DNA of 64,000 bases from assembly GCF_027359575.1 (NCBI RefSeq), contig NZ_CP114784.1, positions 1,177,819 to 1,241,818 on the forward strand. The letters are read 5' to 3'. Under the pieces are notes generated by a model, which worked only from the letters and a program-made list of their open reading frames with translations, was not told where the DNA came from and did not search any database. The DNA is from Prochlorococcus marinus str. MIT 0917. GTDB taxonomy: Bacteria > Cyanobacteriota > Cyanobacteriia > PCC-6307 > Cyanobiaceae. Position numbers and translations under genes: made by a program. Positions 1-64,000 of the stretch are shown piece after piece. The number at the start of each line of letters is the position of its first letter. The stretch's first letter is position 1.

Positions 1-575
1 TGACCTTTCTTCAGTTTATTGAGCATTTCAGTTATGTGAATGGGAAGTCTTATAGATCTACTCTTTTCAGCAATTGCTCTTGTAATACCTTGGCGAATCC
101 ACCAATATGCATAGGTTGAAAACTTATATCCACGAGTGGGATCAAATTTTTCAACTCCCCGAACTAAGCCGATAGTTCCTTCTTGAATTAAATCGAGTAA
201 TTCCATATTTCTTTTTGTATATTTCTTCGCAACACTTACAACCAAACGAAGATTGGCTGCAACCATTCTCTCTTTTGCTCTTTTACCACTTTTCAATTTC
301 TTTTTTAGCTGGAAAGGAGAAATTCCAGCCTTATCAGCGAAAAAATTTATATCTGGTTTTTCCCCTAGATCACTTTCGAGTTCGGTTTCAAGATTTTCAA
401 GAACCATAAGATCTTGAACTTGTCTTCCCAAGGTTATTTCCTGCTCGTGTGACAACAAGGGAACTCTTCCGATATCCCTTAGATAAGAACGAACTAAGTC
501 GATGTCTGTTACAGATCTTGCAGCAGTAGGAAAGGATGAGTTTTTAGCCTGAACAGGATCTGCTACCGCTGTCAT
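1..575 (-). CDS. RNA polymerase sigma-70 family factor (group 1/2 type), 3' end outside window
   Basis: The reverse strand encodes the first 191 residues of a sigma-70 factor starting at an ATG at 575-573 (MTAVADPVQ). It runs to the window edge with no stop, so only the N-terminal part is visible. Region 1.2 is seen as [17 protein letters not shown], and region 2 includes [33 protein letters not shown] and [17 protein letters not shown], the core-binding and -10-recognition and melting helices. Region 3 begins with [15 protein letters not shown]. There is no long acidic N-terminal extension, which fits the several group 2 sigma factors of marine cyanobacteria better than the principal one. 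Which paralogue it is cannot be decided because region 4 is missing. A plus-strand ORF at 215-409 is only its shadow. Confidence 0.92.
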
Positions 576-675
576 TTGTTTATTGAGTTTTGTTAAGCTT
601 ACTACTAAGAATTGTAAAGATCAATTAAGAACAGCTCGGCTTCCCACACTTTGAGTAAAAACACTTATTCGGGTT

Positions 676-2085
676 CTACGCCAGTCTGCCTAAAAGCCAA
701 GAAGCTGTTTTCAGATAAATCAACACCCCTGCAACATCTGTTGCGGTAGTGATAAATGGAGCAGACATTAAGGCAGGGTCTAAACCCATCCGATCAAAAA
801 GCAAAGGTAATGAGGCCCCTGCAGTAGCGGCAAGGGTTGTAATAGCAATCAGGCTTATTCCTACAGCAGTTGCGACCAAAGGTCCCTGACCTTGCCACCA
901 AGCGAAAGGTACAACAAATAAAGCCATCAAAACTCCCAGCAAAGCCCCTGCCAAGGCTTCTTTTGCAATAGCCCTAAAAAGGCCAAGTCTTTGTATTCGT
1001 TGAGTACTTAAACCTCGAATAACAACAGTTGAACTTTGAGCTCCAACATTGCCCCCCGCGCCAATCAACAAAGGAATAAAAGCAGTCAATAAAACTACTT
1101 GCTTTAAAACCTCGTCATTCATAGCAATAACTTGAGTTGTTAGTCCATTTGCTACAACCAAAACGGCAAGCCAGACAATGCGCCGTCTGGCCACTATGAA
1201 TAAGTTGCTTTGAAAGTAATCATCTTCGTCCCCAGCTTGAACAGCTCCAGCCGCATAAATATCCCTAGTTGCCTCCTGTTCTATGACATCAATCACATCA
1301 TCAACAGTTACAATGCCAACTAGTCTTTTCTCAAGATCTACAACCGGTAAAGCTAAAAAATCATATCTTTGAATTGCTCTTGCAACCTCCTCTTGATCAG
1401 TATCAGTTCTGACATTGACAACCTCTCTTGTCATCACCTCCCCAATAAGTGATTCAGGATCAGCAACTACTAAATCCCTTAAAGATAAAATTCCGGTTAA
1501 ATGCCTCTCTTTATCAGTCACATAAAGGCTGTAAATTGTCTCAGAAAAAGTAGCTCTTTGTCTAACTAGTTTCAAAGCTTGAGAGACACTAAGAAATTCT
1601 TTAAGATCTATAAATTCCGTAGTCATGAGTCTGCCAGCCGTTTCAGACTCATACCCCAACAGCTGAGCAGTTACACGCCTTTCTTCAGGACTTAGCTCTG
1701 AAAGTAAACGCCTGACGACTTTTGCAGGCAATTCATCAAACAGTCGAACACGATCATCGGGTGACATTTCCTCCACTAAATCGAGTACTTCGTTTGACCT
1801 CAAGCGATCTAAAAGATTTTGTTGTACGGAAGGGTCTAAATATTCGTAAACCTCAATTGCTTCGTTTTTACTCAAAAGCCTGAAAGCCAAGGCTTGCAAA
1901 ATCATCGGCAATGTTCCAATAGCCTGAGCTATATCTACAGGCTGGACAGGACTGAGCAGTAATTTGACCCCATCGTAATTACCAGCAGAAAGCATAGCCT
2001 CTAATTGCTGAGCAACCGCCTCAGCGACCAAACTGCCATTTGCCAATGATTGAGTCTCACGAGATGCCCCTTTTTGTTCGTTCAT
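676..2085 (-). CDS. mgtE: Magnesium transporter MgtE
   Basis: This 469-residue protein has the standard MgtE plan: a helical N-terminal domain (about 25-150), a tandem CBS pair (about 150-275) and a membrane domain with about five helices (300-469). The pore signature AGGNVGAQSSTVVIRGL lies at about 343-359. The family consists of homodimeric inner-membrane Mg2+ channels whose cytosolic N and CBS domains bind Mg2+ and close the pore when internal Mg2+ is high. The length matches the family and the ATG start lies just before the N domain. The gene is transcribed in the same direction as the sigma factor gene downstream, with a gap of about 100 bases, and diverges from the glutathione peroxidase gene. 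No Mg2+ riboswitch is evident in the 63-base divergent gap, so control is probably by the protein itself. Confidence 0.95.
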   Translation of the reverse strand: MNEQKGASRETQSLANGSLVAEAVAQQLEAMLSAGNYDGVKLLLSPVQPVDIAQAIGTLPMILQALAFRLLSKNEAIEVYEYLDPSVQQNLLDRLRSNEVLDLVEEMSPDDRVRLFDELPAKVVRRLLSELSPEERRVTAQLLGYESETAGRLMTTEFIDLKEFLSVSQALKLVRQRATFSETIYSLYVTDKERHLTGILSLRDLVVADPESLIGEVMTREVVNVRTDTDQEEVARAIQRYDFLALPVVDLEKRLVGIVTVDDVIDVIEQEATRDIYAAGAVQAGDEDDYFQSNLFIVARRRIVWLAVLVVANGLTTQVIAMNDEVLKQVVLLTAFIPLLIGAGGNVGAQSSTVVIRGLSTQRIQRLGLFRAIAKEALAGALLGVLMALFVVPFAWWQGQGPLVATAVGISLIAITTLAATAGASLPLLFDRMGLDPALMSAPFITTATDVAGVLIYLKTASWLLGRLA

Positions 2086-2148
2086 ATTTGGAGCAGCAAG
2101 CCTTTATTATTTTATGGCTAACCCACAATTTTTATTACTTCCATATCC

Positions 2149-2625
2149 ATGTCCGTAAATATCAGTAAAGTTGAGGTCATCTCTTTTGACAATAAGAAAA
2201 TCACTTTTGATCATTACAAAGGAAATGTCTTATTGGTTGTCAACGTCGCAAGCAAGTGTGGATTTACTAAGCAATACAAAGCGCTTCAAAATCTTCAAGA
2301 TAAGTATCAATCACAAGGCTTCCATGTTTTAGCTTTTCCTTGTAATGACTTTGGGAACCAAGAACCTGGTGAATTGGAAGAAATAAAAAAATTCTGTTCA
2401 ATAACTTATGGAGTAAATTTCCAACTTTTCCAAAAAGTTCATGCTAAAGGCGACACAACAGAACCTTTTACTTCTTTGAATAAACTAGATCCAGCCGGAG
2501 ACGTTGAATGGAATTTTGAAAAATTTCTAATCAATAGAAAGGGAGATGCAATCGCAAGATTTAAAAGCTCAATAGAGCCCAACAGTATTGAAATCACAAA
2601 AGCAATTGAACAATTGCTTGATTAG
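2149..2625 (+). CDS. Glutathione peroxidase-like thiol peroxidase (Cys type)
   Basis: This 158-residue thioredoxin-fold peroxidase reduces H2O2 and lipid hydroperoxides. The peroxidatic residue is Cys37 (NVASKCGFT) where animal enzymes have selenocysteine. The catalytic Gln (FGNQEP, about 71) and Trp (WNFEKF, about 121) are present. Cys83 (KKFCSITYG) is placed as the resolving cysteine, so by analogy with plant and bacterial Cys-GPx the enzyme may use thioredoxin or NADPH rather than glutathione; that is inference. There is no signal peptide, so it is cytosolic. The stop overlaps the end of the convergent crcB gene by 4 bases, which suggests shared termination or antisense read-through. I chose the ATG at 2149; the start is not strongly marked. 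Confidence 0.93.
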   Translation: MSVNISKVEVISFDNKKITFDHYKGNVLLVVNVASKCGFTKQYKALQNLQDKYQSQGFHVLAFPCNDFGNQEPGELEEIKKFCSITYGVNFQLFQKVHAKGDTTEPFTSLNKLDPAGDVEWNFEKFLINRKGDAIARFKSSIEPNSIEITKAIEQLLD

Positions 2626-2963
2626 GCTTTTATTTTCTTAGCAAAAAAGTGTCCTAAACAAACAGCCAATAATCCAATTATTACTGTTAGGATTGAATTA
2701 AGAAAAAATAATTTGTAAAAACCGTGACTGATTAGTTTAAATAGTTGAAAAGACCATCCACTAAATGTAGTTAAAGACCCACAAAATCCAAATCCAAAAA
2801 TCAATTTATATCTCCTAGAGATAGGCATTGCATTGACAAAACCTAATAAAAAACAACCAATAATATTTACTATCCAAATTTGATCAATTTGCCATCGAAA
2901 TATAGCAGCTGGGACTGCTCCAATCGCAATCAAAAAAAAATTATTGCTAAATAAATATTTCAT
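2622..2963 (-). CDS. crcB: Fluoride channel CrcB/Fluc, second of tandem pair
   Basis: This is a 113-residue hydrophobic protein with about four membrane helices and the CrcB signature GFCGSLTTFSGWSF, whose TTFS contributes to the fluoride path. CrcB/Fluc proteins are small dual-topology F- channels that keep cytoplasmic fluoride low. It lies 3 bases downstream of a second crcB gene (2967-3338) in the same direction. In organisms with two adjacent copies the subunits can have fixed opposite topology and act as a heterodimer, which probably applies here. Together with the SH3-like gene and gyrB it forms a head-to-tail row. No fluoride riboswitch was recognised upstream. Confidence 0.92.
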   Translation of the reverse strand: MKYLFSNNFFLIAIGAVPAAIFRWQIDQIWIVNIIGCFLLGFVNAMPISRRYKLIFGFGFCGSLTTFSGWSFQLFKLISHGFYKLFFLNSILTVIIGLLAVCLGHFFAKKIKA

Positions 2964-2966
2964 TTA

Positions 2967-3338
2967 TTAATTACCTAAAAATAGTCCTAATGCTAAAGCA
3001 ATTATTCCTAGTGACAAAGAAATCATCAATAATTTTAATGCTCTAAAAAAATATAATTGTCGAAACATCTCAAATAATTCATAAACAAATGTAGAAAAAG
3101 TGCTTAAGCTACCTAAGAATCCAATTAATATAAAAAGTACTAATGTATAAGAATAATTCAAAGAGCTAATCTGAGGCATTAAAGAAATGAATAAACCAAG
3201 GAAAAAAGAAGAAAAAGTATTAATGATTAGAATCCTAAAATACTTAATTGATTTACATGTTTTAAGTTTTTTATAAATTATAAATCTTAAATTTGCTCCC
3301 AATACTGCTCCTAAAGAGACTAATAAGATATCCTGCAA
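2967..3338 (-). CDS. crcB: Fluoride channel CrcB/Fluc, first of tandem pair
   Basis: This 123-residue CrcB homologue shows the motif GFLGSLSTFSTFVYELFEM in the third helix and an N-terminal GAVLGANLRF segment with the conserved GGxxGAxxRy-like pattern. About four membrane helices are visible. It is clearly paralogous to the gene at 2622-2963 but only distantly similar, as expected for two subunits of opposite orientation in the inner membrane (family knowledge; topology was not computed). It follows the 113-residue SH3-like gene by 4 bases, so it is probably co-transcribed from the gyrB side. The STFS triplet replaces TTFS of its partner. Confidence 0.92.
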   Translation of the reverse strand: MQDILLVSLGAVLGANLRFIIYKKLKTCKSIKYFRILIINTFSSFFLGLFISLMPQISSLNYSYTLVLFILIGFLGSLSTFSTFVYELFEMFRQLYFFRALKLLMISLSLGIIALALGLFLGN

Positions 3339-3342
3339 TTAA

Positions 3343-5690
<2,348 letters not shown>

Positions 5691-5820
5691 TTAGCCGAAA
5701 CCTTTCCCGAAATTTCAATTTAACATTGGTAATAAAGAAAGTCTTAGGAAAAATTTCAAAACCTAATCAAAAAAATTAATTTTATGCAATTACCTCTAAT
5801 AAAACCCCTGCAAGGCAATC

Positions 5821-6720
5821 ATGCAAACCAATAAACCTCTTGTAATAGCAATTATGGGGCCAACCGCAAGCGGAAAAACTGAACTTGCAATTAATATTGC
5901 AAAAAAAATCAATTCTAATATTCATAATATCGATTCACGTCAAATTTACATTGATATGAACATTGGCACGGCAAAGCCAACTGCAGAGCAACGAAAACAA
6001 GTACCTCATTTTCTAATTGATCTTTGCGCGCCATCTAACCCTATCAATCTCCATGATTTTCAATCAATAGCAAAATTATCAATAGAGAAAGAATTGAAAA
6101 AAAATAAGGTAACTATACTTGTAGGAGGTAGTGGCTTATATCTGCAAGCATTAACCAGCGGGCTTACTCCACCAGCGGTACCACCTCAAAAATTCTTAAG
6201 AGATCAGCTTTATAAAATCGAAAAAGAAGAAAGACATAATCTATTAAAATTTTGCGATCCTGTATCTGCAGATAAAATTCATCCAGAAGACTCATTAAGA
6301 GTAATTCGTGCTCTGGAGGTTTTTTATGCTACTGGGAATATGTTTTCTAAACAAAAAAACCTGCTTCCTAATCCGTGGAGAGTCTTGGAACTTGGATTAA
6401 ACCCTGGCAATTTAATCGAAAGAATCCAATTTAGAACTCAAGAAATGTATAGGAACGGATTAATAGAAGAAACCGAAGATTTGATTATTAAATACGGAAA
6501 TAATTTAGAGTTGCTTAAAACAATTGGATATGGTGAAGCAAGGTCTATCATTAATGGAAATATTAATTATGAGGAGGCTTTAGAAATAACAATTAAACGA
6601 ACTTGCCAATTAGCCAAAAGGCAAAAAACTTGGTTTAGAAATAAACATAATTCCAAGTGGCTAAATGATGAAAGTGCATTACACGAAGCTTTATCTTCTA
6701 TCTATAAGGTTCTAGGTTGA
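5821..6720 (+). CDS. miaA: tRNA dimethylallyltransferase
   Basis: This 299-residue enzyme transfers an isopentenyl group from DMAPP to A37 of tRNAs reading UNN codons. The P-loop-like GPTASGKT is at 13-20, the tRNA-contacting [17 protein letters not shown] at about 35-51, and [10 protein letters not shown] follows. Near the C-terminus, [17 protein letters not shown] is the conserved substrate and tRNA binding helix. The length matches the family. The gene stands alone between divergent gyrB and infC, with 60 bases before infC, so it may be co-transcribed with infC. Confidence 0.96.
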
Positions 6721-6779
6721 TTTTCTTATATATGATTAGAATTAATACAACAGGTACTTCCCACATAATTATTCACTGA

Positions 6780-7388
6780 ATGCCACCTCGTCCCCGTTTT
6801 GATCGTCGCGCTCCTGAAAGAGAGCTCCCCAACATTAATGAAAGAATCAGCTATGCAAACTTAAGAGTTGTTGATTCAGATGGCACCCAACTTGGTGTCA
6901 TTAGCCGAGAAGAAGCTCTTGAAGTCGCTAAGGAAAGAGAACTTGATCTTGTTTTAGTCAGCGAAAAAGCTACTCCTCCGGTGTGCAGAATAATGAATTA
7001 CGGCAAATTTAAGTTTGAGCAAGAAAAAAAAGCTAAAGAAGCTAAGAAAAAATCACATCAAACAGAAGTAAAAGAAGTAAAAATGAGGTACAAAATAGAT
7101 CAACATGATTATCTAGTGCGTATTAGTCAGGCCACGAGATTCTTAAAAGCTGGAGATAAAGTCAAATGTACTGTTATTTTTAGAGGTCGTGAAATCCAAC
7201 ATACTGCTCTAGCAGAAACTCTGTTGAAAAGGATGGCCACAGATCTTGAAGAAAAAGCAGAAGTTCAGCAATCTCCTAAAAGAGAGGGAAGAAATATGAT
7301 TATGTTTTTAACTCCTCGTAAAACTCCTTTATTAAAGAAAGAAGTAGATGAAACTGAACCAAAGAAAGTGATGAGAACAATCAGTTAA
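6780..7388 (+). CDS. infC: Translation initiation factor IF-3
   Basis: This 202-residue IF-3 has the N-terminal domain starting [18 protein letters not shown], a lysine-rich linker ([16 protein letters not shown], about 80-95) and the C-terminal domain with [15 protein letters not shown] and [13 protein letters not shown]. It binds the 30S subunit, blocks premature 50S joining and checks the start codon and initiator tRNA. It is slightly longer than the E. coli protein owing to a basic N-terminal tail ([14 protein letters not shown]) and a C-terminal tail after MIMFLTPRK. The start is an ATG, not the AUU used for autoregulation in enterobacteria. Unlike in many bacteria it is not next to rpmI-rplT, which lie at about 57.5 kb. 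Confidence 0.97.
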
Positions 7389-7480
7389 TTTAAACAAACT
7401 TGACATTAGACAAACAAATAATTGTCACTAGCCCTTATATTTATTAATCTAGCCACATTCACACCTGTCATACATAACGC

Positions 7481-8470
7481 GTGAGATTCCATATTCAACA
7501 GGAAAGTGAAATCCCTGCATCTAGTCAATTACATAATCAAATATGCTTTGCCATTGCAGCCAGGCATTACCCTCCTGGGCACAGATTGCCAAGTACTAGA
7601 CAACTGGCAATGCAAACAGGTTTACATCGGAACACTATAAGTAAAGTATATAGACAGCTAGAAACAGATGGGGTCGTTGAAGCTATTGCAGGATCAGGGA
7701 TTTATGTTCGAGATCAGCAAAAACAAAAAGATTTAAGAGATAGCTCTCATTCAATACGAAAAAAAGGTATTCAGGATGTAGACCATGAGGTTCGTAAAAG
7801 TATTGATCAACTTTTAGATGCAGGATGTACCTTGCAGCAAACGAGAGAATTATTTACACGTGAAATTGATTGGAGACTTAGATGTGGAGCTCGCTTACTC
7901 GTTAGTACTCCGAGAGAAGATATTGGGGCATCATTACTTATTGCTGAAGAATTGGCTCCTCATTTAGATGTCCCAGTGGAGGTTGTTCCCATGGAGGAAC
8001 TTGAAAGCGTCTTAGAAAGTTCAAGCAAAGGAACCGTAGTCACAAGCAGATATTTCTTACAACCTTTAGAAGAATTAGCCAAACTTCATAAAGTTAGAGC
8101 AGTAGCTGTAGATCTCAGTGATTTTCAAAAAGAACTAACAATATTAAAAAAACTTCGCTCAGGTAGTTGTGTAGGAATCGTGAGTATTAGCCCAGGCATT
8201 CTAAGAGCTGCAGAAGTTATCTTACACAGCATGCGTGGCAATGAACTACTTTTAATGACTGCAAATCCCGATGTAGGTAGCCGTTTAATAGCTTTATTAA
8301 GAGCGGCAAGTCACGTAATTTGTGATAGCCCTAGCCTACCCGTTATAGAACATACCCTTAGGCAAAATAGATCTCAACTAATGAGAATGCCACAAATTCA
8401 TTGCGCACAAAAATACCTTAGTGACTCTACAATTGAAGAGTTAAGTAAAGAGATTGGCCTTCTCGAGTAA
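7481..8470 (+). CDS. GntR-type transcriptional regulator with non-standard C-terminal domain
   Basis: This 329-residue protein starts at a GTG. Residues 1-75 form a GntR winged helix (SQLHNQICFAIAA, LPSTRQLAMQTGLHRNTIS, GVVEAIAGSGIYV) of the YtrA/MocR-like spacing. The remaining 250 residues are not an aminotransferase domain as in MocR. They contain LVSTPREDIGASLLIAEEL and VGIVSISPGILRAAEV, which look like an alpha/beta effector-binding fold. The effector is unknown. The gene ends at about the point where cysE begins (cysE ATG is 22 bases downstream), so the two are probably one transcript, and a link to sulfur or cysteine control is a guess from position only. Confidence 0.85.
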   Translation: MRFHIQQESEIPASSQLHNQICFAIAARHYPPGHRLPSTRQLAMQTGLHRNTISKVYRQLETDGVVEAIAGSGIYVRDQQKQKDLRDSSHSIRKKGIQDVDHEVRKSIDQLLDAGCTLQQTRELFTREIDWRLRCGARLLVSTPREDIGASLLIAEELAPHLDVPVEVVPMEELESVLESSSKGTVVTSRYFLQPLEELAKLHKVRAVAVDLSDFQKELTILKKLRSGSCVGIVSISPGILRAAEVILHSMRGNELLLMTANPDVGSRLIALLRAASHVICDSPSLPVIEHTLRQNRSQLMRMPQIHCAQKYLSDSTIEELSKEIGLLE

Positions 8471-8492
8471 ACATTGCATTGCATTTAAATCA

Positions 8493-9233
8493 ATGTTTCG
8501 ATCACTCAGTTCAGATATAGCAATCATTAAAGAAAGAGATCCCGCAGCGAGAGGTGTCTGGGAAATACTCTTTTGTTATCCAGGATTTCAAGCTTTATCA
8601 ATACACAGAATTAGTCACAAGTTATGGAAAATCAAACTTCCTCTCATACCAAGGTTAATGAGTCACTTCACTAGGTTTTTAACAGGTGTAGAAATTCATC
8701 CAGGTGCCAGGATTGGTAAAGGTGTATTTATAGATCATGGAATGGGCGTGGTAATTGGAGAAACAAGTGAAATAGGCGATAGATGCTTGCTATATCAAGG
8801 AGTAACTTTAGGCGGTACTGGTAAAGGGAGTGGAAAAAGACACCCAACTCTAGAAGACAATGTCGTAGTGGGTGCAGGAGCGAAAGTGCTTGGAGGGATT
8901 CGCGTAGGCACCAATACGAGAATTGGTGCAGGTTCAGTGGTAGTAAAAAATGTTGAATCAAATTGTACTGTTGTCGGCATTCCTGGCCGAATAGTTCATC
9001 AAAGTGGAGTCAAAATAAATCCGTTGGCACATTCTGCACTCCCAGATACAGAAGCCAATGTTTTACGAAATCTTATGGAAAGAATTGATCAATTAGAAAC
9101 TGATATTTTAGGATTACAAGATCTAGTAGTTAATATTCAAAATAATAAAAAGAATGAAGATATCATCTTTGGAGAATCACAAAACATAAGAGATAAGGAA
9201 ATTATAGAATTTATTGGCGATGATGTGAAATAG
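8493..9233 (+). CDS. cysE: Serine O-acetyltransferase
   Basis: This 246-residue enzyme makes O-acetylserine from serine and acetyl-CoA, the first step of cysteine synthesis. The N-terminal helical part (DIAIIKERDPAARG, LLFCYPGFQALSIHR-type segment) is followed by the left-handed beta-helix of hexapeptide repeats (IHPGARIGKGVFIDHGMGVVIGE, VTLGGTGKGSGKRHPTLEDN, VVVGAGAKVLGGI). The catalytic His of DHGMG and the acetyl-CoA loop GKGSGKRHP are present. I chose the ATG at 8493 (MFRSLSSD) over an in-frame TTG at 8454, because the extension would overlap the regulator gene and has no homologous look. A C-terminal tail of about 45 residues is variable. Confidence 0.95.
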   Translation: MFRSLSSDIAIIKERDPAARGVWEILFCYPGFQALSIHRISHKLWKIKLPLIPRLMSHFTRFLTGVEIHPGARIGKGVFIDHGMGVVIGETSEIGDRCLLYQGVTLGGTGKGSGKRHPTLEDNVVVGAGAKVLGGIRVGTNTRIGAGSVVVKNVESNCTVVGIPGRIVHQSGVKINPLAHSALPDTEANVLRNLMERIDQLETDILGLQDLVVNIQNNKKNEDIIFGESQNIRDKEIIEFIGDDVK

Positions 9234-9269
9234 TTAATTGAATAAATTTATATCTTTCTCACCCTCTAT

Positions 9270-10067
9270 TTAAAGCAAGAAGGGTAATCTCTTACTCTCA
9301 AAATCAAGCAATTTAATTGTACAAAAAAGACCTACTATATTAATGCCCAAAATTAAAATTGAATGCTGATAATTTATATATCCACTAATTATACTAATTC
9401 TAAGAGGATCTAAAATCTGATATATAAAGTTTAAATTTGTAATCCAATCTAAAGAACCTAAACTTTCTTTTCTATATAATATTGGGGAAGTTAAAAAAAC
9501 TAACTGGAGAACTATAGGGACTAATTGAGCAATATCTGTGAACCGAACACAAATCAAGCAAACAATTACCGGGAACCAATATATGAAGATAAATAAATTT
9601 AACAATGGTATCCATGAATAAGTTAATAAATTACTTATTAATGTAATTTTTAAAAAAAGAAATACAAAAAACACTAATACAAAAGATTGAATAAAAGTTT
9701 GTATCTGAAAAGCCCATTCTTCTAAAGTATAAAAAATAGGCTTCAGATTCATATTCTTAATATTCGATGAATTACATGCAAACAGATTAGGTGAATTCGA
9801 GATAGATGAACTAATTGTATTCCAAATGAGTAGACCAAATCCTAAATATATAAAATAAGACCTAAAGTCTTCTACGGAAAAAACAGTACCATAAACAATC
9901 CCTAAAGTCCCGATAGATAATAAATTAGAAAAACCTAACCAAAAGCTTCCAAGAGTAGTTCTAGCAAATCTTGCTCTTGATCTTGAGGTAGCTGTATACC
10001 ACCATGCCTTCCTACTTTTAAAAGCAAATTTAAAATTACCCAACAACATTTTTACGATAATAGTCAT
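9270..10067 (-). CDS. ABC-2 type permease of a polysaccharide/O-antigen exporter (Wzm-like)
   Basis: This 265-residue membrane protein has about six hydrophobic helices and the Wzm/TagG-type N-terminal segment with SRSRARFARTTLGSFWLGF, an amphipathic stretch just before the first helix. It is the presumed channel half of an ABC exporter that moves a lipid-linked glycan across the inner membrane. Its ATG lies inside the 3' end of the ATPase gene upstream (overlap of 32 bases), so the two are translationally coupled and surely form one transporter. It is convergent with cysE with a gap of 36 bases. The substrate is unknown; a surface glycan is likely given the glycosyltransferase and gmd genes nearby. 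Confidence 0.88.
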   Translation of the reverse strand: MTIIVKMLLGNFKFAFKSRKAWWYTATSRSRARFARTTLGSFWLGFSNLLSIGTLGIVYGTVFSVEDFRSYFIYLGFGLLIWNTISSSISNSPNLFACNSSNIKNMNLKPIFYTLEEWAFQIQTFIQSFVLVFFVFLFLKITLISNLLTYSWIPLLNLFIFIYWFPVIVCLICVRFTDIAQLVPIVLQLVFLTSPILYRKESLGSLDWITNLNFIYQILDPLRISIISGYINYQHSILILGINIVGLFCTIKLLDFESKRLPFLL

Positions 10068-11421
10068 GAGTATGATAGTAATTCAATGCAGCATCTAAAG
10101 GGCCGTCATATGCAATTGATCCATGGCTAAAAACAATGCCTCTATTACAAAATTGCTTTAAAAGTTCTTCAGAATGACTCGCTAAAAATAAAGTTGCTGC
10201 GGATTCCATAAATTCTTTCATTCTCTCTTCAGCTTTATCGTAAAAGTCAGCATCACCTGTTCCAAACCCTTCGTCTATAGCCAAACAATCATGAGGACTT
10301 GAGGTAAGAATAGAAAAAATTAATCTTGCAGACATTCCATCGCTATAAGTTTTTATAGGCAAAGAAATATAGGAACCTAGACCTGAAAATTCTATTATTT
10401 CATTTAAGAAAGGTTCGAAGCCTTTTAGACTGTGATTTTTAAGTAAATAATGTGCTTTACATGCATCAATTCCAGAAAGTTCTGAACTAGTTAAAAAGGT
10501 CTTTTGGAGCATAGGATAAACATCTACTAAAACATTGATATTTCCTTTTGTAGGTAAATAAATGCCTGATATCAATCTTAGAAAACTACTTTTACCAGAA
10601 CCGTTATGACCAATTAGCCCTACTCTTTCTCCTTTCATGATAGTCAAATTTATATTATTTAGTGCGATTACATTAGTTCTATTTTTAGATTGATCTAAGG
10701 CACCACCTGTAAAGTTAATAACTTTCTTTGTAAATCTCTTGGTAAGAGACCTGTTTTCTAAATGATAAATAGGTATAGAAATAGATAAATCTCTAATTTC
10801 TATAGCTGGATTATTAAGCATATTTATTGAATCATCGGATAACGAGAAAACAACATCCCTTATCTGCTCAATGTTGACTTTCTGAAAAGTTATATTACTT
10901 AGAAAATTTGATACTCTAGCGAAAGCATTACCTGACAGCCAAGGGGATATTGAAGCAGGCTTATATAAATTAATCAAAGTAATGCTCTTACTAATTTGTT
11001 TAGTAAATAATTCTGCAGCAGAAATCTTATTTTGTAAAATATTTATATCATTTAATTCTTGTTCAGAATTAATAGAGTAAGACTTATTAGTTGAATACAA
11101 AAGTTCAAATACTACATCTGCAATTTGATAGTCTTCAACATTAATCCTATCCATCCAATAATTCAAACCTTCAAAATCTGCTTTTCTATTAAATAAGTTT
11201 AAATATAATTTATTAATTTTAAAATCAATAGATTTATCTTGAGAAATAGATTGTTTATATTCATCCTGTCTAGATAATTCATGAGATATTTCTCTAATAG
11301 TAATTGATTCATTAACTCGTGAAAGCCAATAATTTATTCCAGATGGATCTCCAGGTCTTCCAAAATATGCTATGTATAATTTTTGCAATTCATTGGAATC
11401 AATATTAATCATTTCAGTCAA
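10036..11421 (-). CDS. Wzt-like glycan-export ATPase with N-terminal DUF4214 module
   Basis: This is a 461-residue fusion. Residues 1-200 hold two DUF4214-like units (LQKLYIAYFGRPGDPSGINYW at about 12-32, INKLYLNLFNRKADFEGLNYW at 69-89) and a closing SPWLSGNAFARVSNFLS segment (159-174). Residues 205-461 form a Wzt-type ABC ATPase: Walker A GHNGSGKSS (271-279), signature YSDGMSARL (359-367), Walker B CLAIDEG (379-385) and switch His416 (ASHS). Ordinary Wzt proteins either lack extra domains or have a C-terminal glycan-binding domain; here the extra domain is at the N-terminus and the protein ends just after the ATPase. The N-terminus aligns closely with that of the large secreted protein at 22342-26442. 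It is 14 bases from the secA stop, in the same direction. Confidence 0.9.
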   Translation of the reverse strand: MTEMINIDSNELQKLYIAYFGRPGDPSGINYWLSRVNESITIREISHELSRQDEYKQSISQDKSIDFKINKLYLNLFNRKADFEGLNYWMDRINVEDYQIADVVFELLYSTNKSYSINSEQELNDINILQNKISAAELFTKQISKSITLINLYKPASISPWLSGNAFARVSNFLSNITFQKVNIEQIRDVVFSLSDDSINMLNNPAIEIRDLSISIPIYHLENRSLTKRFTKKVINFTGGALDQSKNRTNVIALNNINLTIMKGERVGLIGHNGSGKSSFLRLISGIYLPTKGNINVLVDVYPMLQKTFLTSSELSGIDACKAHYLLKNHSLKGFEPFLNEIIEFSGLGSYISLPIKTYSDGMSARLIFSILTSSPHDCLAIDEGFGTGDADFYDKAEERMKEFMESAATLFLASHSEELLKQFCNRGIVFSHGSIAYDGPLDAALNYYHTHDYYRKNVVG

Positions 11422-11435
11422 TTAAATGGTTGAAA

Positions 11436-14270
11436 TTATTCTTCTATTTTCTTTTGAGTAGGTTGAAACATAAACATGGAATAAATTACATTTCTTCTCA
11501 TGTTTATCATCATATCTAAAAACATATCGTAGCCCTCATTTTTGTATTCAATTAAAGGATCTTTTTGTCCATATCCTCTTAATCCAACTGATTCTCTTAG
11601 TGAATCCATAGCCTGCAAATGCTCTCTCCAAAGGGTATCTAATTGCTGAAGAATAAAGAATCTTTCAGCTTGTCTCATTATTCCTGGATGAGTTTGTTCT
11701 AATTGAGCTTCCTTCATATCGTAAGCATTTCTAAGCTGCTCTTTCAAAAAATCTTTTAATTCACTTTTATTTAGTCCAAGTAAATCTTCAGGTTTAAGAT
11801 CATCCAATAAATATATAAATTCTTTCACTTTAGAAACTAAATTAGTTAAGTCCCACTCTTCAGGTGGTAAATCTTCGTTAACATATGCTTCAACTATTTC
11901 CTCCATAGTTCTTTGTCCATAACCTATAACTTGAAGTTTCAACTCTCTACCATCTAATACCCTTCTTCTTTCTGAGTAAACAGCTTTTCTCTGATTATTC
12001 ATTACTTCATCGTATTCAAATATTTGTTTTCTAATATCATAATAATAAGTTTCAACTTTTTTTTGAGCACCTTCTAAAGAACGAGTAAGCATACCCGACT
12101 CAATAGGCATATCTTCCTCTACCCTAAAAGCATTCATAAGGCCTGCAACTCTATCCCCTCCAAAAATACGAAGAAGGTTGTCTTCTAACGATAAAAAGAA
12201 ACGAGTACTTCCTAAATCTCCTTGCCTACCAGATCTACCTCTTAACTGATTGTCCACTCTCCTAGACTCATGACGCTCAGTTCCAATCACATGAAGGCCA
12301 CCTGCCTCTCTTACTCTTTCCTCTTCACTCGACAAAACCTCCTCATACTCTGTTTTGATTATTTGTATTGCACTTCTTAATTCCTCAATATTTTTATCCT
12401 TAGTAGGCGTTTTTTCAGCCGCAGTAGCAATGTAATCATCTAGCTCAATGGAACTTAAAGCTCTATCTCCCCATTCTTTAACCAATTTGGCAGACAAAGA
12501 AGCTAGTTTTTTATCTGTGTCTTCAGTCAACAAAGCAGGATAGATATTTTTTAAAGATTCAGATTGAATTTTTTTTGAACTAAAAGTACTCGAATTTGCA
12601 GCTTCCAAAAATCCCTCTGAATTAGTCTTTCTTTGTAGAGGAATAGGTGGCTTATGATCTTCTTCTGGCTTGACTAAACGATGACTAAGAATTTCCTTTA
12701 TTTTCAATCGAGCCATGTAATCGCTATTTCCACCCAGGATAATATCCGTTCCCCTTCCAGCCATATTAGTCGCAATAGTTACAGCGCCCTCTCTCCCTGC
12801 TTGTGCGACTATTTCAGCTTCTCTCTCAACGTTTTCAGGTTTTGCATTTAATAAGTTGTGAGGTATTTGCTGCTCTGACAAAAGAGTACTTAACAACTCA
12901 CTCTTTTCAACACTTGTAGTTCCAACAAGTACAGGTCTGCCTTTTTGATGAATATCAGCAGTTTCTTTTGCAACTGCTCTCCATTTAGCAGATTCAGTTT
13001 TAAAAACTTGGTCAACCCAATCTGCTCTGGAAATCTTCCTATTAGTTGGAACAACTGTAGTCTCTAATTTATAAGTTTTTTCAAATTCAACTTCCTCAGT
13101 TTTTGCAGTTCCGGTCATTCCTGAAAGTCTGGGATATAAAAGAAAGAAATTTTGATATGTAATTGAAGCCAGTGTTTGAGTTTCTGGTTGTATTGGTAGA
13201 TTTTCTTTTGCTTCAATAGCTTGATGCTGTCCATCACTCCACCTTCTACCAGGCATAACTCTGCCAGTAAATTCATCAACAATTACAGCTTCTTTATTTC
13301 TAACTATGTAATTAACATCTTTAATAAAAAGCTCTTTTGCCTTTAAAGCATTGGTAACGTAGTGAGCCCATGGATCTTTTGGATCGTACAAATCTTGCAC
13401 TTGTAAAAACTTTTCAGTCTTAGCAAATCCTTCATCTGTCAATATACAACTCCTTTGTTTTTCATCTACTTCGTAGTCTCCCTCTGGATCAATTCCCTCT
13501 TTACTTAATTCTTTTGCTCTTAATAAGTTATTTACTACTTCAGCAGCTTTTTGATATTTTTCCTGAGATCTTTCTACTTGTCCAGAAATAATTAGAGGTG
13601 TTCTTGCTTCATCTATCAAAATCGAATCAACTTCATCAATAACACAAAACTGAAAATCTCTATGGACTATTTCTGATTTATCAGCAGCCATATTATCTCT
13701 TAGATAATCGAAACCCAATTCAGAATTAGTAGCGTATGTTATGTCACAATTGTAATTTTCTCTTCTTTGTTGTGGATTCATATCCTGCTGGACCAATCCA
13801 ACACTAAGACCAAGAAATCTATGAATTTGTCCCATCCATTCAGCATCTCTTTTAGCTAAATAATCATTAACAGTAACCACATGGACCCCCCTGCCAGTCA
13901 AGGCATTTAGATAGCTTGGCAATGTTGCAACCAATGTCTTACCCTCTCCTGTTTTCATCTCGGCAATTTGTCCTTCATGAAGTACCATCCCTCCAATAAG
14001 TTGAACATCAAAATGTCTCATTCCCAATACTCTTTTAGAAGCCTCTCTCACAATCGCAAATGCTTCTGGGAGCAGATGATCCAGCAAAGAAAGCTGTTCT
14101 TTAAATGATGAAACTTTTTTCAGCTTGATCTTAAAATCACTTGTACGTGCTCTCAGATCGTCATCACTCAAAAGAACCAATTCTTCTTCAAACAAATTTA
14201 TATCTGAGACGAGAGGAGCATATCGTTTAATTTTTCTTGTATTTGGGTCACCTAATAATTTCGCAAACAT
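11436..14270 (-). CDS. secA: Protein translocase ATPase SecA
   Basis: This is the 944-residue motor that drives proteins through SecYEG (plasma membrane and thylakoid in cyanobacteria). Walker A MKTGEGKT is at about 105-112, the DEAD-like [21 protein letters not shown] at about 212-232 and the [10 protein letters not shown] motif of the second helicase lobe further on. The preprotein cross-linking domain, helical scaffold and the two-helix finger ([22 protein letters not shown]) are recognisable. It lacks the C-terminal zinc-binding SecB tail and ends in QPTQKKIEE, as is typical of cyanobacteria. An insert around residues 530-640, rich in Lys/Ser, makes it longer than the E. coli core. It is an essential gene lodged inside an otherwise accessory surface block; co-orientation with the exporter genes suggests read-through. 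Confidence 0.97.
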
Positions 14271-14292
14271 ATATGTTTATATTGGTTAGAAA

Positions 14293-14298
14293 ATTATA
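14293..14298 (-). promoter_or_regulatory. Candidate -10 element for secA
   Basis: The minus strand reads TATAAT here, 22-28 bases before the secA ATG, inside an AT-rich divergent gap. No clear -35 hexamer was seen. With such an AT-rich background a perfect hexamer can arise by chance, so this is tentative. Confidence 0.35.
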
Positions 14299-14441
14299 TT
14301 ATATTGTTAACTCAACAAGCAATAGTAAAGAATCAAATGAAATTAATATAAAAATAATATTATTTATATTTACAAGCACAATTTATAAACATTTAAGTCT
14401 ACTCATTTTAAAATAATTAATCAGTAAAGGATAATATTTTT

Positions 14442-14470
14442 TTGACAAATCGCCAATGAAGTAAGATCTT
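14442..14470 (+). promoter_or_regulatory. Candidate promoter for gmd (TTGACA -35)
   Basis: A perfect TTGACA lies at 14442-14447, followed at a 17-base distance by GATCTT, a poor -10 match. The gmd GTG start is at 14493. This is the only TTGACA near the start in this gap. It is tentative because the -10 is weak. Confidence 0.3.
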
Positions 14471-14492
14471 GTATTAAACACAATGAAAAATA

Positions 14493-15548
14493 GTGCCTCA
14501 AAGCAAAATCGCACTGATCACAGGAATTACAGGGCAGGATGGTAGCTACCTTGCTGAATTACTTTTGAGTAAAGGTTACGAAGTACATGGTCTCATAAGA
14601 CGATCCAGTCAAGTCAATACAAATTTACTTAAACATTTAATCAATGATCAAAGCAAAAATAACTTGCATTTTCATTACGGTGACATTAGTCAAAGCACAA
14701 ATATTCTGAGAATTATCGGTGAAATCAAACCTGATGAAATATATAATCTAGCAGCACAAAGTCACGTAAAAGTTAGTTTTGATTTACCTGAATATAGCGC
14801 TCAAACCAATGCACTTGGACCACTAAGGATTTTAGAATCTATTAGAATATTAGGCCTAACAAAGAAAACAAAGATTTACCAAGCAAGCACTTCTGAACTT
14901 TACGGTCTTGTAAGAGAAAGTCCCCAATCAGAAAACACTCCATTTTACCCTAGAAGCCCATACGGAGTTGCAAAGTTATACGCCTATTGGATAACTATTA
15001 ACTATCGAGAATCATATGGAATTTTTGCATGCAACGGCATTTTATTTAATCATGAATCACCAAGACGAGGAGAGGATTTTGTAACTAGAAAAATCACTCT
15101 AGGGCTGTGCCGAATTGATGCTGGAACTCAAGACTATTTATCAATGGGCAATATTGATGCTTTACGTGATTGGGGTCATGCCAAAGATTATGTTGAGATG
15201 CAATGGAGAATGCTTCAACAAGATATTCCAGAAGACTATGTTATCGCGACAGGTCAAATGACTTCTGTTAGAAAATTCATTGAGATGTCAGCTGAAGAAT
15301 TGAATTGGGGAGGAATTATATGGGAAGGTGAAGGCCTCAATGAAGTTGGGAAAAGAAAGGATAATGGTAAAATAGTTATCAAAATAAATCCTAAATACTT
15401 CAGACCATGCGAAGTACATAATCTTCTAGGAGATGCCCAAAAGGCACAATCGAAACTTTCATGGAAAGCTAAAACAACAATCAAAGATTTGATCAGAGAA
15501 ATGATTAATCATGATCGAAAATTAACTTTACAAGAATTATCTTCTTAG
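14493..15548 (+). CDS. gmd: GDP-mannose 4,6-dehydratase
   Basis: This 351-residue short-chain dehydrogenase-fold enzyme converts GDP-D-mannose to GDP-4-keto-6-deoxymannose, the precursor of GDP-fucose, rhamnose or perosamine for surface glycans. The NAD(P) loop [11 protein letters not shown] is at 10-20, the RRSS motif at about 36-39 binds NADP, the active-site STSELYG is at about 131-137 and the YGVAK (YxxxK) pair follows. [12 protein letters not shown] and the [10 protein letters not shown] motif are typical of GMD. The start is a GTG at 14493; an ATG 10 bases upstream is out of frame. No GDP-fucose synthase (fcl) or perosamine synthase is in the window, so the final sugar is not known. Confidence 0.95.
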
Positions 15549-15606
15549 CTTTAAGAATATCTATAATGAATGAAATATTAAAACATCAGAACTTATAATT
15601 AATTAA

Positions 15607-16785
15607 ATGGATCTAATTTACAGTGCCGTTATAAATAATGAATTTAAATCTCATACAGAAATAACGTTATCAAATAAAGAAATAATAACTTATTATATTG
15701 ATAATACATATGGATGGAATGATCTTTCACTATATAATATATCAGGAAGTAGTAATACAATAATTACAGATAAAATTACTACTTTTAACTTAGGCCATAG
15801 TCAACAGTATAAGAATTTCATAGAAGAATCATTGAATAAAATTGATGAAATTATTGATATTGATTTCGCTCCAATGTCTACAAATAATGGATCTATGCTT
15901 GATATTTACCATGTAAACTACTCTTCAGGATTCAAGGAAAATGTCATAGGTCAAGTAATTCAACAAAAATCTAATGCAGGGTACTGGTGGGAAATACTTT
16001 GGAAAGATAATCCTTCAACTACTCAAAATAATCAAAAAGCTAATCTTAATACTATATTGCATGAAATTGGACACTCACTTGGATTAGGGCATCCATTTAA
16101 TGATCCAACTAATCCTCTATGGGATTCATGGGATACTATAATGTCATATAACAAAGGGGCTAATGATTGGAACACATGGTTCTCAGAAGTTGACTTAAAT
16201 GCACTAATAAAAATGTGGGGTAGAGAAGATGATCTAGGATTTATAGACTATAAAGATAATAGTTCTAATTATAAATTCAAACAGTCTAAAAATAAAAATT
16301 ATTTTATTAAAACGGATATAGGATATGAAAATATCACGGAAATTAATACTCTAAAATTTACTGATAAATCAATTAATGTTGAAACAGATATTGTTGGCGT
16401 ATTTAACCTAATTAAATCAGAAGATGATATTTCGGGTAAAATATATAGACTTTATAATGCGGCTTTTTCTAGATTTCCAGATAATAGTGGTTTACAATAT
16501 TGGATAGAAAAAAATGTTTCTGGTGAAAACACGTACAAACAAACAGCTAATTCATTTTTAATATCAGAAGAATTCAAGAATACATATGGAACCGATTCCA
16601 GCAATCATGACTATATTACAAATCTTTACAGCAATGTTCTAAATAGAACGCCTGATATAGAGGGTTTTGAATATTGGTACAATCAAATCGAGACAGGATT
16701 GGAGGATAGAAGTGATTTACTTATTGGGTTTTCTGAGTCCTCAGAAAACAAGTCAGTTTTCTTAAATGAAACAAACATTATTTGA
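15607..16785 (+). CDS. Serralysin-like zinc metalloprotease (M10B type) with C-terminal DUF4214 units
   Basis: This 392-residue protein has the metzincin motif HEIGHSLGLGH (His152, Glu153, His156, His162) and a Met-turn TIMSYN (Met179), which place it with serralysin/M10B peptidases. The N-terminal part up to 150 includes NVIGQVIQQ and YWWEILW but no Sec signal peptide, as expected for a type I secretion substrate. Residues 225-265 (YFIKTDIGYENITEINTLKF) resemble the linker after RTX repeats, though true GGxGxDx repeats are missing. Two DUF4214-like units follow (YRLYNAAFSRFPDNSGLQYW at about 280-299, TNLYSNVLNRTPDIEGFEYW at about 338-357). It may mature or shed the large surface protein or aid nutrient uptake; both are guesses. 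It lies upstream of the secretion operon. Confidence 0.85.
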   Translation: MDLIYSAVINNEFKSHTEITLSNKEIITYYIDNTYGWNDLSLYNISGSSNTIITDKITTFNLGHSQQYKNFIEESLNKIDEIIDIDFAPMSTNNGSMLDIYHVNYSSGFKENVIGQVIQQKSNAGYWWEILWKDNPSTTQNNQKANLNTILHEIGHSLGLGHPFNDPTNPLWDSWDTIMSYNKGANDWNTWFSEVDLNALIKMWGREDDLGFIDYKDNSSNYKFKQSKNKNYFIKTDIGYENITEINTLKFTDKSINVETDIVGVFNLIKSEDDISGKIYRLYNAAFSRFPDNSGLQYWIEKNVSGENTYKQTANSFLISEEFKNTYGTDSSNHDYITNLYSNVLNRTPDIEGFEYWYNQIETGLEDRSDLLIGFSESSENKSVFLNETNII

Positions 16786-16829
16786 TTGCATTTCTAGGAA
16801 ACTATTTGGACACTTTTCTTGTGTTAATG

Positions 16830-16835
16830 TATATT
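16830..16835 (+). promoter_or_regulatory. Candidate -10 element for the 61-residue gene
   Basis: TATATT lies 23-28 bases before the ATG at 16858, with TTGGAC 18 bases further upstream as a possible -35. The match is moderate in AT-rich DNA. Confidence 0.3.
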
Positions 16836-16857
16836 GATTAATTATAACAATTTCAAA

Positions 16858-17043
16858 ATGCCAACCATTACTATAGATGATAAAGAATACAATCTTGATG
16901 ACTTAAGTAATCAAGCTAAAGAACAGCTAGCAAGTATACAATTTGTTCAAGGTGAAATAAAAAAACTAGAGGGTCAAATAGCAGTATATAAAACTGCATA
17001 TGCTGCTTATACCTCAGCACTTAAATCTGAGATTGAGGAATAA
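16858..17043 (+). CDS. Small DUF6447-like protein (61 residues)
   Basis: This is a 61-residue acidic protein starting MPTITIDDKEYNLDDL and continuing as one probable long helix or coiled coil (QAKEQLASIQFVQGEIKKLEGQIAVYKTAYAAY). From memory this pattern matches small proteins called DUF6447 in Prochlorococcus and Synechococcus; no function is established. I preferred the ATG at 16858 over an in-frame TTG at 16834 because the conserved part begins MPTITI. It is placed directly before the parvulin-type gene of the type I secretion operon (89-base gap), and related small proteins might be secreted or help the transporter, but nothing in the sequence proves that. It has no signal peptide or cysteine. 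Confidence 0.75.
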   Translation: MPTITIDDKEYNLDDLSNQAKEQLASIQFVQGEIKKLEGQIAVYKTAYAAYTSALKSEIEE

Positions 17044-17131
17044 GATATTGCAAAATAAAAAAATACAAAACAAAAAATCTATTAAGCAAACTTTTAATTA
17101 TCAATCATTCTGTTAAATTTATAGGTTCTTA

Positions 17132-17875
17132 ATGAAATCAATAGATCTCTTCCCTGAAGAATGCATAACAGTATTGCAAGAAAATAAATTAATTAAACCT
17201 CTTATTAAAGGAGAATTAATTAAAGAATTGCTGTCAAAGATCGCTCTTAGCAAGGAAGAGGAGGAAAATGCACTTCAACGTTTTATAAAAAAACTAGGTA
17301 TAACCGATTCAAAAGCCTTAGAGAAATGGATAACAACTAATAAATTGACTGAAAGTGATTTACAAGAAAGAGCAAATAAAGAATTTAGATTAACGAAATA
17401 TTGCATAACAAACTTCAGTCACAAGGCTGAGTCAAGATTTATTGAGAGGAAGGAAGAGTTAGATATAGTTGTATATAGCTTAATAAGAGTAAAAGATATT
17501 TTTAAAGCAAAGGAGTTTTACTTAAGGATTATAGAAGGAGAAAGTGATTTTGGAGATTTAGCTACACTTTACTCAGAAGGTTTAGAGAATAGAACTCGCG
17601 GTATAATTGGTCCAATTCCTTTGAAGCAAGCACATCCAAGACTTGTGACCTTATTAACCAATAGTAAACCAGGGGTAACGCAACCACCTATAGAGATTCA
17701 AGGATCACATTTAGTAGTAAGAGTCGAATCTTACGATTCAGCTCAATTTGATAGTTTTATGAAAGAAAAAATGGTATTGGAGTTATTCGACAAATGGATA
17801 GAAGCAGAAGTAAGCAACATTTCAGATAATTTTTTACTAAAAAATGAAATAAAAAACAAAGGTGTAGCAAAATGA
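17132..17875 (+). CDS. Parvulin-like (SurA/PrsA family) protein of type I secretion operon
   Basis: This 247-residue protein has a C-terminal parvulin-like fold (about 105-205): VVYSLIRVKDIFKAKEFY, GESDFGDLATLYSE, GIIGPIPL, KPGVTQPPIEIQGSHLVVRVE. The catalytic parvulin His of the first strand (xxHILV) is replaced by YSLIRV, while the last-strand His (GSHLVV) remains, so it may be a chaperone rather than an active isomerase. The N-terminal 100 residues are helical and mixed-charge, with no signal peptide, so it acts in the cytoplasm. Its stop overlaps the ABC transporter start (ATGA, 17872-17875). Such proteins occur beside type I secretion ABC genes in cyanobacteria, probably holding the substrate or assisting the transporter (inference). 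Confidence 0.8.
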   Translation: MKSIDLFPEECITVLQENKLIKPLIKGELIKELLSKIALSKEEEENALQRFIKKLGITDSKALEKWITTNKLTESDLQERANKEFRLTKYCITNFSHKAESRFIERKEELDIVVYSLIRVKDIFKAKEFYLRIIEGESDFGDLATLYSEGLENRTRGIIGPIPLKQAHPRLVTLLTNSKPGVTQPPIEIQGSHLVVRVESYDSAQFDSFMKEKMVLELFDKWIEAEVSNISDNFLLKNEIKNKGVAK

Positions 17876-20823
17876 ATATTAATTTTAGATCAATAAAAGC
17901 ATTTAGTGAGATTAGTGATCAAAATTTAAAACTCATAGAACGTGAGGCAGAGTACTTAAAATATCCTCTAGGTTATCCAATTTGTAATAAACAACTGATA
18001 CCAAATAAAATACAAATTATCATAAGTGGAGAGGTAAGGTTTATACATGGTACTAGTCAAAAAGCAATAACCATATGTAAATTAGGTACAGATAACTTTA
18101 TTGGTCTATCTTCTATATTAAGAGCTGAGGGATGTGAATCTTTTTCAGCAAGTAGTGATGTTGTAACACTGGCTTTATCAGATAATCTAATATTAAAGTT
18201 ATACAAGGAAGAAGAGTATTTTAGAAAATTTTGCAATACATCTATTCAAGTTGGGGAAGTATTTGATATAACACTTCAGCTCTACCGTGATTTAGCAAAA
18301 AGTCATTTAAATATTAAGCAAATTTTTGATTTATTATTCAATAGTGCAAGTCTAAAAATAATTAATAATGATAATAAAATATCATTAGATCAAGAATATA
18401 TAGGTTTTCTTGCAAGTGCAAATGTTATTGATTTAGAAATTGGATCAAACGTTATAAACAGGCAGAAAATCAATACTAGAGGTCCGCTTCCAGCAAGAAT
18501 TTATACTTTCCCAAAATCAGTTTATAACCAGATATATGAATCTAATATTTCAGGTAAGAATCAAGATAAAGACATAGATTCCTATGATCTTGAAAATCTA
18601 GATATTCAAGAAGGTATAGGAACGCTATATCAAAGTAGTGAGAAAACAGGTCAATATTCTCCTACCAAAAAATTAAAAATCATTAAAGCTACCGGTGTGA
18701 TGAGAGAGACACTGGCATGCCTTCAAATGTTAGCAGCCGAATTAGATCTTCCATATAGAGTTGATTCAATTGAAAAAATACTTAGAGACTCTTTTAAAAG
18801 AGGTAAAAAGCCAACAATCCAATTGTTAGGAGGCATAACCTCCATGATGGGTTTACATTCATCCACAGCCAAAGTTGAGGCTAAAAACGGAACTCGGCTC
18901 CCATATCCATCTTTAATTAGTTGGGGTGAAAGTTTTGCATTTGTAAAAGAAAGTAATTCAAATTTCCTAGAGATCATATCGCCAAGCCAGGGCATAATTA
19001 GATTATCTAAGGATCAATTATTAGAGAGTTTTGATAAAGATTTTATCGAGTTACTTTTAGTTGAAAAACATGAGCAAACCCCAGAAGCAAAATTTGGACT
19101 TCAATGGTTATTACCATCAATAAATAGATATAAAGTTATACTTATTCAAGTTTTATTAGCCTCTTTTGTTGTTCAATTATTTGGCTTAGTTAATCCTTTA
19201 ATGATACAAGTAATTATTGATAAAGTAATAAGTCAAAGAAGCCTAGACACTCTTCAAATTTTAGGAGTAGCACTGGTAGTTGTAACAATACTTGGTGGGA
19301 TCATAAGTAGTCTACGTACATTCTTATTCACTGAAACAACAAATAGAATCGATACGAGACTTGGATCAGAAGTCATTGATCATTTACTTCGATTACCTCT
19401 AAATTATTTTGATCGTCGACCAGTTGGAGAGCTTGGCAGCAGGATTGCAGAACTAGAAACAGTTAGAAACTTTTTAACTGGACAAGCATTAACAACAATA
19501 TTAGATGCCGCTTTTTCAATAATATATATTATTGTCATGGTGATTTATAGTTGGTTATTAACATTATTAGCCTTAGCTGTAGTACCAATACAAATACTAA
19601 TTACCGTTATAGGTACACCATTGATCCGCAGACAAATCAGAGAGATAGCACAAGAAAATGCAAAAACACAAAGTCATTTAGTAGAAGTGTTAACTGGAAT
19701 ACAAACAGTAAAAGCACAAAATGTTGAAAGAGTAAGTCGATGGAAGTGGCAAGAATTATATGGCAAATATATTTCTAAGACTTTTCAAAAGACCCTTACA
19801 GGAACTGCCTTAGGTGAAACAAGTCAAGTGCTGCAACAGCTATCTCAGCTTTTAGTTTTATGGGTTGGAGCAACATTAGTACTAAAAGGTGAACTAACAT
19901 TAGGGCAACTTATAGCATTTAGAATAATATCTGGTTACGTAACTCAACCACTTTTAAGGCTAAGTACAATTTGGCAAAACATTCAAGAATTAAGAGTTTC
20001 ATTCGAGAGATTATCCGATATTATTGATACTCCGCAAGAAGCAAGTGAGCTGGATAGAGGGAAGATTCCATTACCAAGCATTGAGGGTAAAGTAGAATTT
20101 GAGGATGTTTCTTTTGCTTTCGATATTGGAAAACCACTTGTGCTTGACAAAATCAATCTAAATATAAAACCTGGACAATTTGTTGGTGTAGTAGGACAAA
20201 GTGGAAGCGGAAAAAGTACACTTATGAAACTTTTACCCAGACTGTACAATCCAAACTCAGGTAAATTAATGATTGATGGATATGATATTAACAAGGTTGA
20301 GTTATATTCTTTAAGAAGACAAATTGGAATTGTGCCTCAAGAACCTCTGCTATTTGCTGGCAGTATTACTGACAATATTTCATTAACTGATCCTGATTCA
20401 TCAAGTGATGAAATTGTAAAAGTTTCAAAAATTGCCAATGCTCATGATTTTATTATGGGACTTGAAGATGGGTACAGTACAAATATTGGGGAACGAGGAG
20501 CTGGATTATCTGGAGGTCAAAAACAGAGAATTGCAATAGCAAGAACCTTACTAAGTAATCCAAAATTATTAATAATGGATGAAGCAACCAGTGCTTTAGA
20601 TTATCAAACTGAAAGAAAAGTTTGTGAAGGGCTTAAAGGCTCATGTCAAAACTCTACAGTATTTTTTATTACTCATCGACTCAGTACAGTAAAAAATGCA
20701 GATTTAATTGTGATGCTTCATCAAGGTTCTATAGTTGAGAAAGGAAGTCATAAGGAGCTAATGGAGCTAAGAGGAAGATATTTTGCCCTTTACAGACAGC
20801 AAGAGTCTACAGGAAATGAATAA
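17872..20823 (+). CDS. Type I secretion ABC transporter with N-terminal cNMP-binding-type and degenerate C39 domains
   Basis: This 983-residue fusion begins with a cyclic-nucleotide-binding-type beta-barrel (about 10-125; IIISGEVRFIHG, FIGLSSILRAE). A linker is followed by a C39-peptidase-like domain (about 270-395). In that domain the catalytic Cys position reads Glu279 (RETLACLQML aligned to DCGLACLAMI) and the His position reads Ser354 (ISWGESFAFV), so it is a non-cleaving CLD, as in HlyB. Six membrane helices (about 415-690) and an ABC domain follow: Walker A GQSGSGKST (775-783), LSGGQ (879-883), Walker B LLIMDEA (899-905), His935. It exports unfolded RTX-type proteins together with the adaptor downstream and an outer-membrane TolC not found in this window. 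Confidence 0.93.
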   Translation: MNINFRSIKAFSEISDQNLKLIEREAEYLKYPLGYPICNKQLIPNKIQIIISGEVRFIHGTSQKAITICKLGTDNFIGLSSILRAEGCESFSASSDVVTLALSDNLILKLYKEEEYFRKFCNTSIQVGEVFDITLQLYRDLAKSHLNIKQIFDLLFNSASLKIINNDNKISLDQEYIGFLASANVIDLEIGSNVINRQKINTRGPLPARIYTFPKSVYNQIYESNISGKNQDKDIDSYDLENLDIQEGIGTLYQSSEKTGQYSPTKKLKIIKATGVMRETLACLQMLAAELDLPYRVDSIEKILRDSFKRGKKPTIQLLGGITSMMGLHSSTAKVEAKNGTRLPYPSLISWGESFAFVKESNSNFLEIISPSQGIIRLSKDQLLESFDKDFIELLLVEKHEQTPEAKFGLQWLLPSINRYKVILIQVLLASFVVQLFGLVNPLMIQVIIDKVISQRSLDTLQILGVALVVVTILGGIISSLRTFLFTETTNRIDTRLGSEVIDHLLRLPLNYFDRRPVGELGSRIAELETVRNFLTGQALTTILDAAFSIIYIIVMVIYSWLLTLLALAVVPIQILITVIGTPLIRRQIREIAQENAKTQSHLVEVLTGIQTVKAQNVERVSRWKWQELYGKYISKTFQKTLTGTALGETSQVLQQLSQLLVLWVGATLVLKGELTLGQLIAFRIISGYVTQPLLRLSTIWQNIQELRVSFERLSDIIDTPQEASELDRGKIPLPSIEGKVEFEDVSFAFDIGKPLVLDKINLNIKPGQFVGVVGQSGSGKSTLMKLLPRLYNPNSGKLMIDGYDINKVELYSLRRQIGIVPQEPLLFAGSITDNISLTDPDSSSDEIVKVSKIANAHDFIMGLEDGYSTNIGERGAGLSGGQKQRIAIARTLLSNPKLLIMDEATSALDYQTERKVCEGLKGSCQNSTVFFITHRLSTVKNADLIVMLHQGSIVEKGSHKELMELRGRYFALYRQQESTGNE

Positions 20824-21964
20824 TTTAAAAAACAAACAACCTTTTAATTGGACAAATAAGATAAGTGAAAATTTAAACAATTTTCACAAAAAAAAATCTA
20901 TATGGATGTCCTCATTAAAAGAAAGATTCTCAGCACTTGATCGAAAAGAGTTAACTTCAAGCATAAAAAACACAGTCAAGAAAAAAATAAATTTAAGAAT
21001 TCCAAACCCATCTATTTATCTACAAAAATTACAAGACAAGCTTGAGCAAACAGCTAGAAGTGATACAAATCAAGTTGTATTAAAACAATCCAGATTTTGG
21101 GCAAGTGCGATTACTTGGGTATTAATGGGCAGTACAGCATTTGCAATAGGATGGATTTCAATAGCAGAAACAGATGAGATCGTTATAGCCAGGGGAAAAT
21201 TAATACCAAAGAGAGGAGTCGTTGATGTTCAAATGCCATTAGAAGGAGTAGTAGAAGAAATCTTGATAAAAGATGGAGACTACGTATCAAAAGAACAACT
21301 ATTAATACGTTTAGATACTGAAGCTACTAAAGTACAAAATTTATCACTGAAGAATAACCTTAAAATAAACAAAGATGTGCTCAATAGGCTTAGCGTATTA
21401 GTAGAACAAGGTGCTGTCTCTGAGCTGCAATATATGCAGCAAAAGGAAAAAATTGAAGATCTGGAAAGTCAATTAAAAATAAATCAAGTAAGGCTCAAAT
21501 ATCAAGAGATATTAGCTCCAGTAGAAGGAAAAGTGTTTGATCTAAAGCCTAAAGGTGAAGGATATGTAGCAAGAGCAAGTGAAGTACTCCTAAAAATAGT
21601 ACCTGAAGATAATTTGATAGCAAAAATAGAAATAGATAGTAGAACCATAGGCTTTGTTAGGAAAGGGAAAAAGGCAGAAATAAGTATAGATTCATTTCCA
21701 GCAAGTGACTTTGGAGTAATTGAAGGTGTATTAACTAGCATAGGCTCGGATGCCCTAGAGCCTAAACCATCTGAAAATAAAGGGTATAGGTTCCCAGCGA
21801 AGGTAGAGCTTTATGATCAACATTTGGAATTAAAGTCAGGACAAAAGCTGAGCCTGAAACCAGGTATGAGTTTAACAGCTAATATAAAACTCAGAAAAGT
21901 AACCTACCTTCAATTATTTTTAAACAAATTTACTGATAAAGCTAATTCATTAAAATCTCTTTAA
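20816..21964 (+). CDS. HlyD-type membrane fusion protein of type I secretion system
   Basis: This 382-residue adaptor starts at ATG 20816, overlapping the ABC transporter stop by 8 bases; an in-frame upstream GTG-type extension is less likely. It has an N-terminal cytoplasmic tail of about 90 residues that is basic and unusually long, one membrane helix (WASAITWVLMGSTAFAIGWISI, about 95-117) and a lipoyl-like half motif (GVVDVQMPLEGVVEEILIKDGDYVSKEQLL). A coiled coil (about 165-230) and the second lipoyl half with a barrel (ILAPVEGKVFDLKP; VLTSIGSDALEPKP) follow. The coiled coil is short relative to E. coli HlyD. The family links the inner-membrane ABC transporter to TolC across the periplasm. 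Confidence 0.92.
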   Translation: MNNLKNKQPFNWTNKISENLNNFHKKKSIWMSSLKERFSALDRKELTSSIKNTVKKKINLRIPNPSIYLQKLQDKLEQTARSDTNQVVLKQSRFWASAITWVLMGSTAFAIGWISIAETDEIVIARGKLIPKRGVVDVQMPLEGVVEEILIKDGDYVSKEQLLIRLDTEATKVQNLSLKNNLKINKDVLNRLSVLVEQGAVSELQYMQQKEKIEDLESQLKINQVRLKYQEILAPVEGKVFDLKPKGEGYVARASEVLLKIVPEDNLIAKIEIDSRTIGFVRKGKKAEISIDSFPASDFGVIEGVLTSIGSDALEPKPSENKGYRFPAKVELYDQHLELKSGQKLSLKPGMSLTANIKLRKVTYLQLFLNKFTDKANSLKSL

Positions 21965-22341
21965 TCAGATTGTATCTCATTTAAAAAGATAAGTATGTTT
22001 TAAAAATAAGAATATTCGACTTATTAGTTTGAAAGAATCTAAAATTAGAGAACGTAAATACAATAAAAGAACTAAAAAAAACAATATATTTCTGATTATC
22101 GATAAGTGAAATAGAACTAAAAAGGAATAATTAAATTAGCTATAAAATAAAAGATTTTAAATCTTAATTATCAATGCTGTAGAGAAATAAAAAATTAAAT
22201 AGAAATAGAATACTTAATCGTGAGAAAAGACAAAAATAAAAAGTATCAATATAAAATTGTAATTACGAATATAAGAAATCATAAAAAACCCTCCCCTTAT
22301 CAAGGGGAGGGTTTCAAAGACAAAGAGTAATACTTTATCTA
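21965..22341. other. 377-base gap between convergent secretion operon and surface-protein gene
   Basis: The left part is very AT-rich with no ORF that looks real. AATAAG...CTTATT (22005-22025) can fold as a short hairpin after the adaptor gene, but there is no T-run, so I do not call it a terminator. The right end holds a strong minus-strand terminator described separately. Confidence 0.5.
22283..22314 (-). terminator. Rho-independent terminator of the surface-protein gene
   Basis: A perfect 13-base inverted repeat (AAACCCTCCCCTT, 22286-22298, against AAGGGGAGGGTTT, 22302-22314) with a 3-base loop is followed on the minus strand by a run of six T. It lies 28-59 bases after the stop of the 1366-residue protein gene. 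This is the clearest terminator in the window and stands out by its GC-rich stem in AT-rich DNA. Confidence 0.9.
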
Positions 22342-25300
22342 TTAATCAATAATGATTTGATTTGCAGTGACAGAGTTAGTATCTGCAAATAGACCAACAC
22401 CAGTAGTAGATTTCAAGAGAATCAATGTATCTGCTGATGATGCAGTAGCAGCAAGGTTGGTATAAACGAAGGTAGAATCCGCTGAACCATTGCCAGTACT
22501 GTCGTACTCGAATGTAACTGTGGTGTCTGTTTCTAAGTTAGCGTTCAAGTAACCAGTTGCATCAGATAGATTACTGCTGTTGATTACTACAGCTGCAGAA
22601 TAAGTAGAGACGTCATCGAAGGATACTTCACCATTAGTAAGTGAGTGACTCTTGAGAGTACCGAAATCGGTAGAGCCTATCGAAGTACCAACAGTAGCTC
22701 CTGTACCGACATCAAGTATGTCACCGTGATGATTAGTACCAGAACCTGCAGCTTGATAGCCGGTAATGGTGTCATAAGCGCCGACTACTGAATCTCCATC
22801 TGCAAAGACGAAACTAGTAACGTTTACGTCATGAATTTCGCCGTTAGTTCCAGAAGTTTTCTTGATACTGTCAACTCCCTTACCACCTGTGATAGTGGCA
22901 ATTCGTCCACTGCTTTGCTGAACCAAAGTACCGTAACCAAATTCAATAGTGTCGTTACCAGCTCCAGTGCTGATTGTCATTGTAGAACCGGCATTTGCGC
23001 TACCAATACCAATAAGGTTAGAAGCAGTACCAGTTTTAACAGTGTCGTTGCCAGCTCCGGTAGTAATAGAGATGTCTTCACTTGCAGCTCCGAATACAAG
23101 TGATGCTCCACTAAATGTCAGAGTTTGATCCTTGGTATAAAGACCACCAGCCCAAGTAATAGTGGAGTTATCAGCAAGAGTTCCACTAGTGAACGTTAAC
23201 GAATCTGAGTATGCAGTCTTAACTGCTGCTCCTGTAGTGACTGAAAGATTGCCAGTACCAACAGTAAGTAGTTTCTCAGCGTTAGTGATGTTAGTGAAGT
23301 GATTATCAATAAGAGTTACTGCACCAGAATCACTAATTCTAATTGTGTCAGTACCTGCACCAGCATCGATTACGTGATCATCTGATCCAGTTGCAACTAA
23401 TTTCGCGAAGGCTGCAGTAATGGTGTCATCACCAGCTCCAGTGTTATAGGTAGAACCCATATTCGTGGAGACAGTTACTAGGTCTTTACCTCCACCAGTG
23501 GTAAGAGTAGAAGCCTTAATGAAAGCTCCAGAAACTGTTACGTCACCAGTGGTTGTGGAATTGAACGTAATAGCCTTTGCTGTATTGGCTCCACTGATAG
23601 TCATATCAGCAGTACCGGAGAAATTAACAGCTTTTAATGTAGTAGCTCCGCCACTAGCAAAAGCAACATCACTATCAGTGGCAGCTGTTCCAGTTGAACC
23701 CTTAACATTAAGAGTTTCTACTCCAACAACACTGAGACCAGCTATATCAACGTTTGTGGTTGATGTAGCACTCTTAAGATCCAATGTGACCACATCAGCA
23801 GAACCTGTTGCATTGGTGAGTGTGACTGTAAATGCAGTTGCCTGGCTTCCAGTAACTGTAATGTTTTCAGCAGCCGTTGAATTGACCCCTGATAGAACTC
23901 CACTGGTGTCAGCTGCCATCTCTAAACCAGTAATACCAGCAATTAATGACACGTCTTGAGAGTCTGAAACAGATAATGTCTCAAAACCTGTGTATCTATC
24001 AGCTTCAGCAGAAGTATCTAAATCAGCTGCTGCAGTGACAACGAGGGTATCTGTACCATCACCAGCTGCAACTGCAAACTTATCAGCAGTAGCAAAACCA
24101 TCTGCTGCAGTTGTGAACTTGTCATCACCAGAACTCAATGTGTATACAGTTTCGCTTGCATCAACGTCTGTAACTACGACTCCACCAGTGCTACCTGAAG
24201 CATCAACAGTATCAAACGCTGTATCAAGAGTGTTAAGAGTAACTTTACCTGCACCAGTAATTGTAAGAGTACCTTTACTTGCTACATCAGAAGAGATGGT
24301 GACATCTGTTGCACCAGATGCATCCAAAGTAACTGTCTTAGCTGCTTTAGAAACTATAGAAGAAACTTTGTTTGTACCTGTAGCAGTAATATTTAGGGTC
24401 TCAATTCCAGTACCTGAGGAATCACCAATGGTGATTGTTCCTGCATTAGAACTGCTAGATAATTCAAGAGTACCTACTGTGTCTGCTCCTTTAACGACGG
24501 CAGCCGCATATTGAATATCTGTTGTGGCTCCTGTACCACCAGCAACGCTTGCTACAACAAGCTTGTCGTTTTCAGCTACTCCTGTGAACTTAACAGGATT
24601 GGTACTTGCAAAGTTCTTGTATTCATCAACTCCAGTCCAAAGTGAAGTGTCTACAGTTTGAGTATTAGTAGTTGTACTGTTTGCAGTAACTGCTGCGGAA
24701 CCTTGGGTCACAGTAATTGTTGGAGCTGCAGATACTGAGGAGCCAAGACTTGAAGTTGTAGTTGCAGAGGTACTTGTGACGGTATTACCTACAGAGAATC
24801 GAGATAAATGAATAGCTTGACCTTCACCATCAACGGTAATGATGTCAGTGTCTGCAGCGAAACTTGCGACAGTACGTCCAATATGGTTGTTAATTGAAGT
24901 AACCAGAGCTGCACCTGCAGCTTCTTCGGTGTTAGCTGAAAGTGTTCCTGTAGAAAGTACTTCACCGTTGAGATAAACAGCTGATGTATCACTAGCTGTA
25001 GATGCTGGAACAGTTCCAAGAGTATGAGTCGACTTAGTAGAAGCAAGCTTGGCGCTCATCGTAGTTGCAGGAGTTGTACCTGCCATCACGAAGCTACCAA
25101 CTGTCTTACCCCTGACAACCACTACTAATTCACTTGAATCAAGGTATGCAACTTTACTTCCAGCAACTGAGTTCATCTGATCAGTTATGGAACTGACCAT
25201 ATTCTTCAGACCAGTTACATTGGCATTACCTGCAGCTGCAGATGAAACAGTCGTACCGTCTAAATCAAGCGTTACTCTGTTGTCAGCGTTAGCCGCATTG

Positions 25301-26442
25301 GTAGCGAAGGTTAATACTGTTACTTGCTCAGTAGCCGAAGAACCAGTACCAGTTGCAGCTAAGTCAGTCTTATTTCCAGTTGAATCAGCTGTAAATTTTG
25401 TAGATGTGACTGTTCCACCAGAAGCAGCGGTATAGCCGGAGATTGTTCCAGAAAGTACTGCACCAACTGCACCACCTGCATTTGATGCAATAGAAACTCC
25501 TCCACTGAAAGCCGTTGCCAACTGAGTTGGAGTAGCTCCTTGTGAACCAGCAGTAAATGTCAATCCTGCAAGTGTAAGTTTTTCATAACCCGCAAGAGTT
25601 TTGAATTCAACTGCTGCAGTCTCAGTTGAAGCAGCTGTAGCAGCATTACCACTTAAGTTTCTTACTGAGATCTTTTCAATATCAGATAAGGAAACACCTG
25701 GCATTGCAGTACCAGTAGTAGATGAATCTACATACTCAAGAGTATCTACACCATCACCACCTACAAGTACATCATTAGCTTGGAGAGTTGAGTCTGTTCC
25801 TTGGAAAATATCTCTTCCAGCTCCACCAGTCTTATTGTCAATATTAGATGTAAGTTTGAAAGTTGTAGAAGCAGTAGGAACTCCTGTAGCTACGATTTTA
25901 GCGACACTGGCAGCAATGCCTGCAGCAGTAGAAGCAGTACTCTTGTCTATGCCAGACATATAGCTAACAGCTTCCTTGATGTTATCTCCAGAAACCCATG
26001 GACTAGTTGACTCTGCTTGATAAGCAAGTATTCCACCAACTGTTTCTTTAACCTTTGCTGTGTAAGCGACTGCAGCGTTAGTTCTATTAGCTAAAGCAGT
26101 TTTATCATCAGCACTACCAGCATTGTTTTGAGCCGCCCAAATCAAGTCATTAGCAATTTCAGCTAATTTAAGATTTCCTAAGTTAATCTGCTGTGTCCAA
26201 TAAGTTAAACCTGCTACATCAGCTTCTCTGTCAAAAAGGTTCTTGTAAATCTGGTTTACCTGAGATTCTGTACTTAGAGATCCATAAGCGTCTTTAAATT
26301 CTGCTTGCACATACATATCAGCAGCGAATGTTGCCGTACTAATCCCCTTTTCCGTCCAGTAGTCGAGACCAGTGGGATCCGCAGCTCGACCGAAGTAAGC
26401 AACGTAGAGCTCTTGAAGTTGTGTGCTAGTCGCGTTGGCCAT
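22342..26442 (-). CDS. Large DUF4214-headed, RTX-like surface (S-layer-type) protein
   Basis: This 1366-residue protein is rich in Thr, Ser, Ala and Gly and has no cysteine. Residues 1-190 hold two DUF4214-like units (LQELYVAYFGRAADPTGLDYW; YKNLFDREADVAGLTYW) and an SPWVSGDN segment. The body has beta-type repeats and scattered RTX-like motifs: GGDGVDTLEY, TGAGDDTITA, GAGTDTIRI, TGAGNDTVKT, TGAGNDTIEF. Its C-terminus (LFADTNSVTANQIIID) is hydrophobic and looks like a type I secretion signal; no Sec signal is seen. I start at ATG 26442 (MANATS); a 16-residue upstream extension is unsupported. The G+C content is visibly higher than its neighbours (sampled lines 38-43% against about 30%), as in highly expressed genes. 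It probably forms a surface layer, exported by the adjacent type I system (inference). Confidence 0.88.
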   Translation of the reverse strand: MANATSTQLQELYVAYFGRAADPTGLDYWTEKGISTATFAADMYVQAEFKDAYGSLSTESQVNQIYKNLFDREADVAGLTYWTQQINLGNLKLAEIANDLIWAAQNNAGSADDKTALANRTNAAVAYTAKVKETVGGILAYQAESTSPWVSGDNIKEAVSYMSGIDKSTASTAAGIAASVAKIVATGVPTASTTFKLTSNIDNKTGGAGRDIFQGTDSTLQANDVLVGGDGVDTLEYVDSSTTGTAMPGVSLSDIEKISVRNLSGNAATAASTETAAVEFKTLAGYEKLTLAGLTFTAGSQGATPTQLATAFSGGVSIASNAGGAVGAVLSGTISGYTAASGGTVTSTKFTADSTGNKTDLAATGTGSSATEQVTVLTFATNAANADNRVTLDLDGTTVSSAAAGNANVTGLKNMVSSITDQMNSVAGSKVAYLDSSELVVVVRGKTVGSFVMAGTTPATTMSAKLASTKSTHTLGTVPASTASDTSAVYLNGEVLSTGTLSANTEEAAGAALVTSINNHIGRTVASFAADTDIITVDGEGQAIHLSRFSVGNTVTSTSATTTSSLGSSVSAAPTITVTQGSAAVTANSTTTNTQTVDTSLWTGVDEYKNFASTNPVKFTGVAENDKLVVASVAGGTGATTDIQYAAAVVKGADTVGTLELSSSSNAGTITIGDSSGTGIETLNITATGTNKVSSIVSKAAKTVTLDASGATDVTISSDVASKGTLTITGAGKVTLNTLDTAFDTVDASGSTGGVVVTDVDASETVYTLSSGDDKFTTAADGFATADKFAVAAGDGTDTLVVTAAADLDTSAEADRYTGFETLSVSDSQDVSLIAGITGLEMAADTSGVLSGVNSTAAENITVTGSQATAFTVTLTNATGSADVVTLDLKSATSTTNVDIAGLSVVGVETLNVKGSTGTAATDSDVAFASGGATTLKAVNFSGTADMTISGANTAKAITFNSTTTGDVTVSGAFIKASTLTTGGGKDLVTVSTNMGSTYNTGAGDDTITAAFAKLVATGSDDHVIDAGAGTDTIRISDSGAVTLIDNHFTNITNAEKLLTVGTGNLSVTTGAAVKTAYSDSLTFTSGTLADNSTITWAGGLYTKDQTLTFSGASLVFGAASEDISITTGAGNDTVKTGTASNLIGIGSANAGSTMTISTGAGNDTIEFGYGTLVQQSSGRIATITGGKGVDSIKKTSGTNGEIHDVNVTSFVFADGDSVVGAYDTITGYQAAGSGTNHHGDILDVGTGATVGTSIGSTDFGTLKSHSLTNGEVSFDDVSTYSAAVVINSSNLSDATGYLNANLETDTTVTFEYDSTGNGSADSTFVYTNLAATASSADTLILLKSTTGVGLFADTNSVTANQIIID

Positions 26443-26482
26443 TTTAAAAGGGGAGAAGAAAAGTGTCTTTTTGGTTAGAGGT

Positions 26483-26502
26483 ATTCGCAAATTAATGCGA
26501 AT
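26483..26502 (-). promoter_or_regulatory. Inverted repeat in the leader of the surface-protein gene
   Basis: ATTCGCA (26483-26489) and TGCGAAT (26496-26502) form a perfect 7-base inverted repeat around a 6-base loop, 41-60 bases before the ATG. It lies between the proposed -10 and the start codon. It could be an mRNA-stabilising 5' hairpin, as known for bacterial S-layer transcripts, or a protein-binding site; the sequence does not say which. Confidence 0.5.
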
Positions 26503-26551
26503 CTCGTGTTTGGTCCGGCAATATACACCCGAACGAAACAGAATCCCTTGA

Positions 26552-26557
26552 ATTATA
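26552..26557 (-). promoter_or_regulatory. Consensus -10 element of the surface-protein gene
   Basis: The minus strand reads a perfect TATAAT about 110 bases before the ATG at 26442, giving a leader of about 100 bases. The upstream -35 match is poor (TTGCTT at about 16 bases), which is usual in cyanobacteria. Confidence 0.5.
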
Positions 26558-26959
26558 GGGCTTATTACCCATGAAGCAAATCAAAATCGGTGACAAAACA
26601 TTGAAATCCAAACATTTTACGAGCATCTATCGAGATTAAAATTAAATAGCAAGAGATTTTAAAAACTCATAAAAATCCAATCTGAAGAGAATCAGACACT
26701 GACAAGAAACACTGGTACAAAAGGGATTTTAAATGGTTTTCTGGAATAAATTAAAATATTGTTTTTTAGAAACCGTAAAGAATTGGTGGGCGTAAAAGAG
26801 GCTTGAGCATGTATAAAAAATATACCTGTGATAACCAGAATATAAAGTGCACACCAATAATGAAAAGATGTATTTTATAAAAAAAAGACGTATAAGAAGG
26901 AAGAAATGCAGCCTGAGCATTTAATTTTTATTTATGAGCAGGAGTAAAGCATGATTAGC

Positions 26960-26990
26960 AATACAACCTTTTAAGCAAAGTTGTATTTTT
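26960..26990 (+). terminator. Terminator-like hairpin upstream of the second gmd-like gene
   Basis: AATACAAC (26960-26967) pairs with GTTGTATT (26980-26987), extendable by three further pairs with one bulge, and is followed by more T on the plus strand. No gene ends just before it on this strand, so it may close a short non-coding transcript from the gap or be a leader attenuator of the gene at 27019. Confidence 0.35.
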
Positions 26991-27018
26991 AAAGGAATTT
27001 ACAGAAAATGGTTAAAAG

Positions 27019-27987
27019 TTGGAAAGTTTTTTGACTTCAAAAACAAGTCTAATATTTGGATGCAATGGACAAGATGGTTCATTAATTTCTAAATCTCTTT
27101 TAGACAAAAATTACAAAGTTATAGGTGTCTCAAGACAAGGTCAAGATACCTCCACTAACCATTCATTACTTGGCATAGATAAAGACATAGAGACAGCAAA
27201 AGGAGATATCAAAAATTTTAATTTGGTTCAAAATTTAATCGCAAAATATCAACCTGATGAAATTTATAACTTAGCCGCACAATCATCAGTTGGAGTATCC
27301 TTCAAAGAACCTATAATTACTGCTGAAAGCATAATAAATGGAACGATAAATATACTTGAAGCCTCTAGAAAATTGCAATTTGATGGGAGAATTTTTTTTG
27401 CAGGAAGTAGTGAAATGTTTGGTGAAACCAAAACAGCAGCTGACATAAATCATATCCATAAGCCTAATAATCCATATTCAATTGGGAAACAAACCAGCTA
27501 CCAATTAGTAAAATTCTATAGAACTACATATAATTTAAAATGTGTGACTGGAGTTTTATTTAATCATGAATCGACACTAAGAAAAGAAAATTTTGTAACT
27601 CAAAAAATAATTTCAGGAGCAATAAAATGCTTTAAAACAAAAACTCATGTATTAAAGCTAGGAAATCTTGACATATCAAGAGATTGGGGCTGGGCAGAAG
27701 AATATGTTGAAGCAATGCAAATTATTGCAAGAGCTGATTCACTTAAAGATCACGTAATATGCACTGGCAAATCGACCAAATTAAAAGAATTTATTCAAAT
27801 TGTCTTTAACAAATTAAATATGAATTGGGAAGATCATGTCACCTATAATAAAGATCTGTACCGTGATACGGATATAAAAACAAGCTTTGGAAACCCAAAA
27901 CCACTAGAAGAAGATTTAAACTGGAAAGCAAAAGTATCATTAAGAGAATGTATTAATAAATTAATCGATTATAAATTTAAACATTAA
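27019..27987 (+). CDS. GDP-mannose 4,6-dehydratase-like nucleotide-sugar dehydratase, second copy
   Basis: This 322-residue paralogue of the gmd at 14493 has the NAD(P) loop FGCNGQDGSLI (about 13-23), active-site AGSSEMFG, the YSIGK pair (YxxxK) and GVLFNHESTLRKENF and DISRDWGWAEEYVE motifs typical of GMD. It is about 30 residues shorter. The RRSS NADP motif of Gmd is replaced by VSRQGQD, so cofactor or substrate choice may differ. The reading frame opens with TTG codons (27019 and 27031) and no in-frame ATG nearby, so the start is uncertain. It is convergent with the giant glycosyltransferase gene with an 11-base overlap. Alternative: a GDP-4-keto-6-deoxysugar reductase or related enzyme. 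Confidence 0.85.
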   Translation: MESFLTSKTSLIFGCNGQDGSLISKSLLDKNYKVIGVSRQGQDTSTNHSLLGIDKDIETAKGDIKNFNLVQNLIAKYQPDEIYNLAAQSSVGVSFKEPIITAESIINGTINILEASRKLQFDGRIFFAGSSEMFGETKTAADINHIHKPNNPYSIGKQTSYQLVKFYRTTYNLKCVTGVLFNHESTLRKENFVTQKIISGAIKCFKTKTHVLKLGNLDISRDWGWAEEYVEAMQIIARADSLKDHVICTGKSTKLKEFIQIVFNKLNMNWEDHVTYNKDLYRDTDIKTSFGNPKPLEEDLNWKAKVSLRECINKLIDYKFKH

Positions 27988-30900
27988 AAGATCTGTTTTC
28001 TTCAAGACTTGAAATCATAGAATACAAACGAAAGCTCAATTTTCGAAAACTTCTATTCTTGATTAAAGTATCTTTTTTTGAATCAACTGGGATGTTTAAG
28101 TTTTGAATTAATTGATACAAACCTTCTGATATTGCTTTGGGTGTAATATCACTAAAATAAGAAACTAAATTTGAGACATCATTAAAAATGGGTAGAGGTG
28201 TAACAATTACTGGCTTTAAAGTAGCTAGACCATGTCTTACAGCAGCGCTTGAAGATTCAGTTGATGACTGATAGGGAAACGCTATAATATCATGACAGGC
28301 AAGAGACTTTAAAGTTTCATCATCTGTTTTATATTCTGGATATATTTTAATAATTTCCTGAAGATTCAACTTTACAACTAAATCCTGAAGTTCCTCGTAA
28401 ACGCTAATGTAATTATCATTGTAAATAGCTGAGAAAATATTAACCTCTATATTTAGTGGATATTGTTTTAACAAGTTAATAGCATGAACTAATTCTTTAA
28501 AACCTTTATTTGGAAGACAAAATCCATAGCTAGCAATCAGAACTTTATCTTCTTTTATAGGTTGAATGAATTTAGATTTATAATCTAAAATGCCATGAGG
28601 AAATAAACAAACATTATTAATTAAATTAATATTTTTCATCCGATTTAAATCATCAATAGTATGAACTAATAATCGATCACACAATTTAAAAGCATCAAAT
28701 AAATTAAGAAGTTTCTTAGATTGATCGTGTAATGGATCTATGGTGGAATGTATAAATATTATTATATTAATATTATTATTTTTCAGTTTAAAGATAAATT
28801 CCTTAAAAGAGCTATACTGAAAAAATGAAAAGTTAAATTGTATAATTAGAGTCGTAATTTTATATTTTAATACATTACTCAAAAGTTCTTCTAAACTATT
28901 ATTATCATCAGCTTCAAGGTACCAAGAAGGTAAAATAGTATGCTCTAGTTCACATACTTTGTGCTCATCAAAAGGATTAAAAACTACTACCTTATCATTA
29001 AAATGATCCAATAAATGCCTGGAATATGATGCAATACCGCATCTTGTATTCCATGTGGTCACCCAACCTATTTTAACAGGTTTTTGAAAATGATTATTTA
29101 CTCTATTATAGACAAATTGCAAATTTTTCTGAGCAACATTTTCCCATGTAAAAGTTCTAGCTAATTCTTTAGCTTTTTCTGTTTTAAGTAATAATTCAGA
29201 TTCATCTTGTTTATATAGCTTGAGGAGTGTACTTGAAAGATGACTTACAGAAGGTTCCGCCCAATATGAATTATCTAAATCAAAATGAGATTTTGCTTGG
29301 ACAAATGAATAATCAATAAGCCAAGAATTATCATTTGTACAGAAATCAGTTTGGCCTCCCCATCCAGTTGTGATGACCGGTAAGCCTAAAAGCATAGCTT
29401 CTGCGATTGGCAATCCAAATCCTTCTCCTCTACTTGGGGAGACTAAAACATTTGACTGTAAATATAATGATTTTAAATCTTCATCACTAATATTATTCTT
29501 TAAGAGAATAACGTCAGGGAAAGATGGGTTAATGGTTTTAAGTTTATTTAATAATAAATCAACATCATTATGTTTATTATCGAAAGTTTTAATAATAAGT
29601 GAAACGTTATCATTAGAAGTAAAAGAATTAGAATATGCTTCTAGTAATAAATCCAAGCCTTTCCTTGGGAAACAAGATGATATATGTAAAAACTTAAATT
29701 CTTTAGAATCAATATAAAAATCTTTTGATGGAATAATACTATCCAAGTGATCTAAACCTAAACCACAAACTTCAATCGGAATAGAAACTCCATTATCTAT
29801 CATTATCTTCTTAACTTGTGAAGACATAACAGTTATTCCTTGGAGATAGGAATTAAATTGAGAAACCCATTCAGATGGGAATACCCCCTCCTCCCAGCCA
29901 TAGGCATGAATTAGCTTGTATCTAGAATTTAAATCACTTACGCGAGGAGGAAACATATTACGGCTAACAACATCACTTTTAAAGGATTTATTTTTATTTG
30001 ACTTTGTAAACAAAGAAAATATATTCAAATCTTTTTTCATAAAATCAATATCAACTTCATAATCTCCTAGGCCCTCAGTAACATTAATGGAAACATTATC
30101 TACAAATTTATTTAGCGCAAGAGCAAAAGATCTATTTAAAATAGCTAAACTATAGTTGGAGTCAAAAGGTCCCTCTATCTTCCAAGATTCGACTTTTTGG
30201 CTAGAGGTATTAACACAAAGTAAATTATCTATTTGGATATTCATAAGATCAATACATGAAGCTATCTGAATTAATAATTTGGAATTTTTCTGGTTAATAT
30301 TAGATTTAAAGGATTTAATCTTTATAAAAAGATTGATAAGATATCTATTAGATAAATCAGATCTATTTTGCCAAGAAATTAAATCATTTTTTTTACTTCT
30401 TCTACTAATAATATCTTCACAAGCTTTCACAGCCTTCTCTGCTGATTTCTTCCAAGAAAACTTATCCTTTTGTAATTGAGAATTATTTATTAATTTATCC
30501 ATGAAATTCTCATCTGTCAAAGCTTTCTGAATTAATCGCTTTATACTTAAGACATTATTGGGATCAAACATTGCATCATTAATAGATATAATTTCAGGAA
30601 TACTTGTAGACTTAGATGCAATTACTGGAGCACCGCAAGACATAGCCTCTAAAATAGGCAATCCAAAGCCCTCATGAAAAGAAGGGAATATGTATAATGA
30701 ACAATTCCTATATAAATAAACCAACTCTGTATCAGTTACATATCCTAAGATCTCCACATTCTGCGAGTTTATTTTAAATAGATTTATCCATTTATGAATT
30801 AATTCTTTCTCAGATTTAAATAACTTTCCCGCAAGAACTAATTTGTACTTTTTAAGATCATCTGGTAGAAGACTATATGCTTCAAGTAAACCTTTTAAAT

Positions 30901-31603
30901 TTTTTCTGGGGTCACTTGCTCCTGTATATAACAAAAATTTTTCAAGGTAATTTACTTTATTTGATATGTCTAACTTAATATTAGTATCTTTATTAAAAAG
31001 AGACTTATCACATGCTGCAGATATATTATATACATTCTTTGAATCAAATTCTAAATTATTTATAGCTTCATTCCTAGATGACTCTGAAATTGCTAATAGT
31101 CCATCAAAATTATTTAAATTATTAATTTTACTTTTATAAAATCTTTTAAAATCTGGATTATCTTGAAAATATAAAGTAGGATTCATCAATGGAATTAAAT
31201 CATAAAATATTGAAATTATAGGTGTAGAAATTAAGTCATGATCAAAGTCTGTTGAACAATTATCAGAGAAGCCTTCCATATAACTTGTAAGTAAAATTAT
31301 ATCTGCTTGCAAGCAACTAAAGAAATAAGATCTCAATATTTTCGCTAAATCATATGTTATATTTTTGGAGATGTAATTTAATGGACATGGTGCATACCAC
31401 TCTAAATAAATAACATTATTAACCTCTAATTCCCTCTCGAACTCAAACCTAAGATCTTGAAGAGCGGGATTAGAAACTAGATAAATATCATGATTTTTTG
31501 AATTGTAAATTATATTCCTAACAATTTCCAATGAATACCTACCAATACCCCTTGATCTGCTTCCCTTGCTTTGAATTCCTTGCAGATCTATTGCTATTTT
31601 CAT
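27977..31603 (-). CDS. Multidomain glycosyltransferase with three GT-B (family 4-like) units
   Basis: This 1208-residue protein is built of three glycosyltransferase units. Unit 1 (about 1-400) has GRYSLEIVRN, LYTGASDPRKNLKGLLEAY and the nucleotide-sugar motif EGFGLPILEA (311-320). Unit 2 (about 475-835) has SSCFPRKGLDLLLEAY and EGFGLPIAEA (727-736). Unit 3 (about 843-1205) begins GWVTTWNTRCGIASYSRHL, a GT4-like N-terminal start, but its donor motif is changed to YQSSTESSSAAVRHGLA. No membrane helix or signal peptide is seen, so it is cytoplasmic and membrane-associated. It probably adds several sugars to a lipid-linked glycan that the Wzm/Wzt exporter moves. The gene is very AT-rich and translationally coupled to the methyltransferase upstream (31600-31603). 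Confidence 0.88.
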   Translation of the reverse strand: MKIAIDLQGIQSKGSRSRGIGRYSLEIVRNIIYNSKNHDIYLVSNPALQDLRFEFERELEVNNVIYLEWYAPCPLNYISKNITYDLAKILRSYFFSCLQADIILLTSYMEGFSDNCSTDFDHDLISTPIISIFYDLIPLMNPTLYFQDNPDFKRFYKSKINNLNNFDGLLAISESSRNEAINNLEFDSKNVYNISAACDKSLFNKDTNIKLDISNKVNYLEKFLLYTGASDPRKNLKGLLEAYSLLPDDLKKYKLVLAGKLFKSEKELIHKWINLFKINSQNVEILGYVTDTELVYLYRNCSLYIFPSFHEGFGLPILEAMSCGAPVIASKSTSIPEIISINDAMFDPNNVLSIKRLIQKALTDENFMDKLINNSQLQKDKFSWKKSAEKAVKACEDIISRRSKKNDLISWQNRSDLSNRYLINLFIKIKSFKSNINQKNSKLLIQIASCIDLMNIQIDNLLCVNTSSQKVESWKIEGPFDSNYSLAILNRSFALALNKFVDNVSINVTEGLGDYEVDIDFMKKDLNIFSLFTKSNKNKSFKSDVVSRNMFPPRVSDLNSRYKLIHAYGWEEGVFPSEWVSQFNSYLQGITVMSSQVKKIMIDNGVSIPIEVCGLGLDHLDSIIPSKDFYIDSKEFKFLHISSCFPRKGLDLLLEAYSNSFTSNDNVSLIIKTFDNKHNDVDLLLNKLKTINPSFPDVILLKNNISDEDLKSLYLQSNVLVSPSRGEGFGLPIAEAMLLGLPVITTGWGGQTDFCTNDNSWLIDYSFVQAKSHFDLDNSYWAEPSVSHLSSTLLKLYKQDESELLLKTEKAKELARTFTWENVAQKNLQFVYNRVNNHFQKPVKIGWVTTWNTRCGIASYSRHLLDHFNDKVVVFNPFDEHKVCELEHTILPSWYLEADDNNSLEELLSNVLKYKITTLIIQFNFSFFQYSSFKEFIFKLKNNNINIIIFIHSTIDPLHDQSKKLLNLFDAFKLCDRLLVHTIDDLNRMKNINLINNVCLFPHGILDYKSKFIQPIKEDKVLIASYGFCLPNKGFKELVHAINLLKQYPLNIEVNIFSAIYNDNYISVYEELQDLVVKLNLQEIIKIYPEYKTDDETLKSLACHDIIAFPYQSSTESSSAAVRHGLATLKPVIVTPLPIFNDVSNLVSYFSDITPKAISEGLYQLIQNLNIPVDSKKDTLIKNRSFRKLSFRLYSMISSLEENRSFNV

Positions 31604-32784
31604 TTCTCGCCTTTTAGTATGTTTAAATATTTTTTAGACTTTGTAGAATTACTAAAATGAGATTCTAATTTATTATTGAATCTTTTAGATTCAATATCTA
31701 TTTTATATATTTTATTAAATTTATTTTTTATTTGATCTACTTTAATATTAGCTGAATCTCCTAAAAATAGACTCAGGAAAAATTTTATAATATTTAAAAA
31801 TTTATAAGATAATAAATATCTTCTAATAAACTCAAATTTTGCCAAGAATGAAAAAATCTTATTACATGTATATAATAAAACTCGGCTAAACAATCGAAGT
31901 ACCTTTAAAACAGGTCGAAATATTTTTCTTAGAATATTAGTGATGTATATTAAATGCTTTAATTGAGATTGAAGCAAAATAATCTCTTCGTTCAAAGTAT
32001 GAATTAAATTTTGTGAATTCTTATATGATACTTCTAATTTTAAATCATAATCTATCGCTGCATCTAAAGTAGACATTCCTATATCCAAATCATTCTCCCA
32101 TGAAGAATTACTATTAAAAATAAAATCTGAAGATAACTGACTTTTAGTAGCTACAAATAATATGTCTTGAGCAACTCCATTCAGTATACGAGTGATCTTT
32201 AATGGATTAGCATTCTTTAAAGGTCCTGGATGTATATAGTAGTAATTAGCTTTATTAAAACCAAATTTGCCTATAAAAAATAGCAAAGTATCTGGATTAA
32301 TATGAGTAATATGAGTAGGATCTGTATAAAACAATTTCGAAGATACTAATAAATTATCAATACTTGGGGTTTCGATTATTAAAACTCCATTATCAGACAA
32401 TACACGATAACACTCATTAATTAAATCAAATAATTTCGTATATTCCATATGCTCAATCATATGGAATATAGTAATAACAGAAATAGAGTTATCTGAAACT
32501 TTAGACAAGGATAAAATTGCATCGCCTTCTATTACATTTAAACCAGAATCTCTACATAGTTCTATCATTTTTAAATCTAGTTCTATCCCATAACTTTCTG
32601 TAAATTTGTTTTCCCATCTTTTTAACCACTCTCCTCTTCCACAACCAATATCAATAATTTTAGGTGTTTCATTTTTATCTATTATCAGTTCAATCAAAGA
32701 ATCATAACAAGAAAAGTGAGAATCAATTGCCTCCGAGCCTCCACGGAATTGATTTTCAAATTCCAAATATAAATCAGACTTCAT
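31600..32784 (-). CDS. SAM-dependent methyltransferase of glycan cluster with C-terminal coiled/helical tail
   Basis: This is a 394-residue protein. The first 220 residues are a class I methyltransferase: motif I IIDIGCGRGEW (43-53), ELDLKMIELCRDSGLNVIEGD and the post-motif TIFHMIEHM, HITHINPDTLLFF. Residues 220-394 contain a coiled coil (EEIILLQSQLKHL), then a hydrophobic basic stretch rich in Leu/Phe/Ile (about 290-350) that may bind membrane. Chain-end methylation controls O-antigen length in E. coli O8/O9a systems that use Wzm/Wzt and WbdD-type enzymes with coiled coils, so a similar chain-terminating role is plausible (inference; no kinase domain is present). It sits 4 bases inside the giant glycosyltransferase start. 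Confidence 0.85.
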   Translation of the reverse strand: MKSDLYLEFENQFRGGSEAIDSHFSCYDSLIELIIDKNETPKIIDIGCGRGEWLKRWENKFTESYGIELDLKMIELCRDSGLNVIEGDAILSLSKVSDNSISVITIFHMIEHMEYTKLFDLINECYRVLSDNGVLIIETPSIDNLLVSSKLFYTDPTHITHINPDTLLFFIGKFGFNKANYYYIHPGPLKNANPLKITRILNGVAQDILFVATKSQLSSDFIFNSNSSWENDLDIGMSTLDAAIDYDLKLEVSYKNSQNLIHTLNEEIILLQSQLKHLIYITNILRKIFRPVLKVLRLFSRVLLYTCNKIFSFLAKFEFIRRYLLSYKFLNIIKFFLSLFLGDSANIKVDQIKNKFNKIYKIDIESKRFNNKLESHFSNSTKSKKYLNILKGEK

Positions 32785-32929
32785 AAGAATTTAATTTGAT
32801 TATATTTAAAATAATAAATCTATTTTATGAAAATTTTATTTGAAACTTCATTTCAGAGTTAATCAAATGTAAAGTATAAAACATAGCAATTTAAATTAAG
32901 AAACTCAATCTTGTTTATAATTTTACTAT

Positions 32930-33385
32930 ATGAATGATCCGATACTAGTCAAACATGCAAGAGGAGCTCCTGGACTAAGAATTCTCGGAATAGGGCCATG
33001 CTTTACGCCTTTAAAAGGTATTGAAAAGCTTCAAAATCTATTTAATGAAAATACATCCTGGGCAAAGAAGAGAAGTAAAAATAGCATTAAACAAATGCTA
33101 TCTAAAAGTGATGTTGTTGTGACCCTTTGGCAAAAAAAAGAAATTATAGGATTCGGAAGAGCAACAAGTGATGAAACTTTTAGAGCTGTTTTATGGGATG
33201 TAGTCGTAGATAAAAAATATCAGAATTGTGGCCTAGGAAAGAAAATAGTAAATTCTATTTTAAGCAATTCACGAGTAAAGAATGTTGAAATCGTGTATCT
33301 AATGACAACTTATTGTGAACAATTTTATAATAACATCGGATTCAGAAATGCAGAGAAAATCAAACTTTTGTCATTAAAAAAATAA
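32930..33385 (+). CDS. GNAT family N-acetyltransferase
   Basis: This 151-residue protein has the GNAT core: VTLWQKKEIIGFGRATSD, AVLWDVVVDKKYQNCGLGKKIVNSIL (the acetyl-CoA loop Q/RxxGxG/A is seen as QNCGLGKK) and YLMTTYCEQFYNNIGF. The substrate is not known. The N-terminus (HARGAPGLRILGIGPCFTPLKGIEKLQNLF) is ordinary for this small cyanobacterial subfamily. It starts at an ATG at 32930 in an AT-rich gap and ends before tRNA-Gly, marking the return from the surface block to core genome. Confidence 0.82.
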   Translation: MNDPILVKHARGAPGLRILGIGPCFTPLKGIEKLQNLFNENTSWAKKRSKNSIKQMLSKSDVVVTLWQKKEIIGFGRATSDETFRAVLWDVVVDKKYQNCGLGKKIVNSILSNSRVKNVEIVYLMTTYCEQFYNNIGFRNAEKIKLLSLKK

Positions 33386-33452
33386 ACGTAAGTAAATTAT
33401 TTACATGGTTAATAATTAATCAATCTAAATAACAATTCTCAAGAATTTTAAA

Positions 33453-33524
33453 AGCGGATGAAGAGATTCGAACTCTCGACATTCTCCTTGGCAAGGAGAT
33501 GCTCTACCACTGAGCTACATCCGC
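33453..33524 (-). tRNA. tRNA-Gly (anticodon GCC)
   Basis: A 72-base cloverleaf is read on the minus strand. The acceptor GCGGATG (33524-33518) pairs with CATCCGC, the D-arm reads GCTCAGTGGTAGAGC, the anticodon arm CTCCTTGCCAAGGAG exposes GCC, and the T-arm GAGAGTTCGAATCTC has the invariant TTCGA core. CCA is not encoded. It lies at the right edge of the surface block, but no direct repeat suggesting integration was found. Confidence 0.95.
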
Positions 33525-33606
33525 AGGTAAATAAAATTTATCCCTTAACAAGCATGCCTCAGCAAAGGGGTTATGGTCAATTTTTTGTGTTAATTGACAA
33601 AATAAA

Positions 33607-34083
33607 TTAACTCACAGCCTTCATTAAGGAGCCCATCTCTAACGCTTGCAATGCGTAACTCCACCCTAGATTATTCTTAATTCCTGCCCTTTCTAATGCT
33701 TGCTGCATAGTATCTGTTGTTAACACTCCAAATATGATAGGCAATCCTGTTTCTCTGGAAACAGAAGCAATTCCCTTGCTTGCCTCAGCCACAACAACAT
33801 CAAAATGAGGAGTATCACCACGAATAACTGCTCCCAAAGTAATTAAAACATCATATTTACCTTTGCGAGCAAGTTCTTGTGAAACAATTGGCAACTCAAA
33901 AGCACCTGGAACCCAAGCTATATCAATCTGATTACTTGACTCAGTGACATCAATTCCATGCCTAGAAAGACAATCCATACACCCACTTAATAGCTTTGCA
34001 GTAATTAGATCATTAAATCTAGCTATTACAATACCTACTTTTAAAGATGATGATTCTTCAAAGGTACCTTCTATAACCGCCAT
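33607..34083 (-). CDS. ribH: 6,7-dimethyl-8-ribityllumazine synthase
   Basis: This 158-residue enzyme joins 3,4-dihydroxybutanone phosphate with the ribitylaminouracil to give lumazine, the penultimate step of riboflavin synthesis, and forms icosahedral or pentameric shells. Motifs seen are [37 protein letters not shown] (catalytic His in PHFD) and [17 protein letters not shown]. Length and start are standard. It is followed on the minus side by psbZ upstream and flanked by tRNA-Gly downstream. The small inverted repeat at 33576-33598 downstream lacks a T-run. Confidence 0.96.
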
Positions 34084-34186
34084 GTGTTAAGGCATTCAAT
34101 ACTTACTTACAGTAACGTCTTTCGAGTAAATTTAAAACATTAGATTTATAATCTTTCCACAGTTAGAATTCTCATTCAATAATTTC

Positions 34187-34399
34187 TTACACGCTCATTT
34201 GATGAGTTATGTACTCGCCAACTAAGGCTTGAAGTAATACCAAATGGAACCAAACTCCTGCCAAGATCTCGATCTTTTTAATGTTTGGATTTCTATTGTC
34301 CTCAGGATTGGTTTGGGTCATGTAAAAAACAGGAACACCAATTACCAAAAGCAATGAAGAAAATAAAAGTGCGTTCGCAACGATTGAATTAATAGCCAG
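34187..34399 (-). CDS. psbZ: Photosystem II protein PsbZ
   Basis: This is a 70-residue protein with two membrane helices: VANALLFSSLLLVIGVPVFYM and AGVWFHLVLLQALVGEYI. The pattern LLLVIGVPV and the second-helix GVW...LV match PsbZ (Ycf9), a small peripheral subunit of photosystem II at the CP43 side. Position between ribH and mutS is the usual place in marine picocyanobacteria. I chose the inner ATG at 34399 (MLAINSIVAN), which gives near-normal length; an in-frame ATG at 34447 would add 16 residues (MGELLNIEKF) and cannot be excluded. The identity rests on pattern and synteny, not on close identity. Confidence 0.78.
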   Translation of the reverse strand: MAINSIVANALLFSSLLLVIGVPVFYMTQTNPEDNRNPNIKKIEILAGVWFHLVLLQALVGEYITHQMSV

Positions 34400-34550
34400 C
34401 ATAGTTGAAGCTGAAGAAAATTTCTCAATATTCAATAATTCTCCCATGTAAGTGTTTTTTTAACGTATTCCTCTTCATATTTGTAGCGAGCCTTCACATG
34501 CAAAAAAAATTAATTCTTCTAATATGCGTTGACTGAACCGTGAGAAACAA

Positions 34551-37334
34551 ATGGCTGCCAGCCACAACCCTATACAAGGCAGTCTATTTGCGGAAAATGA
34601 TCAAAGCGTTATCAATGAATCTGAACAACTCAATACTTCACAGGCACATAAAGAATATCCTTCAAACAAACAACTGAAAGAGGACGCCTCAGCAAGACCG
34701 CGTACAAAAAAGCCTTCTACAAATGAAAATCAAACCATTGATCTAGATGATTTTTCTGATACGGAACTTGTAGAACCCAAATGGTTCCATCACAACTTGC
34801 CAAACATTGATAATCTCACTCCCGCACTAAGACATTATGTCGAATTAAAAATAGAGAATCCTGAACGAGTTCTGCTTTATAGGCTCGGAGATTTCTTCGA
34901 ATGTTTTTTTGAAGATGCAATAACACTTTCCCAGCTACTAGAAATCACACTCACCAGTAAAGATGGTGGTAAAAAAATTGGAAAAGTCCCGATGGCTGGG
35001 ATACCTCACCATGCATCTGATCGCTATTGCACAGAACTAATTAAAAAAGGTTTATCAATTGCCATTTGTGATCAACTTGAAGCAGCTCCCTCAAAAGGTA
35101 ACAAATTAATAAAAAGAGGTATTACTAGATTAATAACCCCTGGAACAATTCTAGAGGAGGGAATGCTACTTGCCAAACAAAATAATTGGCTGGCTGCGGT
35201 TCTACTGGATTTCAACTCTGACCCAGAATGTATTCACTGGTCTTTAGCAAAGTTAGATGTCAGCACAGGTGAATTTCTAGTTCAAGAAGGTAAACAAATA
35301 AATAATTTACGTCATGAATTAATCAAACTAAAAGCAGCTGAAGTTATATCAGAAAAAAAATCAATCTCAAACCTAAACCGGCATGAGGGATTTCTAGAAA
35401 TAACGGAATTTAATCAAACATCATTTTCTAAAGTAGAAGCAAAGAAAACCATTGAAAACCATTACAAGCTAAATGATATTAATGGATTAGGTATTCATCA
35501 AGATTCTCTATCAATTAGAACAGTTGGAGGATTGATAGACTATTTAAATAAAACTCATCCAAATATTAATGATAACTGTAAAAATGGAATAAAGACTAAT
35601 ATATGTATTGATTTTCCTCAAATAAAAAATAATCACGCTGGACTTATTATAGATAATCAAACAAGAAGGAATTTAGAAATTACATCAACTCAAAAGAATG
35701 GAAAATTCCATGGCTCATTACTTTGGGCAATTGATAAAACATTAACAGCAATGGGTGGTAGATGTATTAGGCGATGGTTAGAAGAGCCTTTAACAGATTT
35801 TGATTCAATACAACATAGGCAAAAAATAATTGGATTAATGGTTAAATCATCGACTTTACGAAAAAAAATTAGAAAAATATTGAGACCCATGGGTGATTTA
35901 GAACGTCTCTCAGGAAGGGCGGGAGCCCAACAAGCAGGAGCACGTGATTTAGTTGCTATAGCTGAAGGTATTAAACGTTTACCTATACTTAAAAAGTATC
36001 TTATTAATGACCCAGTATTTGAAGAAACGAAATATTTCGAATCTATTATCAATTTAGATAAAGACTTAATAGAACTTGCTGCAAAAATAAATAATGAAAT
36101 CATATCTAATCCTCCCCTTATTCTTACAGAAGGTGGTCTTATTTATGATGGTGTAGATCCCATTCTAGATGGACTTAGAAATCAACTTGATGATCATAAT
36201 TCATGGTTAAAATCTCAAGAAAAAGAAGAAAGAAAAAACAGCAACATCAATAATTTAAAGCTTCAATATCACCGATCTTTTGGATATTTTTTAGCAGTAA
36301 GCAAAGCGAAATCTATCAATGTTCCAGATCACTGGATCAGAAGACAAACATTAACTAATGAAGAACGTTTTATCACACCAGACTTAAAAGAAAGAGAAGG
36401 TAAAATCTTTAATATAAGGGCACGAATATCACAACTTGAATATGAACTATTTTGTAAAATTAGAATTCTTGTTGGAAAGAAATCACAAATCATTAGGAAA
36501 GCCGCAAAAGCAATTGCTTGCTTAGATGTTCTAGCTGGTCTGGCAGAATTAGCAGCTACAAATGACTACAGTCAACCCACAATAGTTGATAGCCAAGATG
36601 AAAATGAGTCAAGAATATTATCTATTAAAGATGGTCGTCATCCTGTAGTTGAGCAAATTCTAGTTGAAAAAGTTTTCGTTCCCAACAATATAGAACTTGG
36701 CTCTGAGACTGATCTAATAATACTTTCAGGGCCAAATGCAAGTGGCAAAAGTTGTTACTTAAGACAAGTAGGTCTATTACAAATTATGGCTCAAATTGGC
36801 AGTTGGATTCCGGCTAAATCTTGCACTTTAGGAATTGCAGATCAACTTTTTACACGTGTTGGAGCAGTAGATGATCTTGCAGCAGGTCAATCAACTTTTA
36901 TGGTTGAAATGATTGAAACAGCATACATTCTAAATCAGGCCACTAAAAAATCATTAGTTTTATTAGATGAAATTGGACGTGGAACTTCAACCTTTGATGG
37001 CTTATCCATTGCCTGGTCAGTGAGCGAATTTCTAGCAAAAAAAATAAAAAGTCGTTCAATCTTTGCAACTCACTATCACGAATTGAATCAAATTTCTGAA
37101 TATCTTGAGAATGTAGACAATTACCAAGTTCTTGTTGAATATAACAATAATTCACTTTCATTTCTGCACAAAGTTGAAAGAGGAGGGGCAAATAAAAGTT
37201 ATGGAATTGAAGCTGCTCGCCTTGCTGGAGTGCCCAAAGAAGTAGTCAATTATGCAAAACAAATTTTAAATAATCTTGAGAAAAATAGCTCAAAAAATAT
37301 TAAAATCACCCAACCAATGAAAATCTGCAAATAA
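34551..37334 (+). CDS. mutS: DNA mismatch repair protein MutS
   Basis: This 927-residue MutS has the mismatch-binding domain with GDFFECFFEDA (the Phe-x-Glu wedge appears as FFECF), a connector, the core and clamp, and a C-terminal ABC-type ATPase with Walker A GPNASGKS (727-734), VDDLAAGQSTFMVEM (signature region), LLDEIGRGTSTFDG (Walker B) and FATHYHEL. A long N-terminal extension of about 80 residues (SLFAENDQSVIN, RPRTKKP) precedes the domain and is rich in charged residues. It recognises mismatches with MutL. No MutL lies in this window. Confidence 0.97.
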   Translation: MAASHNPIQGSLFAENDQSVINESEQLNTSQAHKEYPSNKQLKEDASARPRTKKPSTNENQTIDLDDFSDTELVEPKWFHHNLPNIDNLTPALRHYVELKIENPERVLLYRLGDFFECFFEDAITLSQLLEITLTSKDGGKKIGKVPMAGIPHHASDRYCTELIKKGLSIAICDQLEAAPSKGNKLIKRGITRLITPGTILEEGMLLAKQNNWLAAVLLDFNSDPECIHWSLAKLDVSTGEFLVQEGKQINNLRHELIKLKAAEVISEKKSISNLNRHEGFLEITEFNQTSFSKVEAKKTIENHYKLNDINGLGIHQDSLSIRTVGGLIDYLNKTHPNINDNCKNGIKTNICIDFPQIKNNHAGLIIDNQTRRNLEITSTQKNGKFHGSLLWAIDKTLTAMGGRCIRRWLEEPLTDFDSIQHRQKIIGLMVKSSTLRKKIRKILRPMGDLERLSGRAGAQQAGARDLVAIAEGIKRLPILKKYLINDPVFEETKYFESIINLDKDLIELAAKINNEIISNPPLILTEGGLIYDGVDPILDGLRNQLDDHNSWLKSQEKEERKNSNINNLKLQYHRSFGYFLAVSKAKSINVPDHWIRRQTLTNEERFITPDLKEREGKIFNIRARISQLEYELFCKIRILVGKKSQIIRKAAKAIACLDVLAGLAELAATNDYSQPTIVDSQDENESRILSIKDGRHPVVEQILVEKVFVPNNIELGSETDLIILSGPNASGKSCYLRQVGLLQIMAQIGSWIPAKSCTLGIADQLFTRVGAVDDLAAGQSTFMVEMIETAYILNQATKKSLVLLDEIGRGTSTFDGLSIAWSVSEFLAKKIKSRSIFATHYHELNQISEYLENVDNYQVLVEYNNNSLSFLHKVERGGANKSYGIEAARLAGVPKEVVNYAKQILNNLEKNSSKNIKITQPMKICK

Positions 37335-37350
37335 AAATTATTTTTGGAAT

Positions 37351-37983
37351 TCAATTCTCGGCAGCTCTCAACAAGGCATTGGTAGCAGCTGCTGCTACAG
37401 ATGCTCCTCCTTTAGAACCCTCCAAAACAATATATGGACATTCACTATCCAATAATCGACTTTTACTCTCAGCAACACCTATAAATCCTACTGGCATTCC
37501 AATAATTAAACTTGGTTTTGCATAACCAGACTCAACAAGATCTAATAAAGAAATTAAAGCTGTTGGCGAACTCCCAATTACAACTAATGGAGCATTTGAA
37601 AAATTCTCTTTCTCAACAAAATCTAACCAAATATTTCTCATGCCAATTGCGCTTCTAGTAGTTAAAGTTGAATCAATTGACCTTGGAGCCATACCCAAAA
37701 TGCATTGAATATCTGAATTTATCGTCCTTTTAGCCATTGGAGAGATTGCCGCCTCTGCCATATAAGTATCGGTCAAAATCTTGGCGCCACTTTTCAATGC
37801 ATTAATCGCATACATACAAGCTCTAGGACTAAACCTAATGCATGACTGCAGGCTAAAGTCACCACTGGAATGAATAATGCGTTCTAAAATTGATTCCTCT
37901 ATCTGATCAAGTCCTGTAATGCCTAGTTTAGATCTTATATATGTAATACTTTCGAGAAAAATCGGATGTTCTGGTGTTTTCAC
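37351..37983 (-). CDS. cobH: Precorrin-8X methylmutase
   Basis: This 210-residue protein of the CobH/CbiC family moves the methyl group from C-11 to C-12 of precorrin-8 (or its cobalt form), giving hydrogenobyrinate, in cobalamin synthesis. Motifs seen are RIIHSSGDFSLQ (catalytic His of HSSGD), LKSGAKILTDTYMAEAAI, GSSPTALISLLDL and IGMPVGFIGVAESK. Length matches. Cyanobacteria use the cobalt-early pathway, so cbiC is the other possible symbol. It is convergent with mutS and divergent from holA. Confidence 0.95.
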   Translation of the reverse strand: MKTPEHPIFLESITYIRSKLGITGLDQIEESILERIIHSSGDFSLQSCIRFSPRACMYAINALKSGAKILTDTYMAEAAISPMAKRTINSDIQCILGMAPRSIDSTLTTRSAIGMRNIWLDFVEKENFSNAPLVVIGSSPTALISLLDLVESGYAKPSLIIGMPVGFIGVAESKSRLLDSECPYIVLEGSKGGASVAAAATNALLRAAEN

Positions 37984-38042
37984 TGTTAAATTTCTTGGAC
38001 TAATTTAAGATCAGAATCTTTTTAATAACATATATCTAAGTC

Positions 38043-39071
38043 ATGCCAATACATTTAATATGGGGGGATGATTATGAAGCCTGTAACAGGGAAATAGAAG
38101 AAATAATTCAAACAGTTATTGATCCATCATGGAAAAGTTTTAACTATAGTCAAATAGATGGAAATGACCCAAGGCAAAATTTCAGAGCACTTGAAGAGGT
38201 TCAAAGTGCTCCTTTAGGAAGCGGAGGCAGAGTTGTACTGGTTAGAAGAAGCCCCTTTTGCAATGGATGTTCTATGGAGTTGGCTAAAAAACTTGAACAA
38301 GCAATTAAATTAATTCCTGATAATACACATCTAATTTTAAATAATTCAAATAAGCCAGATAAAAGACTTAAGACAACAAAATTAATAGAGAAAAGTATAC
38401 AATCAAATATTTTATCAAAGGAAGAAAGTTTTCTTCTTCCACTACCATGGGATATCAATGGACAACGAAAATTAGTCAAAACTATTTTATCTAAATTAAA
38501 TCTAAAAATGAATAATGATACAATTGATTTAATAGTAGAAAGTATAGGTAATGATAGCTCTTTAATTAATACAGAACTTCAAAAACTCTCATTATTATCA
38601 GAGGCAATTACTAAAAAATCAAACACAAATGGACAACGAGAAATCTCAAAAGAACTAGTCAAAAAAATAATTCAAAATAATTCTACTAATGCCCTTGAAA
38701 TTGCCGATTGCCTACTGAAAGGACAGAGAATTGTAGCCCTACACAAAATTCAATCCTTACTTAGAAATGGAGAACCAGCTTTAAGGATAATTACAACGCT
38801 GACTGGTCAATCAAGAGGATGGCTTTGGGTACATCTATTGGATTCACAGGGGAATCAGGATGTCAAAGAGATCGCCAAACTTTCTGGGATTTCTAATCCA
38901 AAACGTATTTATGTAATTCGCAAACAAATTCAAGGTAAATCTTTGGAAATTTTGCTTGAATTAATGAAAAAACTTTTAAAAATCGAAGCCTCAATAAAAT
39001 CAGGAACCAATCCAATCGATTCTTTTAAAGATAATCTGCTAACAGAAAGTAAAATTTTGACTAATAACTGA
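38043..39071 (+). CDS. holA: DNA polymerase III delta subunit
   Basis: This 342-residue clamp-loader subunit fits HolA. It starts with an ATPase-like fold lacking a Walker A motif (MPIHLIWGDDYEACNREIEEI). GNDPRQNFRALEEVQSAPL is the typical delta 'SLF' region, and DNTHLILNNSNKPDKRLKTTKL follows. The C-terminal collar helices include LKGQRIVALHKIQSLLRNGEPALRII. Delta opens the beta clamp during loading. The dnaX gene for tau/gamma is at 52761-54458. The match is by fold pattern, since this family is poorly conserved. Confidence 0.85.
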   Translation: MPIHLIWGDDYEACNREIEEIIQTVIDPSWKSFNYSQIDGNDPRQNFRALEEVQSAPLGSGGRVVLVRRSPFCNGCSMELAKKLEQAIKLIPDNTHLILNNSNKPDKRLKTTKLIEKSIQSNILSKEESFLLPLPWDINGQRKLVKTILSKLNLKMNNDTIDLIVESIGNDSSLINTELQKLSLLSEAITKKSNTNGQREISKELVKKIIQNNSTNALEIADCLLKGQRIVALHKIQSLLRNGEPALRIITTLTGQSRGWLWVHLLDSQGNQDVKEIAKLSGISNPKRIYVIRKQIQGKSLEILLELMKKLLKIEASIKSGTNPIDSFKDNLLTESKILTNN

Positions 39072-39098
39072 AATAATTAACAAGTTAACGATAGTTCA

Positions 39099-40865
39099 AT
39101 GACATTGCTGGTTCAAAAATTTGGCGGCACCTCTCTAGGAAGCATTGAGCGAATAAAAGCTGTCGCGCAAAAAATCAAATCCAGTAAAGAAAAAGGTAAT
39201 GATCTGGTTATTGTTGTTTCTGCAATGGGACATCAAACTGATGAGTTAACACATCTAGCGTCAGAAATAACTCTTGATCCTCCCAATAGAGAAATGGATA
39301 TGCTCCTATCAACTGGGGAACAAGTTTCTATATCATTATTAACGATGGCCCTGAACGAATTGGGCACGCCAGCAATATCCTTAACTGGGACTCAAGCTGG
39401 AATTATCACAGAATCAGCTCATGGACGAGCAAGGATACTCGAGATCAGGACAGAACGAATAAACAATCTCTTAGGACAAGGAAAAACCATAGTTATTGCT
39501 GGATTCCAAGGAACCAGTCTTGGCATAGGAGGAATTGCTGAAATCACAACTTTAGGAAGAGGAGGATCAGATACTTCTGCAGTCGCTTTAGCAGCATCTC
39601 TTGAGGCTGATAAATGTGAAATATATACCGATGTTCCTGGTGTTTTAACAACTGATCCAAGAATAGTGAAAAATGCAAAATTAATGAAAAGTATTAGTTG
39701 TGATGAAATGTTAGAACTGGCTAGCCTTGGAGCTGCTGTTTTGCATCCTCGAGCAGTTGAAATAGCAAGAAATTTCGGCGTAAATCTAGTAGTTAGGTCA
39801 AGTTGGGACAACCTTGATGGAACCACTTTAACTAGTAAAAAGAATCATATTTTTTCTAAAGGTGGGATAGAACATCGCAGTCCTGTCGATGGGTTAGAAC
39901 TTGTTGAAAATCAAGCAATCGTAGCTTTATCTAATATTCCAGATAGGCCTGGAATTGCTGCTGAGCTTTTTGAATCCTTATCAAAAGGTGGAGTCAATGT
40001 CGATCTAATTATTCAAGCAACACACCAAATAAACTCTAACGATATTACTTTTAGTGTTACAGAAACTGAACTAAATAATGCACTAAATCAATGTGAAAAA
40101 CTTATTAATACTCTTGGAGGTGAAATATCTTCCCAAAAGGGTCTGAGCAAACTAAGTATTTATGGAGCTGGGATAATGGGGAGACCTGGAATAGCATCAT
40201 CTCTATTTCAAACTCTATCTGATTCTGGTATTAATATCAGACTTATAGCAACTAGTGAAGTCAAAGTAAGTTGTGTTATTGATGCACAACTAGGGAAAAA
40301 AGCATTACGTAATGTAGGAGAAGTTTTCAAGCTCACTGATCAACAAATTTCTCTCAATCCTTCTGTTGAAAACAACAACGAGCCAGAAGTAAGAGGCATA
40401 GCTTTAGATAAAGATCAAATCCAAATTTGCGTAAAAAATGTTCCAGATAAACCAGGTACTGCTTCCACTATATGTTCCACATTGGCTGAGAAAAACATCA
40501 GTTTAGACACAATAGTTCAGTCAGAAAGAAAGCAAAAGTATAAAACAAAAGATATTAGTTTCACTTTAAAAAAAAATGATAGAAGTCTTGCCAAATATGC
40601 ATTACAAGAATTGATTTCACACTGGAAAGGATCAACACTCGAAGAAGGAGTATCCATTGTTCGAATTAGTGCAGTAGGATCTGGAATGCCTTTTACAAAA
40701 GGAACAGCAGGTAAAATATTTAGAGCACTAGCAAATCAAAAAATTAATATCGAAATGATCGCTACTAGTGAAATAAGAACAACTTGTATTATCTCAGAAA
40801 AATATGGTGAAAAAGCATTAAATGAAATTCATTCTTGTTTTAAATTAGGAAAGAATGAAAGCTAA
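39099..40865 (+). CDS. lysC: Aspartate kinase with four ACT domains
   Basis: This 588-residue enzyme phosphorylates aspartate in the first step toward Lys, Thr, Met and diaminopimelate. The kinase domain begins LVQKFGGTSLGS (about 3-14) and has TLGRGGSDTSAVALA and IYTDVPGVLTTDPR. Four ACT units follow, with starts such as IVALSNIPDRPGIAAELF, LSKLSIYGAGIMGRPGI, IQICVKNVPDKPGTAS and VSIVRISAVGSGM. Four ACT domains rather than two is the cyanobacterial form; they bind Lys/Thr for feedback inhibition. The dapA-asd pair for the next steps is at 46935-48874, not adjacent. Confidence 0.96.
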   Translation: MTLLVQKFGGTSLGSIERIKAVAQKIKSSKEKGNDLVIVVSAMGHQTDELTHLASEITLDPPNREMDMLLSTGEQVSISLLTMALNELGTPAISLTGTQAGIITESAHGRARILEIRTERINNLLGQGKTIVIAGFQGTSLGIGGIAEITTLGRGGSDTSAVALAASLEADKCEIYTDVPGVLTTDPRIVKNAKLMKSISCDEMLELASLGAAVLHPRAVEIARNFGVNLVVRSSWDNLDGTTLTSKKNHIFSKGGIEHRSPVDGLELVENQAIVALSNIPDRPGIAAELFESLSKGGVNVDLIIQATHQINSNDITFSVTETELNNALNQCEKLINTLGGEISSQKGLSKLSIYGAGIMGRPGIASSLFQTLSDSGINIRLIATSEVKVSCVIDAQLGKKALRNVGEVFKLTDQQISLNPSVENNNEPEVRGIALDKDQIQICVKNVPDKPGTASTICSTLAEKNISLDTIVQSERKQKYKTKDISFTLKKNDRSLAKYALQELISHWKGSTLEEGVSIVRISAVGSGMPFTKGTAGKIFRALANQKINIEMIATSEIRTTCIISEKYGEKALNEIHSCFKLGKNES

Positions 40866-40872
40866 CAATATC

Positions 40873-42909
40873 TCATTTACCAACTAACCTGTGCCTTAAT
40901 TTTTTTATACGATCTCTTAGAATTGCAGCTTTTTCAAAATCTAGCTCTTTAGCTGTTATTTTCATTTTTGATTCCAATTTTTCAATTAATTCAGGCAAAG
41001 ATTCTAAAGACATGCCGTTATCAGATTCCTTAGAACTATGATCTATCAACTTATCAGCAATATCAACAAAATCATCGGTGGTTCCATCTTGATTTAATCT
41101 TCTGGAAAGCTCTAAGAAAGAAAGAATTGAATTACTTGCTTTCTTACCTGCTGGCTTAGGAGTAATGCCGTTCTCAATGTTATAAGTATTTTGAATTTCA
41201 CGACGTCTTTCAGTCTCACTAATAGCCTTTGCCATAGAGTCGGTCATTTTATCCGCATATAACAAAGCTAAACCTTCAACATGTCTTGCTGCTCGACCAA
41301 TTGTTTGTATTAAAGATCTTTGTGCTCTTAAAAATCCTTCTTTATCTGCATCTAGTATTACTACAAGCGAGACTTCAGGTAAATCTAAACCTTCTCTCAG
41401 AAGATTAACTCCGACTAAAACATCATATTCTCCCAGTCGTAAATCTTGAATAATTTCAATTCGCTCGATTGAATGAATCTCTGAATGTAAATAGCGAACT
41501 CTTATTTTATTTTCAGATAAATAATCTGTAAGATCTTCAGCCATTCTTTTAGTGAGAGTTGTGACAAGTATTCTTTGTTTTTTAGATGCTCTTTTTCTAA
41601 TTTCGAAAAGTAAATCGTCAACTTGACCATCTGTAGGACGAACTTCAACTAACGGGTCTAGGACCCCTGTAGGTCTTATAACTTGCTCAACTATATTTCC
41701 TGGTGATTGGGACAATTCCCAATCACCAGGAGTAGCACTTATAAAAACAGTTTGTTTTGCTTTATTCCAAAATTCTGTATCCTTTAAAGGACGATTATCA
41801 GCTGCACTTGGTAGTCTAAAGCCATGATCTATTAGCACTTTTTTTCTAGCTTGATCACCATTGTACATAGCTCTTAATTGAGGACAAGTAACATGACTTT
41901 CATCGATAAGTAATAACCAGTCTTTAGGAAAATAATCAATTAGGCATTCTGGCGCTGAGCCAGGTTCTCTTCCGGAGAGATGACGAGCATAATTTTCAAC
42001 TCCATTACAGTATCCAACTTCTTTTAACATTTCTAAATCATAAATTGTTCGTTGTTCTAACCTTTGAGCCTCAAGTAATTTACCCTCTTGATTAAGAAAT
42101 TCTAATCTGTCTTTTAACTCTTTTCTTATTGCTTTAATTGCAGATTCTAGGCGATCTTTAGGTGTAACAAAATGTTTTGCTGGATATATGTTAATTGAGT
42201 CTATTTTATTTAATATTTCTCCAGTAGTAGGATCGACATAGCTAATACTTTCAATTTCATCTCCAAATAATTCAAGTCTTACAAGTCTGTCATCATATGC
42301 TGGGCCTATTTCTAATACATCTCCTCTAACTCTAAATCTACCTCTACTAATTTCGATATCATTACGTGTATATTGATTAGAGACTAATGATCTCAGACAA
42401 GATCTTAAATCAATACTTTGACCAACTTTAAACTTTACAGAAGCCTTTAAATATTCACTTGGGATTCCCAAACCATATATACAACTAATTGACGCAACAA
42501 CTATGACATCATCTCGTTCGAATAAAGATCTAGTAGCAGAGTGGCGTAACATATCTATTTCTTCATTAATTGATGAAGTCTTTGCTATATAAGTATCACT
42601 TACTGGAACATAAGCTTCTGGTTGATAATAATCATAATAAGAGATGAAATATTCAACGGCATTATCAGGAAAAAACTCCCTTAATTCATTACATAATTGA
42701 GCTGCAAGTGTTTTGTTATGAGCCAAAACCAATGCAGGTCTACCAGTTTGCGCTATCAAATTAGCTATAGTAAAAGTCTTTCCTGTTCCAGTTGCACCTA
42801 ATAAAGTTTGAAACTTTTCTCCGCCATTTACACCTCCAACAAGCCCTTTAATAGCTGATGGTTGGTCACCTTTCGGAACGTAAGGAGCTTTAAGTTTATA
42901 TTCAGGCAT
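40873..42909 (-). CDS. uvrB: Excinuclease ABC subunit B
   Basis: This 678-residue UvrB has Walker A GATGTGKT (38-45), the beta-hairpin [12 protein letters not shown] (91-102) that probes damaged DNA, DESH-type Walker B ([13 protein letters not shown]), the ATGTTPDW-like helicase motifs (SATPGDWEL) and a C-terminal UVR helix pair ([28 protein letters not shown]) for UvrC/UvrA contact. The start agrees with the family. It is convergent with lysC and lies downstream of the DUF561 gene in the same direction. Confidence 0.97.
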
Positions 42910-42998
42910 ATTTTTATTTAATTAAAAAACAAACAAATTTATTAATTTCATATTCTTCAGATTGTAATCAAAAAAAGATTTTAATTACCTTATAAAAT

Positions 42999-43778
42999 TC
43001 ATAGATTAACCGTGGTAACAAATTTAAAGGTATCTATAGCCTGTCTAAGACCATTGACGGTCGCAATCATAGCTAATTCAGTATTTAATTTATTGACTGC
43101 TGAACCAATACCAACCCCATTAGCTCCCGTTGATAAAGCCATGGGGACAGTGACTTCAGAGAGTCCAGAAGCACATATCACAGGCACATCATAATTACTC
43201 TCCTTTAAAGCAGATGCGATAACGAAAGTCGCAGCCAAAGTAGGTGATGCTTTTTCTATTAAACCTAAAGTCCCAGGGCTCATGGGTTTAGAACTTGTGC
43301 CTCCTTCTGTCTGAATTAAGTCGACCCCTCTATCGACAAGGTCTAACGCTAATTGAGCTTGCCTATCTAAAGGCAACACATGCGGAACTGTCACTGACAA
43401 AAACACTTCAGGTAAAAGACGTCGAGATTCAGCAGCTAATGAAAGCACCTCATCAGCCGAGAAAAAACGCCCATCTGGATAAAAAGAATCAAAATTCCCA
43501 ATCTCAATCATTGATGCTCCTGCTTTCACAGCTTCAGGGAAAAGTATTGGTTCCACCGAACTGACACACACAGGAATACTAGAGGCCTCTACAGCTAGCT
43601 CTACTAATTTTGGTTCACAAGCAATGTCCAACAAGTCGGCTCCCCCATGACCTGCTGCTTTCGCAATTAGAAATACTGATTCTTGATTAAAGTTACTTAA
43701 ACCAGAAATTACTTTCAATAAAGATCTATTTTGAATACTCTTTTGAAGTGAAACTGGCAATGTCTGTAAACGTGTCAT
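42999..43778 (-). CDS. DUF561 (Ycf23-like) TIM-barrel protein
   Basis: This 259-residue protein resembles the DUF561 family, also called Ycf23 in plastids. It is a TIM-barrel-like protein: KVISGLSNFNQESVFLIAKAAGHGGADLLDIAC, IPVCVSSVEP, ASMIEIGNFDSFYPDGR, LSVTVPHVLPLDRQ, LIQTEGGTSSKP and a GANGVGIGSAVNKL phosphate-binding-like end. The activity is not known; it is near-universal in cyanobacteria. The ATG at 43778 begins MTRLQTLPVSLQKS. It diverges from tilS across an 85-base gap. Confidence 0.85.
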   Translation of the reverse strand: MTRLQTLPVSLQKSIQNRSLLKVISGLSNFNQESVFLIAKAAGHGGADLLDIACEPKLVELAVEASSIPVCVSSVEPILFPEAVKAGASMIEIGNFDSFYPDGRFFSADEVLSLAAESRRLLPEVFLSVTVPHVLPLDRQAQLALDLVDRGVDLIQTEGGTSSKPMSPGTLGLIEKASPTLAATFVIASALKESNYDVPVICASGLSEVTVPMALSTGANGVGIGSAVNKLNTELAMIATVNGLRQAIDTFKFVTTVNL

Positions 43779-43863
43779 AAAAATATCAACTATTAACCTG
43801 ATTGTGACACTGACTCAGCAAAAGAACTAAAAAAATGCGAATAGAACTCTGAAACCAAAGCAA

Positions 43864-44889
43864 ATGTCACATTCTTCTAAAAATGACATGTCTTGGAGTA
43901 AATGGCATACGCGTTTACACAAAAGGCTGAAACAAAATAAATCTCTGCTTCCCATTAACTCCACACTTCTTTTAGCCATATCTGGTGGCCAAGATTCGAT
44001 GGCTCTTCTTAAATTAATTATTGATCTAAAAAGACTATATAAATGGCAAATAGAAATCTGGCATGGAGATCACCAATGGCATGCTAAATCCGGGGAAATA
44101 GAAGAAGAGTTAAAACTTTGGTGCCTAAATAGGCAAATATCATTTCACTCTAATAAAGCAGATAAAAAAGAAGTACCTAATGAAGAAAAGGCAAGAGATT
44201 GGAGATATAGAAATCTAATAATAAAAGCCAAGTTTTTATCATCAAAGAATATACATTCTCCGTTTACCAGAATATTAACTGCTCATACAGCTACTGATCG
44301 AGCAGAAACAGTAATAATGAACTTAGCGAGAGGAACTGATCTGGTTGGACTTACTACTCTTAAAGAGCAAAGAACTATAGAGAATTATTTAGACTTGGCA
44401 AGACCTCTCCTGATCTTTAATAGACAAGAGACTCTTCAAATTTGTAAAGATTTTGATTTGCCAATTTGGATTGATCCTTCAAATGAAAATATTAATTTGA
44501 CAAGAAATAAAATAAGAAAAGAAATTTTACCAATTCTAAATTCAATCTATAATGGAGCAGACTCTAGAATAGCTTCTGTTGCTAATAGACTTGAAAGTTA
44601 TAACGAAGACCAAAAATTATTTGCAAAACTGGCAATAGAATCTTGCCAAGGAGAAAAAATCAATTCTCTATCAAAAATAAAACTATTAAGTTTAACAAAC
44701 TCTATTAGAAAAATAATTATTTCTAATTGGTTAAAACAATTAGGCGTAAGAAGTGTAACTGCTTTACAAATCGAAGAAATAAATACCAAAATATCTCAAA
44801 GAAAACCACCTGGAACCATCCATCTTCATGGAGAATTCCTCATAAGATGGGATAAAAAAACTATATATATATCAAACAAAACAAATTAA
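43864..44889 (+). CDS. tilS: tRNA(Ile)-lysidine synthase
   Basis: This 341-residue N-type ATP pyrophosphatase modifies C34 of the CAU-anticodon tRNA-Ile to lysidine, which changes its identity from Met to Ile. The PP-loop SGGQDS is at 40-45, followed by [15 protein letters not shown], the [27 protein letters not shown] motif and [20 protein letters not shown]. It lacks the long C-terminal domain of E. coli TilS, as cyanobacterial forms do. It is convergent with the RNase J gene (20 bases). Confidence 0.93.
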
Positions 44890-44909
44890 AAGACACAAAT
44901 ATTCAGTTA

Positions 44910-46862
44910 CTAACTAATCGCAGATCTGCGTCGTCTTGTTCTTCCAGATGGCATTTCACCTGAATTCCTTTCGCTAGTTGTTTTTTGTTCCACTGGTGCA
45001 CTTGGCTCTTTATTTGTTACGGGTGAATTGTTTGCCTTATTTGGCCCTTTATCAGCATTTTTCTTAACTACTTGTCTTGATTCTAGCTGTTGATCAAGTT
45101 GAGGTTTATATGCACGAGTCCCACCAGGAGCAGGTTGAACAAGACAAAGGATTAATGGTTCAGCTTGAACCTCCCTTCTTAATCGACGAGATAAGCCTGA
45201 TTCAACCTCTCTTTGCAATCCAATCCAATCGACCTCAACTGACTTAGCTCCTGTCTTCATAACAAGCTGTTTCCATCGATTTTCCAAGACCCAATTAATC
45301 TCTCTTTCAGTCCAATTGAGCATTGTTTTAGCATCAACATTTGTTATAACACCACGAAGATTGACCCTTGGAGGTGCAACCATTACGCCATCAGTACTAA
45401 TTGGAGCAAGCACAGTAATAACTCCATCATCAGCAAGTTGCTGACGTTCTTTTAAGACTCGAGTATCTACAACCCCTGTCCTAGAGGAATCTAATAATTC
45501 AACTCCTGATTTAACTGGTGACCCTTGCACAAGAGAATCTGGTCTTAATTCAGCAACGTCACCATTTTCCATAACCAAAACATTCTCTGGATGAACCCCC
45601 ATCGATACAGCAGTTTTTCCATGTAGAACTTGCATTCGGTACTCCCCATGAACAGGAATAAAGTATTTAGGTCTAGTTAATCCAAGCATCCATTTTTGGT
45701 CTTCTTGGCATCCATGGCCTGAAACATGAATACCTTTGTCTTTGCCATAAATAACTTTTGCACCCAATTTTATTAATTTATCAATCGTATGCATTACAGA
45801 AATAGTATTTCCAGGAATAGGACTAGCAGAAAAAATGACAGTGTCACTTGTTTTCAACTGAACATGTTGATGCTCACCTCTAGCGATACGACTCAAAGCA
45901 GCCATTGATTCTCCTTGACTACCTGTCATCAATAAAAAAGTCTCTCTGTCAGGCAAATCTCTAATCTGTTTAATTGGGAAAAACAAATCATCAGGGAAAC
46001 GCATATATCCCAGCTCTCTTGCTTTCCCGACCACATTGAGCATTGAACGTCCTAGCAAGCCAACTTTTCTACCATTTTTCATCGCTAACTCTAAAAGCAT
46101 CGCTACGCGATGAGTTGAACTGGCAAATGTAGTAACCATAACTCTGCCCTCTGCAGTCGCAATGTATCTATCTAAATTTGGAAAAACAGAATATTCAGAA
46201 GGGGTGAATCCTGTGACTTCAGAGTTCGTTGAATCAGATAGAAGGCAAAGAACACCTTTATCTCCATAGTGAGCCATTCTGGCTAAGTCTGAAGGCTGAC
46301 CATCAGGCGGAGTATGGTCAAACTTAAAATCACCAGTAAAAAATACTACTCCTACAGGAGTTGTTACTGCGAAAGAGTAACTATCAGAAATTGAATGTGT
46401 ATTTCTTACAAATTCAACTGAAAAATGTTGTCCAACTTTGATAACTTCTCTTGGTCCACATACTTGTATTGTTGTCCGATCAGCAACTCCTGCTTCCTCC
46501 ATTTTCCCCCTAAGCATAGACATAGCCAGTGGCGGACCATACACAATGGGAATATTAAAGTTCTTTAAATGATGAGAAATGCCACCAATATGATCTTCAT
46601 GTCCATGAGTTACGACCAAACCCCTTATTCGACTTTGATTTTCACGTAAATAAGTAGTGTCTGGCATGACAACATTTACTCCATGCATCCCGTCTGTTGG
46701 GAAAGCCAGACCAGCATCAAGAATCATGATGTCATCACCATATTCAAAGACGCAGGTATTTTTTCCAATTTCTCCGAGGCCGCCTAAGGGAATAATCCTC
46801 AAGCAAGGAGATTTCGATTGATTATTTTTTGAACCTTGAGAATTCATTGAACTTGATGTCAT
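44910..46862 (-). CDS. rnj: Ribonuclease J
   Basis: This 650-residue enzyme has a beta-lactamase/beta-CASP fold with THGHEDHIGG (about 85-94) binding the catalytic zinc ions, LLSDSTNSEVTGFT, STHRVAMLLELA, TGSQGESMAALSR and SGHGCQEDQK motifs and the C-terminal RNase J domain. A tail of about 70 residues is basic and Pro/Lys-rich, ending PSGRTRRRRSAIS, as in cyanobacterial RNase J. The enzyme has 5'-3' exo- and endonuclease activity. I chose the ATG at 46862 (MTSSSMNSQ) over the ATG at 46898, which would add 12 residues of no conserved look; a third ATG lies at 46847. Confidence 0.95.
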   Translation of the reverse strand: MTSSSMNSQGSKNNQSKSPCLRIIPLGGLGEIGKNTCVFEYGDDIMILDAGLAFPTDGMHGVNVVMPDTTYLRENQSRIRGLVVTHGHEDHIGGISHHLKNFNIPIVYGPPLAMSMLRGKMEEAGVADRTTIQVCGPREVIKVGQHFSVEFVRNTHSISDSYSFAVTTPVGVVFFTGDFKFDHTPPDGQPSDLARMAHYGDKGVLCLLSDSTNSEVTGFTPSEYSVFPNLDRYIATAEGRVMVTTFASSTHRVAMLLELAMKNGRKVGLLGRSMLNVVGKARELGYMRFPDDLFFPIKQIRDLPDRETFLLMTGSQGESMAALSRIARGEHQHVQLKTSDTVIFSASPIPGNTISVMHTIDKLIKLGAKVIYGKDKGIHVSGHGCQEDQKWMLGLTRPKYFIPVHGEYRMQVLHGKTAVSMGVHPENVLVMENGDVAELRPDSLVQGSPVKSGVELLDSSRTGVVDTRVLKERQQLADDGVITVLAPISTDGVMVAPPRVNLRGVITNVDAKTMLNWTEREINWVLENRWKQLVMKTGAKSVEVDWIGLQREVESGLSRRLRREVQAEPLILCLVQPAPGGTRAYKPQLDQQLESRQVVKKNADKGPNKANNSPVTNKEPSAPVEQKTTSERNSGEMPSGRTRRRRSAIS

Positions 46863-46934
46863 GGAAAAATTTATGCAAAAAACTTGGTTGTTACCCAAAT
46901 GAAAGTCTGATCCAAACGGAAACGCTTGAATCGA

Positions 46935-47843
46935 TCAAATCAATCTCATAGAAGAGAGTATCTTCACGAGTTCTGCTTTCATTTCGCTGTTTAAAGAGAC
47001 TAAAGGACTTCGAGGAGGTCCAACAGACCAACCGATTAGTTGAAGTGCCGCTTTCACAGGAATGGGATTTGTGGTTGCAAAAAGGGATTTAAAAAGAGGT
47101 TGTAAAATCTCGTGCAAATAAAGTGCATCAGCATATTTACCTTCTAAAAAACTATCTATGATTTTCTTCAAATTAGGACCAACTAAATGACTTGCGACAC
47201 TAACAACGCCTACTGCACCTACTGAAAGCATTGGCAAAACCAAAGCATCATCACCGCTATACACAGCTAGATCTGATCCACAATAGTTTCTTAATTGAGT
47301 CACTTCCTCGGTAGTTCCGCTTGCCGCTTTAAAACTGACTACATTACTGCAATCCATAAGCTTACTTACAATACTAGGCGATATTGAACACCCTGTCCGC
47401 CCAGGAATGTTGTAGAGCATCAAAGGTAACTTTGGGGCTGCTTTTGCAATAGCGCGAAAATGAATTTCTAATCCTTCTTGCGGTGGCTTGTTGTAATAGG
47501 GAACAACAACTAACGCACCATCAGCGCCTGAATTAGCTGCTTCCTTTGTAGCCTCAATCGCCTCAGCAGTCGAATTACTTCCTGTTCCAGCTAAAACTTT
47601 AGCCCTAGATCCTAGGGAATTTCTTACTGTTTCCAGCATCTTTTGCTGTTCTTGCCAAGTTAAAGTTGGTGATTCCCCCGTAGTTCCACATACAACGATT
47701 CCATCTGAACCTTGATCTACTAAATAATTTGCCAAATCAGCCGCAAGACCATAATCAACTTTCCCATCTTCATCAAATGGAGTCACCATTGCGGTTAACA
47801 TCCTTCCGAAAGGGGCTGGTGATAATAATGCTGACTTAATCAT
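46935..47843 (-). CDS. dapA: 4-hydroxy-tetrahydrodipicolinate synthase
   Basis: This 302-residue TIM-barrel lyase condenses pyruvate with aspartate semialdehyde on the way to lysine and diaminopimelate. The Schiff-base Lys172 is in SFKAASGTT, Tyr144 in [10 protein letters not shown] and the Thr pair in CGTTGE (52-57). The length is normal. Its start overlaps the asd stop (47840-47843), so both steps are made together. It is the committed branch point for lysine, probably feedback-controlled by lysine. Confidence 0.97.
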
Positions 47844-48874
47844 GAGTTTTTTGGCAATAAAAGTTCAGCAATCTGTACTGCATTAAGTGCGGCTCCCTTA
47901 CGTATTTGATCTCCACACAACCATAGTTCCAAAGCATTGGGGTTACTTATATCCTGCCTTATACGGCCAACAGATATTGGGTCTCTTCCGGTTACATCTT
48001 GTGGCATCGGAAAACGATTGTTTTCCAAATCCTCAAGGATCTCAACTCCTGGTGCAGATTCCAAAATCTCATAAGCTTCTTTTACTGAAAAAGGCTTTGT
48101 AAATTCAATATTGACCGCTTCGGAATGCGCTCTAAAAACTGGAACTCTTACACATGTTGCGGTCAAAGAAAGCTCGGGATCTCCAAGAATCTTTCTGGTT
48201 TCATTAACCATTTTCATCTCTTCCTCGCAATAATTATTCGATTGCAAAGGTGAATTATGCAAAAAAAGATTAAATGCTAAGGAATAAGGAAGAACTTTAC
48301 TTTCTGGAGTTATTCCATTTAAAACTTCTTGACTTAATTTTCCTAGTTCTTCCATTGCCATTGCACCTGCACCACTAGCTGATTGATAGGTTGATACAAC
48401 TACCCGTTTAATAGGAATATTCCTAGTCAATGGAGATAGAACCAACGCTAATAAAATTGTCGTGCAATTCGGATTAGAAATTAAACCTTTGTGTTTACTC
48501 ACATCAGCAGGATTGACTTCGGGAACAACCAAAGGAACATTATCGTCCATTCTAAATGCACTGGAGTTGTCAATCATCAAAGCTCCAGAGCTTTTGATTC
48601 TATCTTTCCACTTTCGAGATATTGAACTACCAGCTGAAGCCAAAATTAAATCTACATTTTCAAAACTATCTTCAGTTGTCTCTTCCACTTTTAAATCTGT
48701 TCCACAAAAACTTTGCATCTCCCCTGCTGAACGATGAGAAGCAAGTAAAATTAATTTTTTTATAGGAAAAGATCTCTCTTCAAGCAAACTCAATAATTCC
48801 TTACCTACAGCTCCACTTGAACCAAGTATCGCAACTGTAAGAGGTCTATTTGGAAGAAGAATCTGTGGGTTCAA
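47840..48874 (-). CDS. asd: Aspartate-semialdehyde dehydrogenase
   Basis: This 344-residue enzyme reduces aspartyl phosphate to aspartate semialdehyde with [14 protein letters not shown] (18-26) binds cofactor; Cys137 (SNPNCTT) is the nucleophile and DRxxxSxxE-type residues ([13 protein letters not shown]) contain the catalytic His. The substrate enters from the aspartokinase at 39099-40865 and the product feeds dapA downstream. It diverges from the trigger factor gene with a 153-base gap. Confidence 0.97.
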
Positions 48875-49027
48875 ACTTAATAAAGAGAATAAAAAGGCTT
48901 AACAAAAAAATTTTTCTTATTGGAAAAATCAACAAATAACAAATTTTTCGATACTTTTTAGGCCACAATAGCTTTGGAAGTGAATTAACGCTTTCTTACG
49001 CTAACCAAATTTGAGAATTCCGTTTCA

Positions 49028-50446
49028 ATGAGTGCTGCAAAATTAAAAGTAACAACCAGTTCGAAACCCAATAGCAGGATTGCTGTAGCGGTTGAAGTTC
49101 CTGCAGATCGATGCAAAAAGAGTTATGACGAAGCTTTAAGTAAACTAAGCAGATCTATTTCAATTCCTGGTTTTCGCAAAGGTAAAGTTCCAAAAGCAGT
49201 AGTTATTCAACAACTTGGGGTCAAAAGGATACAAGCCTCTGCATTAGAATCACTATTGCAAAAAATATGGACAGAAACTTTAGATCAAGAGGGAATTGAA
49301 CCTTTATGTGAGCCTGAACTAGAAGATGGATTTGAAACTATTTTAGAAAATTTTAACCCTGAAAAATTGCTTACATTAAAACTTGAAACTGACATAGCTC
49401 CTATTCCAACTTTAAAGAAATCTTCGGGTCTAACTGCTGAAGTAGAGAATTTAATCTTTGATCCAAAAAAAGTAGATGAACTAATTGAGCAATCCAGAGC
49501 TCAACTTGCAACTAAGGTCCCAGTTAATGATCGTGCCGCAAAAAAAGGCGATATTGCGCTGTTAAGCTTTAAAGGAAGTTTCTCAGATGATGGAAGCGAA
49601 ATTAAAGGAGGAAGCGGTGATTCAATAGAAATAGAACTTGAAGAAGGCAGGATGATTCCTGGGTTCATTGAGGGTGTGATTGGAATGAATATCAATGATA
49701 AAAAAACATTAAAATGCCAATTTCCCAAGGATTATCATCAAGAAGATGCCAAAGGAAGAAAAGCTGAATTCAAAGTCAGTCTAGAAGATTTAAAAATCAA
49801 AGAGTTACCAGAGCTAAATGACGAGTTTGCGAAGCAAGCAAGTGATAAAGAAAATATGAATGACTTACGAGCAGATCTTGAAAAGAGGCTAAAAGAAGAT
49901 ACTGAAAGAAAACAAGCAAAGAATCGTCAGGACTCACTGCTTGAAGCCTTGGTCAAAGAGCTTGAAGTTGAGCTGCCCAAAACTCTTATTGAACAAGAAG
50001 TACGAGTAATTGTTGAACAAACAGCTCAAAATTTTGCTCAGCAGGGAATTGATGTCAAATCAATGTTTACTCCAGAGCTTGTAAAATCTCTAATGGAGTC
50101 CTCAAAAGGAGAAGCAGAGAAAAAGCTGCGTCAAAAACTAGCTTTAAATGCTTTGGCTAAGTCTGAGAAAATCGAAGTTTCACAAAAAGAAATCAATTCA
50201 AAACTGAAATCTATAGAAGAGGAAATCAAGCTTTCAAACGAAAAAAATATTGATGAAAGTCGTCTCAAAGAAGCTATTACTGATGATTTGTTGCAAGAAA
50301 AATTATTTGTTTGGCTTGAAGAGAATAATACTGTTTTAGAAAAAGACCCAGAAAAAAACAAGGATCAAAGCAAAGAGAAAAGTTCTAAAAAGACAACAAC
50401 AAAAACAAATAAAGAAAAGAAAAGTTCTAAAACACCCAAATCCTAG
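49028..50446 (+). CDS. tig: Trigger factor
   Basis: This 472-residue ribosome-associated chaperone has an N-terminal ribosome-binding domain with the motif GFRKGKVPKAVV (about 53-64), a central FKBP-like isomerase domain (KKGDIALLSFKG... GFIEGVIGMNINDKKT) and a helical C-terminal domain. An extra 30-residue tail (DPEKNKDQSKEKSSKKTT) is Lys/Ser-rich and basic. It is followed at 43 bases by clpP and clpX, the usual cyanobacterial order, which links nascent-chain folding to proteolysis. Confidence 0.96.
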   Translation: MSAAKLKVTTSSKPNSRIAVAVEVPADRCKKSYDEALSKLSRSISIPGFRKGKVPKAVVIQQLGVKRIQASALESLLQKIWTETLDQEGIEPLCEPELEDGFETILENFNPEKLLTLKLETDIAPIPTLKKSSGLTAEVENLIFDPKKVDELIEQSRAQLATKVPVNDRAAKKGDIALLSFKGSFSDDGSEIKGGSGDSIEIELEEGRMIPGFIEGVIGMNINDKKTLKCQFPKDYHQEDAKGRKAEFKVSLEDLKIKELPELNDEFAKQASDKENMNDLRADLEKRLKEDTERKQAKNRQDSLLEALVKELEVELPKTLIEQEVRVIVEQTAQNFAQQGIDVKSMFTPELVKSLMESSKGEAEKKLRQKLALNALAKSEKIEVSQKEINSKLKSIEEEIKLSNEKNIDESRLKEAITDDLLQEKLFVWLEENNTVLEKDPEKNKDQSKEKSSKKTTTKTNKEKKSSKTPKS

Positions 50447-50489
50447 TTTCTACGCATAGATTAAAAGTACTAGTTATCTACAGTTTAAG

Positions 50490-51146
50490 TTGATTGAAGC
50501 AAGACAAACTCACCCCATTAGTAATTTGTGGAATAACTCCTTCCTCTTTTCAGGACCGGCGGTTCTACCAACGGTAATTGAACAATCAGGTCAAGGGGAT
50601 CGGGCATTTGATATTTACTCTCGATTACTTCGTGAAAGAATCATTTTTCTAGGAACTGATGTAAATGATCAAGTTGCTGATGCATTGGTTGCTCAAATGC
50701 TTTTTTTAGAGGCTGATGATCCCGAAAAAGATATTCAGTTGTATATCAACTCTCCAGGAGGATCAGTCACTTCAGGACTAGCCATCTATGACACCATGCA
50801 GCAAGTCAGTCCGGATGTCATAACAATTTGCTACGGTCTTGCAGCCAGCATGGGAGCTTTTCTTCTCTCTGGAGGAGCAAAAGGTAAAAGACTTGCATTG
50901 CCCAATTCTAGAATAATGATTCATCAACCTCTTGGTGGAGCTCAAGGTCAAGCAGTGGAGATTGAAATCCAAGCCAAAGAAATTCTCTATTTAAAAGAGA
51001 CCCTTAATTCACTTTTAGCAGAGCACACAGGACAAAATATTGAAAAGATTTCAGAAGACACTGATCGAGACCACTTTCTTTCTCCTCAAGAAGCGGTTGA
51101 ATATGGCCTGATCGACAAAGTGGTTTCCAATCTCAACTCCATATGA
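50490..51146 (+). CDS. clpP: ATP-dependent Clp protease proteolytic subunit
   Basis: This 218-residue serine protease has catalytic Ser120 (GLAASMGAF), His145 (IMIHQPLGG) and a candidate Asp190 (SEDTDRDHF). The reading frame opens at TTG 50490; no in-frame ATG precedes the [11 protein letters not shown] core, and a non-ATG start is common for this gene in Prochlorococcus. ClpP forms a 14-mer chamber with ClpX or ClpC. Cyanobacteria have several ClpP; this copy, next to clpX, is the ClpP2-type partner by position (inference). It is followed at 105 bases by clpX. Confidence 0.95.
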
Positions 51147-51251
51147 ATCATTAAGGAAAGCTGACAAGACATCAATCCTAAATGATCCTATTAATTGAGA
51201 CTGGATAAAATTAATTATCGGTCTATCTAACCTGTATTTTTTTAGAGCTCG

Positions 51252-52607
51252 ATGGCAAAATTTGAGGCCCATCTTAAATGCTCCTTTTGTGGCAAGGCCC
51301 AAGATCAGGTGAGGAAACTCATTGCTGGTCCAGGAGTTTACATATGCGATGAATGTATCGACTTATGCAACGAAATTTTGGATGAAGAACTTATTGATAA
51401 TCCAACTCATCAAAGAAGTGGAAATGAGCAAAGCCATAAAACTAAAGCTGCAACAACAACAGCTAAACCTGCTCCAACACTTGCTTCCATACCCAAGCCC
51501 ATTGAGATTAAAAAGTTTTTAGATGATCAAGTGGTAGGGCAAGAACCTGCAAAAAAAATCTTATCAGTAGCTGTCTATAACCACTACAAGAGACTTGCAT
51601 GGCTGGGTGATGGGTCTGGAGAGACTGATTTAACAGCAACAAAATTACAAAAATCTAATATTTTATTAATTGGCCCAACTGGATGCGGAAAGACATTACT
51701 TGCACAAACACTAGCTGAAATGCTTGATGTTCCATTTGCTGTCGCTGATGCAACAACTCTTACTGAAGCTGGATATGTTGGGGAGGATGTAGAAAATATT
51801 CTCTTACGCCTGCTGCAGAAAGCAGATATGGATGTGGATGTAGCACAAAGAGGAATTATTTATATAGATGAAATTGACAAAATTGCTAGGAAAAGTGAGA
51901 ACCCATCCATTACTAGAGATGTTTCTGGAGAAGGAGTGCAGCAAGCACTTCTAAAAATGCTCGAGGGTACTGTTGCCAACGTGCCTCCACAAGGAGGGAG
52001 AAAGCATCCTTATGGTGACTCTATTCAAATTGATACAAGCCAAATTCTCTTTATATGTGGCGGAGCATTTGTTGGCTTAGACAATGTAGTGCAAAAAAGA
52101 CTTGGGAAAAATTCAATTGGTTTCATACCAAATGAAAATAGGACAAGAGCTAAATCCAGTCGAGATCGTATTGGCGCAGATTTAATTAATGACCTTGAGC
52201 CTGACGATCTCGTGAAATATGGGCTAATTCCCGAATTTATTGGAAGAATGCCTGTCAGTGCAATCTTAGAGCCATTAAATGCCAAAGCACTTGAGTCTAT
52301 CCTTACGGAACCAAGAGATGCCTTAGTAAAACAATTTAGAACCTTATTAAGTATGGATAATGTAGAACTCTCATTTGACGAAGATGCTGTTGAGGCAATT
52401 GCCCAAGAAGCTTATAAAAGAAAAACTGGAGCTAGAGCTTTGCGAGGAATTGTCGAAGAAATAATGCTAGATCTGATGTATAGCCTTCCATCTCAAACTA
52501 AGATTAAAAATTTCAATGTAACAAAAAAAATGGTTGATGAAATCACAGGTGGGAAAGTGGTTCCTCTTTTATCAACTGAAAAAAGAATCGTGAAAGAATC
52601 TGCCTAG
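51252..52607 (+). CDS. clpX: ATP-dependent Clp protease ATPase subunit ClpX
   Basis: This 451-residue AAA+ unfoldase has an N-terminal zinc finger with Cys10, Cys13, Cys32 and Cys35 (CSFCGK, CDECI), Walker A GPTGCGKT (141-148), pore loop [17 protein letters not shown] and Walker [12 protein letters not shown] linker (about 55-80, Thr/Ala/Pro-rich) makes it slightly longer than the E. coli protein. The LGK/IGF loop for ClpP docking is near KNSIGFIPN (IGF motif). It feeds substrates to ClpP upstream. Confidence 0.97.
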
Positions 52608-52760
52608 AGCAAATGAACTGTTTGGATGCATTTATTGAAGTTAATTAAAAAAAATAAAAGATTTGCAAAAATTAAATTAGTCAAATATTTGATGAATGAT
52701 TTTAGATTTTGAATATGATCAAATAAATCAAGAATAAATGTTTCATATTTTGAATTGCGA

Positions 52761-54458
52761 ATGATAACGACTTATGAGCCATTACATCATAAATATCGCC
52801 CAACAAGCTTTGACGAACTTGTTGGACAAGACCCAATTAAGTCAACATTAAAACAGGCATTGATAAGTGATCGAATTGCCCCTGCATATATATTTTCTGG
52901 ACCTCGAGGAACAGGTAAAACATCAAGCGCAAGAATTTTCGCAAAATCTTTAAATTGCTCAAAAAGTGAAAAAGCTACAACCGTACCCTGCGGTGAATGT
53001 GAACTCTGTAAGGGAATTAGTTCTGGAAATGCATTGGATGTAATTGAAATTGATGCAGCTTCGAATACAGGTGTTGAAAATATTCGCGAATTAATAGAAA
53101 GATCTAGATTTGCTCCTGCAAAAGCTCGCTGGAAAGTTTATGTAATAGATGAATGCCATATGCTTTCAACCGCAGCATTTAATGCACTTCTAAAAACCTT
53201 AGAAGAACCCCCCCGTCAAGTCGTATTTATTCTTGCTACAACAGATCCTCAACGCGTTTTACCTACAATTCTTAGTAGATGCATGCGCTTTGATTTCAGA
53301 AGAATAGCTCTGCATGATTTAGAAAGTCATTTACTAAGTATTGCTAAAAACGAAGAAATATCAATCAACAAAGAAGCAATACAATTAATCGCAAAACATT
53401 CCCAAGGAGGGTTAAGAGATGCGGAAAGTTTACTTGATCAAGTTAGTTTACTCCCTCCACCAATAACTAAATTAAACATTATTAATTTGATAGGAGCTGT
53501 CTCAGAAGAGGAATTAATTATATTAGCGAAGTCTTTAATAAATAAAGATCCAAATTCTATTCTAAATATTTGCAATTGCCTGATAAATAAAGGGAAAGAA
53601 CCAATTGCAATTTTACAAGGAATAGCATCTATATTAAGAGACTTAGTGGTAACAAAAGTTACAAGTGAACCGACTGATTTATGTAATATTTCTCCTGAGA
53701 ATAGTGAAAGCTTAAAAGTATTAGCAACTTCTACCAACCTTGATCAACTACTCTACCTACAGGCTAAATTAAAAGGGTCAGAAAACTATATCAGAAATAG
53801 CAATCAACCAAAACTATGGTTGGAAATTCATTTGCTTGGAATGCTTTCAAATGAAGATTCAAAAGAAAATAACAGAATACAAGCATCCTTTGTTAAACCC
53901 AAAACAACAGATAATTCTGAGCCTAACAATAAATATCAAATATCTAAAAGCATAGCCCCTCATACAGATAAAGAACTAATTAAAAAGACAGCTTTTCAAT
54001 ATGAGCAAATACCCAGTCCAACTTTAAATCTTGATGATATTTGGAAAAAAGTCATAGCGATGTTAGAGCTTCCTTCAACAAAAATGCTGCTTTCACAACA
54101 AGCTAAATTAATAAATCTGAACTCAGATTCTGCTGAAATAGTCATTTCAGAAAAATGGATAAATATGATTCAAAGTCGCAAAAATCTGATTGAAGATGCT
54201 TTTTATAAAGCGAGAGGATCATCAACTAAAGTTCTTTTAATACAACAAAAAGATAACTTATCTGATTCTAGCAAAGATGAAAAAGTTTCCCAGAAAATAG
54301 ATGAAAAAAATAAATATAAAATTGGAAGAGAGCCAAATCAAAATAATTTTAAAGAGGATAAGATAGAATCAAAAAATAATTTAAAAGCAAATTCTATTGA
54401 TCAACAGGCTAAGCAATTCGCAGACTTCTTTAATGGAAAAATTGTAAATCTTGAATAA
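52761..54458 (+). CDS. dnaX: DNA polymerase III gamma/tau subunit
   Basis: This 565-residue clamp-loader ATPase starts at ATG 52761 (MITTYEPLHHKYRP); an upstream TTG is less likely. The Walker A GPRGTGKTSSAR begins at about 47, and the zinc site uses CSKSE...CGECELC (four Cys). DECHMLSTAAFNALLK is Walker B, ILATTDPQRVLPTILSRC sensor 1. No intein splits the P-loop, unlike Synechocystis dnaX. The C-terminal third (about 370-565) is Lys/Ser/Asn-rich and poorly conserved, as in tau-type proteins. No obvious slippery AAAAAAG site was noted. Confidence 0.95.
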   Translation: MITTYEPLHHKYRPTSFDELVGQDPIKSTLKQALISDRIAPAYIFSGPRGTGKTSSARIFAKSLNCSKSEKATTVPCGECELCKGISSGNALDVIEIDAASNTGVENIRELIERSRFAPAKARWKVYVIDECHMLSTAAFNALLKTLEEPPRQVVFILATTDPQRVLPTILSRCMRFDFRRIALHDLESHLLSIAKNEEISINKEAIQLIAKHSQGGLRDAESLLDQVSLLPPPITKLNIINLIGAVSEEELIILAKSLINKDPNSILNICNCLINKGKEPIAILQGIASILRDLVVTKVTSEPTDLCNISPENSESLKVLATSTNLDQLLYLQAKLKGSENYIRNSNQPKLWLEIHLLGMLSNEDSKENNRIQASFVKPKTTDNSEPNNKYQISKSIAPHTDKELIKKTAFQYEQIPSPTLNLDDIWKKVIAMLELPSTKMLLSQQAKLINLNSDSAEIVISEKWINMIQSRKNLIEDAFYKARGSSTKVLLIQQKDNLSDSSKDEKVSQKIDEKNKYKIGREPNQNNFKEDKIESKNNLKANSIDQQAKQFADFFNGKIVNLE

Positions 54459-54472
54459 ATAAGATTACTGCA

Positions 54473-55789
54473 TTAAGAACCAATATGATCTGTTTTTTCC
54501 CATATTAAAGTCTTACGAAATAATGACATTTTGATGACTACAAAGGGAATAACAACAAACCAATGTGCAAGATAAATTGTTGCTCCAAGTATATTAAAAA
54601 AATTAGGCGATGGTAAGCTTGGACCTTCACTATTTTGAGAACATCCTTTCCAAAAAGCTACACTAGAAATACCAAATGCAACTATAGATAGTGGCCAATA
54701 TAGTGGCCTCTCATATAAAAGAAGTGATGCAATAAAATCTATAAATGCAACAACTGGTAAAACATATTGCAACAAGAAAAAGCAAGATAAATCTATTTTC
54801 TTAAAGTTGGATAAGCGTTTCGAGATCAATAAGGGCCAGTAATCGAAAAACCTTTGCAAACCACCCTCAGCCCATCTTTTCCTTTGTCGAAATAAAGCAG
54901 ACAATGATTCTACTGCTTCCTCTTGAATAGGTGGATCCCACATTATTACTATTGGCGAACGGGTTAATAAAAATCGAAAACTTAAATCTAAATCGTCAGT
55001 GATAGTTTGTTCATTAAAGCCTCCACAAGATTCAAGTACTTTTCTATTAATTAATTGACCATTACCTCTGAGCTCCGAAACACCACCACAAGCGAGTCTG
55101 CCCCTTTGAATAACAGCATCCATTGCCATCTCCATTGCTTGATATGAAGCAATTGGATTCAACTCACAATTAACAACTGATTTTCTTAACTGCACAGCAG
55201 ACCATCCCCCATGCAAAGCAAGAGCTATTGCTCTAAGTAATACATCGCTCTGTAGTTGTGCGTCCGCATCAAGAATAAATAACCATTCTCCATCAGTTTT
55301 ATTCAATACAGAATTCAGAGCTCCTGATTTACCACCACCACTCATCAATGGACGACTTAAAACATTGATTCTTGAGAAACTTCTACTCAATTTTTGTAAT
55401 AAATCAGGTGTTCGATCTTGACTTCCATCATCAATTATCCATAGAGAAAGCTTCTCCTCTGGGTATTCAATTGATAAAAGTCTTGAAACCAGTCTCTCTA
55501 TTACATTTTCTTCATCAAGTGCTGCCACCAATACATCTACTTTGGGAAGCGTTTCAATAAATTTTGCATCCTTAATTAAATACTCTTTTTGTAATTGATA
55601 ATTATCCCTACGATCTTGTAAAACAACTCTTAAACCATACCCACCCAGTAAGACAGCCAAAGTAATTGAAGGTAATAAATTCTTGCTAGGGTCAATTAAA
55701 TGAGGAAAAATTCCTACCAAAGCGCAACAAATCAAAAACAATATTGATTTAATGCGTCGGTTTTCTCCACTGATTTTGGCTAAAGCCAT
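54473..55789 (-). CDS. Membrane-bound family 2 glycosyltransferase
   Basis: This 438-residue protein has two N-terminal membrane helices, a GT-A catalytic domain and about three C-terminal helices. Catalytic motifs are IIDDGSQDRTPDL, LFILDADAQLQ, FNEQTITDDLDLSF (acceptor Asp) and QRKRWAEGG (QxxRW). This resembles processive cellulose/hyaluronan-type synthases or single-addition lipid glycosyltransferases. The product is unknown; a glycolipid or exopolysaccharide is possible. It starts at the ATG 55789 and lies 45 bases downstream of the SpoIID-like gene, in the same direction, so both may be one transcript involved in the envelope. Confidence 0.85.
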   Translation of the reverse strand: MALAKISGENRRIKSILFLICCALVGIFPHLIDPSKNLLPSITLAVLLGGYGLRVVLQDRRDNYQLQKEYLIKDAKFIETLPKVDVLVAALDEENVIERLVSRLLSIEYPEEKLSLWIIDDGSQDRTPDLLQKLSRSFSRINVLSRPLMSGGGKSGALNSVLNKTDGEWLFILDADAQLQSDVLLRAIALALHGGWSAVQLRKSVVNCELNPIASYQAMEMAMDAVIQRGRLACGGVSELRGNGQLINRKVLESCGGFNEQTITDDLDLSFRFLLTRSPIVIMWDPPIQEEAVESLSALFRQRKRWAEGGLQRFFDYWPLLISKRLSNFKKIDLSCFFLLQYVLPVVAFIDFIASLLLYERPLYWPLSIVAFGISSVAFWKGCSQNSEGPSLPSPNFFNILGATIYLAHWFVVIPFVVIKMSLFRKTLIWEKTDHIGS

Positions 55790-55834
55790 GGAGTAATCCT
55801 TTTATCAACAAGTGACTCTAAGAGGCTTTCATCA

Positions 55835-57388
55835 CTAAGGCAAAAATCCATATTTAGTTTTCGGATAATAATGAGAAAGAATTTGTTTGGTAGTCCATCC
55901 ATTTTTTGCTAACTCTATAGCCCCAGACTGAGACATTCCTGCTCCATGGCCAAAACCTCCACCAGAAAAAAGCCATTTACCTTCTTTAATTTCTTTAACA
56001 ACAAATAATGTGCTTGGTAATTGTCTAAGAACACGTCGAATGTCATCAAGTTTAAGCAAAATTCCTGAGCCAGTCTTTCCGTCAATTTTCAACAAAGTGA
56101 CTCTCCCACTACTTCCTCTCCTTACAACCTGAATTTTATGTGGATAGAAAGAACTACTAACTTTTTTAGCCTGATTGAGCTGTTTAGATACCTGCGAGGA
56201 ATCTATTGTTCTTTCCCATCTAAAAAGTGGATGATCAGAACCAAAAGCCTCCGACTTAGAAAATAAAAAAGATTTCAAATATTTTTCATTCGATAGAGGT
56301 AAATCAACCCGACGGGACCACTGTTTTGGGCCATCCAAACGCATTTTTAAATAAGGAACTTCATTGATTGACCATGCTTCATCGACCGAGGCCATTACCC
56401 CACCATTTGTAGCGTGATAAACAGTGTTTATTGGCTTTTTATTCCAAGTGAGAATTTTTCCAGCAGTTTTTTTTATAGCAGTTTTAATTTTTTGATTGGC
56501 ATTAGATGGATCCTTATAAACCTGACATTGGGTATCACTGCAAAGATTGTATCCATCAACTTTGAATCTATGGCTATTAGCCAAAGCCCATGTTCTAGCT
56601 AATACGGCCTGAGCTGCAAGTGCTGCTTCAGGTGAACTAGCGCCAATTTCGTAAGGAACTACTCCGTTTAAATACCTTTCAATAGGAACATGCTCAACTA
56701 AAGTCCAACTGCCATATGCGTCTGCCTGGATCGAAAATGGACCCGAGTATATTCCCTTCTCCCAGCGCAGGCCATCGGGGGCATGTAAAGAGATAGGACC
56801 TGTGAGAGCAATCTTTCCATCATTTCCATCTAAATAAGGTAAAACAGTCTTTGAAACTTTTATTTTTTGATAAGTCGACTTGATGAATGGAGGAATATCT
56901 TTGGCGCCTGACACCCAAACCTCCCAATCAAACGGATGAGCAATAGTTGAATCAATACCTTGATCTTTTAAATCATCTGCCAATCTTTCAGCAGATTCGA
57001 AACTTGCAAAAGGGCCAATTTTGTGGCGAACAAATACTTTTGGATCTAATAATTGTTTTGCTCGCCAACCAATATTAATTTCTTTAGCCCTTCTAATGAT
57101 TCCCTCAGCATCTTTCAGAATCAAGTTTTTTCCGTTACTTACAAGCTTCAAAGATGGCGAATTTTGATCATTAATGATTTCCTTTCCTAAGTATGGCTTT
57201 ATGCCAACAAGCAGAACATTTTTTTCCGTACTAATGAAAGGCGTCTTAGGAGGTTCTTGATGAGTTTTAAAAAATTTAACTTTGCGATGATTCGCAATAC
57301 TTTCTTCATTTGAATAATGCACACCAATCAAGAGCAGCAAACCCCAAACAAAAAAACTCTTTTGAGCTTGTAAATAACTTTTAATCAC
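55835..57388 (-). CDS. SpoIID/LytB-domain envelope protein with SPOR-like segment
   Basis: This 517-residue exported protein begins with a hydrophobic N-terminus (SFFVWGLLLLIGVHY) that acts as signal or anchor. A SPOR-like stretch (VRHKIGPFASFESAERLADDLKDQG, about 115-140) precedes a SpoIID core with PIERYLNGVVPYEIGASSPEAALAAQAVLARTWAL, containing the catalytic Glu of YEIGAS, and the signature GGGFGHGAGMSQSGA near the end. SpoIID family proteins cleave denuded peptidoglycan glycan strands. In cyanobacteria it is thought to act in cell-wall remodelling (family knowledge). Divergent from rpmI with about 93 bases between. Confidence 0.9.
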   Translation of the reverse strand: MIKSYLQAQKSFFVWGLLLLIGVHYSNEESIANHRKVKFFKTHQEPPKTPFISTEKNVLLVGIKPYLGKEIINDQNSPSLKLVSNGKNLILKDAEGIIRRAKEINIGWRAKQLLDPKVFVRHKIGPFASFESAERLADDLKDQGIDSTIAHPFDWEVWVSGAKDIPPFIKSTYQKIKVSKTVLPYLDGNDGKIALTGPISLHAPDGLRWEKGIYSGPFSIQADAYGSWTLVEHVPIERYLNGVVPYEIGASSPEAALAAQAVLARTWALANSHRFKVDGYNLCSDTQCQVYKDPSNANQKIKTAIKKTAGKILTWNKKPINTVYHATNGGVMASVDEAWSINEVPYLKMRLDGPKQWSRRVDLPLSNEKYLKSFLFSKSEAFGSDHPLFRWERTIDSSQVSKQLNQAKKVSSSFYPHKIQVVRRGSSGRVTLLKIDGKTGSGILLKLDDIRRVLRQLPSTLFVVKEIKEGKWLFSGGGFGHGAGMSQSGAIELAKNGWTTKQILSHYYPKTKYGFLP

Positions 57389-57481
57389 AACAAAAATCTC
57401 CTTCCAGCAAGAATTTAATAATTTTAGGTTGGCTTAAGTGAACTCCAGGACGTATTCTTATAGTCTAACTATGCTTTTTCA

Positions 57482-57679
57482 ATGCCAAAGCTCAAGACCC
57501 GCAAAGCTGCTGCAAAGCGGTTCAAAGCAACAGGCACTGGCAAGTTCATGAGACGTCGTGCATTTCACAATCACTTACTCGACCATAAGAGCCCTAAATT
57601 AAAAAGGCACCTTAAAACAAAAGCAGTCGTAGACGAACGTGATGCAGAAAACGTAAGCCTTATGCTTCCCTATGCTTAA
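57482..57679 (+). CDS. rpmI: 50S ribosomal protein L35
   Basis: This 65-residue protein is L35. It begins [21 protein letters not shown] and includes [17 protein letters not shown]. It is very basic and of normal length. It is followed at 52 bases by rplT in the standard order, with infC absent from this operon and located at 6780. Confidence 0.97.
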
Positions 57680-57731
57680 GACTCCTTAAGAACTTTTATT
57701 GGTTCAATTTATTGATTTCTGATTATTAATT

Positions 57732-58079
57732 ATGGCACGTGTTAAAAGAGGTAATGTTGCTAGAAAACGTAGAAACAAAATCCTTCGTCTAGCCAGAGGA
57801 TTTAGAGGAGGCAATGGGACTCTTTTCCGGACTGCAAATCAAAGAGTAATGAAAGCTCTGTGTAACGCTTACAGAGACAGAAGAAGAAGAAAACGTGATT
57901 TCAGAAGACTATGGATCGCAAGAATCAATGCAGCAGCAAGATTAAATGGATTAAGCTATAGCAAGTTAATGGGTAGCTTAAAAAAATCAGACGTAAGAAT
58001 CAACAGAAAAATGCTGGCTCAATTAGCAGTTACAGATCCTAAAACATTCACAAATATTGCAGTTAATTCAAAAAATTAA
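57732..58079 (+). CDS. rplT: 50S ribosomal protein L20
   Basis: This 115-residue protein is L20, starting [18 protein letters not shown] and containing [40 protein letters not shown]. It binds 23S rRNA early in assembly and in some bacteria represses its own operon; whether it does so here cannot be told from the sequence. The gene is followed by a TPR gene 149 bases later. Confidence 0.97.
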
Positions 58080-58228
58080 TTATGCATAATTAGTGTTTGT
58101 CTTATTTAAAGAGATGAATGAACGATTAATTAAGATAAAAGAATACAGAAGAAATTCCAAAAATCAAGAATATGCTAATAATAAATAATTACTATACACT
58201 CAACAAATTAGTAATTGAGTTTTAGACG

Positions 58229-58786
58229 ATGATAGTTAATCTTCCTCAAACTTATTTAGTAGGGCTGTGTTTGCTTTTAGTAATTATTGCTATTTTAGTA
58301 GGAAGACAGCTATATAAAGTAAGAAAAGATGAAATGAAGCTAATAAAATTAGAGAAAGAAGATTCAAATACAAAAGAAGATTCAGCTAAAATGTATGAAT
58401 TAGCATCTGTTCAATTAAAGAAAAGATTATATCCACAAGCTACCTCAACTTTAAAACAAGCCTTAAAGAAACTTGATGGAGAACCAGAAGAAGCTAAAGC
58501 ACTTATAGAAAATGCATTAGGCTTTGCACTAGCTGCTCAAAATGACTTTAAATCAGCAGTGATTCATTACAAAAAAGCATTAATAGCAAAATCTGAATAT
58601 CCAGTTGCACTGAATAATCTTGGGTTTGCTTATCAACGTTTACTCAAAGAAGATGAAGCTTACAAAAATTATCAAGAGGTTTTAAAGCTAGATCCTAATA
58701 ACAAAACTGCGATCTCGCAAATCAAAAGACTTGAACGTATAATCGGAAAAGATAAAGATCAATTATTGAATAAAAAAGGCTTCTAA
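58229..58786 (+). CDS. Membrane-anchored TPR protein
   Basis: This 185-residue protein has an N-terminal helix ([20 protein letters not shown], about 8-27) anchoring it in a membrane, and three or so tetratricopeptide repeats. The clearest are [49 protein letters not shown] and [35 protein letters not shown] domains bind partner proteins; cyanobacteria have such proteins in photosystem assembly, but no partner can be named from the sequence. The gene lies in tandem upstream of thiG (28 bases) and may share a transcript. Confidence 0.85.
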
Positions 58787-58814
58787 ATCATTCTTAATTC
58801 ATCATATTTTACCT

Positions 58815-59621
58815 ATGCAAAAAACAAATCAATTTCTCAAAATTGGAAATAAAGAATTCAAAAGTCGGCTTCTTGTTGGAACTGGTAAATACTCATCCCT
58901 AGAAGTAATGCAAAAAAGCCTAGTAAATACAAAATGTGAAATAGTTACTGTGGCAGTTAGAAGAATTCAAGGCCTTGAGCATGGACATAAAGGATTAATG
59001 CAATCAATAGACTGGAAAAATATATGGATGCTACCGAACACTGCAGGATGCTCAAATGCTGAAGAAGCTATTCGAATCGCAAGACTTGGAAGAGAATTGG
59101 CAAAGTTAGCAGGTCAAGAAAATAATAATTTTGTCAAATTAGAGGTTATTCCTGACAAAAAATATTTATTACCCGACCCAATTGGAACTTTAAAAGCAGC
59201 CGAGCAACTCGTTAAAGAAGGATTTACTGTTCTTCCATATATAAATTCTGATCCATTAATTGCGAAACAACTTGAAGAAATTGGATGTGCAACTGTTATG
59301 CCTCTTGGTTCCCCCATTGGATCTGCTCAAGGCATAAGAAATGAAGCAAACATTGCCATAATTATAGAAGAATCTCAAATCCCAGTAATTATTGATGCAG
59401 GTATTGGAGTTCCTAGTGAAGCAGCTCAAGCATTAGAAATGGGTGCTGATGGGGTTCTAATAAATAGTGCTATTGCTTTAGCTGAAAACCCAATTTTGAT
59501 GGCTCAAGCCTTCTCGAAGGCAACTGAGGCTGGTAGAGATGCTTTTTTATCCGGAAGACTACAAGAGAACCCATTTGCCCATCCGAGCTCTCCAGTAGAT
59601 GGAGTTATTTCAAATAATTAG
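58815..59621 (+). CDS. thiG: Thiazole synthase
   Basis: This 268-residue TIM-barrel enzyme makes the thiazole phosphate of thiamine from DXP, dehydroglycine and the ThiS thiocarboxylate. Visible motifs are [10 protein letters not shown] (residue Lys in the barrel), [60 protein letters not shown] and [32 protein letters not shown]. It stands alone, not fused to ThiO. No ThiS or TPP riboswitch was recognised nearby. Confidence 0.96.
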
Positions 59622-59670
59622 AGTAATTCGTTAAAAATTAGTAACGTAATAGGCTAATAAACAAAAAAAC

Positions 59671-59838
59671 ATGACAGTCACTAAAGAAAGTCAAGGCAGG
59701 CTTAACGTTTTTGCAGACGAACCAAGAATTGAAATACTTACAAAAGAAAGCAGTGGCAACAAAGGTTCTTGGCTTTTTACCCTTGCTGGAGTTATCCTTG
59801 TAATTGGGCTTATCTCATATTCTTTAACAATCAAGTGA
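59671..59838 (+). CDS. Small Psb34-like photosystem II assembly protein (55 residues)
   Basis: A short ORF encodes MTVTKESQGRLNVFADEPRI with a C-terminal membrane helix (WLFTLAGVILVIGLISYSL) and a TIK end. The head GRLNxFAxEPRI resembles Psb34 (Ssl1498 in Synechocystis, tsl0063 in Thermosynechococcus), a one-helix protein that binds the PSII assembly intermediate at CP47. It has the Hli-like size but no chlorophyll-binding ExxNxR motif. It is 50 bases after thiG and 55 before sqdB, so all may be co-transcribed. The match is from memory of the head motif. Confidence 0.65.
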   Translation: MTVTKESQGRLNVFADEPRIEILTKESSGNKGSWLFTLAGVILVIGLISYSLTIK

Positions 59839-59893
59839 AACCCTTGTAGTAGCTTGAATAAAATGAGCATTTGCTCTGTCTTTTGGAGTTTAG

Positions 59894-61087
59894 ATGAAAG
59901 TTTTCGTTCTTGGTGGTGACGGCTTCTGCGGATGGCCTTGTGCAGTAAATCTTGCTGACAAGGGTCATGATGTCTTCATCGTGGATAATCTCAGTCGTCG
60001 AAAAATCGATATAGACCTTGAAGTTGAATCCTTAACTCCAATTACAAGTATTGGTGAAAGGATTAAAGCTTGGTCTGAGATAGGTGGAAAACCTATTCAA
60101 TTTATTCATTTGGACCTTGCCTCTGAATATCAAAAGCTTTTAGATCTTTTGATAGAGGAAAAGCCTGATTCAATAATTCATTTTGCTGAACAGCGTGCTG
60201 CTCCATACTCAATGAAAAGTAGCGCAACCAAGAGATATACAGTTGATAACAATGTCAATGGCACCCATAATCTCCTAGCCGCAATTGTTGAATCTCAATT
60301 AGATGTTCACATTGTTCACCTTGGGACAATGGGTGTTTATGGCTATGGGTCCCATAGAGGCGCAACCATTCCTGAAGGTTACTTAAAAGTCGAAGTACCC
60401 CAACCAGATGGCAGTCGCTTTGAAGAAGAAATCCTTCATCCAGCCAGTCCTGGAAGCGTTTATCACATGACAAAAACGCTTGATCAATTGCTATTCCTTT
60501 ACTACAACAAAAATGACCAGATCAGAATCACTGATCTTCATCAAGGAATTGTGTGGGGAACAAATACTGATGTCACAAGCCGTGACCCAAGACTGACTAA
60601 TCGTTTTGACTATGACGGTGATTATGGAACAGTTTTAAATCGATTTTTAATGCAAGCGGCCATTGGATATCCATTAACAGTCCATGGCACTGGTGGGCAA
60701 ACAAGAGCTTTTATCCATATTCAAGATTCAGTAAAATGTGTTCAGCTGGCACTGGAGAACCCTCCTGAAAAAGGAGAAAGGGTGAAAATTTTCAACCAAA
60801 TGACGGAAAGTCATCAAGTCGGGGAATTAGCAAAAAAAGTAGCCTCTCTGACTGGAGCAAAAATTAATTATCTTCCAAACCCAAGAAACGAAGCGGTCGA
60901 AAATGATTTAATAGTTGATAATAGATGTTTTATTGAGCTTGGATTAGATCCCACAACTCTTGATAATGGACTTTTAGAAGAAGTTGTTAATGTCGCGAAA
61001 AAATTCTCCAATAGGTGCGATTTAAAACGAATACCTTGTGTATCTGCATGGACATCAACCCAAGCGAAAGCAATCAAAAAATCCTAA
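59894..61087 (+). CDS. sqdB: UDP-sulfoquinovose synthase
   Basis: This 397-residue short-chain dehydrogenase converts UDP-glucose and sulfite to UDP-sulfoquinovose, the head-group donor of the sulfolipid SQDG. The NAD+ loop GGDGFCGWP is at 7-15; the active site has THLGTMGVYG-like LGTMGVYGYG and the YHMTK (YxxxK) pair; the RxFIHIxD motif RAFIHIQDSVKC follows. Length is normal for the family. It is followed at 36 bases by sqdX, the next enzyme, in one operon. SQDG replaces phospholipids in phosphate-poor oceans. Confidence 0.97.
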   Translation: MKVFVLGGDGFCGWPCAVNLADKGHDVFIVDNLSRRKIDIDLEVESLTPITSIGERIKAWSEIGGKPIQFIHLDLASEYQKLLDLLIEEKPDSIIHFAEQRAAPYSMKSSATKRYTVDNNVNGTHNLLAAIVESQLDVHIVHLGTMGVYGYGSHRGATIPEGYLKVEVPQPDGSRFEEEILHPASPGSVYHMTKTLDQLLFLYYNKNDQIRITDLHQGIVWGTNTDVTSRDPRLTNRFDYDGDYGTVLNRFLMQAAIGYPLTVHGTGGQTRAFIHIQDSVKCVQLALENPPEKGERVKIFNQMTESHQVGELAKKVASLTGAKINYLPNPRNEAVENDLIVDNRCFIELGLDPTTLDNGLLEEVVNVAKKFSNRCDLKRIPCVSAWTSTQAKAIKKS

Positions 61088-61123
61088 ACCTAACTAATAC
61101 AAAATCTTGAAAAGACACGCGCA

Positions 61124-62272
61124 GTGAAAATAGCTTTTTTTACAGAAACTTTCCTACCCAAAGTAGATGGGATAGTCACTCGTTTAACTAAAACAATCCA
61201 AAATTTAGTTGAATCTGGTGATGAAGTAACCGTTTTTTGTCCAGAAGGCTGTCCATCAAGCTATATGGGTGCAAAAGTTGTCGGTGTCCCCGCGATGCCA
61301 TTACCCTTATATCCTGAACTCAAATTAGGGCTTCCTGGACCAGGTGTTTCAGATGAATTAGAAAACTTTAAACCTGACTTGATACATGTTGTTAACCCTG
61401 CTGTACTTGGATTGGGAGGGATCTGGCTAGCTAAAACAAACAATATCCCCCTTGTAGCGAGCTACCATACTCATTTACCAAAGTATTTAGAACACTATGG
61501 GATGGGTATGTTAGAGCCGCTTTTATGGGAATTGTTAAAAGCTGCTCATAATCAAGCAACTTTAAATTTATGTACTTCCACGGCAATGGTGCAGGAACTC
61601 TCAGAAAAAGGAATTCAAAATACAGACTTATGGCAAAGAGGAGTTGATACGGATATTTTCAAACCAGAGCTAAGAGATGAGCAAATGAGAAAACGTCTTT
61701 TAGGCAACTTTAGCGATGAAGGATCGCTATTGATTTATGTAGGAAGACTCTCTGCAGAAAAACAAATAGAAAGAATTAAACCTGTGCTTGAAGCACTACC
61801 TAGCACTCGTCTAGCACTTGTTGGGGATGGTCCATATAGACAACAATTAGAAAAAATTTTCCAGGGCACCTCTACTACCTTTGTGGGATATTTAAGTGGG
61901 AATGAACTAGCAAGTGCTTATGCATCAGGTGATGCTTTCTTATTCCCCTCAAGCACAGAAACCCTGGGATTAGTTCTTTTGGAAGCAATGGCTGCTGGAT
62001 GCCCAGTTGTAGGAGCAAATAAAGGTGGAATACCAGATATCATTTCAGATGGAGAAAATGGATGCCTGTACAATCCTGATGGAGAAAATGATGGGGCTTC
62101 AAGTTTAATTGAGGCTACAAAAAAATTGTTGGGCAATGAAATAGAACGCTCAGCAATGAGAAAAGCAGCTCGTTCAGAGGCTGAGAGATGGGGATGGGCA
62201 GGAGCTACAAAACAATTGAGAAATTATTACGAAGACGTACTAGACAAAAAACAATCAAATGTCGCTGCTTAG
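61124..62272 (+). CDS. sqdX: Sulfolipid (SQDG) synthase, family 4 glycosyltransferase
   Basis: This 382-residue GT4 transfers sulfoquinovose from the UDP donor to diacylglycerol, forming SQDG at the membrane. It starts at GTG 61124 (VKIAFFTETFLPKVDGIVTRL). Motifs: DLIHVVNPAVLGLGG, SYHTHLPKYLEHYGMGM, RGVDTDIFKPE, YVGRLSAEKQIE and the EMAAG-like LGLVLLEAMAAGCPVVGANKGGIPDII donor region. It is adjacent to sqdB, so the two-step pathway is in one operon. Confidence 0.95.
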   Translation: MKIAFFTETFLPKVDGIVTRLTKTIQNLVESGDEVTVFCPEGCPSSYMGAKVVGVPAMPLPLYPELKLGLPGPGVSDELENFKPDLIHVVNPAVLGLGGIWLAKTNNIPLVASYHTHLPKYLEHYGMGMLEPLLWELLKAAHNQATLNLCTSTAMVQELSEKGIQNTDLWQRGVDTDIFKPELRDEQMRKRLLGNFSDEGSLLIYVGRLSAEKQIERIKPVLEALPSTRLALVGDGPYRQQLEKIFQGTSTTFVGYLSGNELASAYASGDAFLFPSSTETLGLVLLEAMAAGCPVVGANKGGIPDIISDGENGCLYNPDGENDGASSLIEATKKLLGNEIERSAMRKAARSEAERWGWAGATKQLRNYYEDVLDKKQSNVAA

Positions 62273-62275
62273 TTT

Positions 62276-62536
62276 TTACGCAGCATGAGGGGGTGGAGTG
62301 GGGGAATCAAATGATTGCAGAGGTAATACCAAAGTTGCCCATGGAGAAAGTTTTGGTGGCCTTTGTTTCTTAGGCTGACGAACCCCAAATGGGACTCTAA
62401 CGACATTAGTTCCAGAAACTTTTAAAAGTTCTCCTTTATTTAAAACAGATTCAAAGCAATTAGAAAAAGAAGGCAAAGACAAATCATTCTTTTTATTCAT
62501 TTGATCTATAAGATCAAAAGATGTCTTTTTGTTCAT
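62276..62536 (-). CDS. Small conserved hypothetical protein
   Basis: This is an 86-residue soluble protein with no recognised domain. It has a Lys/Asn/Ser-rich N-terminus (MNKKTSFDLIDQ) and a basic Pro-rich C-terminus (VVRVPFGVRQPKKQRPPKLS, then PTPPPHAA). From memory, related small proteins with this tail occur in marine picocyanobacteria. I start at the ATG 62536; an in-frame ATG at 62593 would add 19 residues that look non-conserved. It lies between convergent sqdX (3-base gap) and gcvP (same strand), and its tail suggests possible RNA or protein binding, which is a guess. Confidence 0.65.
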   Translation of the reverse strand: MNKKTSFDLIDQMNKKNDLSLPSFSNCFESVLNKGELLKVSGTNVVRVPFGVRQPKKQRPPKLSPWATLVLPLQSFDSPTPPPHAA

Positions 62537-62659
62537 TTGGTCCCCATATAATTTAAGGCTGCGGCAAAGATTAATAGAAAACTTGCAAAACAACCCGAAA
62601 AAACCACAAATTTGGTTTTCGCTTGAAATTTAACCAATAAAACAAGTTTTAACCAGTCT

Positions 62660-64000
62660 TCAAATAGAATTAGTATCTTCTAAGTCTTGAACGGAAGGAC
62701 AACTACATATCAAATTTCTGTCTCCATAAGCATTATTAATACGTGAAACTGATGGCCAAAATTTATATTTTTCCTGGCTGCTCAAAGGGAAAGCTGCTTC
62801 TTTACGAGAATAAGGTCTATCCCAATCATCGGATGTAACTGTTTTTAAAGTATGAGGAGATTGTTTTAAAGGATTATTAATAGGATCAATCTTTCCTAAT
62901 TTAATTTGTTCAATTTCTTCTCGTATTCCAATCATCGCCTCACAAAAACGATTTAATTCAGACAAACTTTCACTTTCTGTTGGTTCAACCATCAAAGTTC
63001 CAGCAACTGGCCAACTGATTGTTGGAGCATGAAATCCATAATCCATCAATCTCTTTGCAATATCCTCAACTTCTATACCTAACTGACTCTTTAAAGGTCG
63101 TAAGTCTAATATGCATTCATGAGCTACCAAGCCATTGGGATCTTTAAATAAAACTGGATAATAAGCATCAAGACGTTTGGCTAAATAATTAGCAGAAAGG
63201 ATTGCAATTGAACTTGCTTTGCGTAACCCATCTTTACCCATCATTCGAATGTACATCCAACTAATCGGCAATATTCCAGCGCTGCCAAATGGAGCTGAAG
63301 AGACTGCCGAAATAGCCTTTTTGCCTCCACACTTAACTATTGAATGTCCAGGAAGATAAGGAACCAAATGGCCTGCAACAGCTATGGGGCCTACGCCTGG
63401 ACCTCCTCCTCCATGAGGAATTGAAAAAGTTTTATGAAGATTTAAATGACAGACATCTATGCCATAAGTTCCAGGCCTGCAAATACCTACTTGAGCATTC
63501 AGATTTGCCCCATCCAAATAGACCTGACCACCCTCTTGATGAATGACTTGGCAAATTTCACGAATATTCGGCTCAAATACACCATGTGTTGAAGGATAGG
63601 TAACCATCAATGAAGCCAAATTCTTTGAATGAATCTTTGCTTTATTTCTTAAGTCTTCCAAATCAACATTGCCATATTCATCACATTTAACAGAGACAAC
63701 TTTAAAACCAGACATGACTGCACTAGCTGGATTTGTACCGTGTGCACTAGTGGGAATCAAGCAAATATTTCTATGCCCCTCACCAAGAGACTGATGCCAA
63801 GAACGTATTACAAGCAAACCAGCAAATTCTCCTTGAGAACCTGCATTTGGCTGCAGAGAAACACCCTGAAAGCCAGTTAAAGCAGAAAGCCAACTTTCAA
63901 GGTCATTAATGATTTCCTTGTATCCAGCTAATTGAGTAGTAGGAGCAAAAGGATGAATAGAAGCAAACTCGCTCCATTCAATGGGTAAAAGTTCCGCAGC
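62660..64000 (-). CDS. gcvP: Glycine dehydrogenase (decarboxylating), P-protein, 5' part outside window
   Basis: The C-terminal 446 residues of the P-protein are visible; the frame runs open to the window edge, so the start and the N-terminal half are missing (family length about 960). The PLP site is in [21 protein letters not shown] (catalytic Lys of HKTF), with [42 protein letters not shown] and [15 protein letters not shown] also typical. The enzyme decarboxylates glycine with the lipoyl H-protein and works in photorespiratory glycine use. A downstream ATG at 63817 is internal, not the start. Confidence 0.95.

Follow-up and report, generated by a model that had tools for sequence, protein, structure and literature searches.

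A module shared by a Wzt-like export ATPase of Prochlorococcus and a probable surface protein encoded nearby

A Wzt-like export ATPase of Prochlorococcus marinus str. MIT 0917 carries at its N-terminus a helical module that, as a full-length unit, is found in just one other protein of the genome, a giant and probably secreted protein encoded nearby. On the sequences compared here the fusion appears genuine and conserved in the genus, and exporter and surface-protein genes appear to share their fate. We propose that the module is a glycan-recognition domain on the ATPase, a relative of which anchors the secreted protein to the exported chain. This proposal as a whole is possible, in our judgement just short of an even chance. 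That the ligand is a glycan, that it is one and the same for both copies and that export is gated by its binding are the parts of it that we infer. All coordinates are positions in the window, the analysed 64,000-nt stretch of contig NZ_CP114784.1.

Results

Architecture of the fusion ATPase

The wzt-like gene was identified by its open reading frame, by Pfam and NCBIfam profiles and by its recurrence in relatives. It lies at 10036–11421, as given in the original prediction, on the minus strand. Translation from a TTG at 11421 yields 461 residues, and from an ATG at 11412, three codons downstream, 458 residues; the latter appears the likelier start because the alignment of relatives begins at a methionine there. 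The N-terminal part contains two DUF4214 (PF13946) stretches (Pfam, 42.7 bits against a cut-off of 23.2), and an ABC_tran domain is recognised with 53.5 bits (cut-off 25). The closest model for the ATPase is the NCBIfam galactan Wzt/RfbE model (residues 207–452, E 6.7e-57). The protein terminates 9 residues past this match and nothing follows the ABC domain, so that the predicted order of DUF4214 units and a terminal Wzt-type ABC domain was borne out. With 192.5 bits against the 400-bit equivalog cut-off of NF050108 the protein falls outside the galactan exporters proper. Wzt_C (PF14524) was absent in the Pfam search, and the protein is accordingly not a Wzt of the O9a type with its carbohydrate-binding module (CBM).

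In the ABC domain (10066–10803, minus strand) the motifs GHNGSGKS, YSDGM and AIDEGFGTGD are intact, Walker A, signature and Walker B being all preserved, and the nearest models are those of Wzt and TagH, which makes the protein an ATPase of the Wzm/Wzt type. Its partner is an ABC-2 type permease (ABC2_membrane, wzm-like; 9270–10067, minus strand; identified by profiles) whose gene overlaps the end of wzt. The best model of this permease is the galactan exporter permease of NCBIfam (E 3.9e-24; 85.6 bits against an equivalog cut-off of 380), and the pair of ATPase and permease is conserved across the family. The best explanation for the wzt-like gene product is therefore a predicted ATPase of a Wzm/Wzt exporter for a lipid-linked surface polysaccharide.

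The N-terminal module (10828–11412, minus strand), as delimited by Pfam, BLASTP and AlphaFold2, comprises ~180–195 residues with two DUF4214 units and a helical C-terminal part. AlphaFold2 modelled residues 1–200 as one compact all-helical domain (16 sequences, pLDDT 86, pTM 0.86); the profile score above the cut-off upholds the assignment of these residues to the DUF4214 type. Along their entire length the first ~180 residues match the start of a 1366-residue protein encoded at 22342–26442 (BLASTP, 32% over 174 residues, E 5e-37). Since the alignment also covers the section beyond the DUF4214 pair, it spans the full length of the module, and on this comparison the N-terminal domain is more than DUF4214, namely a full module common to both proteins. 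Four other proteins of the genome contain the DUF4214 pair alone. The expected link of DUF4214 to large surface proteins was thus confirmed, the nearest match in the genome being located on the probably secreted giant protein, whose gene is 11 kb away from the wzt-like gene.

Within the module the alignment revealed a loop motif, Y-x3-S-x2-P-W-x2-G (residues 150–161 counted from the ATG; 10930–10965, minus strand), that is invariant in 21 of 21 fused modules and mostly retained in the secreted copies; over the entire fused module, identity drops to values as low as 27–45%. The loop belongs to a low-confidence region of the AlphaFold2 model and, because it sits where the prediction is least sure, could represent a functional site, a candidate for ligand binding, rather than a part of the structural core.

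The module and its DUF4214 units occur in further contexts. Secreted-type proteins in three other genomes of the genus (L022, L023 and L024 in G146, G110 and G130, respectively) have the ~180-residue module in an internal position or towards the C-terminal end, which is what one would expect if it were a portable surface anchor. A phage-like IMG/VR contig (L105:1959-5900) encodes, directly after a baseplate-like gene, a 1313-residue protein with several DUF4214 repeats; DUF4214 may also serve surface recognition by phages.

Conservation and origin of the fusion

The fusion is present in 31 of the 41 genomes of the genus and in 16 of those 17 that are at least 90% complete, with 47–83% identity of the fusion proteins over the matched length. 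Public relatives carry the name Prochlorococcus, and many of them come from single-cell genomes. The reading frame is open throughout the wzt-like gene, and an alignment of relatives revealed no conserved methionine near the domain junction. A frameshift, an assembly error or a mis-called start that joins two unrelated genes has the unusual architecture as the sole point in its favour. Recurrence of the identical fusion at this level of divergence, in complete chromosomes as well as in single cells, refutes such an artefact with near certainty, including the error confined to a single strain that the original prediction had named as fatal to it.

The dN/dS ratio of the N-terminal domain amounts to 0.21–0.34, compared to 0.04–0.11 in the ABC part (five pairs); judged by these values the domain is under purifying selection. 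Every intact exporter found in the genus keeps the module.

On an unrooted tree of modules the 21 fused copies form one clan (support 94/88), so that a single ancient fusion, presumably in the ancestor of this Prochlorococcus genus, is likely. Where Wzm (42–57% identical) occurs in the sampled genera of the family, it is accompanied by a Wzt consisting of the ABC domain only, often near secA, and a full-length profile match to the module–ABC fusion was seen in no other genus among 386 cyanobacterial genomes searched. As both the module and a C-terminal domain are missing from the Wzt orthologues of related genera, the comparison indicates that the module was added to an ATPase originally without a carbohydrate-binding module and was not swapped in. 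The notion that it occurs instead of the usual C-terminal domain is therefore right as to its position, at the opposite end from a classical CBM, and has to be corrected as to replacement: the closest exporters have no C-terminal domain that could have been replaced. In one genome of another genus (G037) a stretch of about 30 kb contains the genes of a type I secretion system (T1SS), of a giant protein with the module and of a Wzt made up of the ABC domain only. This arrangement suggests that the association of exporter and surface protein is older than the fusion, and that such a coat can do without the fusion.

The surface-protein island

The secA gene (11436–14270, minus strand) is located 14 bp upstream of wzt and divides the exporter genes from the surface-protein island, which extends from secA to a GNAT gene. 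It begins with gmd, a GDP-mannose 4,6-dehydratase gene scoring over the equivalog cut-off (14493–15548, plus strand). Type I secretion is represented by an HlyB-type ABC protein identified by profiles (17872–20823, plus strand) and an HlyD-type adaptor (20783–21964, plus strand). The gene of the giant surface-type protein follows at 22342–26442 (minus strand); its N-terminal ~185 residues (25885–26442) constitute the module. The product is probably a large secreted surface protein, and a function as S-layer former or LPS binder is assumed from the layout, i.e. the adjacent T1SS and the N-terminal module. Further downstream are a second GDP-mannose dehydratase-like gene (27019–27987, plus strand), a multi-domain GT4-type glycosyltransferase of 1208 residues (27977–31603, minus strand), a homologue of which adjoins the surface protein in L064, and a methyltransferase of 394 residues (31600–32784, minus strand) that is a candidate glycan modifier. 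The order wzm-wzt-secA, T1SS and module-bearing giant protein was found in the 10 genomes examined.

Additional features of the island concern the secretion genes. A metallopeptidase-like protein encoded between gmd and the T1SS genes (15607–16785, plus strand) has DUF4214 at its C-terminus according to Pfam, not the full module; its gene is conserved in most of ten genomes examined and its product is probably a further T1SS substrate. The gene of a PpiC-like protein (17132–17875, plus strand), which matches TIGR04500 (peptide maturation) weakly, overlaps the start of the HlyB gene. The HlyB-type ATPase itself (983 residues) features an N-terminal cyclic-nucleotide-binding-like region and a weak C39-peptidase-like region ahead of the membrane domain.

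Exporter and island have a common fate. In four genomes secA is assembled and an intact exporter is missing. Three of these (G202, G217 and G221) show the order mutS-ribH-GNAT-secA-cysE, in which island and wzt-wzm are cleanly absent and both flanks of secA are empty. The fourth (G222) has lost the ABC part of wzt and retains the module only as a frameshifted remnant; its wzm is interrupted by stops, and just scraps of gmd and of the methyltransferase gene are left of the island. A search of these four genomes detected the full module nowhere. Because G173, the sister of G222, keeps both exporter and island, the four losses correspond to two changes on two branches of the secA tree. Scorable genomes comprised 27 with both modules, 4 (67–86% complete) with the fused module only and 4 with neither (Fisher p 0.0013, a value that ignores relatedness). 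The retention of secA implies that the losses on its two sides were separate deletions, which speaks for one function.

Relation of the two module copies

Co-variation of the two modules might be expected if both read the same variable glycan. In 21 syntenic pairs no co-variation of fused and secreted modules was detected (Spearman 0.12, Mantel p 0.18), and the partial correlation given the ABC domain was about 0 in these pairs. The Wzt copies of the module track the ABC domain (Spearman 0.78, 21 genomes), and the secreted copies switch class without a change in the Wzt copy. This lack of co-variation would be compatible with a conserved core epitope, not with a variable one. At least two classes can be distinguished among the secreted modules (for example G161, G185, G207, G211, G227 and G231 versus the remainder). 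Their distribution disagrees with the Wzt/ABC tree, a mismatch suggesting an exchange of surface-protein types.

Discussion

Function of the module

We assume the following course of events. The ancestral exporter ATPase would have consisted of the ABC domain alone. A single event would then have added to its N-terminus a module of the type found at the front of the giant protein that the adjacent type I system secretes. On the ATPase the module may capture or check the polysaccharide before export, thereby standing in for the C-terminal CBM of O9a-type Wzt, and may help in glycan selection or in the start of export. The related module on the secreted giant protein would serve to tether this protein, on the outside of the cell, to the exported chain. 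This proposal is supported by the same ~180-residue module in both proteins, by synteny and by the joint loss of the two loci, as well as by the single clan of fused modules, purifying selection, the invariant loop and the glycan genes of the island (gmd, glycosyltransferase and methyltransferase). There are also precedents: CBMs on Wzt select the glycan (PMC9445017; PMC11231755), and RsaA, an S-layer protein exported by a T1SS, binds O-antigen through its helical N-terminal domain (PMC6978808). The absence of a sugar-binding homologue, the linker-like fold hint discussed below, the lack of co-variation and the ABC-only Wzt of G037 argue against it. The suggestion, made when the fusion was noticed, that the domain recognises a glycan accordingly found no confirmation in homology to the RsaA domain or in co-variation of the two copies; sugar binding is what we infer.

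Alternatively, the module could be a protein–protein docking domain that reads no sugar. The Wzt copy would then bind the module of the surface protein while the latter is still cytoplasmic, or the secretion or glycan-assembly machinery, and coat and glycan export would be coordinated in place and time. A phycobilisome linker is a protein–protein module, and the nearest fold match of the AlphaFold2 model of the module in the PDB was such a linker, 2ky4 (Foldseek, probability 0.93), at a non-significant E of 0.5. The two modules are moreover homologous, and the same genomes have them or have lost them; for exporters without a CBM, coupling to the biosynthesis complex is known (PMC11231755). However, direct contact would be expected to leave some co-variation, of which there is none, and the secreted copies switch type while the Wzt copy stays unchanged. 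With a fold hint below significance, we regard docking as unlikely. The module might also have arrived by chance recombination and be a purely structural or dimerisation part, its likeness to the surface protein having no functional meaning. It evolves 3–6 times faster than the ABC domain, and related genera manage without it, as this reading would have it. Its retention in every intact exporter found in the genus, the purifying selection and the invariant, exposed-looking loop argue against such a role, which we consider unlikely as well. The DUF4214 pair resembles the linker domains 2ky4 and 3osj (Foldseek, E-value not significant), which might reflect a distant family relation.

Returning to the glycan proposal, its strictest form would place one glycan-reading module at both ends of the pathway: the polysaccharide would be checked inside and the same polysaccharide gripped outside, so that only coat-holding chains are exported. 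We put this forward tentatively and hold it to be rather doubtful. If it is true, DUF4214 would be a glycan-anchoring domain. Binding of glycan by the module would provide a first function for DUF4214, would explain how such surface proteins could attach and would open the idea of an inside–outside match between coat and glycan to direct tests in Prochlorococcus. Prochlorococcus is among the most abundant photosynthetic organisms, and its surface structure governs phage infection and grazing.

Comparison with known systems

The module was considered as a homologue of the N-terminal domain of RsaA (PF19198), the most appealing lead to a function, and this gained no support: hhalign gave a probability of less than 1% and the HMM score was within that of 2000 shuffled RsaA sequences. 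The RsaA domain was not among the 50 best Foldseek matches listed for the AlphaFold2 model of the module, and neither a profile search of the PDB with the module nor an RsaA_NTD search in 194 cyanobacterial genomes gave support for homology. Relatives of the RsaA domain, whose query sequence had been checked against PDB 6t72, were found neither in plasmids (tblastn) nor in viral contigs (scan). RsaA of Caulobacter crescentus is alike in layout, in that this surface protein leaves the cell by type I secretion, starts with a helical domain and is encoded near glycan genes, but with no detectable relation in sequence or fold it serves as an analogy alone.

The openly accessible literature searched, in which four papers mention DUF4214, describes no Wzt that shares an N-terminal accessory domain with a coat protein of its own genetic unit. 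In characterised terminated-chain examples Wzt recognises the end of the sugar chain by a jelly-roll domain at its C-terminus. The CBM-bearing Wzt of E. coli O9a and Aquifex aeolicus likewise combine an ABC ATPase with an accessory domain, which in the present protein may read the substrate; in contrast to theirs, it is N-terminal and all-helical. The best-matching models are those of the galactan Wzm/Wzt of Klebsiella pneumoniae O1/O2 (NF050108/NF050109), an exporter that likewise works without a C-terminal CBM (PMC11231755), whereas the present ATPase has an additional N-terminal DUF4214 module and the scores are far below the equivalog cut-offs. DUF4214-bearing T1SS substrates of alphaproteobacteria and cyanobacteria have the same N-terminal DUF4214 pair, often beside T1SS genes; these proteins look secreted, while here the module is located on a cytoplasmic ATPase. 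The exporter itself is ordinary, and what is unusual is the added N-terminal module together with its twin on the coat protein.
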